DNA from: Lachnospiraceae bacterium
Lineage (GTDB): Bacteria > Bacillota > Clostridia > Lachnospirales > Lachnospiraceae
Direction of reading: 5' to 3'
Assembly: GCA_022647575.1 (NCBI GenBank)
Contig: JALCKY010000003.1
Span: forward strand, 207,001-271,000
Length of the DNA: 64,000 bases
A program made the translations under genes and the position numbers. The notes beneath the pieces were generated by a model. It did not search any database and had not been told where the DNA came from. It saw only the letters and a program-made list of their open reading frames with translations. Shown piece after piece: positions 1 through 64,000 of this stretch; position 1 is the first letter of the stretch, and every line of letters begins with the position of its first letter.

Positions 1-145
1 TGCCGAAAACGGAGCGGGAAGCATCCAGTGAACTTTCGTGCGTTCCCCTTGCCGCATTTCCGAAAGTGGTCATCGCTTCCGTGACCGCATCGATGACCTG
101 CTGAGGCTTATGAATGGTTGTTGCCGCATTGTCGAGATAAATCAT
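1..145 (-). CDS. Cysteine desulfurase-like class V aminotransferase, N-terminal part
   Basis: Only the first 48 codons lie in the window; the gene runs off the left edge. The start is the ATG at 145, preceded by a good AAAGGA ribosome site. The translation opens with MIYLDNAATT and continues with a GNAARGTHESS-like stretch, the classic N terminus of PLP-dependent cysteine desulfurases (NifS/CsdA fold), which take sulfur or selenium from (seleno)cysteine. The PLP lysine and the catalytic cysteine loop lie outside the window, so activity cannot be judged. The stand-alone subfamily near acyl-CoA dehydratase activases and LysR regulators is often linked to sulfur or selenium mobilisation; that role is inference here. 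Confidence 0.85.
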   Translation of the reverse strand, partial: MIYLDNAATTIHKPQQVIDAVTEAMTTFGNAARGTHESSLDASRSVFG

Positions 146-217
146 AGCGTTCCTTTCCCGTTCAGATACTGTATAAAAAACCGAACCGCCCTGATCCGCG
201 GTTCATGCATACGGGTT

Positions 218-1012
218 TCATGCATAAAGGGATGAGGCAATCAGCGCCGCGCCTTCCGCTCCGGCATAGCGTCCTTCTTCGCAGGTCCTGACCGGAACCT
301 TCAGCGCTTCCGAAAGCGCGCTTCTTAAATATTCAATGCCGCACAGACCGCCGGTGAGACAGGCTGTCGTTCCTTCATAAGGAAGACGTCCGGCCTGCGA
401 TGCTACTTTTGTCACGATTGAATTCACGACGGCATAGGCGATATTTTCTTTCTTCTCGCCACGCCCGATCAGACTGGTCACTTCGGATTCCGCAAAGACC
501 GTGCAGAGCGAACTGATGGACGTGCTGCCGCCTTCAGATGCAAGAGCGCAGAGTTCCCGGACGTCCACCGCCAGCGTATTGGCCATGATTTCGAGGAAGC
601 GTCCCGTTCCGGCAGAACATTTGTCGTTCATGACAAAATCCTTGACGCTGCCGTCTTCCACGGAAATCAGCTTCGTATCCTGTCCTCCGATGTCAATGAC
701 CGTCATGGCGGAAAGCCCGTGGATATGGCAGGCCCCTTTGGCATGGCAGGTGATCTCCGTCACGCATTTGTCCGCATACGGCACCGAAATGCGCCCGTAG
801 CCTGTCGCAACGACTGCCGTATTGTCTTCCCCGCAGCCTCTTTCCAGAATGGCCTTCCGGATGTCCTCTGCCGTTCCGATGCTGCTCCATCCGGTAGCCT
901 GAAGCAGGCGGAAGCAGACCGCTCCTTCCCTGTCCATGACGACCGTCTTGGCGCAGGTGGAGCCGATATCGATTCCTGCAAAATATTTAATATCCCTCAA
1001 ATTATTTTTCAT
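218..1012 (-). CDS. Acyl-CoA dehydratase activase (BadF/BadG/HgdC family ATPase)
   Basis: 264 aa of the ASKHA ATPase fold. The phosphate-1 loop is GIDIGSTCAK near residues 14-23, and IDIGGQDTK is near residue 107. Two conserved cysteines that bridge the dimer's single [4Fe-4S] cluster in this family are seen in NDKCSAGTGRF and SSLCTVFAESE. Family members use ATP to push a low-potential electron into 2-hydroxyacyl-CoA dehydratases or double-cubane-cluster proteins, a strictly anaerobic chemistry. No dehydratase subunit is in view, so the partner is unknown; it may lie beyond the left edge past the desulfurase. The usual GSTTSK motif is GSTCAK here. No convincing ribosome site precedes ATG 1012. 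Confidence 0.9.
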   Translation of the reverse strand: MKNNLRDIKYFAGIDIGSTCAKTVVMDREGAVCFRLLQATGWSSIGTAEDIRKAILERGCGEDNTAVVATGYGRISVPYADKCVTEITCHAKGACHIHGLSAMTVIDIGGQDTKLISVEDGSVKDFVMNDKCSAGTGRFLEIMANTLAVDVRELCALASEGGSTSISSLCTVFAESEVTSLIGRGEKKENIAYAVVNSIVTKVASQAGRLPYEGTTACLTGGLCGIEYLRSALSEALKVPVRTCEEGRYAGAEGAALIASSLYA

Positions 1013-1075
1013 CTACTCTAATGTATCATGAAGAAGGGCATTTGAGAAATTGATAATCCGCCCTCTTTTGGTTCA

Positions 1076-1122
1076 TTTATCTGTTTTATCTATAAACTAA
1101 TTCTTTTTTATCTATTTTTATC
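1076..1122. promoter_or_regulatory. TTTATC repeats in the divergent activase/LysR promoter region
   Basis: The 164-base gap between the activase (leftward) and the LysR gene (rightward) is AT-rich. It carries four copies of TTTATC at 1076, 1085, 1107 and 1117, arranged as two pairs about 31 bases apart. LysR proteins commonly bind paired sites in exactly such divergent gaps, so this is a candidate operator. It could also be chance in AT-rich promoter DNA. Confidence 0.3.
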
Positions 1123-1176
1123 CCATCCGTCCTTTTTGCGTTAAAATGGAAGCAGTTCCCGGATCAGGAGGTTTCC

Positions 1177-2076
1177 ATGGAATTCAGACAGCTGGAATTA
1201 TTCATTGCCGTTGCAAATGAAAAAAATTTCTCCAAGGCCGCGGAGGATGTTTTCCTCTCCCAGTCCACGGTCAGCACCCATATCCGGAATCTTGAGAAAG
1301 AGCTCGGAAAGACACTGCTTGAGCGTTCGACGAAATCCGTTCGCCTGACGGAAGACGGGGAAATATTCCTGAAATATGCCAGACGGATCATGGACATGAA
1401 AGAAGCCGCGCTTCAGGCGCTTTCCGGCACGGCGGAATCCATCCTGCACATCGGGGCTTCCACGATTCCTTCCGGCTATCTTCTTCCGCCGGTCATGGGC
1501 GCCTATCACGAAAACCATGCCGGCATTTATTTCGATATCAGTCAGGGCGACTCCCAGTCGATCCTGCAGAAGGTCCAGGACGGAACGGTGGAATTCGGCA
1601 TTGTCGGCCAGAAAGAAAATGCCTCCAAATGCACTTTCCTTCCTTTCTGCTCCGACCAGCTGATGCTGATTACCCCTTCGAATGATCATTATCTGGAACT
1701 GAAAAAGAAAAATCCTGAAATCGCAGATCTCCTGCAGGAACCAATCATCCTCCGGGAAAACGGGTCCGGCACTCAGAAGGCGGCTGACCGTTTCCTGGAA
1801 GGGATCCATGTCGGTCCCGAAAAGCTCCGCGTCATCGCGCGGAACAACGATCTGGAATCCATCAAGCGGATGGTTGCCGACGGCGTGGGTATTTCCATCA
1901 TGTCGGAATATGCCGTGCAGGACCTGATCCAGCGGGGGCAGATTCTGGCCTATCCTCTCCAGAGCAGGTTCCGCCGGAAATTCTATCTGACCTATTTAAA
2001 GGAACGCTCCCTGAAACCGGCAGCAAAAGAATTCATTCAGTATATCCGGCATTATTACAGAAACAGCGGCGCCTGA
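1177..2076 (+). CDS. LysR family transcriptional regulator
   Basis: 299 aa, the usual length for the family. Residues 1-60 form the winged helix-turn-helix (FRQLELFIAV, then KAAEDVFLSQSTVS); the rest is the periplasmic-binding-like effector domain, with the LRENGSGT segment typical of the CysB/CysL/YeiE branch. The start at 1177 follows an AGGAGG ribosome site. It is transcribed away from the dehydratase activase and desulfurase-like gene and probably controls that unit as well as itself, the normal LysR arrangement. The effector is unknown; by neighbourhood a sulfur or selenium signal is possible. A hairpin overlapping the stop codon ends the transcript. Confidence 0.92.
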   Translation: MEFRQLELFIAVANEKNFSKAAEDVFLSQSTVSTHIRNLEKELGKTLLERSTKSVRLTEDGEIFLKYARRIMDMKEAALQALSGTAESILHIGASTIPSGYLLPPVMGAYHENHAGIYFDISQGDSQSILQKVQDGTVEFGIVGQKENASKCTFLPFCSDQLMLITPSNDHYLELKKKNPEIADLLQEPIILRENGSGTQKAADRFLEGIHVGPEKLRVIARNNDLESIKRMVADGVGISIMSEYAVQDLIQRGQILAYPLQSRFRRKFYLTYLKERSLKPAAKEFIQYIRHYYRNSGA

Positions 2077-2085
2077 CGCCGCTGT
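2063..2085. terminator. Hairpin between convergent genes
   Basis: Perfect 9-base inverted repeat ACAGCGGCG/CGCCGCTGT around the stop of the LysR gene, in the 11-base gap before the convergent HEXXH gene. There is no long T tract on either side, so it may act as a weak bidirectional terminator or an mRNA end stabiliser. Confidence 0.5.
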
Positions 2086-2087
2086 CT

Positions 2088-2930
2088 TCATTCCGCCAGA
2101 TTTTTTCTGCACAGGAAAGTAATTCTCTGAATCTGATCCATTTTCCGGAAGGCTTGCGTTTCCGACCAGGCTTCCGCGCCGGATGCCGCCTTCCTCACGA
2201 TTTCTTCCAGAAGCGGCCGGATTTCTTCCCGGACTTCCTCCGGCAGGGATTCCAGATAAACCTGAAATCTTCCGCCGCTCTTTCCGGTCAGCCCGAGGAA
2301 GCGAAGAAAATATTCCGCCTTATAAAAACCGAAGGCATTTTCCAGGCCGAAGAAATCGGCGATCAGTTCGTCGTGCAGATTGTTGGCTGCCGACCCGAAA
2401 AACTGCTTCGTGAAATAATGCGTGCATTCATGCTCAAGACGGATCTTCATCGACTTTTCCGCCCAGTCATCTTCCGCAAGCCCGAGTTCCTCTGCCGGCA
2501 CATTGCTGTACGGCTTGGAAGAAAGCATGATAAAGCGGTCGGACTTGTTATAAAGAAAAATCGCTCCCATCCGGGAAAGATTCTCCGGACGTTTTCCGCC
2601 GTAGGCTGCACTCACGGCCAGATTTTCGAAATCTTCCGTATCCCTGAACGTAATGACCGGAACCCGGCCTGCCGCCGAAGGATAGATCTGCATGCGAACG
2701 CCGTCCGGATCCCGGAAATGAAACATCTCCCGGCCCTTCAGCAGGTACTCCGCCGCCGCTTCCGCAGCGCCGGCCTCTTCCGCGCGCTCCATGACCGGCT
2801 TCCAGCGGTCGGCAAAAGAATCGTCCGCATTCCGGAGAGCAGCGTCATTTTCAAATCCGTCCGGAATGACGAACCGGTTCTTCAGATATTCGGCGAGTGC
2901 TTCTTCCGCTTTTCCGGAAATTTTTTCCAT
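2088..2930 (-). CDS. Hypothetical protein with HEXXH metalloprotease-like motif
   Basis: 280 aa, soluble and acidic, with no signal peptide or membrane segment. Near residues 169-173 it has HECTH inside a helix-like stretch, followed about 20 residues later by DELIADFFG. This HEXXH plus a downstream acidic helix is the usual zinc-binding layout of gluzincin-type metalloproteases, though helices with HEXXH also occur by chance. The rest (a beta-rich middle with VITFRDTED and a helical C terminus) matches no family I can name. The gene stands alone, convergent with the LysR gene. The start ATG at 2930 follows a GGACCG-like weak site. Proteolytic activity is not established. Confidence 0.7.
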   Translation of the reverse strand: MEKISGKAEEALAEYLKNRFVIPDGFENDAALRNADDSFADRWKPVMERAEEAGAAEAAAEYLLKGREMFHFRDPDGVRMQIYPSAAGRVPVITFRDTEDFENLAVSAAYGGKRPENLSRMGAIFLYNKSDRFIMLSSKPYSNVPAEELGLAEDDWAEKSMKIRLEHECTHYFTKQFFGSAANNLHDELIADFFGLENAFGFYKAEYFLRFLGLTGKSGGRFQVYLESLPEEVREEIRPLLEEIVRKAASGAEAWSETQAFRKMDQIQRITFLCRKNLAE

Positions 2931-2955
2931 CGGCTGCGGTCCTTTCTATTTTTCC

Positions 2956-2997
2956 TGTACTGCTTTTCATGTACTGCTTTTCCTGTACAGCTTTTTC
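2956..2997. repeat. Three tandem copies of a 14-base repeat
   Basis: TGTACTGCTTTTCA-like units begin at 2956, 2970 and 2984, the last with two changes. They fill the short gap between the HEXXH gene and the 3' end of the TPR gene, reaching its stop codon. Confidence 0.7.
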
Positions 2998-4078
2998 AGT
3001 TCTGCCAGGCTGTGCTGAAGACATCCGGATATTCGCTGAAGTTCACCCTTGTTTCATGCCCGCCCGCATAATACGCGCCGAATAGATAGATATCGAAATA
3101 GAACGTGTATCCGTTCTGATCAGCACTCCAGGTAATTCCCCCGTCCGGTTTCAGATTGCTTTCAATGTCGGACTGCAGCGTCGCTCCGGAATTATAAAAG
3201 GCATCTGCCCCGACTTCCGTAATCAGTTTCTGTGCCAGAATCTGGCTGGCCGTCTGGGTATTCAGGATGATATCCGCTGTCGTCAGAATCTTTCCTGTCT
3301 GCGAATCGAAATTCAATCCGTGCGTCATATGCCATCCGTGTATTCCGCCGCCATAGCCTTCAATCGCATAGACGATGCTGAGGATTTTTGTATCCGCACG
3401 TGCAATGGTTGCTTTCTGCTGATCATAAGGCGGCGGCGTCTCATTTTCAGGCAGCGGCGGTACGGAATCCACCCTCTGGTTCTCGGATTCCATCTGTGTC
3501 TCTTCCTGCGCAAAATAGGAATCCAGTCCCTGTCCGAGGGCCGGACACAGCTGTTTGTCGGAATCGGACAGAGAGACAAAGGAAACGGTCCGCTGCGAAC
3601 CGTCATTTCCTTCCCAGAAGGTATCCGTAATCACCGGGTTCAGGGTCGTCAGGGCACCCGGCACCGCTTCATCTGTCGGCGTCGGAGCCGGCGTCTGAGG
3701 AACTGTTTCGGCTGTCGAATCAGCAGTTCCTCCGTCCTGAGTCATTTCCAGTGCATCGATCTTTTTCTGAACGGCTTCCTGCACTCCGGGATCCAGTTGA
3801 ACTGCCTCAATGTAATCTGCCTGCGCCTTTTCCGGTTCCTTCAGTCCTGCATAGGCATCGCCGCGGCCGATGTAGGCTTCCGCCTTTTTCGGCTCAATCG
3901 TGATCGCTGCCGTAAAAGCCTGGGCAGCCTTTTCATAGTCCATCGCCAGAAGGTAGCGGTTGCCCAGATTCATATTCCGGCTGTAGCGTGCCGGCGGCGT
4001 CAGAAGATACGCACACATTCCGATCATGCATGCCAGTATTGCCGCCAGAACAATGATGATTTTCTGAAGCCTGTTCAT
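2996..4078 (-). CDS. Membrane-anchored TPR protein with DUF3298/RsiV-like C-terminal domain
   Basis: 360 aa from the ATG at 4078, chosen because it follows a GAGGG ribosome site and directly precedes a membrane segment; the open frame extends farther upstream without a start signal. Order: one transmembrane helix (residues 5-25), about two TPR units (NLGNRYLLAM, then AEAYIGRGDAY), a Ser/Thr/Pro linker, and a C-terminal beta domain with GGIHGWHMTHGLNFD and YAGGHETRV, resembling the DUF3298 extracellular domain of RsiV-type proteins. Three paralogues are in the window at 15.3, 46.7 and 49.6 kb. It lies 10 bases after the M15 peptidase gene, surely in one operon. Role unknown; a surface sensor or scaffold is likely. 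Confidence 0.8.
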   Translation of the reverse strand: MNRLQKIIIVLAAILACMIGMCAYLLTPPARYSRNMNLGNRYLLAMDYEKAAQAFTAAITIEPKKAEAYIGRGDAYAGLKEPEKAQADYIEAVQLDPGVQEAVQKKIDALEMTQDGGTADSTAETVPQTPAPTPTDEAVPGALTTLNPVITDTFWEGNDGSQRTVSFVSLSDSDKQLCPALGQGLDSYFAQEETQMESENQRVDSVPPLPENETPPPYDQQKATIARADTKILSIVYAIEGYGGGIHGWHMTHGLNFDSQTGKILTTADIILNTQTASQILAQKLITEVGADAFYNSGATLQSDIESNLKPDGGITWSADQNGYTFYFDIYLFGAYYAGGHETRVNFSEYPDVFSTAWQN

Positions 4079-4088
4079 ATTTTGTCCC

Positions 4089-5093
4089 TCAGCTGACTTT
4101 CTTTTCAAAATGCTGATAGTCCTTGGGGTTGTTCCAGTCTCCTCCCCAGGAGAATCCGTGCTGCTGAAACAGTTGAAATGCAAAATCGTCATGCGTAATG
4201 ACATGCGGCGTATCCGAAGAGCGATTATATATATACGCCTCGGATGCGGCATGATAGACTTTCCCGGATCCGTCGTCCCTGAAGACGACATAAGGATTCT
4301 CCAGCGGATTCAGATCGATGGCGCACCCGTAGGCGTGATTTGACAGATTGGATGAACCGGTAGCCGTCCGGTAATTGAATGCCGAAGTGTTGTCGTCTTC
4401 AATGGAAGCCGTATCGGTCGACTCTCCTTCGCCGGTCCAGTAATTGTCGACCAGATGCATCTGCCGGATCTGATAGTCTTTCTGATACAGTTCCTGAAAA
4501 ATCGAAAGGAAATCATCGCTGAGTTTCGCATTGACGATGATTTCTCCGACCTGGATCTGATTATTGAAATCCCGGAAGATTACTTTCAGATAGCGCAGGT
4601 CGGAAAGACCGATGTTGTCATTTTTCCGGTAGGATTTCTGATTGATCCGCTGATAGACGGCGTCCCCCTCCGCAATCTCATTGGAAATGAAATATGATTC
4701 CAGATGATTCGAATCGATCTGATTCTCCGCAAGCACGGTCCCTGCCGGAAGTGCATTGACATCCGTCAGCGTTTCCGGAGAAGAGACCGACGCAGCTTCG
4801 GAAACCGGCTGCAGAACCGTTTCCTGCGATGAAGCTGCTGATTCTGCCGGCTGAACTGCTGCCGATTCCGCCGGCCGGGACGCTGCCGATTCTGCCGGCT
4901 CAGATGCTGCAGATCCTGTTGACTGGGATGCTGTCAGTTCCGCCGACCGCACTGCCTGGCTTCCCGCAGCAGATGCTGCCGGTACCGATTCATAATTTCG
5001 CACCGCCCTGAAAATCAGAAAAACCAGAACCCCTAAAATTACGATTTCCCCTGCCAGAAGGACACGGGAAAATCGTCCCCTCTTTTTATTCAC
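4089..5093 (-). CDS. Membrane-anchored M15 family D,D/L,D-carboxypeptidase-like protein
   Basis: 334 aa: an N-terminal transmembrane anchor (about residues 9-30), a low-complexity linker with Ala/Ser/Glu repeats of the PAESAAS type (40-110), then a VanY/M15-type catalytic domain. Zinc-ligand motifs are visible: SNHAYGCAIDLNP (the SxHxxGxAxD signature) and, at the end, KDYQHFE. M15 enzymes trim peptidoglycan peptides outside the cell. A close paralogue sits at 50.8 kb, again followed directly by a TPR gene, so the pair was duplicated as a unit. Ser/Ala linkers of this sort appear in most surface proteins of the window and probably span the wall. Confidence 0.9.
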   Translation of the reverse strand: MNKKRGRFSRVLLAGEIVILGVLVFLIFRAVRNYESVPAASAAGSQAVRSAELTASQSTGSAASEPAESAASRPAESAAVQPAESAASSQETVLQPVSEAASVSSPETLTDVNALPAGTVLAENQIDSNHLESYFISNEIAEGDAVYQRINQKSYRKNDNIGLSDLRYLKVIFRDFNNQIQVGEIIVNAKLSDDFLSIFQELYQKDYQIRQMHLVDNYWTGEGESTDTASIEDDNTSAFNYRTATGSSNLSNHAYGCAIDLNPLENPYVVFRDDGSGKVYHAASEAYIYNRSSDTPHVITHDDFAFQLFQQHGFSWGGDWNNPKDYQHFEKKVS

Positions 5094-5287
5094 TTTACAT
5101 CCACGCTTTCAGTCCGTTCTTGATTCATTTCTCTGAAGCCGATTATACCATTGCCGAATTTTTCTGTACAGGCTGGCTTCCCCGCAGAAGGCCTGAATTA
5201 AAGGATTTATTTTCAATTTCCGGGAAATGTGCTAATATGAAACCATCGTAAAAACCTGAAACAGGCATTTCCGGAAAGGAGATTCAT

Positions 5288-6118
5288 ATGGGCTTTTTTG
5301 ATAAAGTTGGTGACGTATTGTCCAATACAGGACGGGAAATTTCCGCCTCGGCAAAAAATGTTGCAGATACTTCAAATCTCAACAGCCAGATTCGTGCCCA
5401 GCAGACTCTGATTCAGAGCTTATATAAAGAGCTGGGTGAAAAATACTATGAAGAAAGCAAGGATGATCCAACCTGCAAATATGCAGACAAGGTTGCATCC
5501 ATCACCGATGCCAAAAATAAAATGGTTACATTCCAGCATGAAATAGACCGCATCAAGGGCCGTCAGATCTGCCCGACCTGCGGCGCTTCCGTGGAACCCG
5601 ACGTTGTCTTCTGTCCTTCCTGCGGCACGAATCTTGCCGCTGTCCGCACCCAGAATCAGCAGCCGGCTTCTGCACCGGCGACGGCCTTCTGCCCGAACTG
5701 CGGAGCTCCGCTCGAAGCCGGTTCGACTTTCTGCATGAACTGCGGCACAAAAATCGACAATGCTGCAGCCCCGGCCGCTACTCCGGCTGCTGACGCTGCC
5801 GCACCCGAATACAGTGCTCCTCAGGAAGCTGTTCCCGGAGAATCGGCTGTCGGTGAAACTGCCGGGTCTGCGGCGCCGACCGAAGCAGATTCCATGCCGG
5901 CAGAACCTGTTGAAACAGATGCCATACCGTCGGAATCTGTTGAAACAGATTCCGTGTCTTCAGAACCGGTGACGGCTGAAGAAACCATTTCCTCTGATGC
6001 AGCTGCTTCCCCGGCTGCCGGCAGCGTACCGGACAGCGGATGGTTCTGCACAAACTGCGGTGCCAAAAATGAACCCGGGACTATGTTCTGCTATCGGTGC
6101 GGAACCAAAAAAGCCTGA
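5288..6118 (+). CDS. Soluble zinc-ribbon protein with three zinc ribbons
   Basis: 276 aa with no membrane segment. Residues 1-95 are helical and probably coiled (GFFDKVGDVLSNTGREI, IRAQQTLIQSLYKELGEKYY). Then come two zinc ribbons, CPTCGASVE...CPSCG and CPNCGAPLE...CMNCG, a long Ala/Glu/Pro/Ser linker with EPVETD-like repeats, and a third ribbon at the C terminus (CTNCGAKNE...CYRCG). The start has an AAAGGAG site. The gene opens a rightward unit whose other products span the membrane, so this may be the cytosolic adaptor of that group. The N-terminal helix plus ribbon layout is common in uncharacterised Firmicute proteins; no biochemical role is known to me. Confidence 0.8.
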   Translation: MGFFDKVGDVLSNTGREISASAKNVADTSNLNSQIRAQQTLIQSLYKELGEKYYEESKDDPTCKYADKVASITDAKNKMVTFQHEIDRIKGRQICPTCGASVEPDVVFCPSCGTNLAAVRTQNQQPASAPATAFCPNCGAPLEAGSTFCMNCGTKIDNAAAPAATPAADAAAPEYSAPQEAVPGESAVGETAGSAAPTEADSMPAEPVETDAIPSESVETDSVSSEPVTAEETISSDAAASPAAGSVPDSGWFCTNCGAKNEPGTMFCYRCGTKKA

Positions 6119-6120
6119 TC

Positions 6121-7215
6121 ATGGAAACGGAAACAATCAACTATTCGAATACTTTTGATTTCACGGACAGTGTCCGCGCCGCTGCCGCAGGAGATGAAGA
6201 AGCCTTTCAGTTTCTTTACGCCCACTCCTGTGATTTCTTCCGGTCCTGTATTGCTGAATACATCTCCGACGGAAATGAAACAGAACGTCTTCTGCAGCAG
6301 ACTTATGCCATCATCCGCGGCAGTCTGAGTTCCCTGGAAAATCCGAACGATTTTCTTTCATGGGGGAGCCGGATTGCCGTCGGTCTTGCTGTCAACGACT
6401 GCCCGCCGCAGCCGCCGGAAAAAAGTTCTTCAAACAAGCTTGTCTGGATCCTCGCAGCCATCGGAGCCGGTACTGCCGTCTTCGCCGTGCTGCTTTTTTT
6501 TGCTCTTCACGGCTTCCCGACCGGCCGCGTGAATTCAGCAGGTCTTTCAGGAAACCCTGCCGTCACCTCGCAGGCTTCTCCGGATGGGAACCTTTCGGTT
6601 CCCGTTTTCTCTCAGGCCGCTTCTTCTGCAGCCGGTTCTGTTTCATCAGCTTCCGCCGTCTCTTCTTCAGCAGCTTCCGTCATTTCCCCTGCTTCTTCCG
6701 CAGCTGCTCCTGAATCCGTGTCGCCCGCGTCCGTTTCACCGGATTCTGCTCCGTCTGAACCGGATGTTTCTTACGCCGATGCTGTTCCCACCGAAGAGGG
6801 AAATGTAGATATTCAATCCATCCGTTCTTATTTCAATGAAGTTGAGAACAGTCTGAATTCTTATCAGCAGGTTTCCTCTGAAGGCAGATACCGGCTTTAT
6901 TATGCATCCGACGGAACCACTCTCGTTAAAGCGACCCTGTGGCCGGGAACCGGAAAATGCACTTCTTCCTATGAGGAATTTTTCCTGCAAGACGGCCAGC
7001 TGATCTTTGCCGATTCCTATTCCGATCCCGAAAGCCTGAGCAATCTCGACCGCTATTATTACAAGGGTTCCAGGCTGATCCGCTGGTCGGAACCGGACGG
7101 CTCTACTCATGACTACTCTCCGGGAATCCTGCCTTCTGATTTTGCCGCCTCGACAGGAATGCCGGACATGACAGCCGACTGCCAGTCTATCCTGAACGGC
7201 GGGATTCTCTCCTGA
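6121..7215 (+). CDS. Membrane-tethered sigma-region-2-like protein
   Basis: 364 aa from ATG 6121, two bases after the preceding stop (translational coupling); an in-frame GTG at 6097 is the alternative. Residues 10-85 (AAAGDEEAFQFLYAHS, ERLLQQTYAIIRG, FLSWGSRIAVGLAVND) follow the pattern of ECF sigma factor region 2. No region 4 follows. Instead there is one transmembrane helix (about 105-130), a Ser/Ala-rich stretch, and a C-terminal globular domain (NSYQQVSSEGRYRLYYASDG...) I do not recognise. The sigma-like part would face the cytosol and the tail the wall. It may be a sensor or anti-sigma-like adaptor rather than a working sigma factor. The region 2 match is by eye. Confidence 0.7.
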   Translation: METETINYSNTFDFTDSVRAAAAGDEEAFQFLYAHSCDFFRSCIAEYISDGNETERLLQQTYAIIRGSLSSLENPNDFLSWGSRIAVGLAVNDCPPQPPEKSSSNKLVWILAAIGAGTAVFAVLLFFALHGFPTGRVNSAGLSGNPAVTSQASPDGNLSVPVFSQAASSAAGSVSSASAVSSSAASVISPASSAAAPESVSPASVSPDSAPSEPDVSYADAVPTEEGNVDIQSIRSYFNEVENSLNSYQQVSSEGRYRLYYASDGTTLVKATLWPGTGKCTSSYEEFFLQDGQLIFADSYSDPESLSNLDRYYYKGSRLIRWSEPDGSTHDYSPGILPSDFAASTGMPDMTADCQSILNGGILS

Positions 7216-7367
7216 AAAACGGAATGGCCTTCCTGAACGGCAGATCATCAAAGAACGGATCATCAAAGGGCAAATCGCCGGGCGACAGCAGAAAAAAGTG
7301 CTCACCTAGCGGAATATGTGGTAAAATTTTTTCGTGTCATACTGCTGAATCATGAAAAGGAGCTGTG

Positions 7368-8318
7368 ATGAATGAGGAAGATTCCTTCTGCGAAAACTGC
7401 GGTAAACCTCTGAAGGCCGGATCTGACTTCTGTCCCTACTGCGGGGCACCTGTAAACAGGAGCACCCCTCAGGAAAATGAACCGGTTCTGCCGAATAACG
7501 GCACTCCTGTTCCGGCTCCTTACCCACCTGCTCCAAAAAAATCAAACACCTGGATCTGGATTCTGGTCGCCGCTGCGGCGGCGGCTGCCCTTCTCGTCGT
7601 CGGCTTTTTCGTCGTCGGTCCGCGCCTGTCGCATCTGCTTCCGTCCTCTTCGTCTGCAGCTGCCTCTTCTACCGCTTCCGCCGGAACTCTGTCGGCAGAC
7701 AGCGGCAGCAAAGCTTCCTCTGCTGCCTCAGACCTGTTTTCCTCTTCGTCGGGTACATCTTCCGCAGCTTCTGCATCCTCAGCGCCGGCCGTTTCTTCAG
7801 CCGCACCGACTTCAGCACCGGCAGCTGTTACCCCGGCACCTTCCGTTTCTTCTGTTTCTTCTGCCGCTTCCGGCACTTCGGAAACGCCTATGTACGATAC
7901 CACTATGATCGTCGTAAACTGCAAGGAATGGATTACCCTGCGGGAATCTCCTTCGACTTCGTCCGCTTCTCTCCGTCAGATTCCTCTCGGCGATTCCGTC
8001 ACCTTCCTCGGCAATGCAGAAAACGGCTTCTATCATGTTTCCTATCTCGGAACAGAAGGCTATGCGCTGGCCAGCTATCTGACATTGGCCGGCTCATCCG
8101 CTGCGCAGAATCCGGCCCCTGCTGCCCAGATCCTGCATGTCATCAACTGCAATGAATACATTACGCTGCGTGCGACGCCGTCCACGAGCGGTACCGATCT
8201 GGCCCACATTCCTCTGGGCGCTGCCGTTACCTTTGTCGCAAATTCAAGCAACGGTTTTTATGAAGTCAGCTACAACGGACAGGATGGGTACGCACTGGCT
8301 TCCTATCTCGGCAGCTGA
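7368..8318 (+). CDS. Zinc ribbon - transmembrane - double SH3b surface protein
   Basis: 316 aa from ATG 7368, which has a well-spaced AAAAGGAG site. Order: an N-terminal zinc ribbon (CENCGKPLK...CPYCGAP, residues 8-30), one transmembrane helix near 60-83, a Ser/Ala-rich linker (85-165), then two bacterial SH3 domains (about 175-240 and 250-316) that are near copies of each other: WITLRESPSTSSASLRQIP against YITLRATPSTSGTDLAHIP, each ending in GYALASYL. SH3b domains bind wall peptides, so this protein likely senses or holds the wall outside while the ribbon contacts a partner inside. Thirteen bases separate it from the M14 gene. Confidence 0.88.
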   Translation: MNEEDSFCENCGKPLKAGSDFCPYCGAPVNRSTPQENEPVLPNNGTPVPAPYPPAPKKSNTWIWILVAAAAAAALLVVGFFVVGPRLSHLLPSSSSAAASSTASAGTLSADSGSKASSAASDLFSSSSGTSSAASASSAPAVSSAAPTSAPAAVTPAPSVSSVSSAASGTSETPMYDTTMIVVNCKEWITLRESPSTSSASLRQIPLGDSVTFLGNAENGFYHVSYLGTEGYALASYLTLAGSSAAQNPAPAAQILHVINCNEYITLRATPSTSGTDLAHIPLGAAVTFVANSSNGFYEVSYNGQDGYALASYLGS

Positions 8319-8330
8319 CAGGAGATGTCC

Positions 8331-9602
8331 ATGAAAAAAATCCTTCTTTTGCTGGCTGCCGCCGCCGTTTTTCTGCTGATCGGCATCGCAGCCAGTCTCC
8401 TGATGACGCGCATGAAGCCAAAAAACGATTCCTCTGTTTCGTCAGGAATGCTTTCAGGGGCAGCTGTTTCCGCCGCCGGCATCTCCGCCGCAGATGCTTC
8501 TGCTACTGGTATTTCCGCTGCAGATGCTTCCGTTTCCGGGATTTCCGCAGCTGCTTCGCAGGCCGATGTTTCCGTGATTCCTGCATCTGAAGCGGTTCCG
8601 GATTCCAAAACTTCTGAGACTTCTGACCTTTCTGCCGTATCCTCACCTGCTGCGCAGGCAGACCTGTTCTGCGACACCTCTTCCCTTTATACCTACGATG
8701 AAATGGCATCGGATCTGAATTCTCTTTCACAGTCCTATTCAGACCTTCTGACCCTCGGCAGCCTCGGCCAGACGCCGGACGGCCGGGAGCTCTATCATGT
8801 CCTGATCGGAAATAAAAGCGCCTCGCAGCATGTTCTTGTCTTTGCTTCCATTCACGCACGTGAATATATGACAACACAGGTCTGCATGAAACAGCTCGCC
8901 GATTTTCTTTCAAAGCTGAAAAACGGCGGAGAATATCAGGGGACACCCGTATCCGAACTGCTGAAAGACCGTGCGGTTCATTTCATACCGATGATCAATC
9001 CCGACGGCGTAACCATCAGCCAGCTCGGCATCGACGGCCTGAAAAATGAATCCGTCAGGGAAACCGTGCGGCAGATTGCCGCCATGGACGGAGGAAGCGA
9101 CAGCAGCTATTTCCGGAAATGGAAATCCAATGCGCAGGGCATCGACCTGAACCGCAACTTTGATGCCGACTGGGACATTTACGACGATCAGGTCGGACAT
9201 CCTTCCGCCGATCACTATAAGGGAACGTCTCCGGGATGCGCGCCGGAAGCACAGGCGCTGATCACCCTGACGCAGAGCTATCCTTTCACAAGGACCATCA
9301 GCTATCATACGCAGGGCGGCGTCATTTACTGGTATTTTAAACAGACGGGAGATCTCCGCACCGTATCCGAAAATTTCGCGCAGGCCATGGGTGACCTGAC
9401 CGGCTATCCCCTCGATGACAATTACGAAGCTCTGGACCCTGCCGGATATAAGGACTGGGCCATTTCCAAAATGAATATTCCGAGCCTCACCATTGAAATC
9501 GGAAGCGGCACGTCTCCCGTTCCGGCCGACCAGCTGGACAGCCTGTACAAACAGAACGCTGACGTGTGGTACGCCCTGCTGCAGGATACGATCCGGGAAT
9601 AA
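8331..9602 (+). CDS. Membrane-anchored M14 zinc carboxypeptidase
   Basis: 423 aa. ATG 8331 is chosen over ATG 8325 because the GGAG site at 8321 is six bases away from it. A transmembrane anchor (about 3-27) and a repetitive Ala/Ser linker (AADASATGIS-like units) lead to a carboxypeptidase A-type domain. Zinc ligands HARE (H175, E178) and H326 in SYHTQGG, the substrate-binding DLNRNFD, and the catalytic glutamate E389 in TIEIGSG are all present, so an active enzyme is expected. Likely substrates are peptidoglycan stem peptides (compare the DL-peptidases of the family), by analogy and because its neighbours bind or cut wall. Its 3' end overlaps the tail of the broken MFS gene on the other strand. 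Confidence 0.9.
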   Translation: MKKILLLLAAAAVFLLIGIAASLLMTRMKPKNDSSVSSGMLSGAAVSAAGISAADASATGISAADASVSGISAAASQADVSVIPASEAVPDSKTSETSDLSAVSSPAAQADLFCDTSSLYTYDEMASDLNSLSQSYSDLLTLGSLGQTPDGRELYHVLIGNKSASQHVLVFASIHAREYMTTQVCMKQLADFLSKLKNGGEYQGTPVSELLKDRAVHFIPMINPDGVTISQLGIDGLKNESVRETVRQIAAMDGGSDSSYFRKWKSNAQGIDLNRNFDADWDIYDDQVGHPSADHYKGTSPGCAPEAQALITLTQSYPFTRTISYHTQGGVIYWYFKQTGDLRTVSENFAQAMGDLTGYPLDDNYEALDPAGYKDWAISKMNIPSLTIEIGSGTSPVPADQLDSLYKQNADVWYALLQDTIRE

Positions 9603-10215
9603 AGACCGGCCGCTTCAGGACTGGATTTTCTGTTTTCTTCAGAAGCCATGCCGCCGCTGCTGCATCGACAGCCATCAGACCTGCCAGACAGAGGATTCCG
9701 GTTCTCACGCCGATGATTCCTGAAGAGATTCCCATCAGCTGCGTGATGGCCGCACCGCCGAGACCCGTCGCGGCCGTCAGGATGCCGGCTGCCGTAGCCG
9801 ACCTGCCTCCGGCAAACTCCATCAGCCGGTTCAGGACGGACGGATAGACGGCGCCGCTGAAGAATCCCAGCGGAAAGCACAGTATGATTGCCGGTATCTC
9901 ACCGGAGGCAAGTCCGGTCAGTGCGGCAAATAAACCGGCTCCCGCACAGGCGGCAAGCAGAATCCTTCTGCTGTATTTTGCAAAATAACCGCAGAGAAGA
10001 CGGGACGGAATCATCGCAAGCCAGAAGAGAGACAGCGCAAAATACTCTTTTGAGCCTCCCAGGTCCTGACGGATATACGTCCCGATAAAAAATGCGAATC
10101 CATTCTCAAATCCCACATAAAGAAACATGATAAAACTCAAAAACAGGACTCCCGAAAGGATCCAGTTTCCGGAAGCTTCTGCTTTGCTTCTGTCCGGTTT
10201 CCGCTCTCCTGCGGC
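9487..10215 (-). pseudogene. MFS transporter, C-terminal fragment (TM7-12) after a frameshift
   Basis: In the -1 frame relative to the N-terminal fragment, the open frame runs from about 10215 and contains NWILSGVLFLSF as the start of helix 7, then six transmembrane helices. The first in-frame start is a TTG at 10140, overlapping the stop of the other fragment, but a start there would cut off the beginning of TM7, so one broken gene is the better reading. After TM12 the frame runs another 40 or so residues antisense to the M14 carboxypeptidase gene; this tail looks unnatural and suggests that the original stop is lost or that another indel exists. Confidence 0.7.
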
Positions 10216-10778
10216 TCAAAGCCGACTGCCGCTGAAGTGAACAGCAGATTTCCCAGTGCCGACAGGCCCAGCAGGATAAACAGGATCTTCCAGGAATATC
10301 CTCTGTTCAGATAGAAGCCGCAGACCAGCGGCGCAAGGACGGCTCCCATGGAATAGAAGCCCGTAAGGATTCCGGTTTTCTTTTTTCCCGTAGCCGGATA
10401 AATATCCGACAGGGCGGCAATCGCGATATACTGAAGTCCGCTCGTGCTGATTCCGATCAGGAAAATGCCGGCAAGAAAAGCAGCCTCATTTCCCGGAAGG
10501 ATCAGAAAAATGCTTCCGACAATTTCCGCTGCAAGAAATGCAAGAAAGAACCTGCGTTTTCCGGAACGGTCGGCAAGAGGCCCGAACACCAGCGGGGCAA
10601 TCAGTCCGGCAATCAGCTGAACTGAAGCGAAAAAGCCCATCGAAGCAAAATTCAGGCCGAATGCATTTCCGATTGTCAGAAGGCTGGCCTGATAGCCGGC
10701 TGCTTCAAAACCGTTCATGAAAACGGCAGCGAAAAATGCGGCGGCAGCCCGGTTTTGCTTACTGATTTGCTCCGACAT
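10137..10778 (-). pseudogene. MFS transporter, N-terminal fragment (TM1-6)
   Basis: 213 aa with six transmembrane helices and the MFS motif A-like loop GPLADRSGKRR between TM2 and TM3. After TM6 and a cytosolic loop (FEPQESGNRTEAKQK) it ends abruptly at a TGA at 10137, while helices 7-12 continue in the other frame. A single-base indel between about 10165 and 10215 would restore a normal 12-helix major facilitator. The substrate cannot be told. A sequencing or assembly error is as likely as real decay. Confidence 0.75.
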
Positions 10779-10796
10779 GGACCCTCCCGGATTTCT

Positions 10797-12698
10797 TTAT
10801 GCCTCGTCCTCTGTACAGTCTTTTCTGCCTTCAATCAGATTCGCCAGAGTGCTGAACAGCTGTTCCGTGTCAATCGGCTTGGCCAGATGGGCATTCATGC
10901 CGCTGGCGATGCTCTTGTCGATGTCTTCGGCAAAATCATTTGCCGACAGCGCAATGATGGGAACGGAGGCATCAAACTTTCTTATTTCCCTCGCCGCTTC
11001 GCAGCCATCCATGACCGGCATCCGGATATCCATGAGGATGGCATCATAATGATTCTTTCCGGCCATCTCCGTGCCGATTTTTCCGTTCTCGGCCCTCTCT
11101 GTTTCAAAGTCTTTTCCCTGCAGAAGACGCATGATGATTCTTGCGTTGATATCGTTGTCCTCGCAGATGAGGATGCGGTATTTCCGGAAGCTCTTCCGGA
11201 TCTCCGGTCTTTCAGCGGCCGCCCGGTACTGTTCGATTTCCTTTTCCGTCGCCATTTCATGCGGAATGGTAACCGTGAAAACCGTTCCTTTTCCCGGCTG
11301 GGAACTGCATGCAATGGTCCCGTTCATCAGATCGACCAGTTTCTTGACAATGGCAAGTCCCAGGCCGCTTCCCGTTTCAAAAACGCCCTCGGTTTCCCTG
11401 GAAAATGGGTCATACATGACTTTCTGGAATTCCGGATCAATGCCTTTTCCGTTATCGGAAATGACATGCGTGCACACGGCTTTCCCGCCGATTTCTTCCA
11501 TGCGGCTGATGCAGCTGACGCTGCCGCCCTCGGGCGTATATTTGACGGCATTGGACAGCAGATTCAGAAGGATCTGCTGAACCCTCCGGACGTCTACCTT
11601 CGGATAGCATTTGGAATCTGTGCACTGAATGTCAATCAGAAGATTGATATGCTTTGCATCTGCCGCCGGACGGATCATCATGCCGAGGATATGCTCCGTC
11701 TCAGCTTTCGTACAGATGACCGGATTCAGCGTGATCTTTCCTGACGCCAGCTTTTCCATGTCCAGGATATCCGTCAGGATGGACAAAAGGTAATGGGAAC
11801 TGCTCTTGATGTTCCGGAAATAGCTCAGGATTTCTTCATCCTGATAATGTTCAAACGCAATGTCGCACAGTCCCATGACGGTCGTAAGCGGCGTACGCAT
11901 GTCGTGGCTCATCCTTGCCAGAAAATCCGTTTTAGCCTGGCTCGCTTTCCGTTCTGCCTTCAGGGCGGCATCCAGTTTCCGATTCAGTTCTTCGATTTCC
12001 TTTTTCTGCCGCACATCGTTGGTGACATCCTCGAAGCTGCCGACCAGTCCGACGATCCTTCCGTTTTCATACATCGGCGCTTTGCTTGCGACAATATTCC
12101 GGTTCTCGCCGTGCGACAGGCACATGCCGGGAACCCGGGTCGTACTGATGCCCTTCCGGATAATCTGCAGTTCATCGTTCTTATAGGGATCCGGATCCGT
12201 GTGCCAGCCCATTTCCTCATCGTTTTTTCCGAGAAGAACCTCGGCGGACGGGAATCCGTAGTAGTCAAGAAATGCCTTATTGGCACCGAGGAAGCGGCGG
12301 TCTGCATCCTTCCAGAAAATTGCCGTTTTCGTCGTGGCAAGAATTTTCTCCAGCAGTTCCTCCGCACGCTGCTCATGGCTGCTGGACACCCACAGCACCG
12401 CCAGGTTTCCGCTTTCCCGTGTGCAGCGGCAGGACATGACGATCCGTCCCGAGAAACTGTGCTTTTCCCATTCAACCGGCAGATCTTGATCAAAAGCCGA
12501 AACGATTTTATCTTTATTTCCCAAAAGCGCAAAAATTTCTTCTGCCGACGGATCCTCCGTCAGCCCGAGAGTTTCCTTCATGGCCGGGTTCAGGTAAAGG
12601 ATCCGGACCGTTCTGTCTGCGTTACGGCAGAGAAGTCCTGCTGCCGACGGATTCTTTTCATTCCACCTTTGAAATTCGGTTGTTTCCTTCTCGAACAT
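10797..12698 (-). CDS. PAS-PAS hybrid histidine kinase with C-terminal receiver
   Basis: 633 aa from ATG 12698, which follows AGAGGA; the ATG at 12713 has no ribosome site. It has two PAS-like domains (about 10-90 and 110-225), a HisKA helix pair with the phospho-acceptor in ARMSHDMRTP (about H265), a HATPase domain (NAVKYTPEGG, DNGKGI, GSGLGLAI), and a receiver domain ending the protein, with LICEDND, LMDIRMPVMDG carrying the phospho-aspartate, and the lysine in HLAKPID. There is no membrane segment, so it senses a cytosolic signal through PAS. There is no output domain; the phosphate must pass to an unlinked regulator or phosphotransfer protein. Its neighbours do not reveal the pathway. Confidence 0.9.
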   Translation of the reverse strand: MFEKETTEFQRWNEKNPSAAGLLCRNADRTVRILYLNPAMKETLGLTEDPSAEEIFALLGNKDKIVSAFDQDLPVEWEKHSFSGRIVMSCRCTRESGNLAVLWVSSSHEQRAEELLEKILATTKTAIFWKDADRRFLGANKAFLDYYGFPSAEVLLGKNDEEMGWHTDPDPYKNDELQIIRKGISTTRVPGMCLSHGENRNIVASKAPMYENGRIVGLVGSFEDVTNDVRQKKEIEELNRKLDAALKAERKASQAKTDFLARMSHDMRTPLTTVMGLCDIAFEHYQDEEILSYFRNIKSSSHYLLSILTDILDMEKLASGKITLNPVICTKAETEHILGMMIRPAADAKHINLLIDIQCTDSKCYPKVDVRRVQQILLNLLSNAVKYTPEGGSVSCISRMEEIGGKAVCTHVISDNGKGIDPEFQKVMYDPFSRETEGVFETGSGLGLAIVKKLVDLMNGTIACSSQPGKGTVFTVTIPHEMATEKEIEQYRAAAERPEIRKSFRKYRILICEDNDINARIIMRLLQGKDFETERAENGKIGTEMAGKNHYDAILMDIRMPVMDGCEAAREIRKFDASVPIIALSANDFAEDIDKSIASGMNAHLAKPIDTEQLFSTLANLIEGRKDCTEDEA

Positions 12699-12785
12699 GA
12701 CGTCCTCTTTCATGGAATCAGGAGCAGGAAACGGATGTTCCCTGCTGTTTTTATCCTATCAGGGGACCTACAACAAAAGAACAAC

Positions 12786-12815
12786 AAAAAAACATGCCGG
12801 CCAACGGCCGGCATG
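12786..12815 (-). terminator. Rho-independent terminator after the araD-kinase operon
   Basis: On the minus strand a 10-base stem CATGCCGGCC/GGCCGGCATG with a 3-base loop is followed by seven T. It sits 18 bases beyond the stop of the FGGY kinase gene and before the hybrid kinase, closing the arabinose operon. Confidence 0.9.
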
Positions 12816-12832
12816 GCATTCTCTTAATTCTC

Positions 12833-14431
12833 TTAATTTCTCAGATTCTTCACCGCAGCCTGTTCAACCGGAACGCCTGCTTTGTAGAATTCAATGAATT
12901 TCTCAAAGCCTTCGACATCGGCCGGGTCCGGATCCATCGTGGAGCCCTGCTGTCCTGCAAAGATCTTCTGGTCAAGGAACTCATCCAGCTTTTCTCCGGC
13001 TGCCTTGTTTGCCTCATAGTCGGCCAGCACCGCGATGCCCCAGGCACCGCCCTCGCCCGCGGTCGCCATGACCGTGACCGGTGCATTAAGAGCTGCCGCC
13101 AGGATGCCCTGCGCAACGCCCTTCGTCTTGAAGAGACCGCCGTGGCCGGTGATGCGGTCGACCTGCACGTGCTCCTCCCTGATCAGGATGTCGCAGCCGA
13201 TCTTCATCGCGCCGAATGCCGTATACAGGTTCGTGCGCATGAAGTTCGCCAGGTTAAACTTTGCGTCCGGCATGCGGACGAAAAGAGGACGTCCCTCGTC
13301 CAGAGGCAGGATGTTCTCCCCTGAATAGAAGCCGTAGGCCATATTTCCGCCGCAGTCTTTGTCGCCTTCCAGCGCCTTATTGTAGAGCGTGCCGTAGAGC
13401 TTATTCATGTCGATGTCCGGAATCCCGTAGGCTTGTGCAAATTCCCTGAAGAGGTCGACCCAGGCATTGAGGTCGGACGTGCAGTTGTTGGCATGGGCCA
13501 TCGCGCACGGAGCGCCGGCCGGCGTCGTGACCATGTCGATCTCACGGTGGAGCTTCGACAGGGCCTTCTCGAGGACGATCATCGCAAAAATCGAGGTGCC
13601 AGCGGAGACATTGCCCGTACGGACCGCGACCGAATTCGTCGCGACCATGCCGGTGCCCGCGTCGCCTTCCGGCGGGCAGAGCGGAATCCCCGCCTTCAGG
13701 TTCCCGGAAATATCCAGGAACTTCGCGCCCTCTTCGGTCAGCACCCCGGCGTCCTCGCCGGCACAAAGTACCTTCGGGAAGATGTCCGGGAATTTCCACG
13801 GATAGCCTTTTTCAGCGATCTTCTCATTAAACAGCTGCACCATTTTCGGATCATAGTCATTGATCGTCGAGTCGATCGGGAACATGCCCGAGGCATCGCC
13901 GATGCCGAGCACCTTCCGGCCGGTCAGTTTCCAGTGGATGAAGCCTGCCAGCGTCGAGACGTACCGGATCCGGCCGACATGCTCCTCGCCGTTCAGGATG
14001 GCCTGATACAGATGGGCGATGCTCCATCTCTGCGGGATGTTGAACCCGAACAGCTCCGTCAGCTCGTCCGCCGATTTCTCGGTGATGGTATTGCGCCAGG
14101 TGCGGAACGGGACCATCAGCTCATCCTTCTCATCGAAGGCCATATAGCCGTGCATCATCGCGCTGATGCCGATGGCCGCAAGGGAGGTGATCCTGGCACC
14201 GTACTGTTTTTCAACTTCTTTTGTAAGGGACGCGTAGCAGTCCTGCAGCCCGGAGGTGATGTCCTCCATCGTGTAGGTCCAGATGCCGTCCGTCAGACGG
14301 TTCTCCCAGTCGTGCGTGCCGATGGCCAGCACGGCACCGTCCGCATCGATGAGGACTCCCTTGATTCTTGTCGAGCCGAATTCAATTCCGAGAACTACTT
14401 TTCCGGATTCAATGATTTCCTTTGCTGCCAT
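12833..14431 (-). CDS. araB: FGGY-family carbohydrate kinase, probable L-ribulokinase
   Basis: 532 aa, FGGY kinase length. The N-terminal phosphate-binding motif is [11 protein letters not shown]; the C-terminal domain has the ATP site [12 protein letters not shown] and [10 protein letters not shown]. The gene lies 44 bases after araD, in the same operon, and the window has a large arabinan locus, so phosphorylation of L-ribulose to L-ribulose 5-phosphate is the best reading. Xylulose or another ketose is the alternative, because the family switches substrate easily and this is not the enterobacterial AraB type. araA (isomerase) is not in the window. The symbol is assigned by context. Confidence 0.8.
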
Positions 14432-14475
14432 GACAGGCCTCCTGTTTTCTTTCCGATTGTATGAAATAAGGATTC

Positions 14476-15186
14476 TTATTGATTAATTACGGAATCTTTT
14501 CCCTGCCCGTAATAGGCATTCGGTCCGTGCTTCCGCATGAAATGCTTCTCCTTGATATAATCCGGAGCCGGGCGGACGTTCGGATTCACGCTTTCCGTCA
14601 CGAGATCCATCCTTGCGACTTCCTCCATGACGACGGCGTTATGGACGGCTTCCTTTCCGTCCTTCCCCCAGGAGAACGGCCCGTGGTTCGTGCACAGGCA
14701 TCCGGGGACGTACATCGGATTCCTGTCTGCAAATGTTTCGATGATGACGAGGCCGGTATTCTTCTCGTACTCGCCCTTGATTTCCTCTTCCGTCAGGCTC
14801 CGGCAGCACGGAATCTCTCCGTAGAAATAATCCGCATGCGTCGTGCCGTAGCAGGGGATGCTGCGTCCGGCCTGTGCCCAGCCTGTGGCATACGGGGAAT
14901 GCGTGTGGCAGATGCCGCCGATCTCCCGGAATGCCTTATAGAGTTCCAGATGCGTCGGCGTATCCGAAGACGGGTTCATTTCCCCCTCGACCTTATGGCC
15001 TTCAAGATCCATGACCACCATGTCTTCCGGCTTCATTTTATCATAATCCACGCCGCTCGGCTTAATGACGAAAAGGCCTTTCTCACGGTCGATGGCACTG
15101 ACATTTCCCCAGGTGAAAGTGACAAGGTGATACTTCGGAAGAAGCATGTTTGCTTCAAAAACTTTTTGTTTCAGTTCTTCTAACAT
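14476..15186 (-). CDS. araD: L-ribulose-5-phosphate 4-epimerase
   Basis: 236 aa from ATG 15186 (site AGAAAGG). Class II aldolase/epimerase fold. It shows [10 protein letters not shown] near the N terminus, [19 protein letters not shown], and the zinc ligands in [12 protein letters not shown], with a third histidine in TNHGPFSWG. It converts L-ribulose 5-phosphate to D-xylulose 5-phosphate, feeding the pentose phosphate or phosphoketolase route. It is the first gene of the leftward operon with the FGGY kinase. The 87-base leader holds a TTGACA-rich stretch, but no clear operator was recognised. Confidence 0.93.
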
Positions 15187-15273
15187 GATGCACGCCTTTC
15201 TGTCTGATTGACAAACCAATTTGCTGACAACATCAGTTTAAGGCCGGAGAAAAGAAATATCAACACCGCTTTA

Positions 15274-17097
15274 TCAGCCATAAGCGCTGTATCCGCTGAC
15301 CGTGTTCCTGCTGATCTGATTGATCCAGCCCTCGGTGCCTCCATTGGAAATATAATAAGTCCGCGGATTCCCGGATGACGTATTCAGAATGCTGATCTGG
15401 CTGCCGGACGGAATCGTGCCTGTCTGGTTCTGGCAGGTTTCATCCGAATATAAAGGGATGTTCGCGGCTGTCTCAACTGTATAACCGTTCTGAAATACCG
15501 TCGCACTCTGGGCAGATCCGGAAAGCACGCATCCGGCATTGACGTTTGCCGTCTGTATCTGCGAACCCTGTATATTTTCCGTATACTCAAACGCCAGATT
15601 CCCGGCGTCTTTGGTCCCCCATCCGACCCACTGATAATACTTAAAACTGCCGTCTCCCTTTATACTGAAAATATCCGTCCTGCCCGACCACTTTCCGACA
15701 ACGCTGAACCCGCTTCCGTTATAAGTGCAGACTGCGGTATAGGTATTGTCTACGATGTCCGTATTATTGATGATAATGTTTTTATCACTGTCATTTACAT
15801 TCAGATCAGCAGCGTATACTTCTTCTTTGTAGAGCGTTGATGGCATTTCCACCGTGTACTCCTGCCCGTTGATCTGAATACGGACTGATTCCTGAATATT
15901 CGGCTTATCTGTCTGCATGATATTGGTATAACTGATCTGATCCTTACTGCCGTCTGCATTCAGATCGACCGTGGAAACGGTATTTTCCGTCAGCGGGAAG
16001 ACACCTGCAAAAGCTTTCTGCCCTGCCTGCGCATCGGAATCAAAAGTCAGTTCTGAGATTGGTTTCCATTGAATGCCGGACTGGTAGGCATACTGTACGC
16101 AGTCTTTCGCATACTCTTCTTCCGAGATCTCGGTTCCGCTCATGTCTTCGCCCCAGCCTTCGCTGCCGACTTCGATAAATCTTTTGCGGCTGTAAGACCT
16201 CGCATAACCCTTCATAAATTTGATTTCAGCACTGCCTGCAGCAGCCTGCCAAAAACCGACGCGCTGTGAAATGGAAGCGTCGTCAGTATCCTCGCGAATC
16301 AGACCACCGTCACAGATTGAAAAACGCTCTTTTACATTACTTCCGAAATAACTTATGATATCTTCCGCACAGTCCCACTTTTCGGTCGTCCCTTCTTCTG
16401 CTTCATACTGCTCATACATTCTTATGGCCGTTCCGTTTTCTATTCCATACAGGTCATACATCATGTATCCGCAGTCATCCAGGCCCTCTCCGACATCTGC
16501 GATAAATAATTCCGGTTCTGAATCATTTGCAAGATCAATCAGGGCATACTCCAGATTATACTGTGTTCCTTTCAGGACCGTTGTGACATCCGGGTAAGCG
16601 GAGGGATTTGCAAAACCATCCCGCAGCCCGTCACGGTATTCCTTCAGAATTCCCAGATACGGCTTCAGAAGAGCACTGTCATCAGCCTTGCTCTCATCCG
16701 TTGCGGAATCAGGCAGGGATTCTGCCGGCGAATCTGCGGGTTCCGTATCTGCAGCCGGAATGGCATCGATTTTCGGCTGGACAGTCTCTGAAAGTTCAGG
16801 CGCTAATTCAACCGCCTTGATATAATCGCTTTTTGCCTTCTCCGGCTCCGACATCCCGACATAGGCATCGCCGCGGCCGATATAAGCTTCCGGCTGCCTG
16901 GGCTTAATCTGAATGGCTTCCGTAAAAGCTGTCACGGCATTTTCATACTTCATCGCCGAAAGATAGCGGTTGCCGAGATTCAGGCTGTGCTGATACCTTC
17001 CTTCCGGGCTTTTCAGGAACAGAAAGGCTGCAGCAAGAAGAGCGAGCAGAACAGCTGCAAGTGAAATACAGAGAATCAGCCATTTTTTATTTTTCAT
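15274..17097 (-). CDS. Membrane-anchored TPR protein with SH3-like C terminus
   Basis: 607 aa. A transmembrane helix (8-28) is followed by the same TPR block as in the three paralogues (NLGNRYLSAM, AEAYIGRGDAYVG), an acidic Ser/Pro linker, and a long extracellular part with VNLNADGSKD-like calcium-loop segments (DLANDSEPELFIADVG, DLNADGSKDQ), then a terminal SH3-like domain (NIPLYSDETC...TGTIPSG...GWI). The FG-GAP/VCBS-like metal loops suggest repeats that fold outside the cell. It is a single gene between araD and a LysR gene, unrelated to either by function. An SD-like GAGGGG precedes the start. Confidence 0.8.
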   Translation of the reverse strand: MKNKKWLILCISLAAVLLALLAAAFLFLKSPEGRYQHSLNLGNRYLSAMKYENAVTAFTEAIQIKPRQPEAYIGRGDAYVGMSEPEKAKSDYIKAVELAPELSETVQPKIDAIPAADTEPADSPAESLPDSATDESKADDSALLKPYLGILKEYRDGLRDGFANPSAYPDVTTVLKGTQYNLEYALIDLANDSEPELFIADVGEGLDDCGYMMYDLYGIENGTAIRMYEQYEAEEGTTEKWDCAEDIISYFGSNVKERFSICDGGLIREDTDDASISQRVGFWQAAAGSAEIKFMKGYARSYSRKRFIEVGSEGWGEDMSGTEISEEEYAKDCVQYAYQSGIQWKPISELTFDSDAQAGQKAFAGVFPLTENTVSTVDLNADGSKDQISYTNIMQTDKPNIQESVRIQINGQEYTVEMPSTLYKEEVYAADLNVNDSDKNIIINNTDIVDNTYTAVCTYNGSGFSVVGKWSGRTDIFSIKGDGSFKYYQWVGWGTKDAGNLAFEYTENIQGSQIQTANVNAGCVLSGSAQSATVFQNGYTVETAANIPLYSDETCQNQTGTIPSGSQISILNTSSGNPRTYYISNGGTEGWINQISRNTVSGYSAYG

Positions 17098-17133
17098 ATT
17101 TTCCCCTCATATTGAAAATACGACTTTTTACTA

Positions 17134-18018
17134 TCATAGCATTTTTTCCAGTTCCCTGCAGACTTCTGAATACTCTTTTCCGTACACGCTTCCCTTATTC
17201 CAGATGAAAGTGAAATCATGATGCAGGGAAAAATCCGACAGCCTGATTTCCCGGAGCATCCCTTCTTCGATTTCCCTGCGGACAGCGGATTCGTAGAGAA
17301 AAGAAATGCCTGTGCCTTCCTTCACGAACTGGATGATGGCATAAATGCTGTTGATTTCCGTCTGTTCCGCAAAATTGTCGACGGCAAAGCCCCGGACCGC
17401 AAGTCCCTTCTCAAGAACCTCGCGCGTGCCGGAACCTTTTTCACGGACAATCAGTCTTTCCCCGAAAAGGTCCTCCAGCTTCTTCGGCTTCTTCCTGAAA
17501 ATGAAGCCGGAAGCGACAACGGGAATAATCCGTTCTGTCCGGAACACCTTCGATTCGAATTCCTTTCGCCGGAAATAGCCCTCGATCAGGGCAATCTGAA
17601 TTTCTCCGTTCCGAAGCTTCTGCAGAAGCTCCTCCGTATTGGCGATTACGACTCTGGTCTGAATTTCTTCATGATTTTTGATATATCGCGACAGCGGCTC
17701 TGCGATGACGAACTCACCGATGGTCAGCGTCACTCCGAGTTTCAGCAGATGCTTCTCTCCCTCTTTCCGGCTCATTTCCTCCTTCAGGACAGACTCATCG
17801 TTCCGCAGCGTCATCAGCATGATCTTCAGCTGCTCTGCTTTCGGGGTCAGGCAGACTTTCCGGTCCTTAATCTGAATTAGCTTCGTCCCGTAATAATCCT
17901 CCAGGAAATGAATATGCTGCGTCACAGCCGGCTGCGTGATATGCAGTTTCTCAGCCGCCTTCGTGTAGCTTCCTTCTTCACAGACTGCAAGAAATGTATC
18001 CATGCGGTAATCCTGCAT
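17134..18018 (-). CDS. LysR family regulator (CysL/YeiE-like)
   Basis: 294 aa with an N-terminal helix-turn-helix (YTKAAEKLHITQPAVTQHI) and a LysR effector domain containing IVREKGSGTR, as in the CysB/YeiE branch. It is divergent from a YeiH-type exporter gene, the same pairing as yeiE-yeiH of enterobacteria, so it probably controls that exporter. Start ATG 18018 follows AGGAGGAAAAG. Its leader contains a nested inverted repeat described separately. The effector is unknown; sulfite or a related anion would fit what is known of YeiE, but this is inference. Confidence 0.92.
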   Translation of the reverse strand: MQDYRMDTFLAVCEEGSYTKAAEKLHITQPAVTQHIHFLEDYYGTKLIQIKDRKVCLTPKAEQLKIMLMTLRNDESVLKEEMSRKEGEKHLLKLGVTLTIGEFVIAEPLSRYIKNHEEIQTRVVIANTEELLQKLRNGEIQIALIEGYFRRKEFESKVFRTERIIPVVASGFIFRKKPKKLEDLFGERLIVREKGSGTREVLEKGLAVRGFAVDNFAEQTEINSIYAIIQFVKEGTGISFLYESAVRREIEEGMLREIRLSDFSLHHDFTFIWNKGSVYGKEYSEVCRELEKML

Positions 18019-18049
18019 CTTTTCCTCCTGACGGAATTTAATTCATTTG

Positions 18050-18101
18050 TATTCTGCGGAAATATGCTGCCTGATCCAGGCACATCACCTTCCGCAGAAT
18101 A
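18050..18101. promoter_or_regulatory. Nested inverted repeat in the lysR/yeiH intergenic region
   Basis: A perfect 11-base inverted repeat TATTCTGCGGA/TCCGCAGAATA (18050-18060 and 18091-18101) encloses a second perfect repeat TGCCTG/CAGGCA (18068-18073, 18077-18082). It lies between the two divergent genes, next to a very AT-rich tract (18100-18150) that probably holds both promoters. It could be the LysR binding site or a structured leader of the lysR mRNA. There is no T tract, so it is not a normal terminator. Confidence 0.55.
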
Positions 18102-18210
18102 TATAATTTTATCTTATATAATTATAATTATATATAATTTTATTTTATCACTGTTCCGTGCTATCTTAAACAGTTGAATGATAAAACGTTTCCGTCAGAA
18201 AGGCAGTGAA

Positions 18211-19251
18211 ATGAACTTTTTCAAGAAAAACATCTATGGGTTTCTGGTCAGCATTGCGGTCGCCGTACCGGCTTATCTTCTCGGCAAGAAATTTCCGGTC
18301 ATCGGCGGAGCCATCATTGCCATCATCGCCGGCATGATCCTCAACATTTTCCTGAAAGGACGCACGGAACTGAAGCCGGGTATCTCTTTCGTTTCCAAGA
18401 AAGTACTGCAGTGGGCGGTCATTCTCCTTGGTTTCGGAATGAACCTCGGCGTCGTGCTGAAGACCGGCGGACAGTCGCTGCCCATCATCCTCTGCACCAT
18501 TTCGGTTTCCCTCATCATTGCCTTCGTCCTGCATAAAGTCATGCATATTCCGTCGAATATTTCCACGCTGATCGGCGTCGGTTCTTCCATCTGCGGAGGT
18601 TCTGCCATTGCTGCCGCAGCTCCGGTCATCGACGCGGATGATTCCGAAGTGGCCCAGGCGATCTCGGTCATCTTTTTCTTCAACGTCCTGGCCGCCATTC
18701 TCTTTCCGATTCTCGGACAGGCGATCGGCTTCAGCACGCAGTCCGGAGAAGCCTTCGGTATCTTTGCCGGCACAGCCGTCAACGATACCTCGTCTGTTAC
18801 GGCAGCCGCCTCGACCTGGGACAGCATGTGGAACCTGGGAACGCAGACGCTGGATAAAGCCGTCACGGTCAAACTGACGCGGACGCTGGCAATCATCCCG
18901 ATCACCCTCTTCCTCGGCCTGTACCGTGCAAAAAAGGCAAAGCAGGGAAGCGACGTCACTTCCGGAACCTTTAAATTCTCCCGCATTTTCCCGATGTTCA
19001 TCCTCGGCTTCATCGCCGCTTCCGTCATCACAACCGTCACAGGCGCTTTCGGCGTCCCGGATACCATTTACCAGCCGCTGAAGGAACTCAGCAAATTCTT
19101 CATCGTTCTGGCCATGGCTGCCATCGGACTCAACACCGATATCGTCAAGCTCATCAAGTCGGGCGGCAAGCCGATTCTTCTGGGTGCCAGCTGCTGGGCC
19201 GGCATCACGGCCGTGAGCCTTCTGATGCAGCACGTCATGCACATCTGGTAA
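18211..19251 (+). CDS. YeiH-type putative anion exporter (UPF0324)
   Basis: 346 aa from ATG 18211 (AAAGG site); an upstream in-frame ATG at 18178 has no site. About ten transmembrane helices with the family hallmarks SSICGGSAIAA, AVNDTSSVTAA and AAIGLNTD. The family is annotated as sulfate or sulfite exporter-like, though substrates are poorly tested. The paired LysR gene next door supports a regulated stress-export role. A strong terminator follows. Confidence 0.92.
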   Translation: MNFFKKNIYGFLVSIAVAVPAYLLGKKFPVIGGAIIAIIAGMILNIFLKGRTELKPGISFVSKKVLQWAVILLGFGMNLGVVLKTGGQSLPIILCTISVSLIIAFVLHKVMHIPSNISTLIGVGSSICGGSAIAAAAPVIDADDSEVAQAISVIFFFNVLAAILFPILGQAIGFSTQSGEAFGIFAGTAVNDTSSVTAAASTWDSMWNLGTQTLDKAVTVKLTRTLAIIPITLFLGLYRAKKAKQGSDVTSGTFKFSRIFPMFILGFIAASVITTVTGAFGVPDTIYQPLKELSKFFIVLAMAAIGLNTDIVKLIKSGGKPILLGASCWAGITAVSLLMQHVMHIW

Positions 19252-19282
19252 AACAGAAACGTCTGAATCATCCAATGTACGT

Positions 19283-19316
19283 AAAAAGCAGCTGCACGCA
19301 GGCAGCTGTTTTTTTT
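19283..19316. terminator. Bidirectional terminator
   Basis: Stem CAGCTGC/GCAGCTG with flanking AAAAA and TTTTTTTT, lying between the yeiH-like gene and the convergent sensor-kinase gene. It should serve both strands. Confidence 0.9.
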
Positions 19317-19337
19317 AATTTCCGGGCCATTCGTTTC

Positions 19338-19824
19338 TTATTCTGCCGGAAAATAAAGCGCTATCCGGAAATGATTCCCGTCTTCTCCCGACGCAGAGTC
19401 CCCGTTCATCTTCTGCATCATCAGCCGGATATTGGAAAGTCCGATCTTCGTGCTTTCCACTTCCGATGAGCTGTCTGACATCTTTCTGATTTTATTCTCA
19501 AAAGTCAGCTCCAGCTTTTTATTCTGCACGCTGTAGCGGATGGATACCGGCTGCGCCGGATCTGCATATTTCAGGATATTGGAACTGATATTGTTGAAAA
19601 TGCGGCTGATATAGTCCATCGAGACCGCGATCTTTCCCTTCGGCCATTCGGTGCCGCACTCGATGCGGTAGCCCTGGCTTTCGAGATAAAAGACCAGTTC
19701 CGAAAGCGTGTCTTCCAGCACATAGCGGATTTCCTGCGGCGGATCCAGTTCCGTTTCTTTTTTACCCGAAACCAGAAACCGTTCAAAAAGATCATTGGAC
19801 ATAGACTTGACCTCATTGGCCTTT
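19338..19824 (-). pseudogene. Sensor histidine kinase, C-terminal HATPase fragment
   Basis: Reads as the ATP-binding half of the kinase whose N-terminal half is at 19813-20646: N-box-like SRIFNNISSNILKYAD, then TKIGLSNIRLMMQKM and a final FRIALYFPAE. It stays open upstream to the AAA at 19822-19824, where removing one A joins KKASDK to ANEVKSMSND and gives a continuous VanS-like kinase. The first in-frame start is ATG 19802. It would be non-functional alone. The G boxes are somewhat degenerate (IGLSNIR in place of GLGL). Confidence 0.75.
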
Positions 19825-20646
19825 GTCCGATGCCTTCTTCAGATACTGCTGCCTCGTTTCTTCATCTTTGTATTTTCCCTTCTGCAGAAGTTCCAGGTAA
19901 AGGAGAAGAGCCGTCAGCGGCGTCCGGAGGTCATGCGAAAGCTCCGTGACAAGATTCGTATTTGCCTCCGACAGTTTCCGTACCATTTCAAAATTTCTCG
20001 AAAGCGTCTGCCGCATCTCGTTGAGTTCTCCGGCAAGAGAGGCAATCTCATCTTTTCCTCTGACGGACACCGCGTGGTCAAGCCCGCCCGTTTCCAGGAT
20101 ACGGACTTCATTTTCCAGCTGCTTGATATAATTGATCTTGCGCTGGAGAAACAGCAGGATCAGCAGCAGCGCCGCACCGCAGGACAGGACAGCACTCATC
20201 AGTGTAATGGTGTTCTCGTAGCGCATGGAATAGAAACCGATCAGATAGACATCCGCCGGACCGTCGGCAAAGTTGATGACATACGTATGGACTTCCCCGT
20301 AATATCCGCGGTCGGCTTTTGCCTCGCCGGCATCATAGGTATACTCCGAATCGTAGATCAGGGCATCATCCCGGAAAACCGCGATATAGACCACCGACTG
20401 CTGCTGGGTCCAGTCATCCAGAAGTTCATAGTCCGCGGCAGATACATTATACTGATTGACGAATGCCTGCAGGCTGTTGGCGCTCTTCTGCTCTTCGCGT
20501 TCCATGTATCCGGAGGTCTTCAGAATGTTGTCGACCAGCACATTTCCCAGGGAATGAAAACAGAAAAAGCAGGCGATGCCTGCCGCGATAGCCCCCAGGA
20601 GCAGAAGGAATGCTTCCATTTTCAGGCTGTGGATTTTCTTATTCAA
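19813..20646 (-). pseudogene. Sensor histidine kinase, N-terminal sensor/HAMP/HisKA fragment
   Basis: 277 aa: a transmembrane helix (10-32), an extracytoplasmic sensor of about 120 residues, a second helix (about 165-185), a HAMP-like linker (ETGGLDHAVSVRGKDEIASLA) and the dimerisation helix with the phospho-acceptor in LSHDLRTPLTAL. It ends at a TGA after SDKGQ because of one extra A near 19822. Its start overlaps the stop of the response regulator gene by eight bases. If the indel is an assembly error, this is an ordinary OmpR-type two-component sensor. Confidence 0.8.
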
Positions 20647-21346
20647 AGCGGTATCCCTTTCCCCAGACGGTTTTTATATGAAGCGGATTCTGCGGATCTT
20701 TTTCAACCTTGACGCGGAGATTCCGGATATGGACCATGACCGTGCCGGCGCTGGAATAAAAGAAAGGTTCATTCCAGATATCTTCATAAATGTTCTGAGC
20801 CGAAAAAATCCTGCGCGGATTTTTCATCAGCTTCAGAAGGATGCGGTACTCAATATCGGAAAGCTCTGTTTCATTTCCGTCGACCGTCACTTCATTGAAA
20901 TCTTCGCTGATGCGGATCCGGTCGATTTCAATGACCCGGTCCTTTTCCTGCAGGGTTTCCTCTTCCTGCTTTCCCCTGTAAATGCGGTATCGCCGGAGCA
21001 GTGCCTTGACCCTGCCGAGAAGCTCCGCATAGGAAAACGGTTTTGCCAGATAATCATCCCCGCCGGCCATCAGCCCGATCAGCTTGTCCGATTCTTTTGA
21101 TTTTGCCGTCAGAAATAAAACCGGAACATTGGAAACCTTCCGGATTTCTTCGCACGTTTTCAGACCGGACATTCCGGGCATCATGACGTCCAGAATGACG
21201 AGATCGGTGGTCTCGCTGAGCTTCTCAAGTCCTGCCTTTCCGCAGTCCGCTTCTTCAACGGAATAATTTTCACTTTCAAGAAGGATCCTCACGCCTTCGC
21301 GGATATCCTTGTCGTCCTCTACAATCAGAATATTTTCCTGAGCCAC
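20639..21346 (-). CDS. OmpR/PhoB family response regulator
   Basis: 235 aa. Receiver domain 4-115 with the acidic pair VEDDKD, phospho-aspartate in LVILDVMMPG and lysine in YLAKPFS, followed by a winged-helix DNA-binding domain (about 140-235) ending in WGKGYRFE. It is VanR-like in overall pattern. It is the first gene of a leftward two-gene unit; the cognate kinase gene is frameshifted. Targets are unknown; the repeat-rich lipoprotein gene at 21.5 kb on the same strand is a possible one by position only. Confidence 0.93.
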   Translation of the reverse strand: MAQENILIVEDDKDIREGVRILLESENYSVEEADCGKAGLEKLSETTDLVILDVMMPGMSGLKTCEEIRKVSNVPVLFLTAKSKESDKLIGLMAGGDDYLAKPFSYAELLGRVKALLRRYRIYRGKQEEETLQEKDRVIEIDRIRISEDFNEVTVDGNETELSDIEYRILLKLMKNPRRIFSAQNIYEDIWNEPFFYSSAGTVMVHIRNLRVKVEKDPQNPLHIKTVWGKGYRFE

Positions 21347-21441
21347 GATGTTTCCCCTTTTTCATGCTTCCTTTTTCTGAGCCGGGACTATCATAGAGTT
21401 AAAAAGTGTCGTTTATGTGAATTCTGAAGGATTCGAATGTT

Positions 21442-21477
21442 AAAAAAAGGCTGCAGCGGGATTTCTCTCATGCAGCC
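21442..21477 (-). terminator. Rho-independent terminator after the repeat lipoprotein
   Basis: On the minus strand, stem GGCTGCA/TGCAGCC with a 15-base loop followed by seven T, about 50 bases beyond the stop of the lipoprotein gene. Confidence 0.85.
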
Positions 21478-21525
21478 TGATAACAAGGAAAAGGAAGGAA
21501 AGCTATTAACGGATAAAAGCGCTCC

Positions 21526-21921
21526 TTATGAAGCTTTGGAAGCACTTGACGATGTCGTTGCAGCCTTGGAAGATGTCGTCTTGGAAGCAGTGGAAGCTGC
21601 CTTGGAAGACGTGCTGGACGTGCTCTTGGAAGCAGTCGAAGCAGCCTTGGAAGACGTGCTGGACGTGCTCTTGGAAGCCGTCGAAGCTGCCTTGGAGGAT
21701 GTGCTGGACGTGCTCTTGGAAGCAGTCGAAGCAGCCTTGGAAGCTGTTGAAGATGCCTTCGAAGCAGTGGATGCTGCCGTTGAAGCCGTCGTTGATGTCG
21801 TTGCCTTGGAAGCTGTCGTACCGGATGTCGTAGAAGTCTTCGGGCCGCAAGCCACAACGGACATAGCCATCAGACCTGCAAGTGTGAATACTGCTATACG
21901 TTTTGACCATTTCTTCATCAT
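21526..21921 (-). CDS. Small lipoprotein made of Ser/Thr/Ala/Lys repeats
   Basis: 131 aa. A lipoprotein signal (lysines, then LAGLMAMSVVAC with the lipid-cysteine near residue 25) leads into a tail made only of Ser, Thr, Ala and Lys, with three exact 15-residue repeats KAASTASKSTSSTSS. There is no folded domain. The same style of linker precedes the folded part of the ABC binding protein at 27 kb (STAASTAAS), so this may be a stand-alone wall spacer, a heavily glycosylated stalk, or the remnant of a lipoprotein that lost its domain. The start follows AAAGGAG. A terminator lies directly downstream. Confidence 0.75.
   Translation of the reverse strand: MMKKWSKRIAVFTLAGLMAMSVVACGPKTSTTSGTTASKATTSTTASTAASTASKASSTASKAASTASKSTSSTSSKAASTASKSTSSTSSKAASTASKSTSSTSSKAASTASKTTSSKAATTSSSASKAS
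21601..21735 (-). repeat. Three tandem 45-base repeats inside the lipoprotein gene
   Basis: Units begin at 21601, 21646 and 21691. Units 1 and 3 differ at few bases and unit 2 mainly in synonymous positions. They keep the reading frame, so copy number can change without breaking the protein. Confidence 0.9.
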
Positions 21922-21997
21922 AATAAAAAATCTCCTTTCAAAGTGAAACCTGTTTTTTTGTTTTCCTTGAATCTGAAAATCATCATAACAGGCACAC

Positions 21998-22035
21998 CTT
22001 AATAAATCCTAAAGGAGTTCTTAAGGTTTATTAAG
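21998..22035. promoter_or_regulatory. Inverted repeat between GH51 and the lipoprotein gene
   Basis: A 9-base perfect repeat CTTAATAAA/TTTATTAAG with an inner TCCT/AGGA pair. It lies 16 bases beyond the GH51 stop and upstream of the lipoprotein gene. It may be a weak terminator for the arabinan operon or an operator; there is no T tract. Confidence 0.4.
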
Positions 22036-22050
22036 CCGAAAGGAGCTTGA

Positions 22051-23559
22051 TCATTTCATCAGCCGGATGACATTCCAGGATGCCGCTTTCAAAACCGTCT
22101 GCATCTTTCCCTGTACGAAAGAGACGGCACTGTCCGGCCGCGGCACGACCGGTTCTTCCTCCGCAGAATTTTCCCTTTTCAGGTCATCAGAGCATAGAAC
22201 GCTTTTCACAGGCCGGAACTCCGACCCAAAGCTTCGTACATCCGCCTCGAACTGAACGTCTTCGCTGAGGTTCCTGTTGACCGCAAAAATTACCAGTTCC
22301 GATTTCTCTTCATTCCACACCGGAACGGTCACGATGTCGCTGACCTCACCGTGCTTTGCCGTCAAATGAACCGTACTTTCCAGATCCGCCGAAAGCACTT
22401 CTCCGCGTCCGTATGCCGACGCCTGGCAGAACGGCCAGTAAATCGTCTGACGCCAGGCTGCACCGCCCTTTTCCGTCATGATCGGAGCGATGACATTGAC
22501 CAGCTGGGCCAGACAGGCGATTTTGACGCGGTCCGCGTGCCGGAGCAGGGTAATCATCATTTCTCCGACCAGAAGCGCATCCTCAAAATTGTAGTGATCC
22601 TCCAGAAGCGGCGGCGCAGTCTGCCAGGGATGATTCTTCTGGATGTCTTCCTGCTCTGCCGCCGAATGATACCAGACATTCCATTCATCAAAGCTCAGAT
22701 TGATTTTCTTTTTTCCGCCGCGCTTCTCCTGTACTTCATCGCAGATGCCGGTGACTGTCCGGATGAATGCATCCAGGTCATCGGACTTCGCCAGGAAATC
22801 GCTGCTGTCATTTTCCTGATTGCCGTAATACTGATGCAGGGAAATGTAATCCACATAATCGTAATTCTCGGTCAGCGTCACTCTCTCCCATTCCGGGAAT
22901 GTCGGAATGTCTTTATAGGAGCTTCCGCAGGACACCAGTTCAATCGACGGATCGATCATTTTCATCGCTTTCGCCGTTTCCGCCGAAAGCCGTCCGTATT
23001 CCTGCATCGTCTTATGTCCGATCTGCCACGGACCGTCCATCTCATTTCCGAGGCACCACAGTTTGAACCCGTACGGGTTTTCCCGTCCGTAGCTTCTCCG
23101 AAGGTCGCTGTATTTCGTTCCTCCGGGAAAGTTGCAGTACTCCAGAAGATTGCAGGCATCCGCGATCCCCCGGGTTCCGAGGTTGACGGCCATCATGACG
23201 TCCGTACCTGCTTTTTCCGCCCACCGGGAAAATTCATCCAGTCCGAAGGTATTCGGCTCAAGACTCGTCCAGGCCAGCTCCAGCCTGGGGCTGCGTTTTT
23301 CAGCAGGACCGACGCTGTCCTCCCAGAAGAAATTCGAGACAAAATTTCCTCCCGGGTACCGTACATTGCTGACATTCAGATTCCTGACAAGTTTCAGGAC
23401 ATCCTTCCGGAAGCCTTCCCCGTCCGCTTCCGGATGCCCCGGTTCATAGATGCCTCCGTAGACTGCACGTCCGAGGTGTTCAATGAAAGAGCCGTAGATA
23501 CGTTTATCTACGGCTGAAAGCCTGCTGCTTTTATCGATTGTCAGTTTTGCTTTTTTCAT
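22051..23559 (-). CDS. abfA: GH51 alpha-L-arabinofuranosidase
   Basis: 502 aa, full family length and without a signal peptide, so intracellular. The acid/base glutamate is E173 in GNEMDGPW and the nucleophile E292 in SFDEWNVWY, both as in characterised GH51 enzymes; NVRYPGGNF and ISLHQYYG are other family marks. It removes terminal arabinofuranose from imported arabino-oligosaccharides. It is the last gene of the leftward arabinan operon, its ATG overlapping the stop of the yesL-like gene by four bases. Confidence 0.95.
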   Translation of the reverse strand: MKKAKLTIDKSSRLSAVDKRIYGSFIEHLGRAVYGGIYEPGHPEADGEGFRKDVLKLVRNLNVSNVRYPGGNFVSNFFWEDSVGPAEKRSPRLELAWTSLEPNTFGLDEFSRWAEKAGTDVMMAVNLGTRGIADACNLLEYCNFPGGTKYSDLRRSYGRENPYGFKLWCLGNEMDGPWQIGHKTMQEYGRLSAETAKAMKMIDPSIELVSCGSSYKDIPTFPEWERVTLTENYDYVDYISLHQYYGNQENDSSDFLAKSDDLDAFIRTVTGICDEVQEKRGGKKKINLSFDEWNVWYHSAAEQEDIQKNHPWQTAPPLLEDHYNFEDALLVGEMMITLLRHADRVKIACLAQLVNVIAPIMTEKGGAAWRQTIYWPFCQASAYGRGEVLSADLESTVHLTAKHGEVSDIVTVPVWNEEKSELVIFAVNRNLSEDVQFEADVRSFGSEFRPVKSVLCSDDLKRENSAEEEPVVPRPDSAVSFVQGKMQTVLKAASWNVIRLMK

Positions 23560-24236
23560 ACCGGCCTGATTACCCTTTTCTTTACAGTTTTTTCAATCAG
23601 AGAATAGATCATCAGCTGATAAACGGAAAACCCGGTCAGAAGGAGCAGCGGAAGGGAATACGGCATCGTCAGAATAAAGACAGCTGCATAAACCGCCGTC
23701 AGGACAGTCACTGCCGCCGACGTCCGCCATTCCGCAATCATCAGGATGAATGTGTTCTTCATCAGGTATTTTACAGGCAGGTCCGTCATCGATGCAAGCA
23801 CCAATCCGTAGGCACCGGTCAGGACTCCGAAAATCGCCGCACCGATGCCGAAGCCCATGAGCGGTGCTCCGTCCTTTCCGAAATTTCCGGCAAGGCTCAT
23901 CAAATAGTAGGCATAGAGAAGAAGCGCTGCGCTGAAAGCTCCGATCGGCATCGTTTTCAGAAGATCGCTTTTGAATTCTTTCCGGTAATCTTCAAAGGAA
24001 AACCCGTATCCGTCCCGCCACATGATTCCGAGATAGCGGTTCGATGCCGCGATTGCCGCGGGAATCGTCACGACCGGCAGACAGCTTGCAAGAAAAACCA
24101 GATTTGCCAGAATGAACCGGCCTGCAAAATTCCAGATCAGGAAACCGACTCTTCTCAGACCGCTTCTCGGCGGTTCCTTTTCGCGGTCGTTGTTGCCCTG
24201 ATACCAGTTCATGAATCTGCTTGTAAGTTTTATCAT
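23556..24236 (-). CDS. YesL-type DUF624 membrane protein
   Basis: 226 aa with about five transmembrane helices, including FILANLVFLASCLPVVTIPAA near residues 40-60, typical of DUF624/YesL. These proteins often sit beside sugar ABC transporters of the MalFG or YtcQ type. Their function is unproven; an assembly or regulatory role in the transport system is supposed. Here it lies between the second permease and GH51, overlapping the latter. Confidence 0.88.
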   Translation of the reverse strand: MIKLTSRFMNWYQGNNDREKEPPRSGLRRVGFLIWNFAGRFILANLVFLASCLPVVTIPAAIAASNRYLGIMWRDGYGFSFEDYRKEFKSDLLKTMPIGAFSAALLLYAYYLMSLAGNFGKDGAPLMGFGIGAAIFGVLTGAYGLVLASMTDLPVKYLMKNTFILMIAEWRTSAAVTVLTAVYAAVFILTMPYSLPLLLLTGFSVYQLMIYSLIEKTVKKRVIRPV

Positions 24237-24267
24237 TTCTGTTTCCGCTGTTCCTTCCCGCGCGATC

Positions 24268-25137
24268 TCAGTTCTTCATTCCTGTCAGGACGATGCCTTC
24301 CACGAAGCTCTTCTGTCCGAAGATATAAATGATGATGCCGGGCAGGATCGTCATGAAGGTTGCCGCCATCGCCAGCGGCCAGTTGGTCCCGAACGATCCG
24401 GTGAAGTTCGTCAGGGCAATGGCAAAGGTAAATTTATCCATGCTGTTGATGTAGATGATCTGCTGCAGCATGTCGTTCCAGATCTGGATGAACAGCATCA
24501 TTGCCACCACGACGATAGCCGGCTTAATGGACGGCACCAGGATGGTCCAGAGGATTCTCATTCTTCCCGCCCCGTCAATGGAAGCAGCCTCATCCAGTTC
24601 CTTCGGGATCGTCATGAAGAACTGCCGAATCAGGAAAATGTTGAAGAATCCGCCGCCGGTAAGAAACGGCAGAATCAGCGGCCAGTAGGTATCGCCCAGT
24701 CCCAGTCCTTTTGTCCATGCCACATACAGCGGGATCAGCGTGACCATGCCGGGAAGGAGAATCGTGCTGACGCAAATATCAAAGATCAGCTTCTTTCCCG
24801 GAAATCTCAGTCTTGCAAATGCATATCCGCAGAAGATGGCGGTGATGGTGCCGAATGTCACGGCCGGAATGATGATGGAGAAGGTGTTCCGGAAATAAGT
24901 CCAGTACTCGAATGTCTGCAGTGCCTTTGAGTAATTCGACCACAGCCATTCATGCGGTATGAATTCCGGAGGATACGAATTGACTGCCGCCACGCTCATG
25001 ACCGAGGTACGGAAGATCCACCAGATCGGGAGGATGACCAGAAGCGCAACAAAAAGGACGATGACTGTCGCAATCCAGTTCCAGAATGATTCTCTTTTTT
25101 TCTTGCTTGCAAATGTTCCGGATGCCATCTTACTCAT
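24268..25137 (-). CDS. Carbohydrate ABC transporter permease (MalG/AraQ type)
   Basis: 289 aa, six transmembrane helices. The EAA loop that docks the ATPase is visible as ELDEAASIDGAGRMRILWTI. It overlaps the upstream permease gene by eight bases. With the binding protein and the other permease it forms a CUT1-type importer for arabino-oligosaccharides (substrate inferred from GH51, GH127 and araBD). No ATPase gene is present; CUT1 systems commonly share a distant MsmX-like ATPase. Confidence 0.93.
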   Translation of the reverse strand: MSKMASGTFASKKKRESFWNWIATVIVLFVALLVILPIWWIFRTSVMSVAAVNSYPPEFIPHEWLWSNYSKALQTFEYWTYFRNTFSIIIPAVTFGTITAIFCGYAFARLRFPGKKLIFDICVSTILLPGMVTLIPLYVAWTKGLGLGDTYWPLILPFLTGGGFFNIFLIRQFFMTIPKELDEAASIDGAGRMRILWTILVPSIKPAIVVVAMMLFIQIWNDMLQQIIYINSMDKFTFAIALTNFTGSFGTNWPLAMAATFMTILPGIIIYIFGQKSFVEGIVLTGMKN

Positions 25138-26053
25138 CCCCCTCTCCGAAGATCTGATTCTTCTGCGTCAGGAAAAGAATCAGCGTGAAAATACCGCAGA
25201 GGATGAAGAACACCACGGAATAAGCCGCCGCGTATCCCAGCTTGTTTTTCTTGAATCCGTACAGATAAATGACATAGGACATGAACATCGATTTCTTGTC
25301 CGGTCCGCCGTTCGTCAGAGCCAGCGCCGGGTTGATGACCTGAAGATGCGTGATGAGAGCCATCAGCACGTTGTAGAAAATGATCGGCGAAATACTCGGA
25401 ATCGTAATGTTCCAGAAACGCTGCCACGCATTTGCCCCGTCGATCTTTGCCGCTTCCATGTAGACGGTCGGCACGTTCTGAAGACCAGCGAGGAAAATGA
25501 CGATCAGATTTCCCGATGTCCAGATTGCGATCAGGACGAGGCAGGGAATGACCTGTGACGGACTGTCCAGGAAGCGCTGCTGCGGAAGTCCCATCATGCG
25601 CAGGATAAAATTAAACAATCCGAAGTTGCCTTCATATAGCCACTGCCATCCTTTGAAGACGCCGATCGCCGGCAGGAGGTAGGGGATGAAAAAGATGGAT
25701 CTGAAAAATGTCCGTCCTTTAATATTCATGTTCAGGAGCAGTGCGATCAGAAGGGAATAGACGATGGCACCGACTACGGCAAGTACCGCATATAGAATGG
25801 TTGCCTTCAGAGAATCGGCAAGATAGATATCTTTTGTAAAGATCCGTACGAAATTCGCTGCCCCGATGAATTTCGGTTTCGTCAGTCCGTTCCAGTCAAA
25901 GAAGCTCAGGACGAAAACCGCAATGGTCGGGAGATAGCTGATGAACGTCACGCCGAGAAATGCCGGGATCAGACAGAGGTAAGCGGTTCTGGCTTCCTTG
26001 TGTCCGGTTCTCGTGGTCGGAATTTTTGTTTTTTTCTTTCTTACTTCTGACAT
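25130..26053 (-). CDS. Carbohydrate ABC transporter permease (MalF/AraP type)
   Basis: 307 aa with a basic cytosolic start and six transmembrane helices; EAA loop MEAAKIDGANAWQRFWNITI. It is the first permease after the binding protein gene, from which it is separated by a strong hairpin. Partner of the permease at 24.3 kb. Confidence 0.93.
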   Translation of the reverse strand: MSEVRKKKTKIPTTRTGHKEARTAYLCLIPAFLGVTFISYLPTIAVFVLSFFDWNGLTKPKFIGAANFVRIFTKDIYLADSLKATILYAVLAVVGAIVYSLLIALLLNMNIKGRTFFRSIFFIPYLLPAIGVFKGWQWLYEGNFGLFNFILRMMGLPQQRFLDSPSQVIPCLVLIAIWTSGNLIVIFLAGLQNVPTVYMEAAKIDGANAWQRFWNITIPSISPIIFYNVLMALITHLQVINPALALTNGGPDKKSMFMSYVIYLYGFKKNKLGYAAAYSVVFFILCGIFTLILFLTQKNQIFGEGDE

Positions 26054-26078
26054 TCTGATAACCTCATCACAGAATTAT

Positions 26079-26121
26079 GGAGACAGGCGCGGGAAACATT
26101 TTGGAGGACGCGCCTGTCTCC
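26079..26121 (-). promoter_or_regulatory. Strong intergenic hairpin between binding protein and permease genes
   Basis: Perfect 13-base stem GGAGACAGGCGCG/CGCGCCTGTCTCC with a 17-base loop and no T tract. In this position, after the binding-protein gene of an ABC operon, such hairpins usually protect the upstream mRNA so that the binding protein is made in excess over the permeases. That role is by analogy. Confidence 0.75.
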
Positions 26122-26141
26122 GTGAACTTGCCTGTTACTGA

Positions 26142-27626
26142 TTACTGCGGGTTGTTTTCGTCGAAGATATCCTGCAGTTCTGACTTGTTCTCGTCAATGG
26201 CTTCTTTCATAGTCTTGTCTCCTGACCAGACGGAGGAGAAGACCGTATCCAGAGTCGAGTTGAAATCTTCCGTTCCATTGACATAGTACCATGCCGTTGA
26301 CTTGCTGTTGTTCTTAGCGTAATCGACAACCGCCGATTTGTACATGTCATGATCCGGATAATTCGGATTGTTGATCCATTTGTCGGTCAGGGTCGAATCC
26401 GTGTACCAGGAATCAAGGATCGGCATCCAGGTTCCGGCTTCGATCAGGGACCAGCTGTTCTCTTCTTTATAATACCACTTCAGCCATTCCATTGCTTCTG
26501 CCGGATGCTTGGTTGTGGAGAAGACGACGTTCGGTCCGCCTGTGCAGATCGTGACTTTGTCTTTCATATAAGGAAGCACGCCGACGCCGTACTTGAAATC
26601 AGCGCTCGGGCCGAGGAAGGTGCCGACATTCCATGCACCGTCTGTTGCCATAACAACTTTCTTGCTGCCCAGAGAAGATTCCAGGGCATTTGCCGCAGAT
26701 GTGACAGGCGGCGCGCAGTGATACTTGCTGGAAAGATCTGCGATTTTCTGAAGGGCATCCACTGTCGCATCCGAATCAATCGTGCAGGTCTTGCCGTCTT
26801 CGCTGTAGTAGCCGGCGCCGTTTGACTTAGCCCAGACTTCCAGCTGCCACGGCAGGCAGTTGATCGTGCATCCGTAGATGTCAATGTTATTCGCATCGAA
26901 ATCCGGTGACAGGGCGTTGTTGCCGTTTGTATCAAGAGTCAGGGTCTGAGCTGTCTTGACGAATGTATCCCAGTCCCATGCACTGTCTGCTGAAGCCGGC
27001 GGCGTCACGGATGCCGGATCGATGCCTTCTTTTGTGCAGACATCATTCAGAAGATCAATGTTGTACCAGAGGTTCAGGATTTCATTTGCCGCAGAATAGG
27101 CAACCGGCTGTCCCTCATATTTGAAGGTAAGAGAATCCAGCGGTTTTGCATCGCCTTCGGCATACATATCGGAGATATCCGCCAGCAGTCCGTTTTCAGC
27201 AAATTTCAGAACGCCTGCCTCGGACATGATGGCTGTATCCGGAAGCTCGCCTGCCGTTGCCATGGCATTCAGCTTCGTCACATAAGTATCGTGGTCAATC
27301 TTGACGACTTCAACTTCAATCTTGTCCTGTTCACTGTTGAACTTCTCGGCGACCTTCTGTGTGGCCGCTGTTTCTGTTTCATTTCCCCACTGAGCATAGG
27401 TGATATGAACCTTGCCGTCATCCGCCGTGGATGCTGCCGTCGATGCGGCTGTGGATGCCGCCGTCGAAACTGCTGTCGAAGCCGCCGTGGATGCCGCTGT
27501 CGATGCTGCTTTGGATGCTGCCGTGCTTGCCGCCGTACTTGACGTACTGCTTCCGCAGCCGGTTAATACGATTGCCGCCGCTGTAATAGCTGCGAGAGAT
27601 GCACTGATGAACCCTCTCTTTTTCAT
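26142..27626 (-). CDS. Sugar ABC transporter substrate-binding lipoprotein
   Basis: 494 aa from ATG 27626, with a GGAGG site seven or so bases upstream; an ATG at 27641 lies before that site. Lipobox LTGC near residue 22, then a STAAS repeat linker of about 45 residues, then a family 1-type solute-binding domain (VHITYAQWGNETE, TMKEAIDENKSELQ at the end). It captures oligosaccharides for the two permeases. The linker is unusually regular and matches the composition of the 21.5-kb lipoprotein. Confidence 0.93.
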   Translation of the reverse strand: MKKRGFISASLAAITAAAIVLTGCGSSTSSTAASTAASKAASTAASTAASTAVSTAASTAASTAASTADDGKVHITYAQWGNETETAATQKVAEKFNSEQDKIEVEVVKIDHDTYVTKLNAMATAGELPDTAIMSEAGVLKFAENGLLADISDMYAEGDAKPLDSLTFKYEGQPVAYSAANEILNLWYNIDLLNDVCTKEGIDPASVTPPASADSAWDWDTFVKTAQTLTLDTNGNNALSPDFDANNIDIYGCTINCLPWQLEVWAKSNGAGYYSEDGKTCTIDSDATVDALQKIADLSSKYHCAPPVTSAANALESSLGSKKVVMATDGAWNVGTFLGPSADFKYGVGVLPYMKDKVTICTGGPNVVFSTTKHPAEAMEWLKWYYKEENSWSLIEAGTWMPILDSWYTDSTLTDKWINNPNYPDHDMYKSAVVDYAKNNSKSTAWYYVNGTEDFNSTLDTVFSSVWSGDKTMKEAIDENKSELQDIFDENNPQ

Positions 27627-27690
27627 TGCCTTTTCCTCCATACCTGCTGTTTTATCATCATAACATCAACTGACTGATTTATTTTATAAA

Positions 27691-27710
27691 GGTAGGGCCC
27701 TACCATTATA
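27691..27710 (-). promoter_or_regulatory. Promoter with perfect 14-base palindromic operator
   Basis: A perfect palindrome GGTAGGGCCCTACC (27691-27704) abuts a TATAAT -10 box read on the minus strand (27705-27710), so the transcription start would fall inside it. It lies in the gap between the GH127 gene and the binding protein gene, giving the transporter operon its own promoter. It is a textbook repressor position. The palindrome does not resemble the candidate LacI sites at 29.7 kb, so another regulator may bind it. Confidence 0.7.
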
Positions 27711-27727
27711 ATCATTAAGGTGTTCCA

Positions 27728-29659
27728 TTAAAACAGAATTTTCTGCCAGACGCTCATCTCGCCTTCGCCGCGGTTCTGCCACTGGAAATAAGGAATCGCC
27801 CGGCACTTCTTCGGTTTCTTCCTGGCGCCTTTGAATTCCCCATACAGCCGGGAATCCGGCACTCCGCTTCCGACCTGCACGCCGCCAAACTCAAGCACCG
27901 GGATCGCCCCCGGAAGATTCCTGATCGGTTTTCCTTCTCTTACAGGTTCATTTTCCTTCACGTAAATTTCGGAAAGCATCTTTCCGTTGTCCGCCTCTTC
28001 CAGACAGTAGACCAGCGGTCCTTTTTTCAGGGCCACCCTGCCGGCATCCGCCCGGACTGAATTATTGGCCGCCATCCAGTGCGGGACGATTCTGAAAGAA
28101 AGCTCCAGCCTGTTTTCCCCGTCTCTGAGGGAAACGGTGATGTAGCTGTTCCGGACCGCCGGAGTGCTGCCGGCGCCGTTTACTTTCAGTTCCCAGCCTT
28201 CTGCATAGGACGGAATCCGGATCTTCAGCTTCCCGTTTCCCGAAGATGTGCAGGTTATCGTTAACCTTCCGGAGCGTAAAAAATCGGATTCCATTTTCAG
28301 CAGATAAGACTTACCCGACTTTTCCAGTTTTGCTTCCGAAGAAATGAATTCGTGGATATAAAGCGTTCCGTTCGGATCGGATGCGTAAATGTACTGGCCG
28401 ACGGATGCGATCGTCCTGGCTGCATTCGGCGGACAGCAGGCACAGCCGAACCATTTCTGGCGGACCGGTTTCACATGCTTCATGTAAGTGTGGTCCGTGC
28501 AGAATTCCGGTACGACTTCCAGCGGGTTCACATAGAAGTAACGGTTTCCCTCTGTGTTAATGCTTCCGAGGATCGTGTTGTAAAGGGCCAGTTCAACGAT
28601 GTCATAATAGCCTGCGTTTCCCGTTGCGGAAGCCATCCTCTGTCCGAACATCATCAGCCCGACCGATGCACAGGTCTCACTGTAATTCGTCGTATTCGGC
28701 AGATCGTAGTCCGTCGTAAAACGTTCTCCGATTCCGCTCGAGCCGATGCTTCCCGTAATATACATCCTGCGGCTGACGGTGTTTTCCCACAGGCGGCGGC
28801 AGGCCTTCATCATTTCCTGATCCCGGTATTCTTCTGCCAGATCTGCCATGGCAGAGAACAGATACATCGCACGCACCGCATGGCCTTCTGCCTTCGTCTG
28901 CATGAGGGGCGGCTTATCCGCTACGAAATACTTGTCGTCAAATTCGGCCAGATCGCTGAAAAAGTCATATCCGCCGCGTTTCTTAATCTCTTCCATCAGG
29001 TAATTCGGCGTTCCGCCGCGCTCGCTGACGAAATATTTTGCCTGTTCCAGATATTTCCGGTCGCCGGTCGCACGGTAGAGCTTGATCAGTCCGACTTCCA
29101 CTTCCGGATGTCCCGGATATCCGGCAATCTGTCCTTTGCCTTTTCCGAAAATGCTGCACACGTGATCGGCGTTTTTCTTCGCGATGTTCAGGATGGCTTC
29201 ATTTCCCGTTGCCTGATGATACGCAGCCGCTGCTTCATAAAAATGTCCGCAGGTGTAAAGCTCGTGGCCTTCCACCAGATTCGTCCATTTCCTATCCGGG
29301 GCATTGACGGTGTAATACGTGTTGAGATATCCGTCTGCTTCCTGTGCGCGTCCGATCAGGTCGATTGCCTTCTCCGCGTACTTCATGTTCTCTTTTCCGT
29401 ATCCGGCTTCCAGGCAGTAGGCGACAGCCTCCAGCCATTTATACAGATCCGTGTCCAGGAAGACCACGCCTTTTCTTTCACCCTTCAGTTCACCCGCCGC
29501 GATCTGGAAGTTCCGGATGCAGGAGGCTCTGTCCGAGCTCTCGGTCGTCAGTTTCTTCCACTGGTACGGAATCATGACGTCCGCAACCTTTTTAACATAT
29601 CCGCCGAACAGGCTGTCCGTGATTCGGATGTTCTTCAGTTCCAGCTGCTGCAGTCCCAT
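27728..29659 (-). CDS. GH127 beta-L-arabinofuranosidase
   Basis: 643 aa with no signal peptide, so cytosolic. It matches the DUF1680/GH127 family: acid/base E312 in GIGERF, zinc ligands E328 and C330 in SETC, and the CACCPPN segment with the nucleophile C408 and ligand C409. The spacing between these is nearly that of the Bifidobacterium enzyme HypBA1. It releases beta-1,2-linked arabinofuranose, as found on plant extensin-type glycoproteins, so the locus probably handles both arabinan and hydroxyproline-linked arabinosides. It lies upstream of the transporter genes on the same strand and divergent from the LacI gene. Confidence 0.93.
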   Translation of the reverse strand: MGLQQLELKNIRITDSLFGGYVKKVADVMIPYQWKKLTTESSDRASCIRNFQIAAGELKGERKGVVFLDTDLYKWLEAVAYCLEAGYGKENMKYAEKAIDLIGRAQEADGYLNTYYTVNAPDRKWTNLVEGHELYTCGHFYEAAAAYHQATGNEAILNIAKKNADHVCSIFGKGKGQIAGYPGHPEVEVGLIKLYRATGDRKYLEQAKYFVSERGGTPNYLMEEIKKRGGYDFFSDLAEFDDKYFVADKPPLMQTKAEGHAVRAMYLFSAMADLAEEYRDQEMMKACRRLWENTVSRRMYITGSIGSSGIGERFTTDYDLPNTTNYSETCASVGLMMFGQRMASATGNAGYYDIVELALYNTILGSINTEGNRYFYVNPLEVVPEFCTDHTYMKHVKPVRQKWFGCACCPPNAARTIASVGQYIYASDPNGTLYIHEFISSEAKLEKSGKSYLLKMESDFLRSGRLTITCTSSGNGKLKIRIPSYAEGWELKVNGAGSTPAVRNSYITVSLRDGENRLELSFRIVPHWMAANNSVRADAGRVALKKGPLVYCLEEADNGKMLSEIYVKENEPVREGKPIRNLPGAIPVLEFGGVQVGSGVPDSRLYGEFKGARKKPKKCRAIPYFQWQNRGEGEMSVWQKILF

Positions 29660-29678
29660 TTGATGGCCTCTCTGGTTG

Positions 29679-29787
29679 GTTTAACGTTTACCCTTTACTG
29701 CCAAATAAAATCCGCTTTACGCGGTTTTTTAGGTTATCGTTTAACTTATGAGATTATCCTACTCCTCCTGCTCCGGTTTGTAAACCG
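29679..29787. promoter_or_regulatory. Candidate LacI operators in the GH127/LacI divergent region
   Basis: The 299-base gap has two similar CG-centred sites, GTTTAACGTTTACC (29679-29692) and GGTTATCGTTTAAC (29732-29745), 53 bases apart, and a perfect inverted repeat CGGTTT-GT-AAACCG (29774-29787). LacI proteins bind CG-centred palindromes, and the spacing is close to five helical turns, so looping is possible. A small CCGC/GCGG hairpin followed by six T lies at 29712-29730. Confidence 0.5.
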
Positions 29788-29958
29788 TTTTTGTGAAAAT
29801 CGTCAGAAGTGTCAATTTATGCCGGAGTTATTTGGATATTTTGCATGAATTCCGATTTTTCCCTTCTTATGAAAACCTTGACGAATGGTCACGATGAAAG
29901 TAAAATCAAGGTAAACCTTAAACCATCTGTTTCATTTCCCGAAGACAAAGGACAGACT

Positions 29959-30999
29959 ATGGCGAATATGAAGGATATTGCGGAAAAAGCAGGCGTTTCC
30001 GTAACCACTGTTTCAAAAGTCCTGAATAAAAAGGGCAGCATCAGTCCGGAGATCACGAAGAAGATCTTGGAGATTGCCAAATCGCTGAACTATGTCCCGA
30101 ATTTCTATGCCCGTTCCCTCAAAATGGAAAAGAGCCGCGTCATCGGAATTATCGCCGAGGATATCACGGTATTCAACGCGGCACCGATCATCGACGGAAT
30201 CGGAGCCCGCTGCGAAGAAGAAGGCTATCATTATATTCTTGAGAATCTGAGGATCAACAATCTGAAGATCATGCCGGATGTCAACGTAAATGAATACAAC
30301 GATATCGTCGCCGAATCCCTGGATTTTATGAAATCCATGCAGGTAGACGGCATCATTTTCCTCGGCTGCCATTCGCACCGCGTCCGTACGCTTCCGGAAA
30401 TCCATAATACCAATTTCGTCTGCGCATACTGCACCAGTGCGGATTCCTCAATCCCGTCCGTTATGTATGACGACAAAAAAGCCGGCAAGGAAGCCGGCCT
30501 CTACCTGCTGAACCGCGGGCATAAAAAAATCGGCATCATCGCCGGTCCGCTGAGCAGCATCCATACCATCAACCGCCTGGCCGGTTTTCAGGAAGCCCTC
30601 TATGAGAAGGGCGTCCCGTATAATCCGTCCCTCTTCCGGGTCGGCAACTGGGAACGCGACTCCGGCTATGACCTGGCCAGGGAACTGATTGCCGAAAAAG
30701 CCGACGCGATTTTCTGTCTGAACGACCTGATGGCGGTCGGCGCCATCAACGCCTGTTCCCAGGCGGGCATGAATGTCGGAAAAGAAATTGCCGTCATGGG
30801 CTTCGATAACCGTGACATTGCCGCGGTCACCAATCCTGCCCTGACTTCCATGGCAATCCCCCTTTACGAAATCGGCTATCGTTCCGGCGATCTGGTCATG
30901 GATATGATCAATGGGAAACCTCTTTCCGGCAGGGAAAACAACGTTCTGCTCGGCTGCTCCATTATCGAACGGGCATCCACCGGGGCAAAAAAGAAATAA
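29959..30999 (+). CDS. LacI family transcriptional regulator
   Basis: 346 aa from ATG 29959 (AAAGGAC site); the open frame extends upstream without a good start. The N-terminal helix-turn-helix reads MKDIAEKAGVSVTTVSKVLN with the hinge NFYARSLK; the rest is a sugar-binding periplasmic-type domain with DAIFCLNDLMAVGAI. It is divergent from GH127 and the most likely local regulator of the arabinan locus, with an arabinose-containing sugar as inducer. The LytS-like kinase gene follows after 24 bases and may be cotranscribed. Confidence 0.93.
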   Translation: MANMKDIAEKAGVSVTTVSKVLNKKGSISPEITKKILEIAKSLNYVPNFYARSLKMEKSRVIGIIAEDITVFNAAPIIDGIGARCEEEGYHYILENLRINNLKIMPDVNVNEYNDIVAESLDFMKSMQVDGIIFLGCHSHRVRTLPEIHNTNFVCAYCTSADSSIPSVMYDDKKAGKEAGLYLLNRGHKKIGIIAGPLSSIHTINRLAGFQEALYEKGVPYNPSLFRVGNWERDSGYDLARELIAEKADAIFCLNDLMAVGAINACSQAGMNVGKEIAVMGFDNRDIAAVTNPALTSMAIPLYEIGYRSGDLVMDMINGKPLSGRENNVLLGCSIIERASTGAKKK

Positions 31000-31023
31000 A
31001 GAACCGTAATTATCGGAGGGCTC

Positions 31024-32370
31024 ATGTATTCCAACTACCTCTCTTATATCGCGACGGAAATATTCTTCATGATTGTCACCGCCGTACTTCTGCTCCGACT
31101 CCTGAGCCACAGCCATACGGGGAAAGAAGTCCGCATCCTGCGGATTATGTTCATCCTGTACCTGATTCTTCTTTTTACCGATATCTTCTGGGCGCTGACA
31201 GAAGACAATATTCTCCGGCCGCCTGTCTTTCTCAACGCTCTGATCAATGCCGCCGCAGACTGCATCATTACCATCGGGTGCTACTGCTGGTGCCGCTTCA
31301 TTCTGGAACGGATGCATTTTTCAGATTCTTTAAGCAGGCTTTCCGGGATCTTCCTGATGCTTCCGGCTGCCGCAATCTGCACCATCGATCTTCTTTCCAT
31401 CTTTACCGGATGGTTCTTTTTCATCGATGCCTCAGGGCATTATCAGGATGCTCCTCTTTTTAACATTCAGGGCATCGTCAATTACTGCTACCTGATCATT
31501 CCGACGGTCTGGTCCGTCGTGCATCTGATCCGGACGCACAGCCGTCAGGATTTTCCGGAATACGCCGGCTACCTGCTTTATTTCATCCCCCTTGCCGTCG
31601 TCACCTATCTTGAGGATATCCTGCCGAATGTCCCTCTGATGGCCATGAGCATTCTCCTGGCACTGCTGATTCTTTTCCTGTCCGTCTATGTCGACCAGGA
31701 AAAAGCAATCCTGAAACAGGGAAAAGAACTTGCGGAGACCCATGCCGCAATACTGGAAAAGGAACAGGAACTGTCTGAATCGCGGATGTCAATCATGCTC
31801 AGCCAGATACAGCCTCATTTCCTGTACAACGTCCTGGTGGCGATTCAGGCGATGTGCCACGGCAAGGCGCCCGAAGCAGAAAAGACCACCATCGAATTCT
31901 CGCAGTTCCTGAGGGGCAACCTGGATTCCCTGACCCAGCGCACGCCCATTCTTTTCACAAAGGAACTGGAGCATACGAAAAATTACCTGAGCCTGGAAGT
32001 CACGCGGTTCGGTGACGATACCCTTCATATCATCTATGATATCCGGGCAACCGACTTCCGCATTCCAGCCCTGTCCCTGCAGCCGGTGGTTGAAAATGCC
32101 GTCAGATACGGCGTCATGCAGCGGGAAGACGGCGGCACGGTCACCATCTCTACCGAAGATACCGGAAATGCCTATCTGATCAAGGTGACGGATGACGGCG
32201 TCGGCTTCGATGTCATGACGCCGAAAAGCGACGGGCGCACGCATATCGGCATCTCCAATGTCCGCAGCCGGATTGAAAAGATGTGCGGAGGCACTCTGGA
32301 AATCAAAAGCATTCCGGACAAGGGCACCAAAGCCGTCATCACGATTCCCAAAAAAAATCTGCCTGAATAA
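31024..32370 (+). CDS. LytS/YesM-like membrane sensor histidine kinase
   Basis: 448 aa from ATG 31024 (GGAGG). The N-terminal half has about six or seven transmembrane helices (10-225) and no large external domain. A coiled stretch leads to the His_kinase domain with the phospho-acceptor in SQIQPHFLYNVL and a HATPase domain (VVENAVRYGV, DDGVGFD, HIGISNVRSRI). This is the HPK7-type kinase class. The signal is unknown. The likely partner regulator is the convergent gene just downstream. Confidence 0.92.
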   Translation: MYSNYLSYIATEIFFMIVTAVLLLRLLSHSHTGKEVRILRIMFILYLILLFTDIFWALTEDNILRPPVFLNALINAAADCIITIGCYCWCRFILERMHFSDSLSRLSGIFLMLPAAAICTIDLLSIFTGWFFFIDASGHYQDAPLFNIQGIVNYCYLIIPTVWSVVHLIRTHSRQDFPEYAGYLLYFIPLAVVTYLEDILPNVPLMAMSILLALLILFLSVYVDQEKAILKQGKELAETHAAILEKEQELSESRMSIMLSQIQPHFLYNVLVAIQAMCHGKAPEAEKTTIEFSQFLRGNLDSLTQRTPILFTKELEHTKNYLSLEVTRFGDDTLHIIYDIRATDFRIPALSLQPVVENAVRYGVMQREDGGTVTISTEDTGNAYLIKVTDDGVGFDVMTPKSDGRTHIGISNVRSRIEKMCGGTLEIKSIPDKGTKAVITIPKKNLPE

Positions 32371-32386
32371 ATCAGGCAGATTTTTT
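32352..32386. terminator. Bidirectional terminator
   Basis: Near-perfect stem AAAAAATCTGCCTGA/TCAGGCAGATTTTTT with a 5-base loop, overlapping the end of the kinase gene. It serves both the kinase and the convergent regulator gene. Confidence 0.95.
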
Positions 32387-32406
32387 GGACATGGCATTTT
32401 TTATTT

Positions 32407-33210
32407 TTATTGTTTCTGGTCCAGTATTCCGACCGTAAATTCTCCCCATTCGTACTGACTCATATATTCGCCGGCATAAGCGTTCACGGCAGCCGGATCC
32501 ATTTCCAGGAACCGGTAGTAATCGCAGTCAATCCGCGACGGATCGATGGCAATGGCACCGAAGGTTCTGACAATGACCGCTTCCTCATCGATGTCTTTCA
32601 GCATGTGGCACATATTGGCGATGATCGTCTGAAGATAGCTCTGATGCGTCAGATCATACGGTGCATCTTCAAACATGACGGCCGCCAGTTCGCGCGTCGT
32701 GCAGGAAGTTCCTCTTTTATGGACGAGGTAGGCAAAAAGTTCCTTTGCCTTTTTTTTGGAAAACTGAACCGGAGTACCGTTCTTCAGAACTTCGAAATTC
32801 CCGAAGCACCGGACCTGCAGACGCTGATCCTGGCTCGTCTGAAGATTTGAAACAGCCCCGATGTGATCCAGCTCTTCCCGGATGCGTTCCGGCGTCACCG
32901 GTTTCATGATATATCCGGATGCGTGGACGGAAAAGGCGTCCAGCGCATAGCTGGAAAATCCCGTCACGAAAATAATCCAGGTCCCGGGAGATGCCTTTTT
33001 GATTCTTCCTGCCAGTTCAATGCCGGTCATGCCCGGCATCTCGATATCCATGAAAGCAGCTTCCGGCCGGTATCCTTCCTGTTCGACTGCTTTCAGCGCC
33101 TCTGAAACTTTCCGGTAGCTGCTCAGCTCCGCGTCGGGCTCCACATTCAGGATGGCATCGTTCAGACTCTGCAGTGCAAGTCTTTCATTGTCGATCGTCA
33201 GTATTTTCAC
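32407..33210 (-). CDS. Response regulator with receiver and SARP-type winged-helix domain
   Basis: 267 aa from GTG 33210, which has a GAGGG site eight bases upstream; an in-frame ATG at 33225 has none. The receiver (1-120) has the acidic pair in IDNERL, phospho-aspartate in AFMDIEMPGMTG and lysine in IMKPVTP. A winged-helix domain of the OmpR/SARP kind follows (VRCFGNFEVLKNG, KKKAKELFAYLVHKRG). It lies tail to tail with the LytS-like kinase, an unusual layout for a cognate pair, but no other kinase or regulator is near. Targets are unknown. Confidence 0.85.
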   Translation of the reverse strand: MKILTIDNERLALQSLNDAILNVEPDAELSSYRKVSEALKAVEQEGYRPEAAFMDIEMPGMTGIELAGRIKKASPGTWIIFVTGFSSYALDAFSVHASGYIMKPVTPERIREELDHIGAVSNLQTSQDQRLQVRCFGNFEVLKNGTPVQFSKKKAKELFAYLVHKRGTSCTTRELAAVMFEDAPYDLTHQSYLQTIIANMCHMLKDIDEEAVIVRTFGAIAIDPSRIDCDYYRFLEMDPAAVNAYAGEYMSQYEWGEFTVGILDQKQ

Positions 33211-33373
33211 TGAAATTTCCCTCATATTTTTAATGAGCAGTCATAAGGTATCTACTGCCCATTTTATTGCTATGGGGTATTTTTTTCAAGAAAAACCCGA
33301 TTTTCCAGCCTGTTTTTGACACCATTCCTTTTCGCTCCTGATTTTCGGAAAAGCATTCCGTCAAAGTTTCCGG

Positions 33374-34087
33374 TTACGGTTCTGTTTTTATGAAGCCTTT
33401 TACTGCTTCCACCGCCGATTTCTGCTGCTCTTCCCTGGAAATCACCGCCGCCGCATCGCCGCGCTGCACGCCGTAGTTCCCGAACTGCGCATGGTTGCCG
33501 CCTTCGATCCTGACGACGTGTTCCGTTCCTTTCAGATGTTTTTCCACGCTGACATTCAGCGAGCCGTAAATGACCAGGGTCCGGTCTCCGGGATAATCTC
33601 CGTAGAGATACGCGCCCATCAGAATCAGTCCTTTGACTTTTTCCGGATGCCCCGCGGCATAGGCACTTGAGATTGCTCCTCCCATGGAATGTCCCCCGAC
33701 ATACCACTCTTTGATATCCGGGAGTTTTTCCATCGCTTCATCCGCGGCGTTCTCATTGAAGATTGCCATGTTGAGCGGCATCTTCACCAGCACGCAGGTC
33801 ACTCCGCACTCTTCCCTGATTTTTTCAAGAATCGGCAGATAGGCTGAGGCCTCGACTTTTGCGCCGGGATAGAAAATGAATCCGGTGCCGGTATCCTTTT
33901 CATTTCCCGCAGGAAGAATGATCAGGTTTCCGTCCGTTTCAATGGTCCTGTCATTCTGCAGAAAAGCGGTCGCCGTACTGTCCGCATGATAATAGACGGA
34001 AGCATAAATCAAAAAACCTCCCGCAAGAACCGCCAGGAAAATAAGCAGGATGATCAGAATCCGCCATACTTTTTTCTTCATCGTCAT
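33374..34087 (-). CDS. Membrane-anchored alpha/beta hydrolase
   Basis: 237 aa with one N-terminal transmembrane helix (8-30), the catalytic domain facing outside. The nucleophile elbow is GGHSMGGA and the likely catalytic histidine is in EGGNHAQFG. The family resembles dienelactone hydrolase-like proteins found in many Bacillota; the substrate is unknown. It is the last gene of the TetR-led operon and overlaps the upstream gene by four bases. Confidence 0.88.
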   Translation of the reverse strand: MTMKKKVWRILIILLIFLAVLAGGFLIYASVYYHADSTATAFLQNDRTIETDGNLIILPAGNEKDTGTGFIFYPGAKVEASAYLPILEKIREECGVTCVLVKMPLNMAIFNENAADEAMEKLPDIKEWYVGGHSMGGAISSAYAAGHPEKVKGLILMGAYLYGDYPGDRTLVIYGSLNVSVEKHLKGTEHVVRIEGGNHAQFGNYGVQRGDAAAVISREEQQKSAVEAVKGFIKTEP

Positions 34088-34593
34088 GCCCCGGCAAGCA
34101 GAAGGCAGATCAGGAACATCGTCTGTGCAAGGGTATTGGTTCCTTCTTCGATCCAGTTCGCGCGGACGCTCTCCTTTTCCATTTTTGCGGACATCACGAT
34201 CATCAGCGCCATGCCGGCCGCACCGGCAGCCAGAAAAATCACTGCCGGAAATGAAACCATTCCGTGCAGAACCGTCAGGAATCTTTCACCGCTGAAGACA
34301 GAAGCCAGTACCAGTACGGCAAAGCCTCCGAACATGCCGATCCGGAAGATTTTCGGAAGAACCGTCCTGTCTTTTCCGGTGAGGACGATCATGAATTTCC
34401 AGATCACTTTGCAGAAGCCTCCGACCGTACAGGCAAGAACGCCTGCCAGGAAAAAACCTCCCATCCGGAATCCGGGATCCGCAGCGGAAGCGACTCCCGC
34501 CATTTTCCGGTAAAACAGAATCCCGAGAATAAAAAAGAGAACAACCGGAACGAGATCCAGCATGGCAAGCGAAACCTTCTTACTGTTCGCCAT
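34084..34593 (-). CDS. Small multi-pass membrane protein
   Basis: 169 aa with about four transmembrane helices (10-28, 45-65, 85-103, 112-135) and a fifth at the C terminus. There are no motifs I recognise. Overlaps with both neighbours (14 and 4 bases) show tight translational coupling within the TetR-led operon. Confidence 0.75.
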   Translation of the reverse strand: MANSKKVSLAMLDLVPVVLFFILGILFYRKMAGVASAADPGFRMGGFFLAGVLACTVGGFCKVIWKFMIVLTGKDRTVLPKIFRIGMFGGFAVLVLASVFSGERFLTVLHGMVSFPAVIFLAAGAAGMALMIVMSAKMEKESVRANWIEEGTNTLAQTMFLICLLLAGA

Positions 34594-35392
34594 TTTTCCG
34601 GCCCCCGAGCGAGTAAATCGGAATCAGCGGAAGGAGGATCGGCGTATGTTCCGCATAGGTGCGGTACTCCGGATCTTTTCCGTAACGTGCTTCCTGCCGT
34701 TTTTCCAGACGCTTTGCCCCGCCGACCATGATCATAAGAATCGTCACATAGCCCGCGATTGCCATCACCCACTGCAGGATTCCGGAAATCGCATTCAGTC
34801 CGCCGATCAACACGCCTGTCCAGAAAACCATTTCCCCGAAATAATTCGGGCAGCGCACGAACCGGTAGACTCCCGACATCGCCGGTTTATCCGGACTGAT
34901 TTTTTTCAGTTTGTGTTTCTGAAGGTCCGCTTCCGTTTCCAGGACAAGTCCGGCAAGACTGATCAGCAGGCCGATCAGCGGCAGCACCGTTTCCGTGCCT
35001 TTTCCATTGAATGCCCTGAAGAAGACCGGGCAGGTCTGCAGAATATAGAGAGCCGCCACGCAGATCCAGATTGCCAGTTTCACAAAGAACGGCTCGTCGC
35101 TTCCGCTGCCCTTCTGTGCATTCAGGACTTTCCGGTACGCACCGGACTTGTTTTCCCGGTAAATCAGGAAGCCTGCCAGCCTGAGACCGTAAGCTGCAAA
35201 AATCAGGCACTGAAGAATCATGACAGGTCCGAAGGCATAACCCTTCAGAAGGATCGTGACCAGATAGGCGATGCCCAGGCCCGCAATGGAAATTCCGTAT
35301 CCCGTCGACAGGAAATAAACCGTCTTTTTGAATCCGATGCTGCAGCATGCTGCGCTGACGATCAGAAAAATAAAGAAAAGTCCCCAGGTCAT
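34580..35392 (-). CDS. DUF1295 membrane protein (steroid 5-alpha-reductase-like fold)
   Basis: 270 aa, about seven transmembrane helices. The C-terminal signature RCPNYFGEMVFW, preceded by LETEADLQKHKLKK, is that of DUF1295, related to isoprenylcysteine methyltransferases and 3-oxo-5-alpha-steroid dehydrogenases. The family probably uses NADPH to reduce an unsaturated lipid; the substrate is unknown. With the adjacent NAD(P)-binding protein it suggests lipid or steroid-like metabolism. Confidence 0.87.
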   Translation of the reverse strand: MTWGLFFIFLIVSAACCSIGFKKTVYFLSTGYGISIAGLGIAYLVTILLKGYAFGPVMILQCLIFAAYGLRLAGFLIYRENKSGAYRKVLNAQKGSGSDEPFFVKLAIWICVAALYILQTCPVFFRAFNGKGTETVLPLIGLLISLAGLVLETEADLQKHKLKKISPDKPAMSGVYRFVRCPNYFGEMVFWTGVLIGGLNAISGILQWVMAIAGYVTILMIMVGGAKRLEKRQEARYGKDPEYRTYAEHTPILLPLIPIYSLGGRKNGEQ

Positions 35393-36252
35393 TTTCCGCC
35401 TCCCGCAAAACTGTCATGGATATACTCTTTGAAGCTGTGGCTGCCGACCTTTGTATCGCCGACCATATCATTGCTCAGCGTCCATTTCGAGAAACGGATG
35501 ATGGGCTGCTTGCCGTTCTTTTTATTCTTCGGAAGATTTGCCAGCACGTCGAAGAGCCAGGGCGGCGCCGTGCTGATCTGCGGTTCTTTCCCGGCCGCCT
35601 CAAAGCACATGCGGGCGATTTCCTCATAGGTCCAGGTCTCTTTTCCCCCGACGTTATAGACCGCATTCTGATCGGACAGATGTTCCAGAATGAAGTCTGC
35701 GAAATCCGGCGTATCGACGACATTGGCACTGACCGGCTTCTTCCCGAGAAGCGTCACCTTGCCTTTTTCGATCATCGGCCGGAAGACTTTCACGATATCA
35801 TAGAAGTACCCGGACGGGCGGTGGATCACATACGGAATGCCGCTCTTCACCAGTTCCGCTTCCATGAGCTTTTTCGCATAGCACATCGGCACCTCTTCCG
35901 GTGCCGTATCCGCATGCAGCACGGAAATGTAGACGAATTTCCGTACCCCTGCGCGGACTGCCTCATTCAGCAGATTGAGGTTGCCCCGGTAGTCAATGTC
36001 GTAATTGGTCAGCTGTGCGCTGACGCCTGTCAGTCCGACCGTTGTAATGACCGCATCCGCTCCGTCGCAGAGTCCTTTAAGGGACGGCGCATCCGTCACA
36101 TCGAGTTTCCGGAAGACATACCTGCTTCTGTCAGCCCCCTCCACATCACGGTCGACCACATCCGCAGCCGTGACTTCATGCCCTTCCCGGATCAGCGCCC
36201 TCAGAATATCGCTGCCCAGTTTTCCGCAGGCTCCCGCAAGAACAATTTTCAT
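35389..36252 (-). CDS. NAD(P)-binding Rossmann-fold protein (atypical SDR/NmrA-like)
   Basis: 287 aa. The N-terminal nucleotide-binding motif is VLAGACGKLGSDI (a GxxGxxG type), a VYISVLHAD strand follows, and the usual YxxxK appears as CYAKKLMEAELVKSG. It is most like complex-I NDUFA9/NmrA-type epimerase-like proteins, which act as redox sensors or sugar/lipid reductases. It overlaps the DUF1295 gene by four bases. The start follows GAAAGGAGAG. Confidence 0.87.
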   Translation of the reverse strand: MKIVLAGACGKLGSDILRALIREGHEVTAADVVDRDVEGADRSRYVFRKLDVTDAPSLKGLCDGADAVITTVGLTGVSAQLTNYDIDYRGNLNLLNEAVRAGVRKFVYISVLHADTAPEEVPMCYAKKLMEAELVKSGIPYVIHRPSGYFYDIVKVFRPMIEKGKVTLLGKKPVSANVVDTPDFADFILEHLSDQNAVYNVGGKETWTYEEIARMCFEAAGKEPQISTAPPWLFDVLANLPKNKKNGKQPIIRFSKWTLSNDMVGDTKVGSHSFKEYIHDSFAGGGK

Positions 36253-36279
36253 CTTTCTCTCCTTTCAGGTTCAATCTAC

Positions 36280-36346
36280 GTTCTGTACCAGTCAGGTTTC
36301 ATTTCCGTTCTGTACCGGTCACGTTTCGTTTCCGTTCTGTACCGGC
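36280..36346. repeat. 27-base tandem repeat spanning the end of a gene
   Basis: Units begin at 36280, 36307 and 36334 with the core GTTCTGTACC; the third is partial. The stop codon of the 36319-36990 gene lies in the second unit, so the extra copies repeat the last codons of that gene into the intergenic space. Confidence 0.85.
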
Positions 36347-36990
36347 ATGATCATGCTTCTGAAAAAGATTTCCGCATCTTTCTTTCCGAGCGCTTTGGTA
36401 AGAATATCGGAAGAAGGATTTCCCAAAGTCCACATCTCATCCTGGAATTTCTGCAGCCCGGCCAGATTCTTCCGGTCAGTCTCCGCCGTGCCAGCTGCTT
36501 CCAGATAACGCCGCACGCAGGTCAGGGCCATTTCCCGGAGCTTTTCCGGCGGGCATCCGTCCCCTCCCTTGATCAGGGAACAGGGCATCCGTCTTTCGAT
36601 GTACCACGCCGGCTTTTCCGCATAATCCGGAAGTCCGGAAAATTCCGCTTTCTGCGTATCGCCTGCCGGAAGCACCACGCCGGATGCCGTACAGTCGTAG
36701 TACTCGGCATACATCAGGCTTTTCTTCTTCATGTCCATGCTGTCGATCAGAAGAACCGGCAGGCTTCTGCCTGTATCCGGCGTAAAAACGACCGTTGACA
36801 GCAGCATCTTCCCTCCCATGGCATCGGTGTCCATCGTCAGCAGATTTCCGAAAGGGCACCGGTACTGACGGACCGTGAAATGAAACAGCGGAATGAGCTT
36901 CGGATATTTCAGCTCTCTCCTGTTCCCCGGCGTCACTTCCGTGCATTCGGAAGCAGCCCGTACTTCACTGACAATCTGTTCGGAAATCAT
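36319..36990 (-). CDS. Hypothetical protein in TetR operon
   Basis: 223 aa, no signal peptide or clear membrane segment. Two Cys-containing stretches (HFTVRQYRCPFGN and ERRMPCSLIKGGDGCPP) stand out, and a helical C terminus ends in MPVQNGNET. I recognise no family. Its start overlaps the tetR stop by four bases, so it is made together with the regulator. Its last codons belong to a tandem repeat, so its C terminus may vary between strains. Confidence 0.72.
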   Translation of the reverse strand: MISEQIVSEVRAASECTEVTPGNRRELKYPKLIPLFHFTVRQYRCPFGNLLTMDTDAMGGKMLLSTVVFTPDTGRSLPVLLIDSMDMKKKSLMYAEYYDCTASGVVLPAGDTQKAEFSGLPDYAEKPAWYIERRMPCSLIKGGDGCPPEKLREMALTCVRRYLEAAGTAETDRKNLAGLQKFQDEMWTLGNPSSDILTKALGKKDAEIFFRSMIMPVQNGNET

Positions 36991-37541
36991 GTGCGTTTCT
37001 CCTTTCCATTCAGACGTTCGGCAAGCAGGCGCAGCGTCGAATCCGTGATTTCCGGACGCTGCGCGGCTGTCAGGACCGTCTCGGCCAGAATCAGCGAAAG
37101 GTCGGACAGTCCTTCATCTCCGGTCCGGCTGATCAAGGCGGAAATCGTTCCGGCTATCTGCGCAATCAGCTGCTCATGATGATCGCCGATCACCTTTCCC
37201 GAACCGCCTCCGCGGATGTACTGCATCCAGAGCGGACGGTACTTTTTTACGAATTCCGCGATGCACTGCCGTATGCCGGTCAGGCCTTCCGCGAAACCGG
37301 GTGCCTCCGCACTCCGGATCTGCATGGCCTTCAGGGTTTTCTTCCAGTCGTCGAGCATGACGGCCGCAATCAGGTCTTCCTTGCTGCGGAAATAGTTGTA
37401 CAGCGTGCCGGTCGCGACCCCGCTGTCATTTGCCAGACGCCGGATGGAAAGGGCTCCGCAGCCTTCTTTTTTCAGGATTTTTTTTGCATTGTTCAGAAAA
37501 ACTTCTCTTTGATTCGGCAGTATTTTCGGCATTCTTTCCAC
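36987..37541 (-). CDS. TetR family transcriptional regulator
   Basis: 184 aa: N-terminal helix-turn-helix (KKEGCGALSIRRLANDSGV, GTLYNYFRSKEDL) and a helical ligand-binding domain of normal size. It leads a tightly overlapping leftward operon (36990 to 33374) of a hypothetical protein, an SDR-like protein, a DUF1295 reductase-like protein, a membrane protein and a hydrolase, which it probably represses itself. The ligand is unknown; a lipophilic compound would suit the gene set. Confidence 0.92.
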   Translation of the reverse strand: MERMPKILPNQREVFLNNAKKILKKEGCGALSIRRLANDSGVATGTLYNYFRSKEDLIAAVMLDDWKKTLKAMQIRSAEAPGFAEGLTGIRQCIAEFVKKYRPLWMQYIRGGGSGKVIGDHHEQLIAQIAGTISALISRTGDEGLSDLSLILAETVLTAAQRPEITDSTLRLLAERLNGKEKRT

Positions 37542-37695
37542 TGTATCCTCATTATTATGAACGTGTTCACATTAAAATTGTAGCACGCGATGCGAATTTG
37601 TCAAACCATATCCGAATTGACGTTCCCCCCGCGTAATGGTAAAATGAACCAGTCAGAAAAAACATCAAATTCCGCTGAATTGAGGCATAAAATCA

Positions 37696-39693
37696 ATGAA
37701 GCATATCCTTTTCCGTACCGCAGCCTTCCTGTTTTCCATCCTGATTCTTCTGACCTGCCTGCCGTCTTCCGTTTCTGCCGCCGATACCGGCCGTCAGACT
37801 GTAAATGTCGGGATTCTGGTTTATCCGGGCTACGCAGAAGAGGATGAAAACGGTGTCTGGACCGGCTATGATGCGGAAATGATGGAGAACATCGCCCAGC
37901 ACTGCAACATCGAGGTTCATTTCGTACAGATTCGTTCCATGCAGGATGCTGACCAGGGCCTGGCTGACGGAACACTGGACATTGCCGGAAACGTCGCCTT
38001 AAATGATGAGCGGCAGCAGACGTATCTTTTCAGCGATTATTCGCAGGGAGTCTCCTTTACTTCGATCGTCATGCGGAAAGACGATACCCGGATTGATTAC
38101 GGCGACATCGAAGCCCTTTCAAAGCTCAGCTTCGGCGTGCTCGCAGGATTCCCGGAAAGCGAGTTTGATACGTGGTGCTCTTCACACGGAATTTCTCCGA
38201 AAAAAACCATTTACAGCGATTCCGAAAGTGCTTTCTCCGCAGTCGACAGCCAGGACGTCGATGCGATTGTTCTGGGAGATGATTACATCCCGGGCTACCG
38301 CAAAGTCCTTTCCTTTTCCCAGGTTCCTTATTATTACATTTTCCGGAAACAGGACACGGCGCTGAAAAGCCAGGTGGATGCAGCGATGTCCCAGATTCTG
38401 CTCGAGAATCCTCTTTACCAGAATACGCTCCGGGAAAAATACGGCATTTCCAGCGTGGAAAATGTTGCCTATACTTCTGCGGAAAATGAATACATTGCTG
38501 CCCATCCGGATATCAGCGTCGCCGTCATCGAAAAAGATAAGCCTTATTTCAGCTATGATGCCGCAGGAAACCCGAAGGGAATCATTCCGGATCTCTACAA
38601 AGTCATCGCGGAAAACACCGGCTTTCATTTCACCTTCAAGTCCTATCCGGCACATAAGGATGCTGCCTCCGCCGTACTGAACGGCGAAGCGGATGTCCTG
38701 GCCATGTATTCCAACGGCATCCCCTATGCCTACAGCGACGGCTTCCGGCTGTCGGCTCCTTATGCAACGATCGACCTGGTCATGATTTCCCGCTCCGGTG
38801 AAAAAAGTTCCGAGATCCGGCGCATTGCCATCAAGAACCGAAGCATCGGCATGGTGAAAAAGAGCATTGAATCCAGTTTCAAGAATGTGGAATACATCGC
38901 CTGTGACACGGCTTCCGACTGCTTCGACGCCCTTCAGGAAAATAAGGCAGACGCACTGATCGTCGCGCTGCCGAGTGCCACCTATCTGATCAACCAGACC
39001 AATTCTTCCGCCTATTCGTTCATTCCGCTTGCCGGAGCCGGCGTCGACATCTGTGCCGCCGTCGCTTTTGACAACGTCACGCTGGGGAATATCATGAGCA
39101 AGGGCGTCAGTGCCAGCACCCGTCTCTTTAACGGCATTGAGGCAAATAATACCGTTTCTGAGAGCTCGCTTCAGACTTTCTTTGCGCGCATCCCGGCCGT
39201 CGTGCTGGCAATTTCGGCAATTGCATCCATCCTGATCATCATGGTTCTTGTCTGGTCGGTCATTTCCCTTTTAAGAAGCCGGAAAACGAAAATCGCCGCC
39301 GTCCGTGCAAGGGCAGAAGCAGAAGCCAGCGAGCGAAGCGCCGAGGAGAAAAACTCCTTTTTCTCCAATATCAGCCATGACATGCGCACTCCTCTGAATG
39401 CGGTCATCGGCTTTGCCGGCCTGGCGGAAAATGCCCCGGACATCAAAAAGAAAAATGAATACCTCTCCAAGATCAAATCCTCCGGTCAGCTTCTCAACTC
39501 CCTGATTGACGATACGCTGACGCTTTCCAAGGGAAACAGCGGGAAGCTGGAACTGCATCCGACGAAATCGAAACCGAAGATATCGGGCGTACCATTACGG
39601 AAACGATTCGTTCCTCCGCAGCCGCAAAAAACATTACTTTTACTGTGGACAAATCGGAATACCGCCCGCGTACGATTTATGCGGATGAGCTGA
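37696..39693 (+). pseudogene. Hybrid sensor kinase, N-terminal fragment (two solute-binding domains, TM, HisKA)
   Basis: 665 aa as read. Signal peptide (1-29), two consecutive SBP family 3-type domains (about 35-255 and 265-490; the second opens with HPDISVAVIEKDKPYFSYD), a transmembrane helix (about 498-522), then HisKA with the phospho-acceptor in ISHDMRTPLNAV. After LELHPT the frame is lost at about 39563 and the last 30 residues are junk. BvgS/EvgS-like sensor architecture: amino acids or similar small ligands bound outside. One base restored near 39560 gives EIETEDIGRTI and a continuous protein. Confidence 0.85.
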
Positions 39694-40088
39694 ATCTTCA
39701 GAAGATCTTCCTGAATCTTCTCACGAATGCCATCAAATATACGCCGGAAGGCGGCCACGTCTGGGTAAAAATCTGGGACGAGCCTGCCGACTCACCGGAA
39801 CCGGATACTGTTTTCACGATCCGCGATGACGGAATCGGGATTTCGCCGGATTTCCTTCCTCATGTCTTTGAACCGTTCATGCAGGAAAAAAGGCACGGAT
39901 ACGAATCCGTCGGCACCGGCCTCGGGCTGTCCATCGTCAGACAGATTGTCGACCTGATGGGAGGAACGATCAAGGTAAAAAGCGTGCAGAATCAGGGAAC
40001 GGAATTCACGGTCCGGCTCCATTTCCTGGAAATCAAAATCCTTCTTCCGCAGCGGCAGATCACGTCCGGTCCGAAGAAACAGACCTGA
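39564..40088 (+). pseudogene. Hybrid sensor kinase, middle fragment (HATPase)
   Basis: Continuation of the kinase in the next frame: TITETIRSSAAAK, N-box LLTNAIKYTPEGG, IRDDGIGI, GTGLGLSIV, then TEFTVRLHF. The frame breaks again at about 40025 and ends at TGA 40088 after nonsense. The first in-frame ATG is 39645, well inside the domain. Confidence 0.8.
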
Positions 40089-40477
40089 CCGGCAGAAAGA
40101 TCCTGCTGTGCGAGGATAATGAACTCAACCGTGAAATTGCCGTCGCCATTCTCGAAGACCGCGGCATGACGGTCGAAGCCGCCGTCAACGGGCAGATTGG
40201 CCTTGAAAAATTCAGCAAAAGCAGTCCGGGATATTTCGATGCGATTCTCATGGATATCCGCATGCCGGTCATGGACGGATATGAGACGGTAAAGGCAATC
40301 CGGCAGCTCGACCGTCCAGATGCCGTAACCGTACCGATCATCGCGATGACAGCGGATGCTTTTTCCGATGCGATTCAGAAATGTCTGGATTCCGGCATGA
40401 ACAGCCATATTGCCAAACCGGTCGATCCGGAGAAAATCTATGCAGTGCTTTCCGAACTGATTCTTTCAAAAAAATAA
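40031..40477 (+). pseudogene. Hybrid sensor kinase, C-terminal receiver fragment
   Basis: Receiver domain in a third frame: LTGRKILLCEDNELN, phospho-aspartate in AILMDIRMPVMDG, lysine in HIAKPVDPEK. It is open from about 40031; the only good internal start is ATG 40166, which would lack the acidic pair, so it cannot be a proper stand-alone regulator. It is the natural end of the hybrid kinase that begins at 37696. Confidence 0.8.
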
Positions 40478-40608
40478 GGAGGCGACATTTTCATCAACCT
40501 GTATCAGGCAGATGCAGGCAGGGTTATTGAAAATCGGCCAGTATCATGGTATATTTTTTGAGTGGCCGTCTAAAACTGTAAACAGGCCAAAATCAGAGGG
40601 AGGTTATT

Positions 40609-41076
40609 ATGGAAAATAAAGCAGCAAAAAATTTAAAGGCAGCCGGCTGGGTCATGGTTTTCCTGGCAGTTCTGGAAGTCGTGGAATCGCTTCTGAACAT
40701 CAGTCAGGTTAAGAAACTTGCAGCTGTTTCACCCGCTGCAGCAGCTATTCCCGAAGCTTTCATCAATATCGTGCTTATTATCGCCATTGTTATCATCGTC
40801 ATCTTTGCCGTAATCCGCATACTCGACGGCATTCTCTGCTGGCGTACAGTCGTCAGCAACGGTATCGGAAAAGGCATCAAAGGCCTGACAATCCTTCTTC
40901 TCGTTCTGGATTCCATCGGGCTGCTGATTGCTCTGACATCGATTCCTTCCATCACGGCAGCCGGTACCGATGTGCTTTCCTTCGTTACATCGATCTGCAG
41001 CTCCATCGCCTATTTTGTAATTGACATTATGGTTCTGAAATACCTCGGCGATTACAGAAACGCAAGACAGGCTTAA
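40609..41076 (+). CDS. Small four-helix membrane protein
   Basis: 155 aa with four predicted transmembrane helices (about 14-32, 50-75, 90-110, 120-145) and short loops. ATG 40609 follows AGGGAGG, a strong site. It resembles the many small uncharacterised multi-pass proteins of Bacillota; there are no motifs. It stands alone and ends at a strong terminator. Confidence 0.8.
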   Translation: MENKAAKNLKAAGWVMVFLAVLEVVESLLNISQVKKLAAVSPAAAAIPEAFINIVLIIAIVIIVIFAVIRILDGILCWRTVVSNGIGKGIKGLTILLLVLDSIGLLIALTSIPSITAAGTDVLSFVTSICSSIAYFVIDIMVLKYLGDYRNARQA

Positions 41077-41093
41077 GCTGTTCATCTGCAGGC

Positions 41094-41129
41094 AAACGGC
41101 ATCTCCCGTTCAAGGAGATGCCGTTTTTT
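41094..41129 (+). terminator. Rho-independent terminator
   Basis: Stem AAACGGCATCTCC/GGAGATGCCGTTT with a 7-base loop and a trailing T tract, directly after the small membrane protein gene. Confidence 0.95.
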
Positions 41130-41165
41130 ATTGAAGAACGATTTTCTGTTTTCAAATAAAAATTT

Positions 41166-42173
41166 CTATTTCCCCGAAGGCGGAAAATTCCTGCTGCCTT
41201 CACCCGGCATATACGGCATCTGTCCCGGTGCCTGCCCCTGCATCTGTCCGGGCGTCTGCCCCGGCATCTGTCCTTGCGCCTGTCCCTGCATCTGCGCATT
41301 CCATGCCGCAGCCTGGGCGTTCCGTTTTTCCTGTGCCCGCCGGTTGGATCTTCTGACAAGAAATACGATCAGTACCGTGACTGCCGCGACAATGGCAAGA
41401 GCCGGACTTGCAGATACCAGGAAAATGAACAGTTCCACGAAGAAGGTTCCGATGGCATGCAGGGTATTGCGGAAGCCATAGGATATCCGTTCGCCTACGG
41501 TCTTCGTGCTTCCGATGGCCACCTGTGCTTCATTCAGGGAAATGCTGACCGTCGAATAGGCAATCTGTGAATCGTAGGATTGCTTCTCATCCTCCAGTGA
41601 TTCAATCCGGGAACGGACATCGCTGATCCTGTCCTGAATCGAAATCGTATCTTCGACAGTTTCAGCCTTCCCCAGCATTGCATTCAGGGAATCCAGCTCT
41701 GCATTAAGAGATTTCAGTTCGCTTTCTGTCTCGTTATAGGCATCCGTAATGTCTTCTGTCTGTTCGCTCTTCGACATCACGCTGCAGGCATTTTCCACGG
41801 TCTGCAGGTATGCATCCAGTTTGTCCGCCGGAACGCGGACGGCGATTGATTCCGATCTTGCATTGCCGTAATTGGTAAGATCCGAATATTCGACATAGCC
41901 TCCGGCATCCTCTGCCGCCTTGCGGATTGCCTCATCCGCCGCCGTGAAGTCCTCCGTCTCCGCCGAAATCGTGACATCCTTCGTCAGCTTTCTGTTTTCG
42001 GAAACCGCGGTATTTCCGGACACCGCATCGCCTGACTGATAGGCTTCCTCTGTCTTTGCTGCAGAAGAGGCCGTGCTCTGGCTGCTTTTTCCGCAGGAAA
42101 TGAGAGCCATGGCCATCATGAGAATGAAAAAGGCGGTGAAAGTTTTTCCGATTCTGCTCCTGATCGTTTTCAT
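41166..42173 (-). CDS. DUF4349 lipoprotein with C-terminal TM and Gln/Pro/Gly repeats
   Basis: 335 aa from ATG 42173 (GGAGG, 7 bases). Lipobox ALISC near residue 26, a low-complexity linker, then DUF4349: KLTKDVTISAET, VRVPADKLDAYLQTVE and a long coiled coil (about 130-190) that begins ITDAYNETESELKSL. A transmembrane helix (about 250-275) and a cytosolic tail follow, with repeats of the GQMPGQ type. Being lipid-anchored and also membrane-spanning near the C terminus is the normal DUF4349 form. Function unknown; sometimes tied to envelope stress. Confidence 0.87.
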   Translation of the reverse strand: MKTIRSRIGKTFTAFFILMMAMALISCGKSSQSTASSAAKTEEAYQSGDAVSGNTAVSENRKLTKDVTISAETEDFTAADEAIRKAAEDAGGYVEYSDLTNYGNARSESIAVRVPADKLDAYLQTVENACSVMSKSEQTEDITDAYNETESELKSLNAELDSLNAMLGKAETVEDTISIQDRISDVRSRIESLEDEKQSYDSQIAYSTVSISLNEAQVAIGSTKTVGERISYGFRNTLHAIGTFFVELFIFLVSASPALAIVAAVTVLIVFLVRRSNRRAQEKRNAQAAAWNAQMQGQAQGQMPGQTPGQMQGQAPGQMPYMPGEGSRNFPPSGK

Positions 42174-42438
42174 CGTGATTCCTCCGATTTTCAATTATTT
42201 TCCGGCTGTATTTGTTTTCTTGCATGGAGGAAGGAAGAGAATGGCAGGTTCCCTTCCTTCCCAAAGAAAAAGGTATTAACCCTTCACTGAACCGGGCGCC
42301 ACTCCCATCTCAGAAATTCTGAAAACAGGAAATCAGCGACGATTCGTGGCAGGACGGTCAGTGTCCGTTTAAGAAATGAATAACCGTTTTCTGTCTGAAC
42401 AATTCCCACCTCATCAGAAGAGATGCCCTCATATAGGC

Positions 42439-42467
42439 ATTGTATATTTATCCTGAACATTTAACAA
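42439..42467 (-). promoter_or_regulatory. Promoter for the DUF4349 gene, with long leader
   Basis: On the minus strand TTGTTA (42462-42467), 17 bases, TACAAT (42439-42444). The 314-base gap 42174-42487 has no gene. If this promoter is used, the DUF4349 mRNA has an untranslated leader of about 260 bases, in which I see no clear riboswitch pattern. Confidence 0.5.
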
Positions 42468-42487
42468 GAGCAAAAGGCACAAAAACG

Positions 42488-43471
42488 TCATCCGTTTCCT
42501 TCAGCCCGATGATCTTTCAGTTCCTGTCTTTTTCTCCGGAACTCGATAATCGGCAGGTCGCCCTGCACCAGGTTTTCTCCCATCATCAGCTCGCTCTTCT
42601 TCGGAATCTGCGTCAGCACGACCTTTCGGTCCTGATGAAGAACGACGCGGTTTGCCGCATCGCCCAGGGCGTTCACGATCTGTTTCAGAACCGGAACGCG
42701 GAGAAAACTCTGGCAGAAACGCAGATAGATTCTTGTGTTCTCCTCGTCCACCGGTGCAAAAGCTGCCATGATCCGCAGTTTCGGCGAAACCCGGTTCTGC
42801 CAGAGATTCGGCATCAGTGCCTGTAGACTGAACAGTTTTTCATAGTCCTGAATTTCATCCGGACGCTGGGGAGTCTGGCCGGTATCTGACTCATTTTTTA
42901 CATAATAGGTCATCAGGCTGCCGTCCCATTTCACGACAGGTCCGTTGACCAGTGCTTTATTTCCCCGGCCGATGGTCGAGCCGTGCACGAACGGGAGGTG
43001 GACGACGTCCAGCTGGTTTTCGATGGCACGGGTATAATGCACGTTCCAGTTTTCGGAAAACATGCCGTAGGAAAAACCGCTCTTCAGATCTTCAAAAAAC
43101 GGAATCTCCGGCAGGTGATCCGACGGGGTTCCGTACCACAGCCAGATGAAGTCGTATGCTTCGCGCGCTGCATAGGATTTTACCTTGAAGTTGGAAGACG
43201 GCACGCTCTTCTTCCCGTTTGCCGGGATGAAAGTCACGCGTCCGGTTGAATCGTACTGAAATCCGTGAAACGGACAGGCGACTCGGCCGTCACAGATTTT
43301 TCCTCCGGACAGCGCCGCTCCGCGATGGCAGCACTGATCCGCGATGCAGCAGACGGATCCATTTTCCTCACGCCACAGAACCAGCTTTTCCGAAAAGCGC
43401 GTAACGCCGACCGGACGGTTCTTCTTTACTTCTTTGGTGCTGAGAACTGCATACCACTGGTCAGGAATCAT
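42488..43471 (-). CDS. Rieske non-heme iron oxygenase
   Basis: 327 aa. The N-terminal Rieske [2Fe-2S] domain has CCHRG and CPFHGF (CxH...CxxH, about residues 47-70); the C-terminal catalytic domain has the mononuclear iron site in NQLDVVHLPFVH. This is the layout of Rieske monooxygenases acting on small organic substrates (vanillate demethylase-like). No reductase or ferredoxin gene is adjacent. It is surprising in an organism with dehydratase-activase chemistry, since it needs oxygen, though a few gut Bacillota carry such genes. The start at ATG 43471 follows GGGAGGC. Confidence 0.9.
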   Translation of the reverse strand: MIPDQWYAVLSTKEVKKNRPVGVTRFSEKLVLWREENGSVCCIADQCCHRGAALSGGKICDGRVACPFHGFQYDSTGRVTFIPANGKKSVPSSNFKVKSYAAREAYDFIWLWYGTPSDHLPEIPFFEDLKSGFSYGMFSENWNVHYTRAIENQLDVVHLPFVHGSTIGRGNKALVNGPVVKWDGSLMTYYVKNESDTGQTPQRPDEIQDYEKLFSLQALMPNLWQNRVSPKLRIMAAFAPVDEENTRIYLRFCQSFLRVPVLKQIVNALGDAANRVVLHQDRKVVLTQIPKKSELMMGENLVQGDLPIIEFRRKRQELKDHRAEGNG

Positions 43472-43684
43472 TGATGAGCCTCCCTTGTCTGTTTTCTGGT
43501 TTCTATCTTACCGCAGAACCTGCCGGTAAGAAAAGGGGGAAAAAAGGCAAAAAAATAACGCTGCTTTTGAAAAAACAGTACAATCCTAAGGAAAATAATG
43601 TTACAATGAGAAAAATAGTTCTCACACAGCAAGGAATCTGTCCAACTGGTTTTTTACACAATTTCATAATGAGGAGGGTATTAT

Positions 43685-44203
43685 ATGTTTTGTAAAAAAT
43701 GCGGTGCAGAAATCAAAGACGGCGCAAAATTTTGTCCTTCCTGCGGGGCCCCGGTAGCAGCAGCTCCGACAGGCACAGCTGGCGGCCCCCAGCCCAGTCA
43801 GCAGCAGTCTTATCAGCAGCAGTCCTATCAGCAGCAGCCTTATCAGCAGCAGCCCTACCAGCAGCAACAGCCGTATCAGCAGCAGCCTTACAGACAGACA
43901 CCTCCGCAGAACAGTGACAGCCACGGACTTGCAGTCGGAAGCTTAGTCTGCGGCATCGTCGGCTTGGTCTGCGTTTTCTTCGGCACCTTCGCATTCATCG
44001 GCACGATTGCTGCTGTTGTCGGTCTTGTTCTTGCTTCCATGGCTAAATCAAGAGGCAACACAGAAGGAATTCGTCAGGCCGGTTTCATTCTTTCCCTGAT
44101 TGCGGTCATCATCACGGCAATCACCTTTATTGCATGCCTTGCATGTGTCGGCAGCATTGCTTCTCTTGCCGGCGGCCTCGGAAATCTCGGCAATTACAGT
44201 TAA
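43685..44203 (+). CDS. Zinc ribbon, Gln/Tyr repeat, DUF4190 membrane protein
   Basis: 172 aa: an N-terminal zinc ribbon (CKKCGAEIK...CPSCGAP), a Gln/Tyr/Pro-rich region with seven YQQQ-type units (38-75), then two transmembrane helices of the DUF4190 kind (LAVGSLVCGIVGLVCV, and FILSLIAVIITAITFIACL). The strong GAGGAGG site is at 43671. Both ends of the membrane part are predicted to leave the ribbon in the cytosol. Function unknown; it shares its ribbon with the other surface proteins of this window. Confidence 0.87.
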   Translation: MFCKKCGAEIKDGAKFCPSCGAPVAAAPTGTAGGPQPSQQQSYQQQSYQQQPYQQQPYQQQQPYQQQPYRQTPPQNSDSHGLAVGSLVCGIVGLVCVFFGTFAFIGTIAAVVGLVLASMAKSRGNTEGIRQAGFILSLIAVIITAITFIACLACVGSIASLAGGLGNLGNYS

Positions 44204-44223
44204 TCAATCCTGATCAGCACATC

Positions 44224-44257
44224 AAAAAGCAGGCAGCGGATTTACTGCCTGCTTTTT
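44224..44257 (+). terminator. Rho-independent terminator
   Basis: Stem AAAAGCAGGCAG/CTGCCTGCTTTT with an 8-base loop and T tract after the zinc-ribbon/DUF4190 gene. With A-rich flanks it may also act on the convergent lipase transcript. Confidence 0.9.
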
Positions 44258-44296
44258 CTTTGTCTTCTACCGGGGGAACCGGAGCATCTGCTGCAC

Positions 44297-45574
44297 TCAA
44301 TGGCTGGCAGCCAGATTCCCGGCAATGGTTCTTTCTCTGTTCTGATATTCATCCGCGCAGGTTCTGCCCGCGTCGATGTACTTTCTCAGGTCTTTCGAGG
44401 AATCTTCCAGCCCATTTGCCGTCTGCCAGAGACTGCATTTGATGGCGCCTGCCGCAGCAGACCGGAACTGCAGCCTTCTCTCGATATCCCGTACGGTTCC
44501 CGCATCAGAACGGATCCGCAGCGCTTCGGACGTCAGGCGGCTCAGTTCTTCATTTACCGCTGATGGCTTGATCATGAAATGAACATTTCCGATATAGCGG
44601 TCCCGGCGTTCTTTAATCCAGTCGGACCAGTGAATAAAGATATCCTGCATATGGACCCATCCGTCGTAGATAGTCTGTATTCCGGGGACGCCGGGAATCC
44701 AGTGCCAGCGCGGAAGAGCAAAAATACTCATGTCAATGTACTTGCTGAACGGGCCGGACCAGACAGACCATTCATCCTTACGATCCGATATGACATTTCC
44801 ATGCTCATCAAATGTGACGTTATGGGTATCATGGCGCCAGACCATATTGAGCCAGTCATGGTCAGACGGCGTATTCGCATGAATGGTACGGTTATCCGCA
44901 GTCGGAACCATATAGAGCAGCGTGCCGACAACACTCCACTGGTAGTGAGTCAGGTATCTCTGGGCTTTCATGATGTCTCCTGCATGTTCGAGCAGGTATT
45001 TTTCCGAATAACCGGGTCCGTCCAGGCTGACGCACTGATCAATCTTATCCCGCATGGCATCCGGAGCGGTAATGCCGGCATGTTCCGCCAGGTTTCCGCC
45101 GAGAGAATGTCCCGTAAAACCGAAATGATTGTATTCGTGCCCGTAACGATCCCAGATTTCCCTGGTATATTCCTGTGCCTTCTTCTGCTGCGGTGTCAGG
45201 GCATTGTTCAGAAGCCCGACATCGGAGAGTCCCCAGTCTTTCGCCAAATTCTCCGTGGTATCGCTTTCGCTTCCGCGGAAGGCAATCAGGGCATCTCCGT
45301 CCGCCGTGTCGATGGTGCAGGCATACATGCCGGATCCGTGTTCATCGTTGCAGATATTTTTAATGGACCAGTTCCAACACTGATCCCCGTTGGGCAATCC
45401 GTTAATGCGGTCCGTCAGATCCTTGATTTTGGAAAGTTTTTCCGCGGAAGCTCCCTCTGCTTCCATTTTCAGAAGTTCCCTCAGAGTATGGTGCCCTTCC
45501 ATAAAATCTGACTCATCAAAATCGAAATAAGCTATCTGCGATGCAATCAGCATCTGATCGTCTGAATAACTCAT
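44297..45574 (-). CDS. Mbeg1-like lipase with C-terminal helical T7SS targeting region
   Basis: 425 aa. The N-terminal 1-300 is a lipase-like alpha/beta hydrolase (DUF2974/Mbeg1-like), with the nucleophile S157 in TGHSLGGN and a conserved ALIAFRGSES strand. No signal peptide. The C-terminal 85 residues (from about 340) are helical, with a tryptophan at the turn (KCSLWQTANG), and end in a YxxxE motif (Y410-E414), a type VII secretion signal. This is the reverse of LXG toxins, where targeting comes first, and matches the layout of the S. aureus T7SS lipase TslA. It overlaps the lipoprotein gene by four bases. Secretion and lipase activity are inferred. Confidence 0.8.
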   Translation of the reverse strand: MSYSDDQMLIASQIAYFDFDESDFMEGHHTLRELLKMEAEGASAEKLSKIKDLTDRINGLPNGDQCWNWSIKNICNDEHGSGMYACTIDTADGDALIAFRGSESDTTENLAKDWGLSDVGLLNNALTPQQKKAQEYTREIWDRYGHEYNHFGFTGHSLGGNLAEHAGITAPDAMRDKIDQCVSLDGPGYSEKYLLEHAGDIMKAQRYLTHYQWSVVGTLLYMVPTADNRTIHANTPSDHDWLNMVWRHDTHNVTFDEHGNVISDRKDEWSVWSGPFSKYIDMSIFALPRWHWIPGVPGIQTIYDGWVHMQDIFIHWSDWIKERRDRYIGNVHFMIKPSAVNEELSRLTSEALRIRSDAGTVRDIERRLQFRSAAAGAIKCSLWQTANGLEDSSKDLRKYIDAGRTCADEYQNRERTIAGNLAASH

Positions 45575-46296
45575 ACCTGATTACCTGCCTCTTCCGCAAA
45601 GTCTGTTTCCTTCGTCTGAAGCTGTCCTTTGGAAAAGCGTATTTCCATAACCGGAGAATCCTTTACCAGCTGGTCATACTCGTCATAAATGCCTGCGTTC
45701 TGTCCGAAATATTCTTCAACCTTCTTCAGCGTCTCTTCATCCGTTACGGTCAGACGGATGGTCCCGCTTAAAGCGGGTTCCTTCTGCACGGCTGCTTCGA
45801 CTGCCTGATAGACTGCCCGGGCATCCCTGTCCGCCGGACAGTAATGAAGCATCAGCAGGAAACGGTCCGATGGCTTGATGCCCATGAACTCTTCCGGAGT
45901 CATGCCGGCATTTGACGAGGCTATCGATTTGCTGAGCGGTTCCGCTTTCAGAAAATAATAGCCGGGAAGAATCCCCAGTTCTGCCGACATTTTTTCTTCC
46001 ACGTCAGCACTGACCCGGGCAGCGACATACTCATCTTCGATATAAGTTCCGCCGCGGTCCCCTGTGCATTTGAAAAGGACTTCGGGATACTCTTCCGAAT
46101 AGGCCGTAACTTCGTATTCATTTCCGAAATAATCACTGCCATGATACTGTGCCAGATAAAAGGTTTCGCCGTATTTTGCCGCAAGCATGTCCAGTGCCTG
46201 CTTCTCGAACTTCTCCCTGTCAACTGCACAGCCTTCCATGCCGCCTGCCGCTGCCATGATCATCACCCCCAGAATGATTCTTTTCCATGTTTTCAT
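45571..46296 (-). CDS. Lipoprotein, possible immunity protein for the T7SS lipase
   Basis: 241 aa. A signal peptide with a lipobox-like GMEGC (cysteine near residue 23), then a mixed alpha/beta domain with KYGETFYLAQYHG and a C-terminal TDEETLKKVEEYFG. I recognise no family. The gene lies between the WXG-like gene and the lipase gene, overlapping the lipase start by four bases. In the TslA system of S. aureus the lipase is neutralised by a lipoprotein (TilA) on the cell surface, so the same role is suggested by position and lipid anchoring; sequence relationship to TilA was not tested. The lipobox is weak but acceptable. Confidence 0.75.
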   Translation of the reverse strand: MKTWKRIILGVMIMAAAGGMEGCAVDREKFEKQALDMLAAKYGETFYLAQYHGSDYFGNEYEVTAYSEEYPEVLFKCTGDRGGTYIEDEYVAARVSADVEEKMSAELGILPGYYFLKAEPLSKSIASSNAGMTPEEFMGIKPSDRFLLMLHYCPADRDARAVYQAVEAAVQKEPALSGTIRLTVTDEETLKKVEEYFGQNAGIYDEYDQLVKDSPVMEIRFSKGQLQTKETDFAEEAGNQV

Positions 46297-46313
46297 CGTT
46301 CACGCCTTCGCAC

Positions 46314-46619
46314 TCATCTCTGCAGAATACTCAGAAGAGCCTGTTCGGTCCGGTAGTTTCTTTCAGCAGATTCTTTCAAAGCCTGTGATTCGGAGATTAG
46401 TTTCTGCCCCTTCTTTTTCAGAAGAAGTACATGCCTTCTTCCTTTTATGACATATTCCCTGCCGGCTTTTCCCTTCCACAAAGATGCGAGGTTTTCAAGA
46501 ACGTCATTTTCGGAATCTGCCGATCTGAGAAGACTGCTGCCGAGTGATTCCAGTTCCCTGGCATCCTCCAGCGTCTTCCGATAATCCATGAAGATTTCGT
46601 TTTCATTCGACTGTCCCAT
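46314..46619 (-). CDS. WXG100-like helical partner protein of the lipase cassette
   Basis: 101 aa from ATG 46619 (GGAGAC site); the open frame runs 19 codons further upstream without a start signal. It is all-helical with the turn LASLWKGKAGREY, a WXG motif near residue 48, and a basic second helix. Small WXG-like proteins encoded next to T7SS toxins act as secretion partners (TlaA proteins for TslA, Lap proteins for LXG toxins). First gene of the three-gene lipase cassette, 17 bases ahead of the lipoprotein gene. Confidence 0.75.
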   Translation of the reverse strand: MGQSNENEIFMDYRKTLEDARELESLGSSLLRSADSENDVLENLASLWKGKAGREYVIKGRRHVLLLKKKGQKLISESQALKESAERNYRTEQALLSILQR

Positions 46620-46689
46620 GCTGTCTCCGTATCCTTTCCTTTTAATCTGAAACCATGCCCTGATCGTGTCCGGCACACAGCCGGATTTT

Positions 46690-48618
46690 TTACGCCGCCG
46701 TCATGATATTCTCAATATACTTGCGCGGATAGCTTCTGAAATAAGTATCAGGCACCCAGCCGACTGTCCCGGATTCGGAAATCTGGTAAGCACTGGTTCC
46801 GCTGCTCTCATAATGGAAATCCATCAGTTCAAATTCCGCTCCCGGCTTGATCGTGCCGGTCTGCATCGTGCAGGTCTGATCCGAATACACCGGAATCGAA
46901 TCCAGTGCCTTTGCCGTGAACCCGTCTTTCAGATTGGTGACATCCGACGTCGCCGGAATTCCCGCTGCTTTGACAGAAGACTGTGTCATGCTCTGATCCT
47001 CAACGGTCTCACCGCAGATGAAGCAGAGATATCCGTAATCCCTGACTCCCCAGGTATGAATCTTCACTGCTTCAAAGGACCCGTTTCCCGTGATGCTGGC
47101 CGGCCGCAGGACTCCTTCGATACGCCCGATTTCCTGAATATCGCTGTTCTGGTAGGCATAGACGATTGTAGTCGCGGTGGCATCGTCTCCCGGGCAGTTG
47201 ACGATGATGTTCCTGCTGCCATCCGCCGTATTGATGTCCGCCGCATAGGCTTCTGCACGATAAGTCAGAAATCCAAAGTTAATATCGGTCTCCTTTCCGT
47301 TGACCGTCATCTGCATCCCGCCCTGTGCATCCTCATACTGATCAACTGCCGTATAGGTCAGTGTATCCGTAGTGCTGCCGTAGCTGACCGCTGTCTCCTG
47401 TCCTGAGACAAGCGGTGTCGCGGCTGAGGATGCCGCCGGTTCATTTCCCGCATCAAGTTCAGAAAAATCGTGCCACGGGATACCGGTCTGATACGAATAC
47501 GCTGCAATTCCAGCTTTTTCCTCTTCCGCGCTGATGCTGTCGCCTGTACTGCCTTCGCTGGTCCGGTGCTGATACCGGCCGTTGATATCATCTCCGTCAT
47601 AGGCTTCGAGGAAAGTCATCGAAAAATCAGCTGCCACATGGTAGTAATCCGTTTCTTTCTCGGTGCCGTTGTTGTGATAGACGCCGATGACATGATTCGT
47701 GTAGAGCTGCGCGTAGTCACGTCTCCAGCTGATGAATTCTTCGGAAATTCTCTGCACCTGACCGTCCTTACAGCAGTATCCGTCCTGAAGAGTGTTCTCT
47801 TCTCCGCCTGTCGCTGTATTGGTATAAGAGTCTCCGATAATCAGTTCCGGGAATCCGTCTTCATTCAGATCGACAAAGGCATATTTCAGGACTTCCGGAT
47901 CGTAGTCTTTGGACTGCTGGATCACGCGATAGCTGACATCCGGATAGTCCGTTTCCTCAACCCGATAGCTGAGCTCCTGTGCTTTTTTATATTCCTGAAG
48001 GATGGCCTGGTAAGTATCTGCTGCCTGCGCATCGGTATCCGGGGCCGCCGTCGGAGTCGGTGTCGGTGCAGACGTTTCCGTCTGTGCCGAATCGGACAGC
48101 GAATTATATGCCTCTTCCACTTTCTGCTCGATTTCCTCCTGCAATTCCGGTTTCAGTTCGATAGCTTTGATGTAATCGGCAGTGGCCTTGTCCGGCTGTT
48201 TCAGCCCGACGTAGGCATCACCTCGTCCGACATATGCTTCCGCTTTCTTTGGTTCGATCCGGATGGCTTCTGTATAAGCCTTTACTGCCTCCTCGTACTG
48301 CATGGACAGCAGGTACCGGTGTCCGAGATTCATGTTTCTCTGATACTGGGCCGTCGGTGAACGGAAATAAATAAAGAGGAGAACCAGAAGAGCTGCCAGC
48401 AGGACCCCGAGCATAAGGATCATGAGCAGCATATCCTTTCTGCTCCTTCCGGGGATGCTTTTTCCGGAGCTGCTTTTTCCGGCCGTCCCCCGGTTTGCAG
48501 AACTGCCCTGCATCGTTCCGGGAACGTTCGTCTGCATTCTTTCAAATACAGGCGTCCCGCAGTATGGACAGATTTTTGTTCCTTCTTCCAGTTTCTTCCC
48601 GCAGTGATTGCAGAACAT
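46690..48618 (-). CDS. Zinc ribbon - TM - TPR protein with SH3-like end
   Basis: 642 aa from ATG 48618 (AGAGGG site); upstream in-frame codons lack a signal. Order: zinc ribbon (CNHCGKKLE...CPYCGTP, residues 3-24), one transmembrane helix (about 62-85), two TPR units (NLGHRYLLSM, AEAYVGRGDAYVGL), a Thr/Ala/Pro linker, an extracellular part resembling the protein at 15.3 kb (DLNEDGFPELIIGDSY), and the SH3-like end IPVYSDQTC...TGTIKPG. It is the fullest member of the four-protein family, joining ribbon and TPR in one chain. It lies between the lipase cassette and the plus-strand NlpC/P60 gene. Confidence 0.85.
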   Translation of the reverse strand: MFCNHCGKKLEEGTKICPYCGTPVFERMQTNVPGTMQGSSANRGTAGKSSSGKSIPGRSRKDMLLMILMLGVLLAALLVLLFIYFRSPTAQYQRNMNLGHRYLLSMQYEEAVKAYTEAIRIEPKKAEAYVGRGDAYVGLKQPDKATADYIKAIELKPELQEEIEQKVEEAYNSLSDSAQTETSAPTPTPTAAPDTDAQAADTYQAILQEYKKAQELSYRVEETDYPDVSYRVIQQSKDYDPEVLKYAFVDLNEDGFPELIIGDSYTNTATGGEENTLQDGYCCKDGQVQRISEEFISWRRDYAQLYTNHVIGVYHNNGTEKETDYYHVAADFSMTFLEAYDGDDINGRYQHRTSEGSTGDSISAEEEKAGIAAYSYQTGIPWHDFSELDAGNEPAASSAATPLVSGQETAVSYGSTTDTLTYTAVDQYEDAQGGMQMTVNGKETDINFGFLTYRAEAYAADINTADGSRNIIVNCPGDDATATTIVYAYQNSDIQEIGRIEGVLRPASITGNGSFEAVKIHTWGVRDYGYLCFICGETVEDQSMTQSSVKAAGIPATSDVTNLKDGFTAKALDSIPVYSDQTCTMQTGTIKPGAEFELMDFHYESSGTSAYQISESGTVGWVPDTYFRSYPRKYIENIMTAA

Positions 48619-48796
48619 TCCGGTACCCTCTCTTCCGTATTGCTGATTCTTGCCTTTCGGATATATCTTATCATACATGTTTTGAGACAGATGATGGAAA
48701 TTGCCGATGAAATGCCTCTTAAAAGCGATGAACGGCAGGCAGGCCGCCCGTCACATCCGTCTTGCATTTTCCGGACTTCAACCTTATGATGAAGTC

Positions 48797-49603
48797 ATGA
48801 AAAAATGGATGATTATTCTTGCTGCCATCACAGGCTTTTTCCTGCTGGCACTTATTCTGATCCGGTTCCTGCCGTCTCTTTCCGCGGGAAGCGTCTCTTC
48901 TGCTTCCGCTTCATCAGGCATTCTTTCTGACGCATCCGTTTCGGATGCAGTATCTTCAGAATCTGAATTGCCTGCTGAATCCATATTGTCTGCTGCATCC
49001 GTTCTGCCTGCATCATCCGCAGAATCAGCATCGTCTGCAGATGTCAGTACGCACACGGAATTATCTTCTGCCGGCATAAGCACATCTTCCTCTGCCGCAT
49101 CCGTCCCTTCTTTTACGACCGACCAGTTTCTGGAACAGGTCGCGGAAGTCTACCGGATGGCACACGACGGCCACTATGTTTACGGCGATTCCAAGTCAAC
49201 GCCTCCCTGCTCCGACGGCACGATCAGCTGCGACCGTCTGATTGCCAGGGCTCTGTGGAACCTCGGACTGCAGGATCAGCCTGCAGGCGGTTTCGTGATC
49301 ACCGGCGAAGAAGCTTATCTGACAAGCCACGGCTTCACAAAAGTAACAGATCAGTCGCAGCTGACCCGCGGCGATATCGTCATGCAGGACAGCGGCCACG
49401 GCGGAGATGTCGACTGGACATGGCATACTTTCGTACTGCTTTCCTATGATCCGGCAACAACGAAATGTCTCAAATACGATTGCGGTCATTTCACTCCGGA
49501 AGGGGCGGACCGCATCTCTAGCATCCAGCCTTTCGATACCGTCCTTGCGGACTACGGAAACCAGAGGAATTTCTACTGCGGGTTCCATCTGTCATCAGAA
49601 TAA
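48797..49603 (+). CDS. Membrane-anchored NlpC/P60-type cell wall hydrolase
   Basis: 268 aa from ATG 48797. A transmembrane anchor (4-24), a Ser/Ala/Glu-rich linker (25-115), then a catalytic domain with the likely nucleophile cysteine in GTISCDRLIARALW and the histidine in DWTWHTFVLL. This resembles NlpC/P60 endopeptidases that cut peptidoglycan stem peptides. It is the only plus-strand gene in the 44-64 kb block. The ribosome site is weak (GATGAAG). It is convergent with the TPR gene at 49.6 kb. Confidence 0.82.
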   Translation: MKKWMIILAAITGFFLLALILIRFLPSLSAGSVSSASASSGILSDASVSDAVSSESELPAESILSAASVLPASSAESASSADVSTHTELSSAGISTSSSAASVPSFTTDQFLEQVAEVYRMAHDGHYVYGDSKSTPPCSDGTISCDRLIARALWNLGLQDQPAGGFVITGEEAYLTSHGFTKVTDQSQLTRGDIVMQDSGHGGDVDWTWHTFVLLSYDPATTKCLKYDCGHFTPEGADRISSIQPFDTVLADYGNQRNFYCGFHLSSE

Positions 49604-49646
49604 TCCGTCGTCATACATCCCCGCTCCCGGACATCCGTTCCGTCGT

Positions 49647-50831
49647 TCAGTCAAACGGCGTATAGCCGGACAGCAGATGCATCTCATCACTGGTGATCCA
49701 GCCGGATGTTCCGCCGGCCGTGACCTGAAGGCTGTACTGACCGGTCTGCGTGCCGCGTCCGACGACTTCCATGGAAGTCCCTTCCGGAATCGTCCCCGAC
49801 TGGGAAGTACAGGCCTCGTCAGAATAAACTGCCATAGCCGATCCTGCAGAACAGGAATAGCCGTCCTGATAATTCTGTACAAATCCATCCATCAGGTCCC
49901 ATCCGTTCTGACTGAAATAATGTCCCGGTGTCTCGGAAATTTTCGCGACATTCTTTCCGTCCACCTGCTCCGTCAATTTGAAGAAAAGGAACTGATCCGG
50001 CTGTGCCAGAAGATGAGCCATATCATAGAATGTCACCTGACCGTCGCCTTTGATGTCCTCAATACAGGCCAGTGTATCTCCCTTGTCGATCAGCACGAAT
50101 TCATCCGCGTTATAGGCATACAGGTAATGGCACATATAGACGTCTTCACCCTGACCTGTGACGAGAATATTATTCCAGCCGTCATTCGGATTGATATCAA
50201 CTGCATAGGCCGCATCCTTATAAAGCATGATGCTGTCTGTCCCGAGGACACGGTCATTGACCGCAATCTGAAATCCGCTGTAATAATCGCCGTTTCCCGT
50301 ATTGGTAAAAGTAATGGTGTCCTGTCCGCCGTTCCATGCAGAGACAGCAGCTGTCCCGTCTTCCAGTCTGACCGCTCCGGCAAATGGAACCGCCGTCGCT
50401 TCCGGTGTCGGTGTCGCTATCGGCTCTGCAGCCGGTTCCGGTGTCGGTTCCGCGGCATCTTCCGGAGCCGGCAGGGCATCTATTTTAGCATGAATGGTTT
50501 TCTCCAGTTCCGGATTCAGCTGAACCGCCTGAATATAATCCGCTCTTGCCAGTTCTGTCCTGCCGAGTCCGGCATAGGCATCGCCGCGGCCGGCATAGGC
50601 ATCCGCCGATTTCGGATCGATGCGGATAGCCGCTGTATAAGCCTCCGCGGCATCTTCGTACTGCAGCGCCAGAAGGTACCTGTTCCCGAGATTCAGGCTG
50701 CGATGATAGCGGGCTGTCGGCGTCCGGAGAAAAAGTCCGGTCAGAAGGACCATCAGCACCAAAGCTCCTGCCAGAGCGATCAGAGCAGTCATCAGTTTTT
50801 TTCTTTCCCTGTCTTCCCTGTATACCTGCAT
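49647..50831 (-). CDS. Membrane-anchored TPR protein with SH3-like C terminus
   Basis: 394 aa: a transmembrane helix (about 14-36), two TPRs (NLGNRYLLAL, ADAYAGRGDAYAGL), a Pro/Thr/Glu linker, a beta-rich extracellular domain, and the SH3-like end (MAVYSDEACTSQSGTIPEG...GWI). Paralogue of the proteins at 3.0, 15.3 and 46.7 kb. Its ATG follows the stop of the M15 gene with no gap, so the two are coupled, as at 3-5 kb. Confidence 0.85.
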   Translation of the reverse strand: MQVYREDRERKKLMTALIALAGALVLMVLLTGLFLRTPTARYHRSLNLGNRYLLALQYEDAAEAYTAAIRIDPKSADAYAGRGDAYAGLGRTELARADYIQAVQLNPELEKTIHAKIDALPAPEDAAEPTPEPAAEPIATPTPEATAVPFAGAVRLEDGTAAVSAWNGGQDTITFTNTGNGDYYSGFQIAVNDRVLGTDSIMLYKDAAYAVDINPNDGWNNILVTGQGEDVYMCHYLYAYNADEFVLIDKGDTLACIEDIKGDGQVTFYDMAHLLAQPDQFLFFKLTEQVDGKNVAKISETPGHYFSQNGWDLMDGFVQNYQDGYSCSAGSAMAVYSDEACTSQSGTIPEGTSMEVVGRGTQTGQYSLQVTAGGTSGWITSDEMHLLSGYTPFD

Positions 50832-51833
50832 TTATCCCCCTGACAGCACTTTCTCGAAATGCTGATAATCCTTAAGGCTGCTCCAGTCTCCGCCCCAGCT
50901 GAAGCCGTGTTCCGAAAAGACCTGATAGGCAGTATCGTCATGTGTAATGACATGCGGCTCAGCGGCAGACCGGTTCGTTTTATACGGTTCCGCATTGCTG
51001 TGATAGACGGTTGCCGTCCCGTCATCGGAAAACAGGACGTACGGATTCTCCATCGGGTTCAGATCGATGGCATAGCCCATGGCATGATTGGAAAGATTCG
51101 CGGAATTGGTTGCCTTCCGGTAATTGAAGCAGGATGTGTTGTCTGCTTCAACCGAAGCTTCATCCGTGCTGATTCCCTCGCCGGTCCAGTAATTGTCCAC
51201 CAGATGCATCTGACAGATCTGGTATCCATCCTGAAACAGTTCCTGAAAAATCTGCAGGACGTCCTCTGTCAGTCCGGCATTGACAATCATTTCCCCGACT
51301 TCAGCCTGACCGTCATAATTCCTGAAGACCATTTTGAGATAGCGAAGATCCGCCAGGGAAATGTCATCATTTTCCCGATAAGATTTCCCGTTGATCCGCT
51401 GATAGACGTCATCGTCCACTTCAATCGGCACCGCCGTGAAATAAAGTCCGGGGTTGGAAGCGTTGAACTGATTTTCCGGAATGACTGTTCCTGCCTGCAG
51501 CCCGGAAATGTCCAGAATATACTGGCTGGACGTACCGGTCGAAGTCTGCGAAGCTTCACCCGAAGCATTCGCCTCAGATGCACCCGAGTACTTCTGCCCG
51601 GAGATATCCGCAGAATTCTGACTTAAAACATCCGCCGGATTCTCGTTTCCGCCGGCAGACAGCGATGCAGACAGATCCGTCTGACTTACATTTTCACTGA
51701 CTGCTTCGGAGGAGGCCGCTGCTGCCGTCTTTTTAATCTCCGCAAAACGCTTGACCATAAAAAGAAGAAGCACCAGAATGGCCGCTTCACAGATCAGCGA
51801 AAAAACCATCAGGTACTTCTTCGACTTGTTCAT
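50832..51833 (-). CDS. Membrane-anchored M15 family peptidase (second copy)
   Basis: 333 aa, same layout as the protein at 4.1 kb: anchor helix (9-28), Ser/Ala-rich linker, M15 domain with SNHAMGYAIDLNP and the final KDYQHFEK. The catalytic domains are clearly close relatives, while the linkers differ. Expected to trim peptidoglycan outside the cell. It lies 22 bases after the zinc-ribbon/glycan-binding gene and directly before the TPR gene. Confidence 0.9.
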   Translation of the reverse strand: MNKSKKYLMVFSLICEAAILVLLLFMVKRFAEIKKTAAAASSEAVSENVSQTDLSASLSAGGNENPADVLSQNSADISGQKYSGASEANASGEASQTSTGTSSQYILDISGLQAGTVIPENQFNASNPGLYFTAVPIEVDDDVYQRINGKSYRENDDISLADLRYLKMVFRNYDGQAEVGEMIVNAGLTEDVLQIFQELFQDGYQICQMHLVDNYWTGEGISTDEASVEADNTSCFNYRKATNSANLSNHAMGYAIDLNPMENPYVLFSDDGTATVYHSNAEPYKTNRSAAEPHVITHDDTAYQVFSEHGFSWGGDWSSLKDYQHFEKVLSGG

Positions 51834-51855
51834 TTCCCCCCTCCGAAAATGGAAC

Positions 51856-52911
51856 TCATCCTGCCGCGTAAGGTGTTATTTCAGAAATACAGCAGTCGGC
51901 ATCCTTGCCGCTGTAGACAGAATCAATCGTAAGAATCAGGGAATTTGCCGGAATCGGTTCGCTGAATACGATATAATGATCGATCTCCGCATCCGTGAAA
52001 CTGAGCTGGTACGTCTGCCCGGCAATATCAAGAGTCATGGCCTGCGGCCGGTTGTTTTTGGCATACAGTTCCGGCGTACGCCAGTTTCCGAGTTTGCATT
52101 GGATATACTTGATATTCAGCGTCTTCGGATAATTCAGCTGAAGACGCTCTCCGACTCCGTCGCCGGAGGCACCTTCCTGCCAGGACGTAACCGGGTCTCC
52201 GTCACCTGCCTTGATTGGTGCATTGTTATACTGCGGATCCGTCTGATGCAGCTCCGATGTAGCAGCACCGGAGGAAGCCTGGGTCGGCCACATGCTGAAA
52301 ATGTCGCCCGGCTGAGCATCCGTGACATTGACGCTGATCTGCGAAAGATCTGCCGGCTGTGAAACATCTGCCTGGCTTTCGACAGAAGCTGCAGGAGCGA
52401 CAGAAGCTGCCGTACTGTCCGGTTCTGAAAACAGGGCTGAGGCTGTACTTAAAGCAGCACTTCCGGAAGCTTCCGAAAGCGATGCGCCCGAATTTGTTTT
52501 TACCGTCGACGGCTGTCCCGGGAAAGCGACAAACCGGACAATAAAAAAACCAATCACCGCAATTGCCGCACACTCCAGCGCGATGATGGCATATTTCCAT
52601 TTCGAGTGGTTTCCTGAAGGCTGCGGCGCAGGCTGGCGATAATACCCGGAATCATCTGCGGCGCCGTTCTGATAAGAATTTTCCTGCCGGTATGCCGGTC
52701 CGCTGTTATAAGACGCTCCATTGTCGTAAGACGATCCGCTGCGGGAAGATCCGCCGGCATACGGTGTATCCTCCGGCTGGCTCTGCCTGTTATTCAGAAG
52801 AACGGTTCCGTCATCATCGGCCGGCGTATCCTCTTCGACTTTCGTACCGCAGTTCGGACAGAAAACCGTATCATCGGACAATTCTGTCCCGCATTCAGGA
52901 CAATACTTCAC
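51856..52911 (-). CDS. Zinc ribbon - TM - discoidin-like (NADase-type glycan-binding) protein
   Basis: 351 aa: a zinc ribbon (CPECGTELS...CPNCGT, 4-23), a Tyr/Gly/Asn/Ser-rich cytosolic linker, a transmembrane helix (about 108-128), a Ser/Ala-rich spacer, and a C-terminal beta-sandwich with GDGDPVTSWQEGASGDGVGERL, the mark of the discoidin-like NADase-type glycan-binding domain. Likely holds or senses surface sugars. Six bases after the DUF4176 gene, linking the T7SS operon to the surface module. Confidence 0.87.
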   Translation of the reverse strand: MKYCPECGTELSDDTVFCPNCGTKVEEDTPADDDGTVLLNNRQSQPEDTPYAGGSSRSGSSYDNGASYNSGPAYRQENSYQNGAADDSGYYRQPAPQPSGNHSKWKYAIIALECAAIAVIGFFIVRFVAFPGQPSTVKTNSGASLSEASGSAALSTASALFSEPDSTAASVAPAASVESQADVSQPADLSQISVNVTDAQPGDIFSMWPTQASSGAATSELHQTDPQYNNAPIKAGDGDPVTSWQEGASGDGVGERLQLNYPKTLNIKYIQCKLGNWRTPELYAKNNRPQAMTLDIAGQTYQLSFTDAEIDHYIVFSEPIPANSLILTIDSVYSGKDADCCISEITPYAAG

Positions 52912-52917
52912 TGTTTC

Positions 52918-53217
52918 TCACCCCTCTGGTTTTTTTTCTTTTTCCCTGATTTTTTCCAGGGCTTCATCCGCGTATTTCTTAAACTTCATCTGTTCCTGAT
53001 CCTGGTAGCCAAGTGCAAAAACCTGCTCAATCTGGTTGCCATTGAACATGTACATTTTCTCCGGGCCGAGATATCCCTCCGGGAACACGCATCCGCAGTA
53101 ATCCCATATAGAATCCGGGTCATCGGCTTCCGCCTGGCACAGACCGATAATCATCAGCTTTTTCGTACTATTTTTTAATAATACCACGGTTCCGATCGGT
53201 AATAAACCTTCAAACAT
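52918..53217 (-). CDS. DUF4176 protein, T7SS-associated
   Basis: 99 aa from the second of two adjacent ATGs, which is best spaced from a strong AAAGGAGG site. The start LLPIGTVVLLKN...KKLMIIGLCQ and YCGCVFPEGYLG are typical DUF4176, a small family that recurs in type VII secretion loci of Bacillota. The function is unknown; a cytosolic accessory or immunity role has been supposed. It follows the candidate effector gene by 42 bases, so immunity to it is an option. Confidence 0.87.
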   Translation of the reverse strand: MFEGLLPIGTVVLLKNSTKKLMIIGLCQAEADDPDSIWDYCGCVFPEGYLGPEKMYMFNGNQIEQVFALGYQDQEQMKFKKYADEALEKIREKEKKPEG

Positions 53218-53259
53218 CATAAACCTCCTTTAATTCTCTGTCTCTGTCCATTATATCAG

Positions 53260-54240
53260 TTAACCGAATAATAAGCTCCTGCATCCTTTCTTCGCCGCAG
53301 CAATCATGCCGGTGAAGTCAAGGGTGATGGTAAGGGAAAGACCGACACCGGCCGCAACAGCCACATGTGCAGAGACTTTTCCTTCGGAAATGCTTGCTCC
53401 TGCTTCTGCCGCAAATCCAACCATGGCACTGCCTTCTGCAGAAGCTTCCGCGCCGGCAAGATCCGCATGAACTTCTCCCGTTGCTTCCGCAGCCACGGCT
53501 TTGGCCCCTGCACTTGCTTCCGCACTCGGTGCGAAATTTCCGTTTTCATCAAATACCTCTGCCTTGGCTCCGGCTTCTGCTGAAGCAGAAAGCACTTTGA
53601 CATCGCCGCTTGCACCGGCACCTAAATTCTCGTCTCCGACATGTGCTTCCCCTTTTGCTTCCAGCACGCTGTACGAAGCTCCGGCTTTGGCATCGATCCG
53701 GGGATCGATGACCGGGATCCCGTTCTCATCATATTTCCATAACTGCCCGTCCGCTTTGGCATAGGCTGCCGCCGCACTGACGGCAACCGATGCACTCCCG
53801 TACTCGCCGGCGATGCTCTTCTTCCAGGCGTCTGCCTCCGCTTCCGCACCTGCATGAAAACTGCCGTCAAACGACTTCTGATTCTCTGAAGAGATGTTTC
53901 CGTCGTTTTGTCCGTTTCCTCCTGTCCGGCCGTCCTGTCCGTCCCGGCTGCCTTTTACTCCGCTCAGCCTCTCCAGAACGCCGGCTTCCGTCTGCCTGTA
54001 GAATTCCAGAATCCGGGAAAGACTGCTGTGCATGCTCCGTGTGTTTTCATTCTGTGCCTGGATGTCTTCGGAAACGGCTCGGATGCCGGAAAGGATTGCT
54101 TCGCTTTCCGCGATTTTGAAAGGAAGACGGTCTCCGATGCCTGCGACTTCTTCCGAAATGGATGCAAGCTGATCTGCTGCCCGCATCTGTTTATCCAGAA
54201 TCGGTGCGATTCTGTTCTGACTGATTACAATCTTCGGCAT
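53260..54240 (-). CDS. Candidate T7SS effector with helical N terminus and Ala/Gly-rich repeat domain
   Basis: 326 aa without a signal peptide. Residues 1-95 are helical and polar, as in T7SS targeting regions; a Gly/Asn/Asp linker follows (96-115); then about 200 residues with alternating Ala, Glu, Gly and Ser in beta-like repeats (KAGASYSVLEAKGEAHVG, SASAEAGAKAEVF, AEASAEGSAMVGFA). The hydrophobic stretch VAAGVGLSLTITLDFTGM is near the C terminus. I know no toxin family with this body; the C terminus could insert in membranes. It lies directly after three WXG-like genes, where LXG-type toxins usually sit. Secretion and toxicity are inference. Confidence 0.7.
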   Translation of the reverse strand: MPKIVISQNRIAPILDKQMRAADQLASISEEVAGIGDRLPFKIAESEAILSGIRAVSEDIQAQNENTRSMHSSLSRILEFYRQTEAGVLERLSGVKGSRDGQDGRTGGNGQNDGNISSENQKSFDGSFHAGAEAEADAWKKSIAGEYGSASVAVSAAAAYAKADGQLWKYDENGIPVIDPRIDAKAGASYSVLEAKGEAHVGDENLGAGASGDVKVLSASAEAGAKAEVFDENGNFAPSAEASAGAKAVAAEATGEVHADLAGAEASAEGSAMVGFAAEAGASISEGKVSAHVAVAAGVGLSLTITLDFTGMIAAAKKGCRSLLFG

Positions 54241-54300
54241 CTTCTTCCTCTGCCCTCCTTTCCTTCTTTCAGGTTTTTCTGTCGAAAAATGATTCTTTAC

Positions 54301-54615
54301 TTACTGAACTGTCCTCTCCGTCGCAATGCGCAGGCTTTCTTCTTCGGCTGCCTTGGTGGTTTCCGCAATCCTGCGGATGGCATTGGAAATCTCGCGGATA
54401 TCTCCTGCCGTTTTTTTCACGTTCTCGCAGAGTCTGTTTCCCTTCAGGAGATACTGTTTTGCACTGTCGCTTTTCCAGGCACTGCTCAGGTCGTCAAAGG
54501 CATCCTGCATGTCGCTGTCGGATACTCGTTCGACCCGTGCCGCAATCTCATCCAGGGCATTGGCCTGGCTGATTGCCTGGCTGTAATTAAACAGGATTTC
54601 CGTCATTGTCTTCAT
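54301..54615 (-). CDS. WXG100-like small helical protein
   Basis: 104 aa, helical hairpin with the turn DDLSSAWKSDSAKQY (WxS in place of WxG) and a long charged second helix. It resembles the lipase-cassette protein at 46.3 kb (both have a YxxKG just after the turn). Probably a secretion partner of the effector gene 60 bases downstream. Confidence 0.8.
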   Translation of the reverse strand: MKTMTEILFNYSQAISQANALDEIAARVERVSDSDMQDAFDDLSSAWKSDSAKQYLLKGNRLCENVKKTAGDIREISNAIRRIAETTKAAEEESLRIATERTVQ

Positions 54616-54637
54616 CTCATCATCTCCCGTGGTTCCG

Positions 54638-54955
54638 TCAGATAATCATTTCCGATTCCAGTTGGTTATTGACCGCTTCTGCTTCCGATTCCGCCTCACT
54701 GTAAAGTCCGGCCATCACCAGAAGATCTTTGGGGTGTTCTTCCAGACGTCTTTCCAGTTTTTCGATATCATCTTTCAGCTGGCTGTATTCCCGCCGGTCC
54801 TGATCGCCCGCTTCACCGATCCAGTATCCGCCTGTCTTTTGTGAAACAGATTCAATCGTATCGAAATGATGTCTGATCTCACTGATCAGTCCCGAAATTT
54901 CCGAAGACTTGTTTCTCAATATTTCCGGTGTTACCCGAAGTGTGATTTCGGCCAT
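54638..54955 (-). CDS. WXG100-like small helical protein
   Basis: 105 aa: helix, GGYWIGEAGDQDR turn with WxG, and a second helix with DDIEKLERRLEEHPKDLLVMAG. The N terminus MAEITLRVTPEILRNKS resembles the two WXG100 proteins at 63 kb. AGGAGG precedes the ATG. Third of three tandem WXG-type genes in this block. Confidence 0.85.
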   Translation of the reverse strand: MAEITLRVTPEILRNKSSEISGLISEIRHHFDTIESVSQKTGGYWIGEAGDQDRREYSQLKDDIEKLERRLEEHPKDLLVMAGLYSEAESEAEAVNNQLESEMII

Positions 54956-54966
54956 TTTCCAACCTC

Positions 54967-55269
54967 CTAAATTTTGATGGATGCAACGATTCCGGAGACC
55001 TTGCTTTCACAGTTTTCATAATCGCTGCGTGCCTCACTTGTTGCCGACGTGATATCTGAAAGAATGCTGATCATGTCTTCCAGTGAATTCAGGTCCGTCT
55101 GGAAGGCATTCATAAAGGCTTCCTTCGCCTCGCCTTCCCACATGCCGTTCAATTCACTCACAGCATTCTGCAGTTTCTTCCCGTCGTCGGTGAGACCCCT
55201 GATTTCCGTCTGGATGGATTCGACATCCGATTTCATCGTTCCGGTATTGGTTTCAATCCTGTCTGCCAT
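54967..55269 (-). CDS. WXG100 family protein
   Basis: 100 aa from ATG 55269 (AAAGGAG eight bases upstream; an in-frame GTG at 55278 overlaps that site). Helical hairpin with LNGMWEGEAKEAF at the turn, the full WXG100 signature. It is 11 bases ahead of the next WXG-like gene. Confidence 0.88.
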   Translation of the reverse strand: MADRIETNTGTMKSDVESIQTEIRGLTDDGKKLQNAVSELNGMWEGEAKEAFMNAFQTDLNSLEDMISILSDITSATSEARSDYENCESKVSGIVASIKI

Positions 55270-55282
55270 GTTCTGCACTCCT

Positions 55283-55696
55283 TTATGGTTTCACTGTTTT
55301 CAGATGCTCAATTGTAAAATGAATCATATCCCTCTGCCAGTCCGGGCCTCCCGGCGGACCCACAACAATTTCAGGAACCCTGCGCGTAATGAAACCGTGA
55401 AGAAACACCTTCCTTTTTGCTTCTGCGATTTTTTCCGTCGTTCCTTCTTCGGTATGCCGGTAAATGAGGGCAATCTCTTTCGATGCCGTGCACATCCGCA
55501 GCGTCCGGATCATTTCCTCCGACAGGTCATCTTCGACATGCCTCAGGACTGTCAGGCATTCTTCCATTTCCGAAAATTTTCTGAGCGAGGAGGCAGCCGC
55601 ATACAGCTCTTCCTCTGCCCTCCGAAGTTTCCGGGAGCTTTCCCGCAGCCGGTCTCCTGCTTCGCCGATTCTTTCAGGCTGAACTTTCATTCTCAT
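55283..55696 (-). CDS. Helical protein of the T7SS operon
   Basis: 137 aa from ATG 55696 (AGAGGA site); an upstream ATG at 55717 has no site. The N-terminal 80 residues are strongly helical and basic (KVQPERIGEAGDRLRESSRKLRRAEEEL split by one Gly), then a short Pro/Gly-rich part with EIVVGPPGGPDW. No WXG motif. Unrecognised; its start resembles T7SS helical partner proteins, while the tail is unusual. Confidence 0.7.
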   Translation of the reverse strand: MRMKVQPERIGEAGDRLRESSRKLRRAEEELYAAASSLRKFSEMEECLTVLRHVEDDLSEEMIRTLRMCTASKEIALIYRHTEEGTTEKIAEAKRKVFLHGFITRRVPEIVVGPPGGPDWQRDMIHFTIEHLKTVKP

Positions 55697-55798
55697 TTTT
55701 CGTCCTCTGTATTTCATATTCAGAGTCTATCACACGGCAGCCGTTCCTTCGGAAAATCCGACAGGCGGTGCGTCAACGGCGACAGACTGCATTTCCGG

Positions 55799-56047
55799 TC
55801 AGACCAGAATCAGTTCCGCGCCCACCGTGATGCCGTAATCCCTGAGGCATCGGTCCTTCCGGAACTGCAGTCCCCGGTCAATGGAACCGAGAATCATCTC
55901 ATGGATATCGCCGTTCAGAGGCGCATGTTCTTTCTGGGCAATCAGTTCCGCGATTTCTTCAATCAGTTCGGAAACGGGGGCTTTTTCTTCCAGGTTCATG
56001 TTGTAGACTTTCTCAAGTCCCGGAACAGTTACGTTTACGACAATCAT
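55799..56047 (-). CDS. YukD/EsaB-like ubiquitin-fold protein
   Basis: 82 aa, beginning MIVVNVTVPGLEKVY and ending DYGITVGAELILV, the beta-grasp pattern of EsaB/YukD. These small cytosolic proteins are conserved accessory parts of the type VII system. The gene overlaps the preceding one by four bases (ATGA). Confidence 0.87.
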   Translation of the reverse strand: MIVVNVTVPGLEKVYNMNLEEKAPVSELIEEIAELIAQKEHAPLNGDIHEMILGSIDRGLQFRKDRCLRDYGITVGAELILV

Positions 56048-56757
56048 TTTTTATCCTTTCCGAAGCACCGGTTCAGCATTCTGACAGCCGATCCTTCCGT
56101 AGCAATTTCCGCATTGGTTCCTTCTGCATCCGACGAAACGGCAAGGTCTGCCGCCGTGCGGTGAAGCAGGACATATCGCCCGGCATATTCCTCATTTCCC
56201 GGAACAGCGGCTGCCAGACTCAGGAGAATGTTTCCGTCCTTCAGGTCTCTGTCAAAACTGCCGTCCGTGAAATAGCCTTCAAAGGCACTCCGGATATTAT
56301 CGAACAGATCCTTCTCCAGCTCTTCTTTATCTTCATCTTCCAGCGGAAATTCCGGCAGCCTTCCGGTATCCTTCAGGTGCCCGAAGAACTCTTCTTTCCT
56401 GCAGGAAATGACGCGGTACTCTTCCGCGTTCCGGTCCGAAACATCCTCGATCAGCACCAGTCCGTTCTTCGTATCATAAGCTGTCATATCCGGAATGCAG
56501 GGATCCGCACTCAGTACATACACGACGCGCTCCGTCTGATGAATTCCTTCAAAGAGCTGTCCCTTCGGGCCGAACGGCACGAAAATCCCGTCCTTCTGCG
56601 TGATGATCTGCCGGCTGAAAAGGCTCTGAAGAGCCTGCAGGTATTCTTCCTGACGGATCTCCCCCTTCCGGGAAAAACCGGGCAGCTTCCGGTCATCAGC
56701 ACCGGTCATCAGAAGGATGTATTCCGCCGGCGAAAGATAGAAATAATTCTCATCCAT
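56044..56757 (-). CDS. Unrecognised acidic protein of the T7SS operon
   Basis: 237 aa, soluble, acidic middle (LEDEDKEELEKDLFD). The first 60 residues (LSPAEYILLMTGADD, then QEEYLQALQSLFSRQIIT) look like a winged-helix start as in the EspG-like/DUF5081 group of secretion chaperones, but the match is by eye only. It is coupled to the YukD-like gene and follows the LytTR gene after two bases, so it belongs to the secretion system core operon. Confidence 0.7.
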   Translation of the reverse strand: MDENYFYLSPAEYILLMTGADDRKLPGFSRKGEIRQEEYLQALQSLFSRQIITQKDGIFVPFGPKGQLFEGIHQTERVVYVLSADPCIPDMTAYDTKNGLVLIEDVSDRNAEEYRVISCRKEEFFGHLKDTGRLPEFPLEDEDKEELEKDLFDNIRSAFEGYFTDGSFDRDLKDGNILLSLAAAVPGNEEYAGRYVLLHRTAADLAVSSDAEGTNAEIATEGSAVRMLNRCFGKDKK

Positions 56758-56759
56758 CT

Positions 56760-57473
56760 CTATTTCTCTCCTTTGAAGGCCGGCTTGTAGCTTCTGGAAA
56801 CCGGTACCCCGATCTTATTTTCCAGTTCAATCGTATTCTCCGTGAAAATGACTTTCCGGATTTTGCTGACATTCACAATGTAGCTGCGATGGCAGCGCCG
56901 GAAACCGGAAGGCAGTTTCTCTTCAAGGGAATCGATCGTGTCATAAAAAGCATATTCATCCTTCTGCGTACGGACAAAAAGCTTTTTGTCCCTGGCTTCA
57001 AAATAATAAATCTGCCCGTACGGAATCATGATTTTTTCTTCCCTGGTATCGACGGCAAATGTGCCTTCCGTCTCCCCGTTTCCATATTTCTCAAAGTAGG
57101 AGGCCATGAATTCCCGGTTGATCCGGTTCAGGTCTTCCGCCCGGTACGGTCTCAGCAGCAGAGAATCCGGCGCTACGCCGGGCTTCAGATATTCCAGCGG
57201 TGATACGGAAGTATCGGCAATCAGCATCAGCTGGGAAGAAAGATATTTCCTGCGGAATCTCCTGAGCATTTCGACGGACTGTCCGCTGCGGAATTCATAA
57301 TACAGCAGGTTCAGGAGCGTCTTTTCGCCGGCAATCTGCTCAAACGCATCATCGGAATCAGCCGACTGGAAAGTCATATCCTCGTCCTTCCGGACGGATA
57401 CGATTTTCCAGCAGGACTCATGCAGCAGGTCACGCTCCTTCTTATTTTCATCAACTGCGGCGATTGAAATCAT
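56760..57473 (-). CDS. LytTR response regulator with degenerate receiver
   Basis: 237 aa. The C-terminal LytTR DNA-binding domain is intact (IYYFEARDKKLFVRT, SGFRRCHRSYIVNVSKI). The N-terminal receiver keeps the acidic pair (VDEN) and the switch threonine (LIADTSV), but the phospho-aspartate position reads LLYYEFRSG and the usual lysine is arginine (LLRPY). It therefore probably works without phosphorylation. Sits inside the T7SS operon, 24 bases after essC, so likely a dedicated local regulator. Confidence 0.87.
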   Translation of the reverse strand: MISIAAVDENKKERDLLHESCWKIVSVRKDEDMTFQSADSDDAFEQIAGEKTLLNLLYYEFRSGQSVEMLRRFRRKYLSSQLMLIADTSVSPLEYLKPGVAPDSLLLRPYRAEDLNRINREFMASYFEKYGNGETEGTFAVDTREEKIMIPYGQIYYFEARDKKLFVRTQKDEYAFYDTIDSLEEKLPSGFRRCHRSYIVNVSKIRKVIFTENTIELENKIGVPVSRSYKPAFKGEK

Positions 57474-57497
57474 AACGGCCTCATTTTCCTGTATTCT

Positions 57498-60400
57498 TTA
57501 TCCGCGGTACATCGGTATGATCAGTTTCTCCAGACGTGCCTGTTTGTCATCAGACGGAATGATTCCGATTCCGGGTTTCGTCGTCTTGTCCTGATCCTGG
57601 TATTTGACATTGTCAAAGGCAAATACCGACTGGTCCGACATCCTTCCGCCGAAGCGGATGCCGGAGCGGTATTCCTTCATGCTCCGGAACGCCTGGTAGC
57701 CTGCCAGTTCATTCTGATCCGCATCCCTGACTTCGGCAAACAGGAAAATGTTGTAGAACCTGCCTTTGTCACAGATGGCTTCCAGCACATTGATGCTCTG
57801 GAAGGCCATGGATTCTTTGTTATACGCCTCTCTCAGGAAGCTGCCCGCATCCGCGATGAAAAGATCGATCCGCCGAAAGGCAGATGCCGCTTCAAAAGTC
57901 TCTTCTTCGGAACATTTATCATTGAGGCACTTCTTCTTGACGGCAACCCTTTCCTGCATGGTTTCCAGAAGGTATTTCATCAGATTGTAAATGCCCTGGC
58001 CGTCAGATACCCTCTGAATCGAATGCTCGGAAGCCATTTTTTCATAGTCGCTGGCTCCGATTTCCGCGATATGCACTTCGTCTCCGCGGTCCAGACAGGT
58101 CAGCATCAGGTTCTGCATGAAGACGGTCTTGCCGCTTCTCTTGGTTCCCGTCACCAGGAAGACAAAGTTACGGAAGAGATTGATGGAATACAGGTTAGCG
58201 TACTCGGCATCGTAGCCGGCCGGAAGCAGAACCGGATCTTTCAGCAGCGTCTGATATTCTTCCAGAGCCGTCATGTCTTCCCGTACCGGCTTTTCCGGAA
58301 TGCATGGGATCGGACGTGCCGATGCGCCGGCATAATGTTCATTCAGCTCTTTGACTTTTTCGCAGATCAGGTCATTGCGCTCCGGACTGCCTTCCGAACG
58401 TGCCGCCAGCGCCGTCTGGAATTCGATGAACTTATCGCCGTAGCTGATGAGTCCTCTGCCTTTGACATTGCTTTCCGGCACAACATCCGGGCGCAGGATG
58501 TGAAGGATATCGCCGTATGCGTAAATGTCCTGCATTTCCAGACAGATGCCGGTGCGGAAGTTCTCAGCCAGGCGGCTCGGAAGTTCATTCATGCTGAAAC
58601 CGGCCGCGGATACCAGAAGGAAGATTCCGTAACCGACGCCTTCCTTGGCCAGCTGCATCATAATCTCTTCAAACTGCTCTCCCGTCTTTTCATGGAAGCT
58701 TCCGTAATTGTCGATTACGATCAGCACTGCCGGAATACTCCATCCGTTGCGGTTGACATAGTCCTCGAAATTGGTACCGGTAAACAGCTTCTTGCGTTCT
58801 TCGATCATTTTACCGATCATTGTGAAGAACTTGGAAATGCGGTCTGTCTCTGTATCATTTTCGTCCATGATTCCGCCGACGTGCTTCAGTCCGCTGAAAA
58901 CAGAAAGCATGCGGGCACTGAAATCAAGACAGTAGACATTCAGCTGTGCCGGAGTGTACGTCATGCACAGGGAATAGACCACCGTCTGCAGGAAGGTGGA
59001 TTTTCCCGTGGCCACCGTACCGCAGACAACGTGATGCCCGCCGTTTGCAAAATCGACGCCGACCGGCATCTGGGCCTGGTTCTCTGGATCGTCCCCCATG
59101 CCGATCACAGCACTCAGGCGGAATCTCTTCGGAGCCTCCGGCCATTCTTCTCCGTTGAAAACCGTTGCCGTAAAGGCTTCCATATCTTCCAGATAAAGGA
59201 AATTCGGAAGCACCGGAAGCCAGAGCTGCTTCGGCTTTCCGTAGCCTGCCCTCTCCGCCGTATCCTTCAGGTAATCGACCACTGCCTCCAGCTGCGTCCG
59301 GGATTTGATTTCCGGAAGCCTCCTGCTTTCCCTGCCCGCTTTCCGGATCAGCTCTTCCGGCAGCTGATCGCCCGGCACCTGATTCTTCAGTTCCTTATAG
59401 ACGGAAATGAAATCAGCGACTCGGGTATTGTTGTAATGGTTCTGTTCAAAATCCGGATGCTGTGCCCGCACCCTGCGGTAGAAGTCATCCATGAATTCCG
59501 CATGTCCCATGAAGTCGAAGGACGGCGAGAGAATGTCTTCCGAAAGGTCCGCCTGCGTGCTTTCCAGGTCATCGATGAGTTCGGAAATCCATCTTCTCTT
59601 CAGAGCTTCCTTCTGTTTCAGCTTCGCATGGTTTCCGGCAAGATCCACCTTGCCCGTAGCTGAAAGCATCTGCGCAATCAGCAGGCTGTGGCCTCCCAGT
59701 TCCTTATCATAGGACGCGCCGGACCAGCCGGACTGGAACAGTTCGAAAATTTCGTCATTTCCCACCTGCAGATAGCAGCGGCCGGTCTGCGTCAGATAAG
59801 CGGCATCCGGACGGTGCAGCATGTCCATGGAATCCTGACGGTCCTGCACGCGCAGGCAGAGCCGGAATTTCGAATTGGCCCAGATATTTTCATCAACAGT
59901 TCCCGACGGACGCTGCGTGGCCAGAATCAGATGCACGCCCAAACTTCGTCCTACCTGCGCAACGCTGATCAGTTCCTTCATGAAATCCGGTTCCTCGCGC
60001 TTCAGTTCGGCAAACTCATCGATAATAATGAACAGATGCGGAATCGGCTCCGCCGCATCCCCGCTCTTGAAAAGGGATGTATAGCTGTTGATATTGTTGA
60101 CGCCGTATTCCGTGAAGATTCTCTGACGCCTGCGGTTTTCGCTCTTGATGGAGGCCATGGCCCTCTTCACCTGACTGCCGGAAAGGTTGGAAATCGCACC
60201 GATCATATGCGGCAGTTTTTCAAAGAGGTTCGCCATGCCGCCGCCCTTGTAATCGATGATGAAGAAACCGATATCATCCGGGCTGTAGTTGGCCGCAAGG
60301 GAAAGGATATATGTCTGCAGCGTCTCGGATTTTCCGGATCCTGTCGTGCCGGCGATCAGACCGTGAGGCCCGTGGTATTTTTCATGGATATCCAGATAGC

Positions 60401-62489
60401 ACGGAGCATTGCTGTTCTTGAAGCCGACCAGCGCCTTCATGGAAGAGACCATGTCCGCTTTCTTCCAGCGTTCTTCGGAATGGAATTCCTCCGGGCTCGA
60501 GATGCCGTACATGTCGAAGAAAGTCAGGACATTCGGAATTTCTCCTTCTTCCCCTGCCTCGGAAACCTTGATCTTGCCGAGTGCCCTCGAAAGGATGCGC
60601 AGCTTTCTGTCGTCCGTCCCGTCGAAATTGACCGGGGTGCCTGCTTCAATTCCCGTCGTCGTATGGTAAATGCCGTGGAATCGTCCGTCATTTTCCACGA
60701 TGCACTCGCAGGCGTTCGGAAGGTCCTTATAAAATTCGGCGAGCAGAATCGTGGAAAGGCCGATATCTGCCTTGTCCTCAAAGACATATTTGGAAATGAC
60801 CGATTCTTCGATCAGCTTCGGATCGGTTACGATCAGGATGTACTGGGGCTTCAGGACCGCGTCCCGCTTGCTCTGCACGTCTTCCATGCGTCCGCGGAAC
60901 ACCTGCGAAAGGGCGTAATAGACATCTCCCATTTCGTCCTTGTTTGTCGCAATGTAACGGATCTTCCGGTCTTCCGACCAGACATGCGGGAACCACATCA
61001 TGAAGTTCCAGGTGTCTCGGTCGGTATCATTGTTCTCATCATAGACGATGGCAATCTTCACGTCTGTGTAGCTGTTGGCCGTCACGATCTGTGCAATCAG
61101 ATCCTGCGCAACCTGAACGGCGCCTTTCCGGTTGGCACCTCCGACGATGCCGACCAGATGCTCTTTCCTGATATCTGCCAGCACCGGTACATTTTTCAGA
61201 ACCTTGTAGCTTTCCTGGATCAGGCGCGGCTTCTCTGCAAGCGAATCATTGATCAGCGTAAATTTTTCTTTCGGAATGGTGATCGGTACCTGGAAAGGAA
61301 TGTCCCCGATTCCCAGGCGGTAGCTCATAAAGTCTTCATGCGTGGCATTCCGGTTCCACAGAAGCGGAGAACTTTCATTCAGGCTGCAGCATTCATCGGC
61401 ACTGATATAGCGGTTCCGGAGAATGGTGCCGTTTTCCTCGTATTCACTCTGAACCTGATCCTTCATGCGGATCAGATATTCGCTGTAGCGTTCAAAACGC
61501 CTGTTCTCTCTTTCCTGCCTCTGTTTCTTCGTCAGCCGTACGTTCGCGACTGCCCAGACGGCACCGATTATGGCGGAGGAAACAGCTGTGATCATGCCGA
61601 TATACATGAAATAACCGGAAGAGGAGCCTCCCATCTTGCTGGCCATGACAGCCATCAGACTGCTCAGGACCATCGGAATCGCCATAGTCATGGCCGGTCC
61701 GACAGACATCATCAGCGGGATATCCTGTGTATCCGGCGGATTCGGCGGTGCCTCGATTTCCACCGGCTCGGAATTGATTTCACGGAAGTTGCGCGGTGCC
61801 CGGTGAAACTCAACCGGCTGTGCCGAACCTTCCGCACCTTCCGCGGCAAATGCATCAATCGCCTGCGGCGTCAGGGAGCCGAATTTCACGGTCAGTCCGT
61901 CGCGGTCATTGATGGCCAGCATATTTCCGAGATAAATCATATTCAGGCGGAAGACCCGGATGCTGTCGCCGTATCTCAGGATCGGGCTGCCGCTTACCCT
62001 TCGGAAGTTCAGATACGTTCCGTTCTTCGAAGTATCGGTCAGTCTGGCCTTTCCGTCTTTGATCTCGATAAAGCAGTGCCTGGTCGAAACGAAGTCCGTA
62101 CTCTGATAGCAGATATGGTTCGTCTCCGCGCGCCCGATTTCCAGTCTCTGGTTATCTCCCAGCTTGTACTTCCGGTATACGCTGAAAGGCCGCGACTGCT
62201 CAAAGGCCAGAATCGTGAACTGGTCCGCCGTGCGCGTATGGATATCCAGTCCGAGTCCGTCCCGTATGACGGCTTTCTCGCACCGGACGTTCTGCCCTCT
62301 CAGGATGATGTCGTATGCACCGCCCTTCAGCACCCAGTTCTCTTCTTCCTTTTCCAGATTCAGCACCAGATCCCTGCTGATCTGAAACAGGTCTTTCTGG
62401 ATCAGGACCTGCATCTGCCTTGCGCCGCGGTCCATCAGGACCACTTCACGGAATGCCTTCTGACTGTAAACGGAAAGAATCATACTCAT
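57498..62489 (-). CDS. essC: Type VII secretion ATPase EssC
   Basis: 1663 aa, somewhat longer than the S. aureus form. An N-terminal FHA-type region with RAETNHICY, VSTRHCF and SKNGTYL (about 115-160), two transmembrane helices (257-315), then three FtsK/SpoIIIE ATPase domains. Walker A motifs are GTTGSGKS (714-721), GTVATGKS (1157-1164) and GTKRSGKT (1449-1456). Only the first has a full Walker B (IIIDEFAEL, D824/E825); the second reads VIDNYG and the third IADAGS, so one active motor domain as usual in EssC. It drives export of the WXG100 proteins and effectors. EssA, EssB and EsaA are not in the window. Confidence 0.95.
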   Translation of the reverse strand: MSMILSVYSQKAFREVVLMDRGARQMQVLIQKDLFQISRDLVLNLEKEEENWVLKGGAYDIILRGQNVRCEKAVIRDGLGLDIHTRTADQFTILAFEQSRPFSVYRKYKLGDNQRLEIGRAETNHICYQSTDFVSTRHCFIEIKDGKARLTDTSKNGTYLNFRRVSGSPILRYGDSIRVFRLNMIYLGNMLAINDRDGLTVKFGSLTPQAIDAFAAEGAEGSAQPVEFHRAPRNFREINSEPVEIEAPPNPPDTQDIPLMMSVGPAMTMAIPMVLSSLMAVMASKMGGSSSGYFMYIGMITAVSSAIIGAVWAVANVRLTKKQRQERENRRFERYSEYLIRMKDQVQSEYEENGTILRNRYISADECCSLNESSPLLWNRNATHEDFMSYRLGIGDIPFQVPITIPKEKFTLINDSLAEKPRLIQESYKVLKNVPVLADIRKEHLVGIVGGANRKGAVQVAQDLIAQIVTANSYTDVKIAIVYDENNDTDRDTWNFMMWFPHVWSEDRKIRYIATNKDEMGDVYYALSQVFRGRMEDVQSKRDAVLKPQYILIVTDPKLIEESVISKYVFEDKADIGLSTILLAEFYKDLPNACECIVENDGRFHGIYHTTTGIEAGTPVNFDGTDDRKLRILSRALGKIKVSEAGEEGEIPNVLTFFDMYGISSPEEFHSEERWKKADMVSSMKALVGFKNSNAPCYLDIHEKYHGPHGLIAGTTGSGKSETLQTYILSLAANYSPDDIGFFIIDYKGGGMANLFEKLPHMIGAISNLSGSQVKRAMASIKSENRRRQRIFTEYGVNNINSYTSLFKSGDAAEPIPHLFIIIDEFAELKREEPDFMKELISVAQVGRSLGVHLILATQRPSGTVDENIWANSKFRLCLRVQDRQDSMDMLHRPDAAYLTQTGRCYLQVGNDEIFELFQSGWSGASYDKELGGHSLLIAQMLSATGKVDLAGNHAKLKQKEALKRRWISELIDDLESTQADLSEDILSPSFDFMGHAEFMDDFYRRVRAQHPDFEQNHYNNTRVADFISVYKELKNQVPGDQLPEELIRKAGRESRRLPEIKSRTQLEAVVDYLKDTAERAGYGKPKQLWLPVLPNFLYLEDMEAFTATVFNGEEWPEAPKRFRLSAVIGMGDDPENQAQMPVGVDFANGGHHVVCGTVATGKSTFLQTVVYSLCMTYTPAQLNVYCLDFSARMLSVFSGLKHVGGIMDENDTETDRISKFFTMIGKMIEERKKLFTGTNFEDYVNRNGWSIPAVLIVIDNYGSFHEKTGEQFEEIMMQLAKEGVGYGIFLLVSAAGFSMNELPSRLAENFRTGICLEMQDIYAYGDILHILRPDVVPESNVKGRGLISYGDKFIEFQTALAARSEGSPERNDLICEKVKELNEHYAGASARPIPCIPEKPVREDMTALEEYQTLLKDPVLLPAGYDAEYANLYSINLFRNFVFLVTGTKRSGKTVFMQNLMLTCLDRGDEVHIAEIGASDYEKMASEHSIQRVSDGQGIYNLMKYLLETMQERVAVKKKCLNDKCSEEETFEAASAFRRIDLFIADAGSFLREAYNKESMAFQSINVLEAICDKGRFYNIFLFAEVRDADQNELAGYQAFRSMKEYRSGIRFGGRMSDQSVFAFDNVKYQDQDKTTKPGIGIIPSDDKQARLEKLIIPMYRG

Positions 62490-62505
62490 GAGATCTGCCC
62501 TCGTT

Positions 62506-63099
62506 TCAAGCTTTTAATAATCGGATTTCCACTATCGCCTCGCCCAGCATCAGCCGGTCGCCGTTTTTTACGAATACTCCGCCAGGAGCAATTTCACTGC
62601 TGCGTCCGCCTCTCTGCAGGATAGTCCGGCAGCCGGAAAGACTGCGCGCACAGGCGTCCGCACCGTGCAGGAAAAGTTCGCAGTGATGTCCCGCGACGCC
62701 CCGGTAATTCAGGCACAGGCTGCAGTCTGCTCCCGCGCCCAGGGAAACCGGCGTTCCGAGATTGAACAGGTATTTTTTCCTCGATACCGCGCCGATTTCC
62801 GTCAGTTCCGCCATGACCGCCGGTCCTGAAAAACTTCCTGCCCGCGCAGACTGATCGGAATATGCCACATCAACCGGAACAGCCGGTCCTGCCCCGCGGT
62901 ATCCTGCTTCCGGATTGATCAGCGCCTGTGTCAGCATCTCATCTCTCCGCTTCTCACGGATCATTTCCAGTTCCTGCATTCTTTCCTTCTGGTTTTTCCG
63001 GATCAGGATTACCAGAATGAGAAATAAAGCAGCGCCGGCGCAGATCACTCCGATGCAGACGGCCAGATTGTCCCTGAAGAAATTCAGTATTTCTGTCAT
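62506..63099 (-). CDS. FHA-domain membrane protein of the T7SS
   Basis: 197 aa: a transmembrane helix (10-32), a charged coil, then an FHA domain with VSLGAGADCSLCL and AGHHCEL (about 115-190). FHA domains bind phosphothreonine. The conserved arginine of the first loop is replaced (SLGAG for IGR), so binding may be lost. Placed 16 bases before essC; it may be the local counterpart of the EssB-like scaffold, but no sequence kinship to EssB is visible. Confidence 0.8.
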   Translation of the reverse strand: MTEILNFFRDNLAVCIGVICAGAALFLILVILIRKNQKERMQELEMIREKRRDEMLTQALINPEAGYRGAGPAVPVDVAYSDQSARAGSFSGPAVMAELTEIGAVSRKKYLFNLGTPVSLGAGADCSLCLNYRGVAGHHCELFLHGADACARSLSGCRTILQRGGRSSEIAPGGVFVKNGDRLMLGEAIVEIRLLKA

Positions 63100-63150
63100 G
63101 ATGAATTCTGCTGCCTCCCGGCTTCAGTCATTTCCCGGAAATACGCCGAC

Positions 63151-63181
63151 ACGCCCGGAGCACGGAATCGCGTTCGGGCGT
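63151..63181 (-). promoter_or_regulatory. Hairpin between the WXG100 and FHA-essC genes
   Basis: Stem ACGCCCG/CGGGCGT with a 17-base loop in the 121-base gap, no T tract. It may stabilise the upstream WXG100 mRNA so that these small substrates are made in excess over the ATPase. Confidence 0.45.
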
Positions 63182-63220
63182 ATCAGAATCGTATGGGGAG
63201 TCGGAATACCGCTGAGCCAG

Positions 63221-63532
63221 TCAGACGATATTTTCTTTCAGAGAGCTTGCCGTCTGGGCATTGGCCTTTTCAGCTGCGGAATAGCCCTGAGCCATTTCCG
63301 TAAGGTCTTTCGAATGCTCATTGATCATCTTGTGGATTTTTTCCATATCGTCATTCAGGCCGTTCAGCTTGTTATAATAAGCCGTTGCTGCTTCGCCTGC
63401 CCAGGATCCCTGGAGTTCCTTGACAATATTGAGCATTTCCGTTGTATTGTTGCGCACCGCCGTACTGGAGGATGCGAAGTTCTGTGCTTCTGCCGTAAGT
63501 TTTTCCGGTGTGACTCTTAAATTTCCGTTCAT
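63221..63532 (-). CDS. WXG100 family protein (EsxA/B-like)
   Basis: 103 aa, helical hairpin with ELQGSWAGEAATAYY at the turn and a YSAAEKANA end. Full WXG100 signature; the second helix carries YNKLNGLNDDMEKIH. Secreted substrate and structural partner of EssC. 58 bases after the first WXG100 gene. Confidence 0.93.
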   Translation of the reverse strand: MNGNLRVTPEKLTAEAQNFASSSTAVRNNTTEMLNIVKELQGSWAGEAATAYYNKLNGLNDDMEKIHKMINEHSKDLTEMAQGYSAAEKANAQTASSLKENIV

Positions 63533-63590
63533 GATCTGTTCTCCTTTTCTATTTTCAATGGATGACTGGTTTTTAGGGTGTGCTTATGAA

Positions 63591-63890
63591 TCAGACGGTT
63601 CTCTGCTGGGCTGTTGAAAGGGCTTTCTGTTCCGCTTCATCATACTTCTGGGCATCGGTATTCAATGCTTCAATGTACTTCTGGATTCCCTGATAGAACA
63701 GTTCCCATTTCTGCTTGTCATCGCTGAACGCCTTATGAAAAGCTTTCTGGGCTTCGCCTTCCCACATGCCTGACAGATTCTGCTCGTAGCCGACCATCTT
63801 GTCGACTTCCGTCTTGAATTTATCGTTGAGAACCTGAAGCTGATTTGCCTTGCTCTTTAACTCTGATGATGTAACTTTGATTTCTGCCAT
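63591..63890 (-). CDS. WXG100 family protein (EsxA-like)
   Basis: 99 aa: MAEIKVTSSELKSKANQL start, LSGMWEGEAQKAFHK turn and a C-terminal YDEAEQKAL containing the YxxxE secretion motif. Probably the main EsxA-type substrate. The last 110 bases of the window upstream of it contain its ribosome site and AT-rich DNA; its promoter is probably close to the edge. Confidence 0.93.
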   Translation of the reverse strand: MAEIKVTSSELKSKANQLQVLNDKFKTEVDKMVGYEQNLSGMWEGEAQKAFHKAFSDDKQKWELFYQGIQKYIEALNTDAQKYDEAEQKALSTAQQRTV

Positions 63891-64000
63891 TGTTTTTTCC
63901 TCCGTTATTTTTTTTATTTGCCTTTTGTTTCTTTGTCAGTCCCTCATCACTGAAGTTCTGTTTTTTACTTCTGCAGGCTTTGGTTCCTTGCTATGTTTGT

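Follow-up and report, generated by a model that had tools for sequence, protein, structure and literature searches.

In S. aureus, the lipase TslA is encoded together with the lipoprotein TilA and the small proteins TlaA1 and TlaA2. According to the available text of PMC10730906, TslA is antibacterial and was dispensable for abscess formation in a mouse model, TilA is a tested inhibitor, and orphan immunity genes are known for TilA. The targeting domain of TslA has been described as sequence-reversed and LXG-like, with a GxL motif (PMC10765036, available in part). Moreover, reverse lipases are on record at a T7SSe locus of Neobacillus sp. 114 and at a T7SSg locus of Paenibacillus aquistagni (PMC11217815, excerpted text). 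The initial annotation of the DNA analysed here (the window, a stretch of 64 kb from a gut bacterium) had proposed that a lipase cassette in it mirrors the TlaA-TilA-TslA set and that the reverse-domain toxin class is wider than described; the second proposal had been partly anticipated by these T7SSe and T7SSg lipases.

The three genes of the cassette are open reading frames on the minus strand, in the order WXG-like partner, lipoprotein and lipase (Table 1), and the last two overlap by 4 bases. The initial observation of three coupled genes was confirmed. The lipase gene is followed by the terminator-like repeat and then by a convergent gene, and the cassette lies ~10 kb from the T7SS core. 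The Mbeg1-like domain PF11187 was matched in residues 80-246 of the lipase (E = 1.8e-16; 60.7 bits against a curated Pfam cut-off of 21.1). Residues S157, D185 and H248 did not vary across the 26 lipases aligned (with that of the window among them); these lipases had been selected by lipase length and neighbourhood after the tails were seen, so the motif counts from this alignment are not a blind sample. One protein cut at its 5' end (L074) was excluded from it. No signal peptide was evident by eye on the lipase.

Table 1. Positions in the window of the lipase cassette and of the related T7SS genes
Feature	Position	Strand	Basis
Terminator-like inverted repeat at cassette end, between convergent genes	44224..44257	.	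Stem of 13 base pairs plus A and T runs, given on + strand; consensus match only
Reverse-architecture lipase, 425 aa	44297..45574	-	Open frame; N-terminal Mbeg1-like alpha/beta hydrolase and C-terminal WXG100-type module
C-terminal WXG100-type targeting module, lipase residues ~330-425 (last ~95)	44297..44587	-	Family-profile match to WXG100 proteins
YQNRE, putative type VII export arm, lipase residues 410-414	44333..44347	-	Aligned motif columns
GHSLGG, nucleophile elbow, lipase residues 155-160	45095..45112	-	Sequence; 6/6 positions invariant in 26 aligned lipases
Lipoprotein, 241 aa, probable immunity protein of the lipase	45571..46296	-	Signal-like N-terminus, Cys23; upstream of lipase in relatives
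Small WXG100-like partner (HEL family), 101 aa, probably co-exported with the lipase tail	46314..46619	-	Profile, synteny
WKG turn motif, partner residues 48-50	46470..46478	-	Sequence
DUF4176 protein	52918..53220	-	PF13780, E = 1.8e-29
Putative effector of forward architecture: N-terminal module like the lipase tail, then Ala/Gly-rich domain	53260..54240	-	Tail HMM
HEL-family partner gene immediately upstream of the forward effector	54301..54615	-	Partner-alignment profile
YukD/EsaB-like ubiquitin-fold protein	55799..56047	-	PF08817 over cut-off
EssC-type ATPase, FHA and FtsK/SpoIIIE domains	57498..62489	-	PF00498, PF01580
Two core WXG100 proteins (63591-63890, 63221-63532)	63221..63890	-	PF06013 over cut-off

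As a family profile, the lipase tail is a forward-running WXG100-type domain that ends in a predicted YxxxE export arm, in agreement with the helical targeting part and YxxxE motif first noticed at this end of the protein. The profile matched WXG100 proteins with E = 1.7e-9 forwards and 0.003 reversed; the reversed profile and five column-shuffled ones matched far less than the forward profile. A WXG100 domain was over the Pfam cut-off in the tail region of three relatives. The window's own tail, searched alone, had no Pfam match, so its assignment rests on the family profile. The arm was the best-conserved feature of the domain, with the acid present in 26/26 and the aromatic residue in 21/26 aligned tails, window included (Ile or Cys in the other five), and the WXG100 arm pattern HxxxD/ExxhxxxH fitted 25 of the 26. 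Of 79 lipases, 4 were truncated at the 3' end and dropped; [FY]xxx[DE] was found near the end of 51 of the 75 complete proteins (window included), compared with 13.1 +/- 3.2 (highest 24) in 200 shuffles. Therefore, a chance occurrence of YxxxE was ruled out.

The small partner showed the complementary motif. Its profile matched WXG100 proteins (E = 1.6e-10), and W48 was invariant in 11/11 aligned homologues. WxG was present in 9/11 HEL partners, in the turn of 3/26 lipase tails and in 0/12 forward modules, and YxxxE in 1/11, 21/26 and 12/12, respectively; among the partners of lipase cassettes, 8/8 carried WxG and 7/8 lacked YxxxE. The HEL-lipoprotein-lipase order was found in 8 of 27 loci, window included; in the other 19 the HEL gene does not adjoin the cassette. 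No HEL gene was found in the flank examined of the closest relatives (L055, L056, L057 and L064), and in two genomes, G148 and G210, the nearest good match was ~25-28 kb away. Since the G210 match lies directly before a forward effector, it may serve that effector. The tail and the partner probably pair, judging by motif complementarity and synteny only. The earlier description of a single partner gene is true of the adjacent cassette only, since further WXG-type genes are found in the window at 54301-55278 and 63221-63890.

The secretion locus of the window includes a kinase with TPR along with the FHA-bearing EssC, YukD and two WXG100 proteins. The features that define T7SSe and T7SSj are an EssC with FHA, a kinase (bearing TPR in T7SSj), YukD, WXG100 proteins, a PPM phosphatase and an Ig-like envelope protein, and the last two were not noticed near the window; look-alike frames were seen by eye in the related loci L037/L171. 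The T7SSb marks EssB/YukC (PF10140) and EsaA (TIGR03929) had no match in the genome (94.3% complete), with searches in which PF10140 matched B. subtilis only among the controls and TIGR03929 matched 4/14 controls, one of them over the cut-off.

The linkage of the lipase to T7SS genes, called with purpose-built small HMMs in flanks of up to ~8 kb, went with the tail. Lipases bearing the tail according to HMMs trained on many of the proteins they sort were in T7SS loci in 44/49 cases, compared with 7/26 of the tail-less ones (Fisher P = 5e-8), and two of the five exceptions (L056 and L064) proved to be T7SS loci on longer reading (as L171 and L172). When the bare motif [FY]xxx[DE] was used instead of the tail HMM, the link was weaker (40/51 against 11/24, P = 0.006). 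Short tail-less lipases L086, L091 and L094 were nevertheless in T7SS loci. None of 23 distant tail-less lipases, which were hand-picked short frames, was near T7SS genes; one of the 24 control loci (L054) had been dropped, its lipase being missed by the pattern. These 23 form a separate, distant branch in a quick tree, so the 26 tail-less lipases are the nearer control. The assignment of the window protein as a reverse-architecture T7SS lipase, predicted from its sequence and context, is well supported.

A module of the same kind was detected at the opposite end of another protein of the same locus. The tail HMM matched the putative forward effector with E = 9.3e-6 in a small ORF set, but did not reach E <= 0.001 when the whole genome was searched; YRQTE is found at its residues 81-85, within the N-terminal module (53950-54240). 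The HEL-family gene directly upstream was matched with E = 2.2e-32 in the whole-genome search, being itself a member of the query partner alignment. DUF4176 proteins often accompany T7SS effectors, and genes similar in appearance to the one in the window were seen by eye beside forward effectors in related loci. The search for the tail module returned 47 rows in 30 of 299 genomes: it was C-terminal in 10, all lipases, and N-terminal in 17 other proteins; the remaining 20 (small WXG-type frames, chance coiled coils and short frames not read) were set aside. No non-lipase toxin with a C-terminal module was found among these rows. The profile match between alignments A6 and A8 (1.2e-17) was partly selected, since the rows of A8, save the window's own, had been found by the tail HMM; the A6-A7 and A6-A5 matches are free of such selection.

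The lipoprotein has its Cys23 in MEGC, a non-canonical lipobox. A homologue lies directly upstream of the lipase in relatives, and the pair recurs at the T7SS loci of numerous Clostridia and Bacilli; one relative with the cassette is the commensal Faecalicatena faecalis. Seventeen upstream genes from 27 loci were aligned, several with start sites set by hand; in the 10 loci left out, the upstream gene was missing, cut or different-looking. A lipoprotein-like N-terminus with the Cys was seen in 13/17 of these homologues, and the other four had no signal peptide, an unexpected finding if the family confers immunity at the cell surface. In the comparison with TilA families that had been suggested, DUF576 (PF04507) had no match in the lipoprotein at E <= 1 in Pfam. 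PF04507 had no match anywhere in 299 genomes of the phylum and 14 controls either; its silence even in the controls means that this search says nothing on the absence of DUF576. The expectation that the lipoprotein always accompanies a lipase held for six of its best eight matches in the 299 genomes; the other two were both in one genome, G131, itself without a lipase match. Since orphan immunity genes are known for TilA, these copies are weak evidence either way.

Taken together, the three genes are likely to supply the neighbouring non-b T7SS with an effector, its immunity protein and a co-export partner, with tail and partner as a heterodimer. The last ~95 residues of the lipase would be one half of this WXG100-like heterodimer and the small upstream protein the other, so that the bipartite type VII signal would be divided between two chains, WxG on the partner and the YxxxE arm on the lipase tail. 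EssC would recognise the pair and export both proteins jointly. Once exported, the lipase would act as a phospholipase, toxic to rival bacteria through attack on their phospholipids. The lipoprotein would be anchored on the outer side of the cytoplasmic membrane and protect the producer there by binding to the lipase domain. A module and partner of this kind may also serve another protein of the locus, in that case from the N-terminus, and recognition of the signal would then work at either cargo end. A broader proposal, given about even odds, is that the export signal is a portable heterodimer of a WxG small partner and a YxxxE module of constant direction, fused to the front or the back of the cargo and recognised independently of cargo position. 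On this proposal each reverse lipase would come with an export arm of its own, making good the one that has not been found in the TslA partners. The cassettes give a testable rule (arm on the toxin, WxG on the partner), and one locus offers a natural pair, a forward cargo and a reverse one that share a kind of module, for studying the effect of position. Immunity is also suggested as the function of a lipoprotein family whose solved distant relative, 4gl6, is titled just 'hypothetical protein'.

The parallel with S. aureus raises the possibility that this is an ordinary TslA/TilA/Tla cassette, with a reversed LXG-like domain and two Tla-like partners, one of them lost or moved. The shared plan of an N-terminal GxSxGG lipase, a helical C-terminus, an adjacent lipoprotein and a small helical partner (PMC10730906, as excerpted) agrees with this, and TslA-like longer relatives of 489-562 aa in Neobacillus, Bacillus and others have a lipoprotein-sized gene upstream and, in many loci, small helical genes downstream; [FY]xxx[DE] was near the end in 22/24 members of this class, grouped by eye on length and tail. 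Against it, the proposed mirror image failed in several respects: it stood for a reverse lipase, a lipoprotein and a WXG-like partner at a T7SS, but DUF576, EssB and EsaA were unmatched, the partner is upstream of the immunity gene, and the module fits WXG100 forwards, not backwards. A plain copy of TslA was thus ruled out by the lack of a DUF576 match, the T7SS type, the gene order and the module direction, and ordinary membership of the family is considered rather unlikely. It is quite improbable that the tail serves to dimerise or anchor a lipase which acts inside the cell or is secreted otherwise, its T7SS link being coincidental, or that it binds the core WXG100 proteins instead of the adjacent partner. 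Profiles of long amphipathic helices cross-match easily (designed coiled coils topped the PDB list, with EsxA/EsxB at just E = 0.011 to 0.02), and HEL is often away from the cassette; the T7SS linkage, however, is strong and goes with lipases that bear the tail, the conserved residues follow the pattern of a T7SS arm, the reversed and shuffled controls were far weaker, and the lipase has no signal peptide by eye.

As for the lipoprotein, a role as lipase-specific chaperone or substrate-binding lipoprotein would suit the four homologues without signal peptide, which would remain cytoplasmic, and the uninformative name of 4gl6. The N-terminus of the other 13, the lipase-free copies in G131, which resemble known immunity islands, and a position equal to that of TilA, the tested inhibitor (PMC10730906, partial text), argue against such a role, which is judged unlikely. 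That the lipase targets an animal host or nutrients instead of rival bacteria appears very unlikely: many relatives come from gut samples, judging by record titles, but the dedicated adjacent lipoprotein suggests self-protection, relatives are also present in Neobacillus and Oceanobacillus, and TslA, the nearest tested protein, has the antibacterial activity and the dispensability in mice cited above (PMC10730906).

The preferred reading, an effector, immunity and co-export cassette, can be set beside the known systems as far as the accessible parts of the sources describe them. With TslA-TilA-TlaA1-TlaA2 (PMC10730906) it shares the N-terminal GxSxG lipase, the helical C-terminal targeting domain, the adjacent lipoprotein, the small helical partner and the link to a T7SS. 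The S. aureus system is a T7SSb with a DUF576 lipoprotein and two partners downstream, neither with a clear arm, whereas that of the window is a non-b T7SS with a lipoprotein without DUF576 match, one partner upstream of it and the arm on the toxin itself. The window module aligns forwards to WXG100, in contrast to the reversed domain of TslA, a comparison that depends on the published description (PMC10765036). The T7SSe and T7SSg reverse lipases (PMC11217815) likewise have a C-terminal targeting domain at a non-b locus, and the available text describes no partner, arm or shared module for them. Going by that description, the Neobacillus loci L100, L112, L124 and L128 are probably of the same class; these relatives have 506-562 aa, and the window cassette represents a shorter class with the HEL partner upstream. 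A search for TslA-like proteins on plasmids with one Neobacillus lipase as query gave no match. LXG toxins with Lap1/Lap2 (PMC9600955) have in common a toxin with small WXG100-like targeting partners, an F/YxxxD/E arm and a DUF4176 gene nearby; they have the arm on the small partner Lap1 and the targeting domain at the N-terminus, whereas the toxin of the window bears the arm itself and has a C-terminal domain. PE-PPE and EsxB-EsxA of the mycobacterial T7SSa (PMC9600955, PMC10765036, PMC3935865) share the helical-hairpin heterodimer and the bipartite WxG and YxxxD/E signal, but PE-PPE pairs carry it on the small protein, PE, as regards the arm, the inverse of the distribution found here. Compared with these systems, two features of this locus are new: its module is found at the C-terminus of one cargo and at the N-terminus of another, and the toxin itself bears the arm.

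All three genes that the initial annotation had placed here as a coupled set, encoding a WXG-like helical protein, a lipoprotein and a lipase, were found on the minus strand. The helical protein belongs to HEL, a family of small WXG100-like partners; its gene lies 17 bases from the lipoprotein gene, which in turn overlaps the lipase gene by 4 bases. An Mbeg1-like domain (PF11187) was detected in lipase residues 80-246 (score 60.7 bits, cut-off 21.1), and residues S157, D185 and H248 did not vary among the 26 lipases aligned, that of the window counted. The proposed reverse-architecture T7SS lipase cassette is placed as very likely; we infer all of its functional steps.

Features of the cassette and its surroundings (window coordinates unless locus L036 is named)
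Feature	Position	Strand	Length	Remark
Helical protein, HEL partner	46619-46314	-	101 aa	
Lipoprotein	46296-45571	-	241 aa	
Lipase	45574-44297	-	425 aa	
Terminator-like repeat	44224-44257			Closes the cassette
D-Ala-D-Ala carboxypeptidase-like protein (Peptidase_M15_4)	50832-51833			Close to the cassette
Zinc-ribbon protein with NADase_transloc F5/8 type C domain	51856-52911			PF25302, E = 1.3e-17; within the T7SS neighbourhood
Forward putative T7SS effector	53260-54240			N-terminal module, Ala/Gly-rich C-terminal part
HEL partner, WXG-like	54301-54615			Directly upstream of the forward effector
T7SS with kinase-TPR protein and two WXG100 proteins	55283-63890; L036 3206-5377			Apparently non-b
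Reverse-transcriptase-like and transposase-like frames	L036 17113-19001			Outside the window; judged by eye, may be a group II intron and an insertion sequence

The last 96 residues of the window lipase, searched alone, gave no Pfam match. The profile of the family of such tails matched WXG100 proteins at E = 1.7e-9 and HEL partners at 1.9e-7; when reversed it reached 0.003 and 0.001, respectively, and five column-shuffled profiles gave 0.06 to 0.8. Its PDB matches were led by designed coiled coils, while those to EsxA and EsxB had E values of 0.011 to 0.02; the helical repeat alone therefore accounts for part of such scores. The two columns of the YxxxE arm (YQNRE in the window) were the best conserved of the tail, the acid being present in 26/26 and the aromatic residue in 21/26, with Ile or Cys in the other 5. 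The wider WXG100 pattern HxxxD/ExxhxxxH, as given in the available parts of PMC10765036 (cf. PMC3935865), fits 25/26 tails. From the profile matches, the reversed controls and these two conserved motifs, the most likely interpretation of the C-terminal domain is a forward-running WXG100-type module.

The tail was recognized by HMM in 49 of 75 complete lipases (among the matches listed, plus the window). A T7SS gene was present in the fetched flank of 44/49 tail-bearing lipases vs. 7/26 tail-less ones (Fisher P = 5e-8); when the bare motif [FY]xxx[DE] was used instead of the HMM, the link was weaker (40/51 vs. 11/24, P = 0.006). Of the five tail-bearing lipases without such a gene in the flank, two (L056 and L064) proved on longer reading to lie in T7SS clusters (L171 and L172); both clusters contain EssC, WXG100 proteins, an FHA-like protein and a gene of regulator size, and one also has YukD. 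Among the seven tail-less lipases in T7SS loci, three in fact bear a canonical WXG100 tail, where the Pfam cut-off of 27.3 bits was exceeded (L082, 27.6; L087, 38.1; L093, 30.5), and three others (L086, L091 and L094) are short lipases without any WXG100 tail. No T7SS genes were found within about 8 kb of 23 distant tail-less control lipases.

The available text of PMC9600955 describes a bipartite signal in which the YxxxD/E export arm acts with the WxG of the partner. WxG was found in 9/11 HEL partners (8/8 within lipase cassettes) and [FY]xxx[DE] in 1/11. Lipase tails carried the arm in 21/26 cases and WxG in the turn in 3/26, a fourth tail (L058) having WxG elsewhere; in the forward modules, located at the N-terminus of other proteins, the arm was present in 12/12 and WxG in 0/12. 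We infer that the tail and the HEL partner pair, motif complementarity and synteny being the main argument for it, not proof.

Additionally, a search of 299 genomes of the same family with the tail alignment returned 47 rows in 30 genomes: 10 with a C-terminal module, every one on a lipase, and 17 with an N-terminal module, on other proteins. Ala/Gly-rich domains form the C-terminal end of some of these forward proteins, and one has a weak C39-peptidase-like match there. The tail and forward-module profiles matched at E = 1.2e-17 (3.2e-4 with the tail reversed), the forward rows having been picked largely by the tail HMM. The putative forward effector of the window, with a DUF4176 gene downstream, was absent from this search at E <= 0.001; it was recognized by eye and then by the tail HMM on a small set. 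A HEL gene lay within 1.5 kb in 6 of the 12 forward proteins read, and both kinds of protein occurred together in G210 and G239 as well.

Mbeg1-like matches were found in 112 of the 299 genomes, mostly in frames of about 350-450 aa, and the 23 control lipases read out of these frames lacked such a tail. A quick tree split 66 reverse lipases and their kin from these controls with a support of 100. In a contig profile scan, from which the best 78 loci of a longer match list were used, two lipase classes stood out among the matches listed. The shorter (about 410-490 aa), which includes the window lipase, directly follows a lipoprotein-sized gene in most loci. This upstream gene is itself preceded by a HEL gene in 8 of the 27 loci inspected (that of the window, L062, L063, L066, L070, L080, L081 and L097), with one intervening gene in L081 and a middle gene lacking a signal peptide in L063, L080 and L081. 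The longer class, grouped by eye, comprises 24 proteins of 489-562 aa, whose sources include Neobacillus, Bacillus and Ruminococcus; a gene of lipoprotein size precedes the lipase gene, and in many loci small helical genes follow it. Five tail-less Mbeg1-like lipases in frames of about 1470-2040 aa (L102, L104, L107, L116 and L130, with L107 and L116 truncated at contig ends) each had a lipoprotein-sized gene upstream. L042 6704-9542, where the EssC of the locus is shorter, is the same cassette as L085 (Coprococcus catus). A separate protein of 186 aa is encoded after its lipoprotein-lipase pair and begins similarly to a 626-aa protein encoded downstream; this may be a lipase whose LXG-like part is split.

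A signal-like N-terminus with cysteine was observed in 13 of 17 aligned lipoprotein homologues and was absent in four. Matches to the lipoprotein amounted to 18 rows in 15 of the 299 genomes. Its expected confinement to lipase loci held in part: six of the eight strongest matches adjoin a lipase, and the two that do not are both in G131, where no lipase was matched. These two strong homologues (L174 and L175) adjoin similar genes, a possible orphan immunity island. Four of the other ten matches adjoin a lipase frame (G159, G025 and G188 twice), one (G147) is near a lipase on the opposite strand, those in G187 and G033 have no lipase nearby, and three are weak and probably due to chance. PDB entry 4gl6, annotated as "hypothetical protein," was matched at E = 9.5e-37 by a profile of six homologues, including the distant L042 protein, and more weakly (1.5e-4) by a 17-row profile from which L042 was absent.

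The T7SS core on the strand of the cassette encodes two WXG100 proteins, a YukD-like protein and an EssC-type ATPase that has FHA and FtsK/SpoIIIE domains and is immediately followed by a LytTR regulator; a Ser/Thr kinase with TPR repeats is encoded past the window edge. A similar order of EssC, regulator-sized gene and YukD was seen in L171. Since neither EssB/YukC nor EsaA was matched in the source genome, while controls matched for both families, this T7SS does not look like T7SSb.

Going by the part lists in the available text of PMC11217815, the window T7SS resembles T7SSe and T7SSj in its parts and has no exact match among T7SSc-f and T7SSh-j. The same source, in the text available, already reported the reverse lipase class outside T7SSb in 2024. 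In the literature searched, which took in the available parts of PMC10730906 and PMC12558993 but no preprints and not most subscription journals, no paper was found that, by its title, abstract or available passages, describes a reverse lipase bearing an export arm or a module common to forward and reverse cargo. What is new is the forward WXG100 module in a reverse lipase, together with the predicted placement of the arm on the toxin and WxG on the partner, and the finding that one kind of module apparently serves different cargo within one locus, from the N-terminus of one and the C-terminus of another. The corresponding domain of Staphylococcus TslA, according to the available parts of PMC10765036, is sequence-reversed with GxL, whereas the module of the window lipase would run forward.
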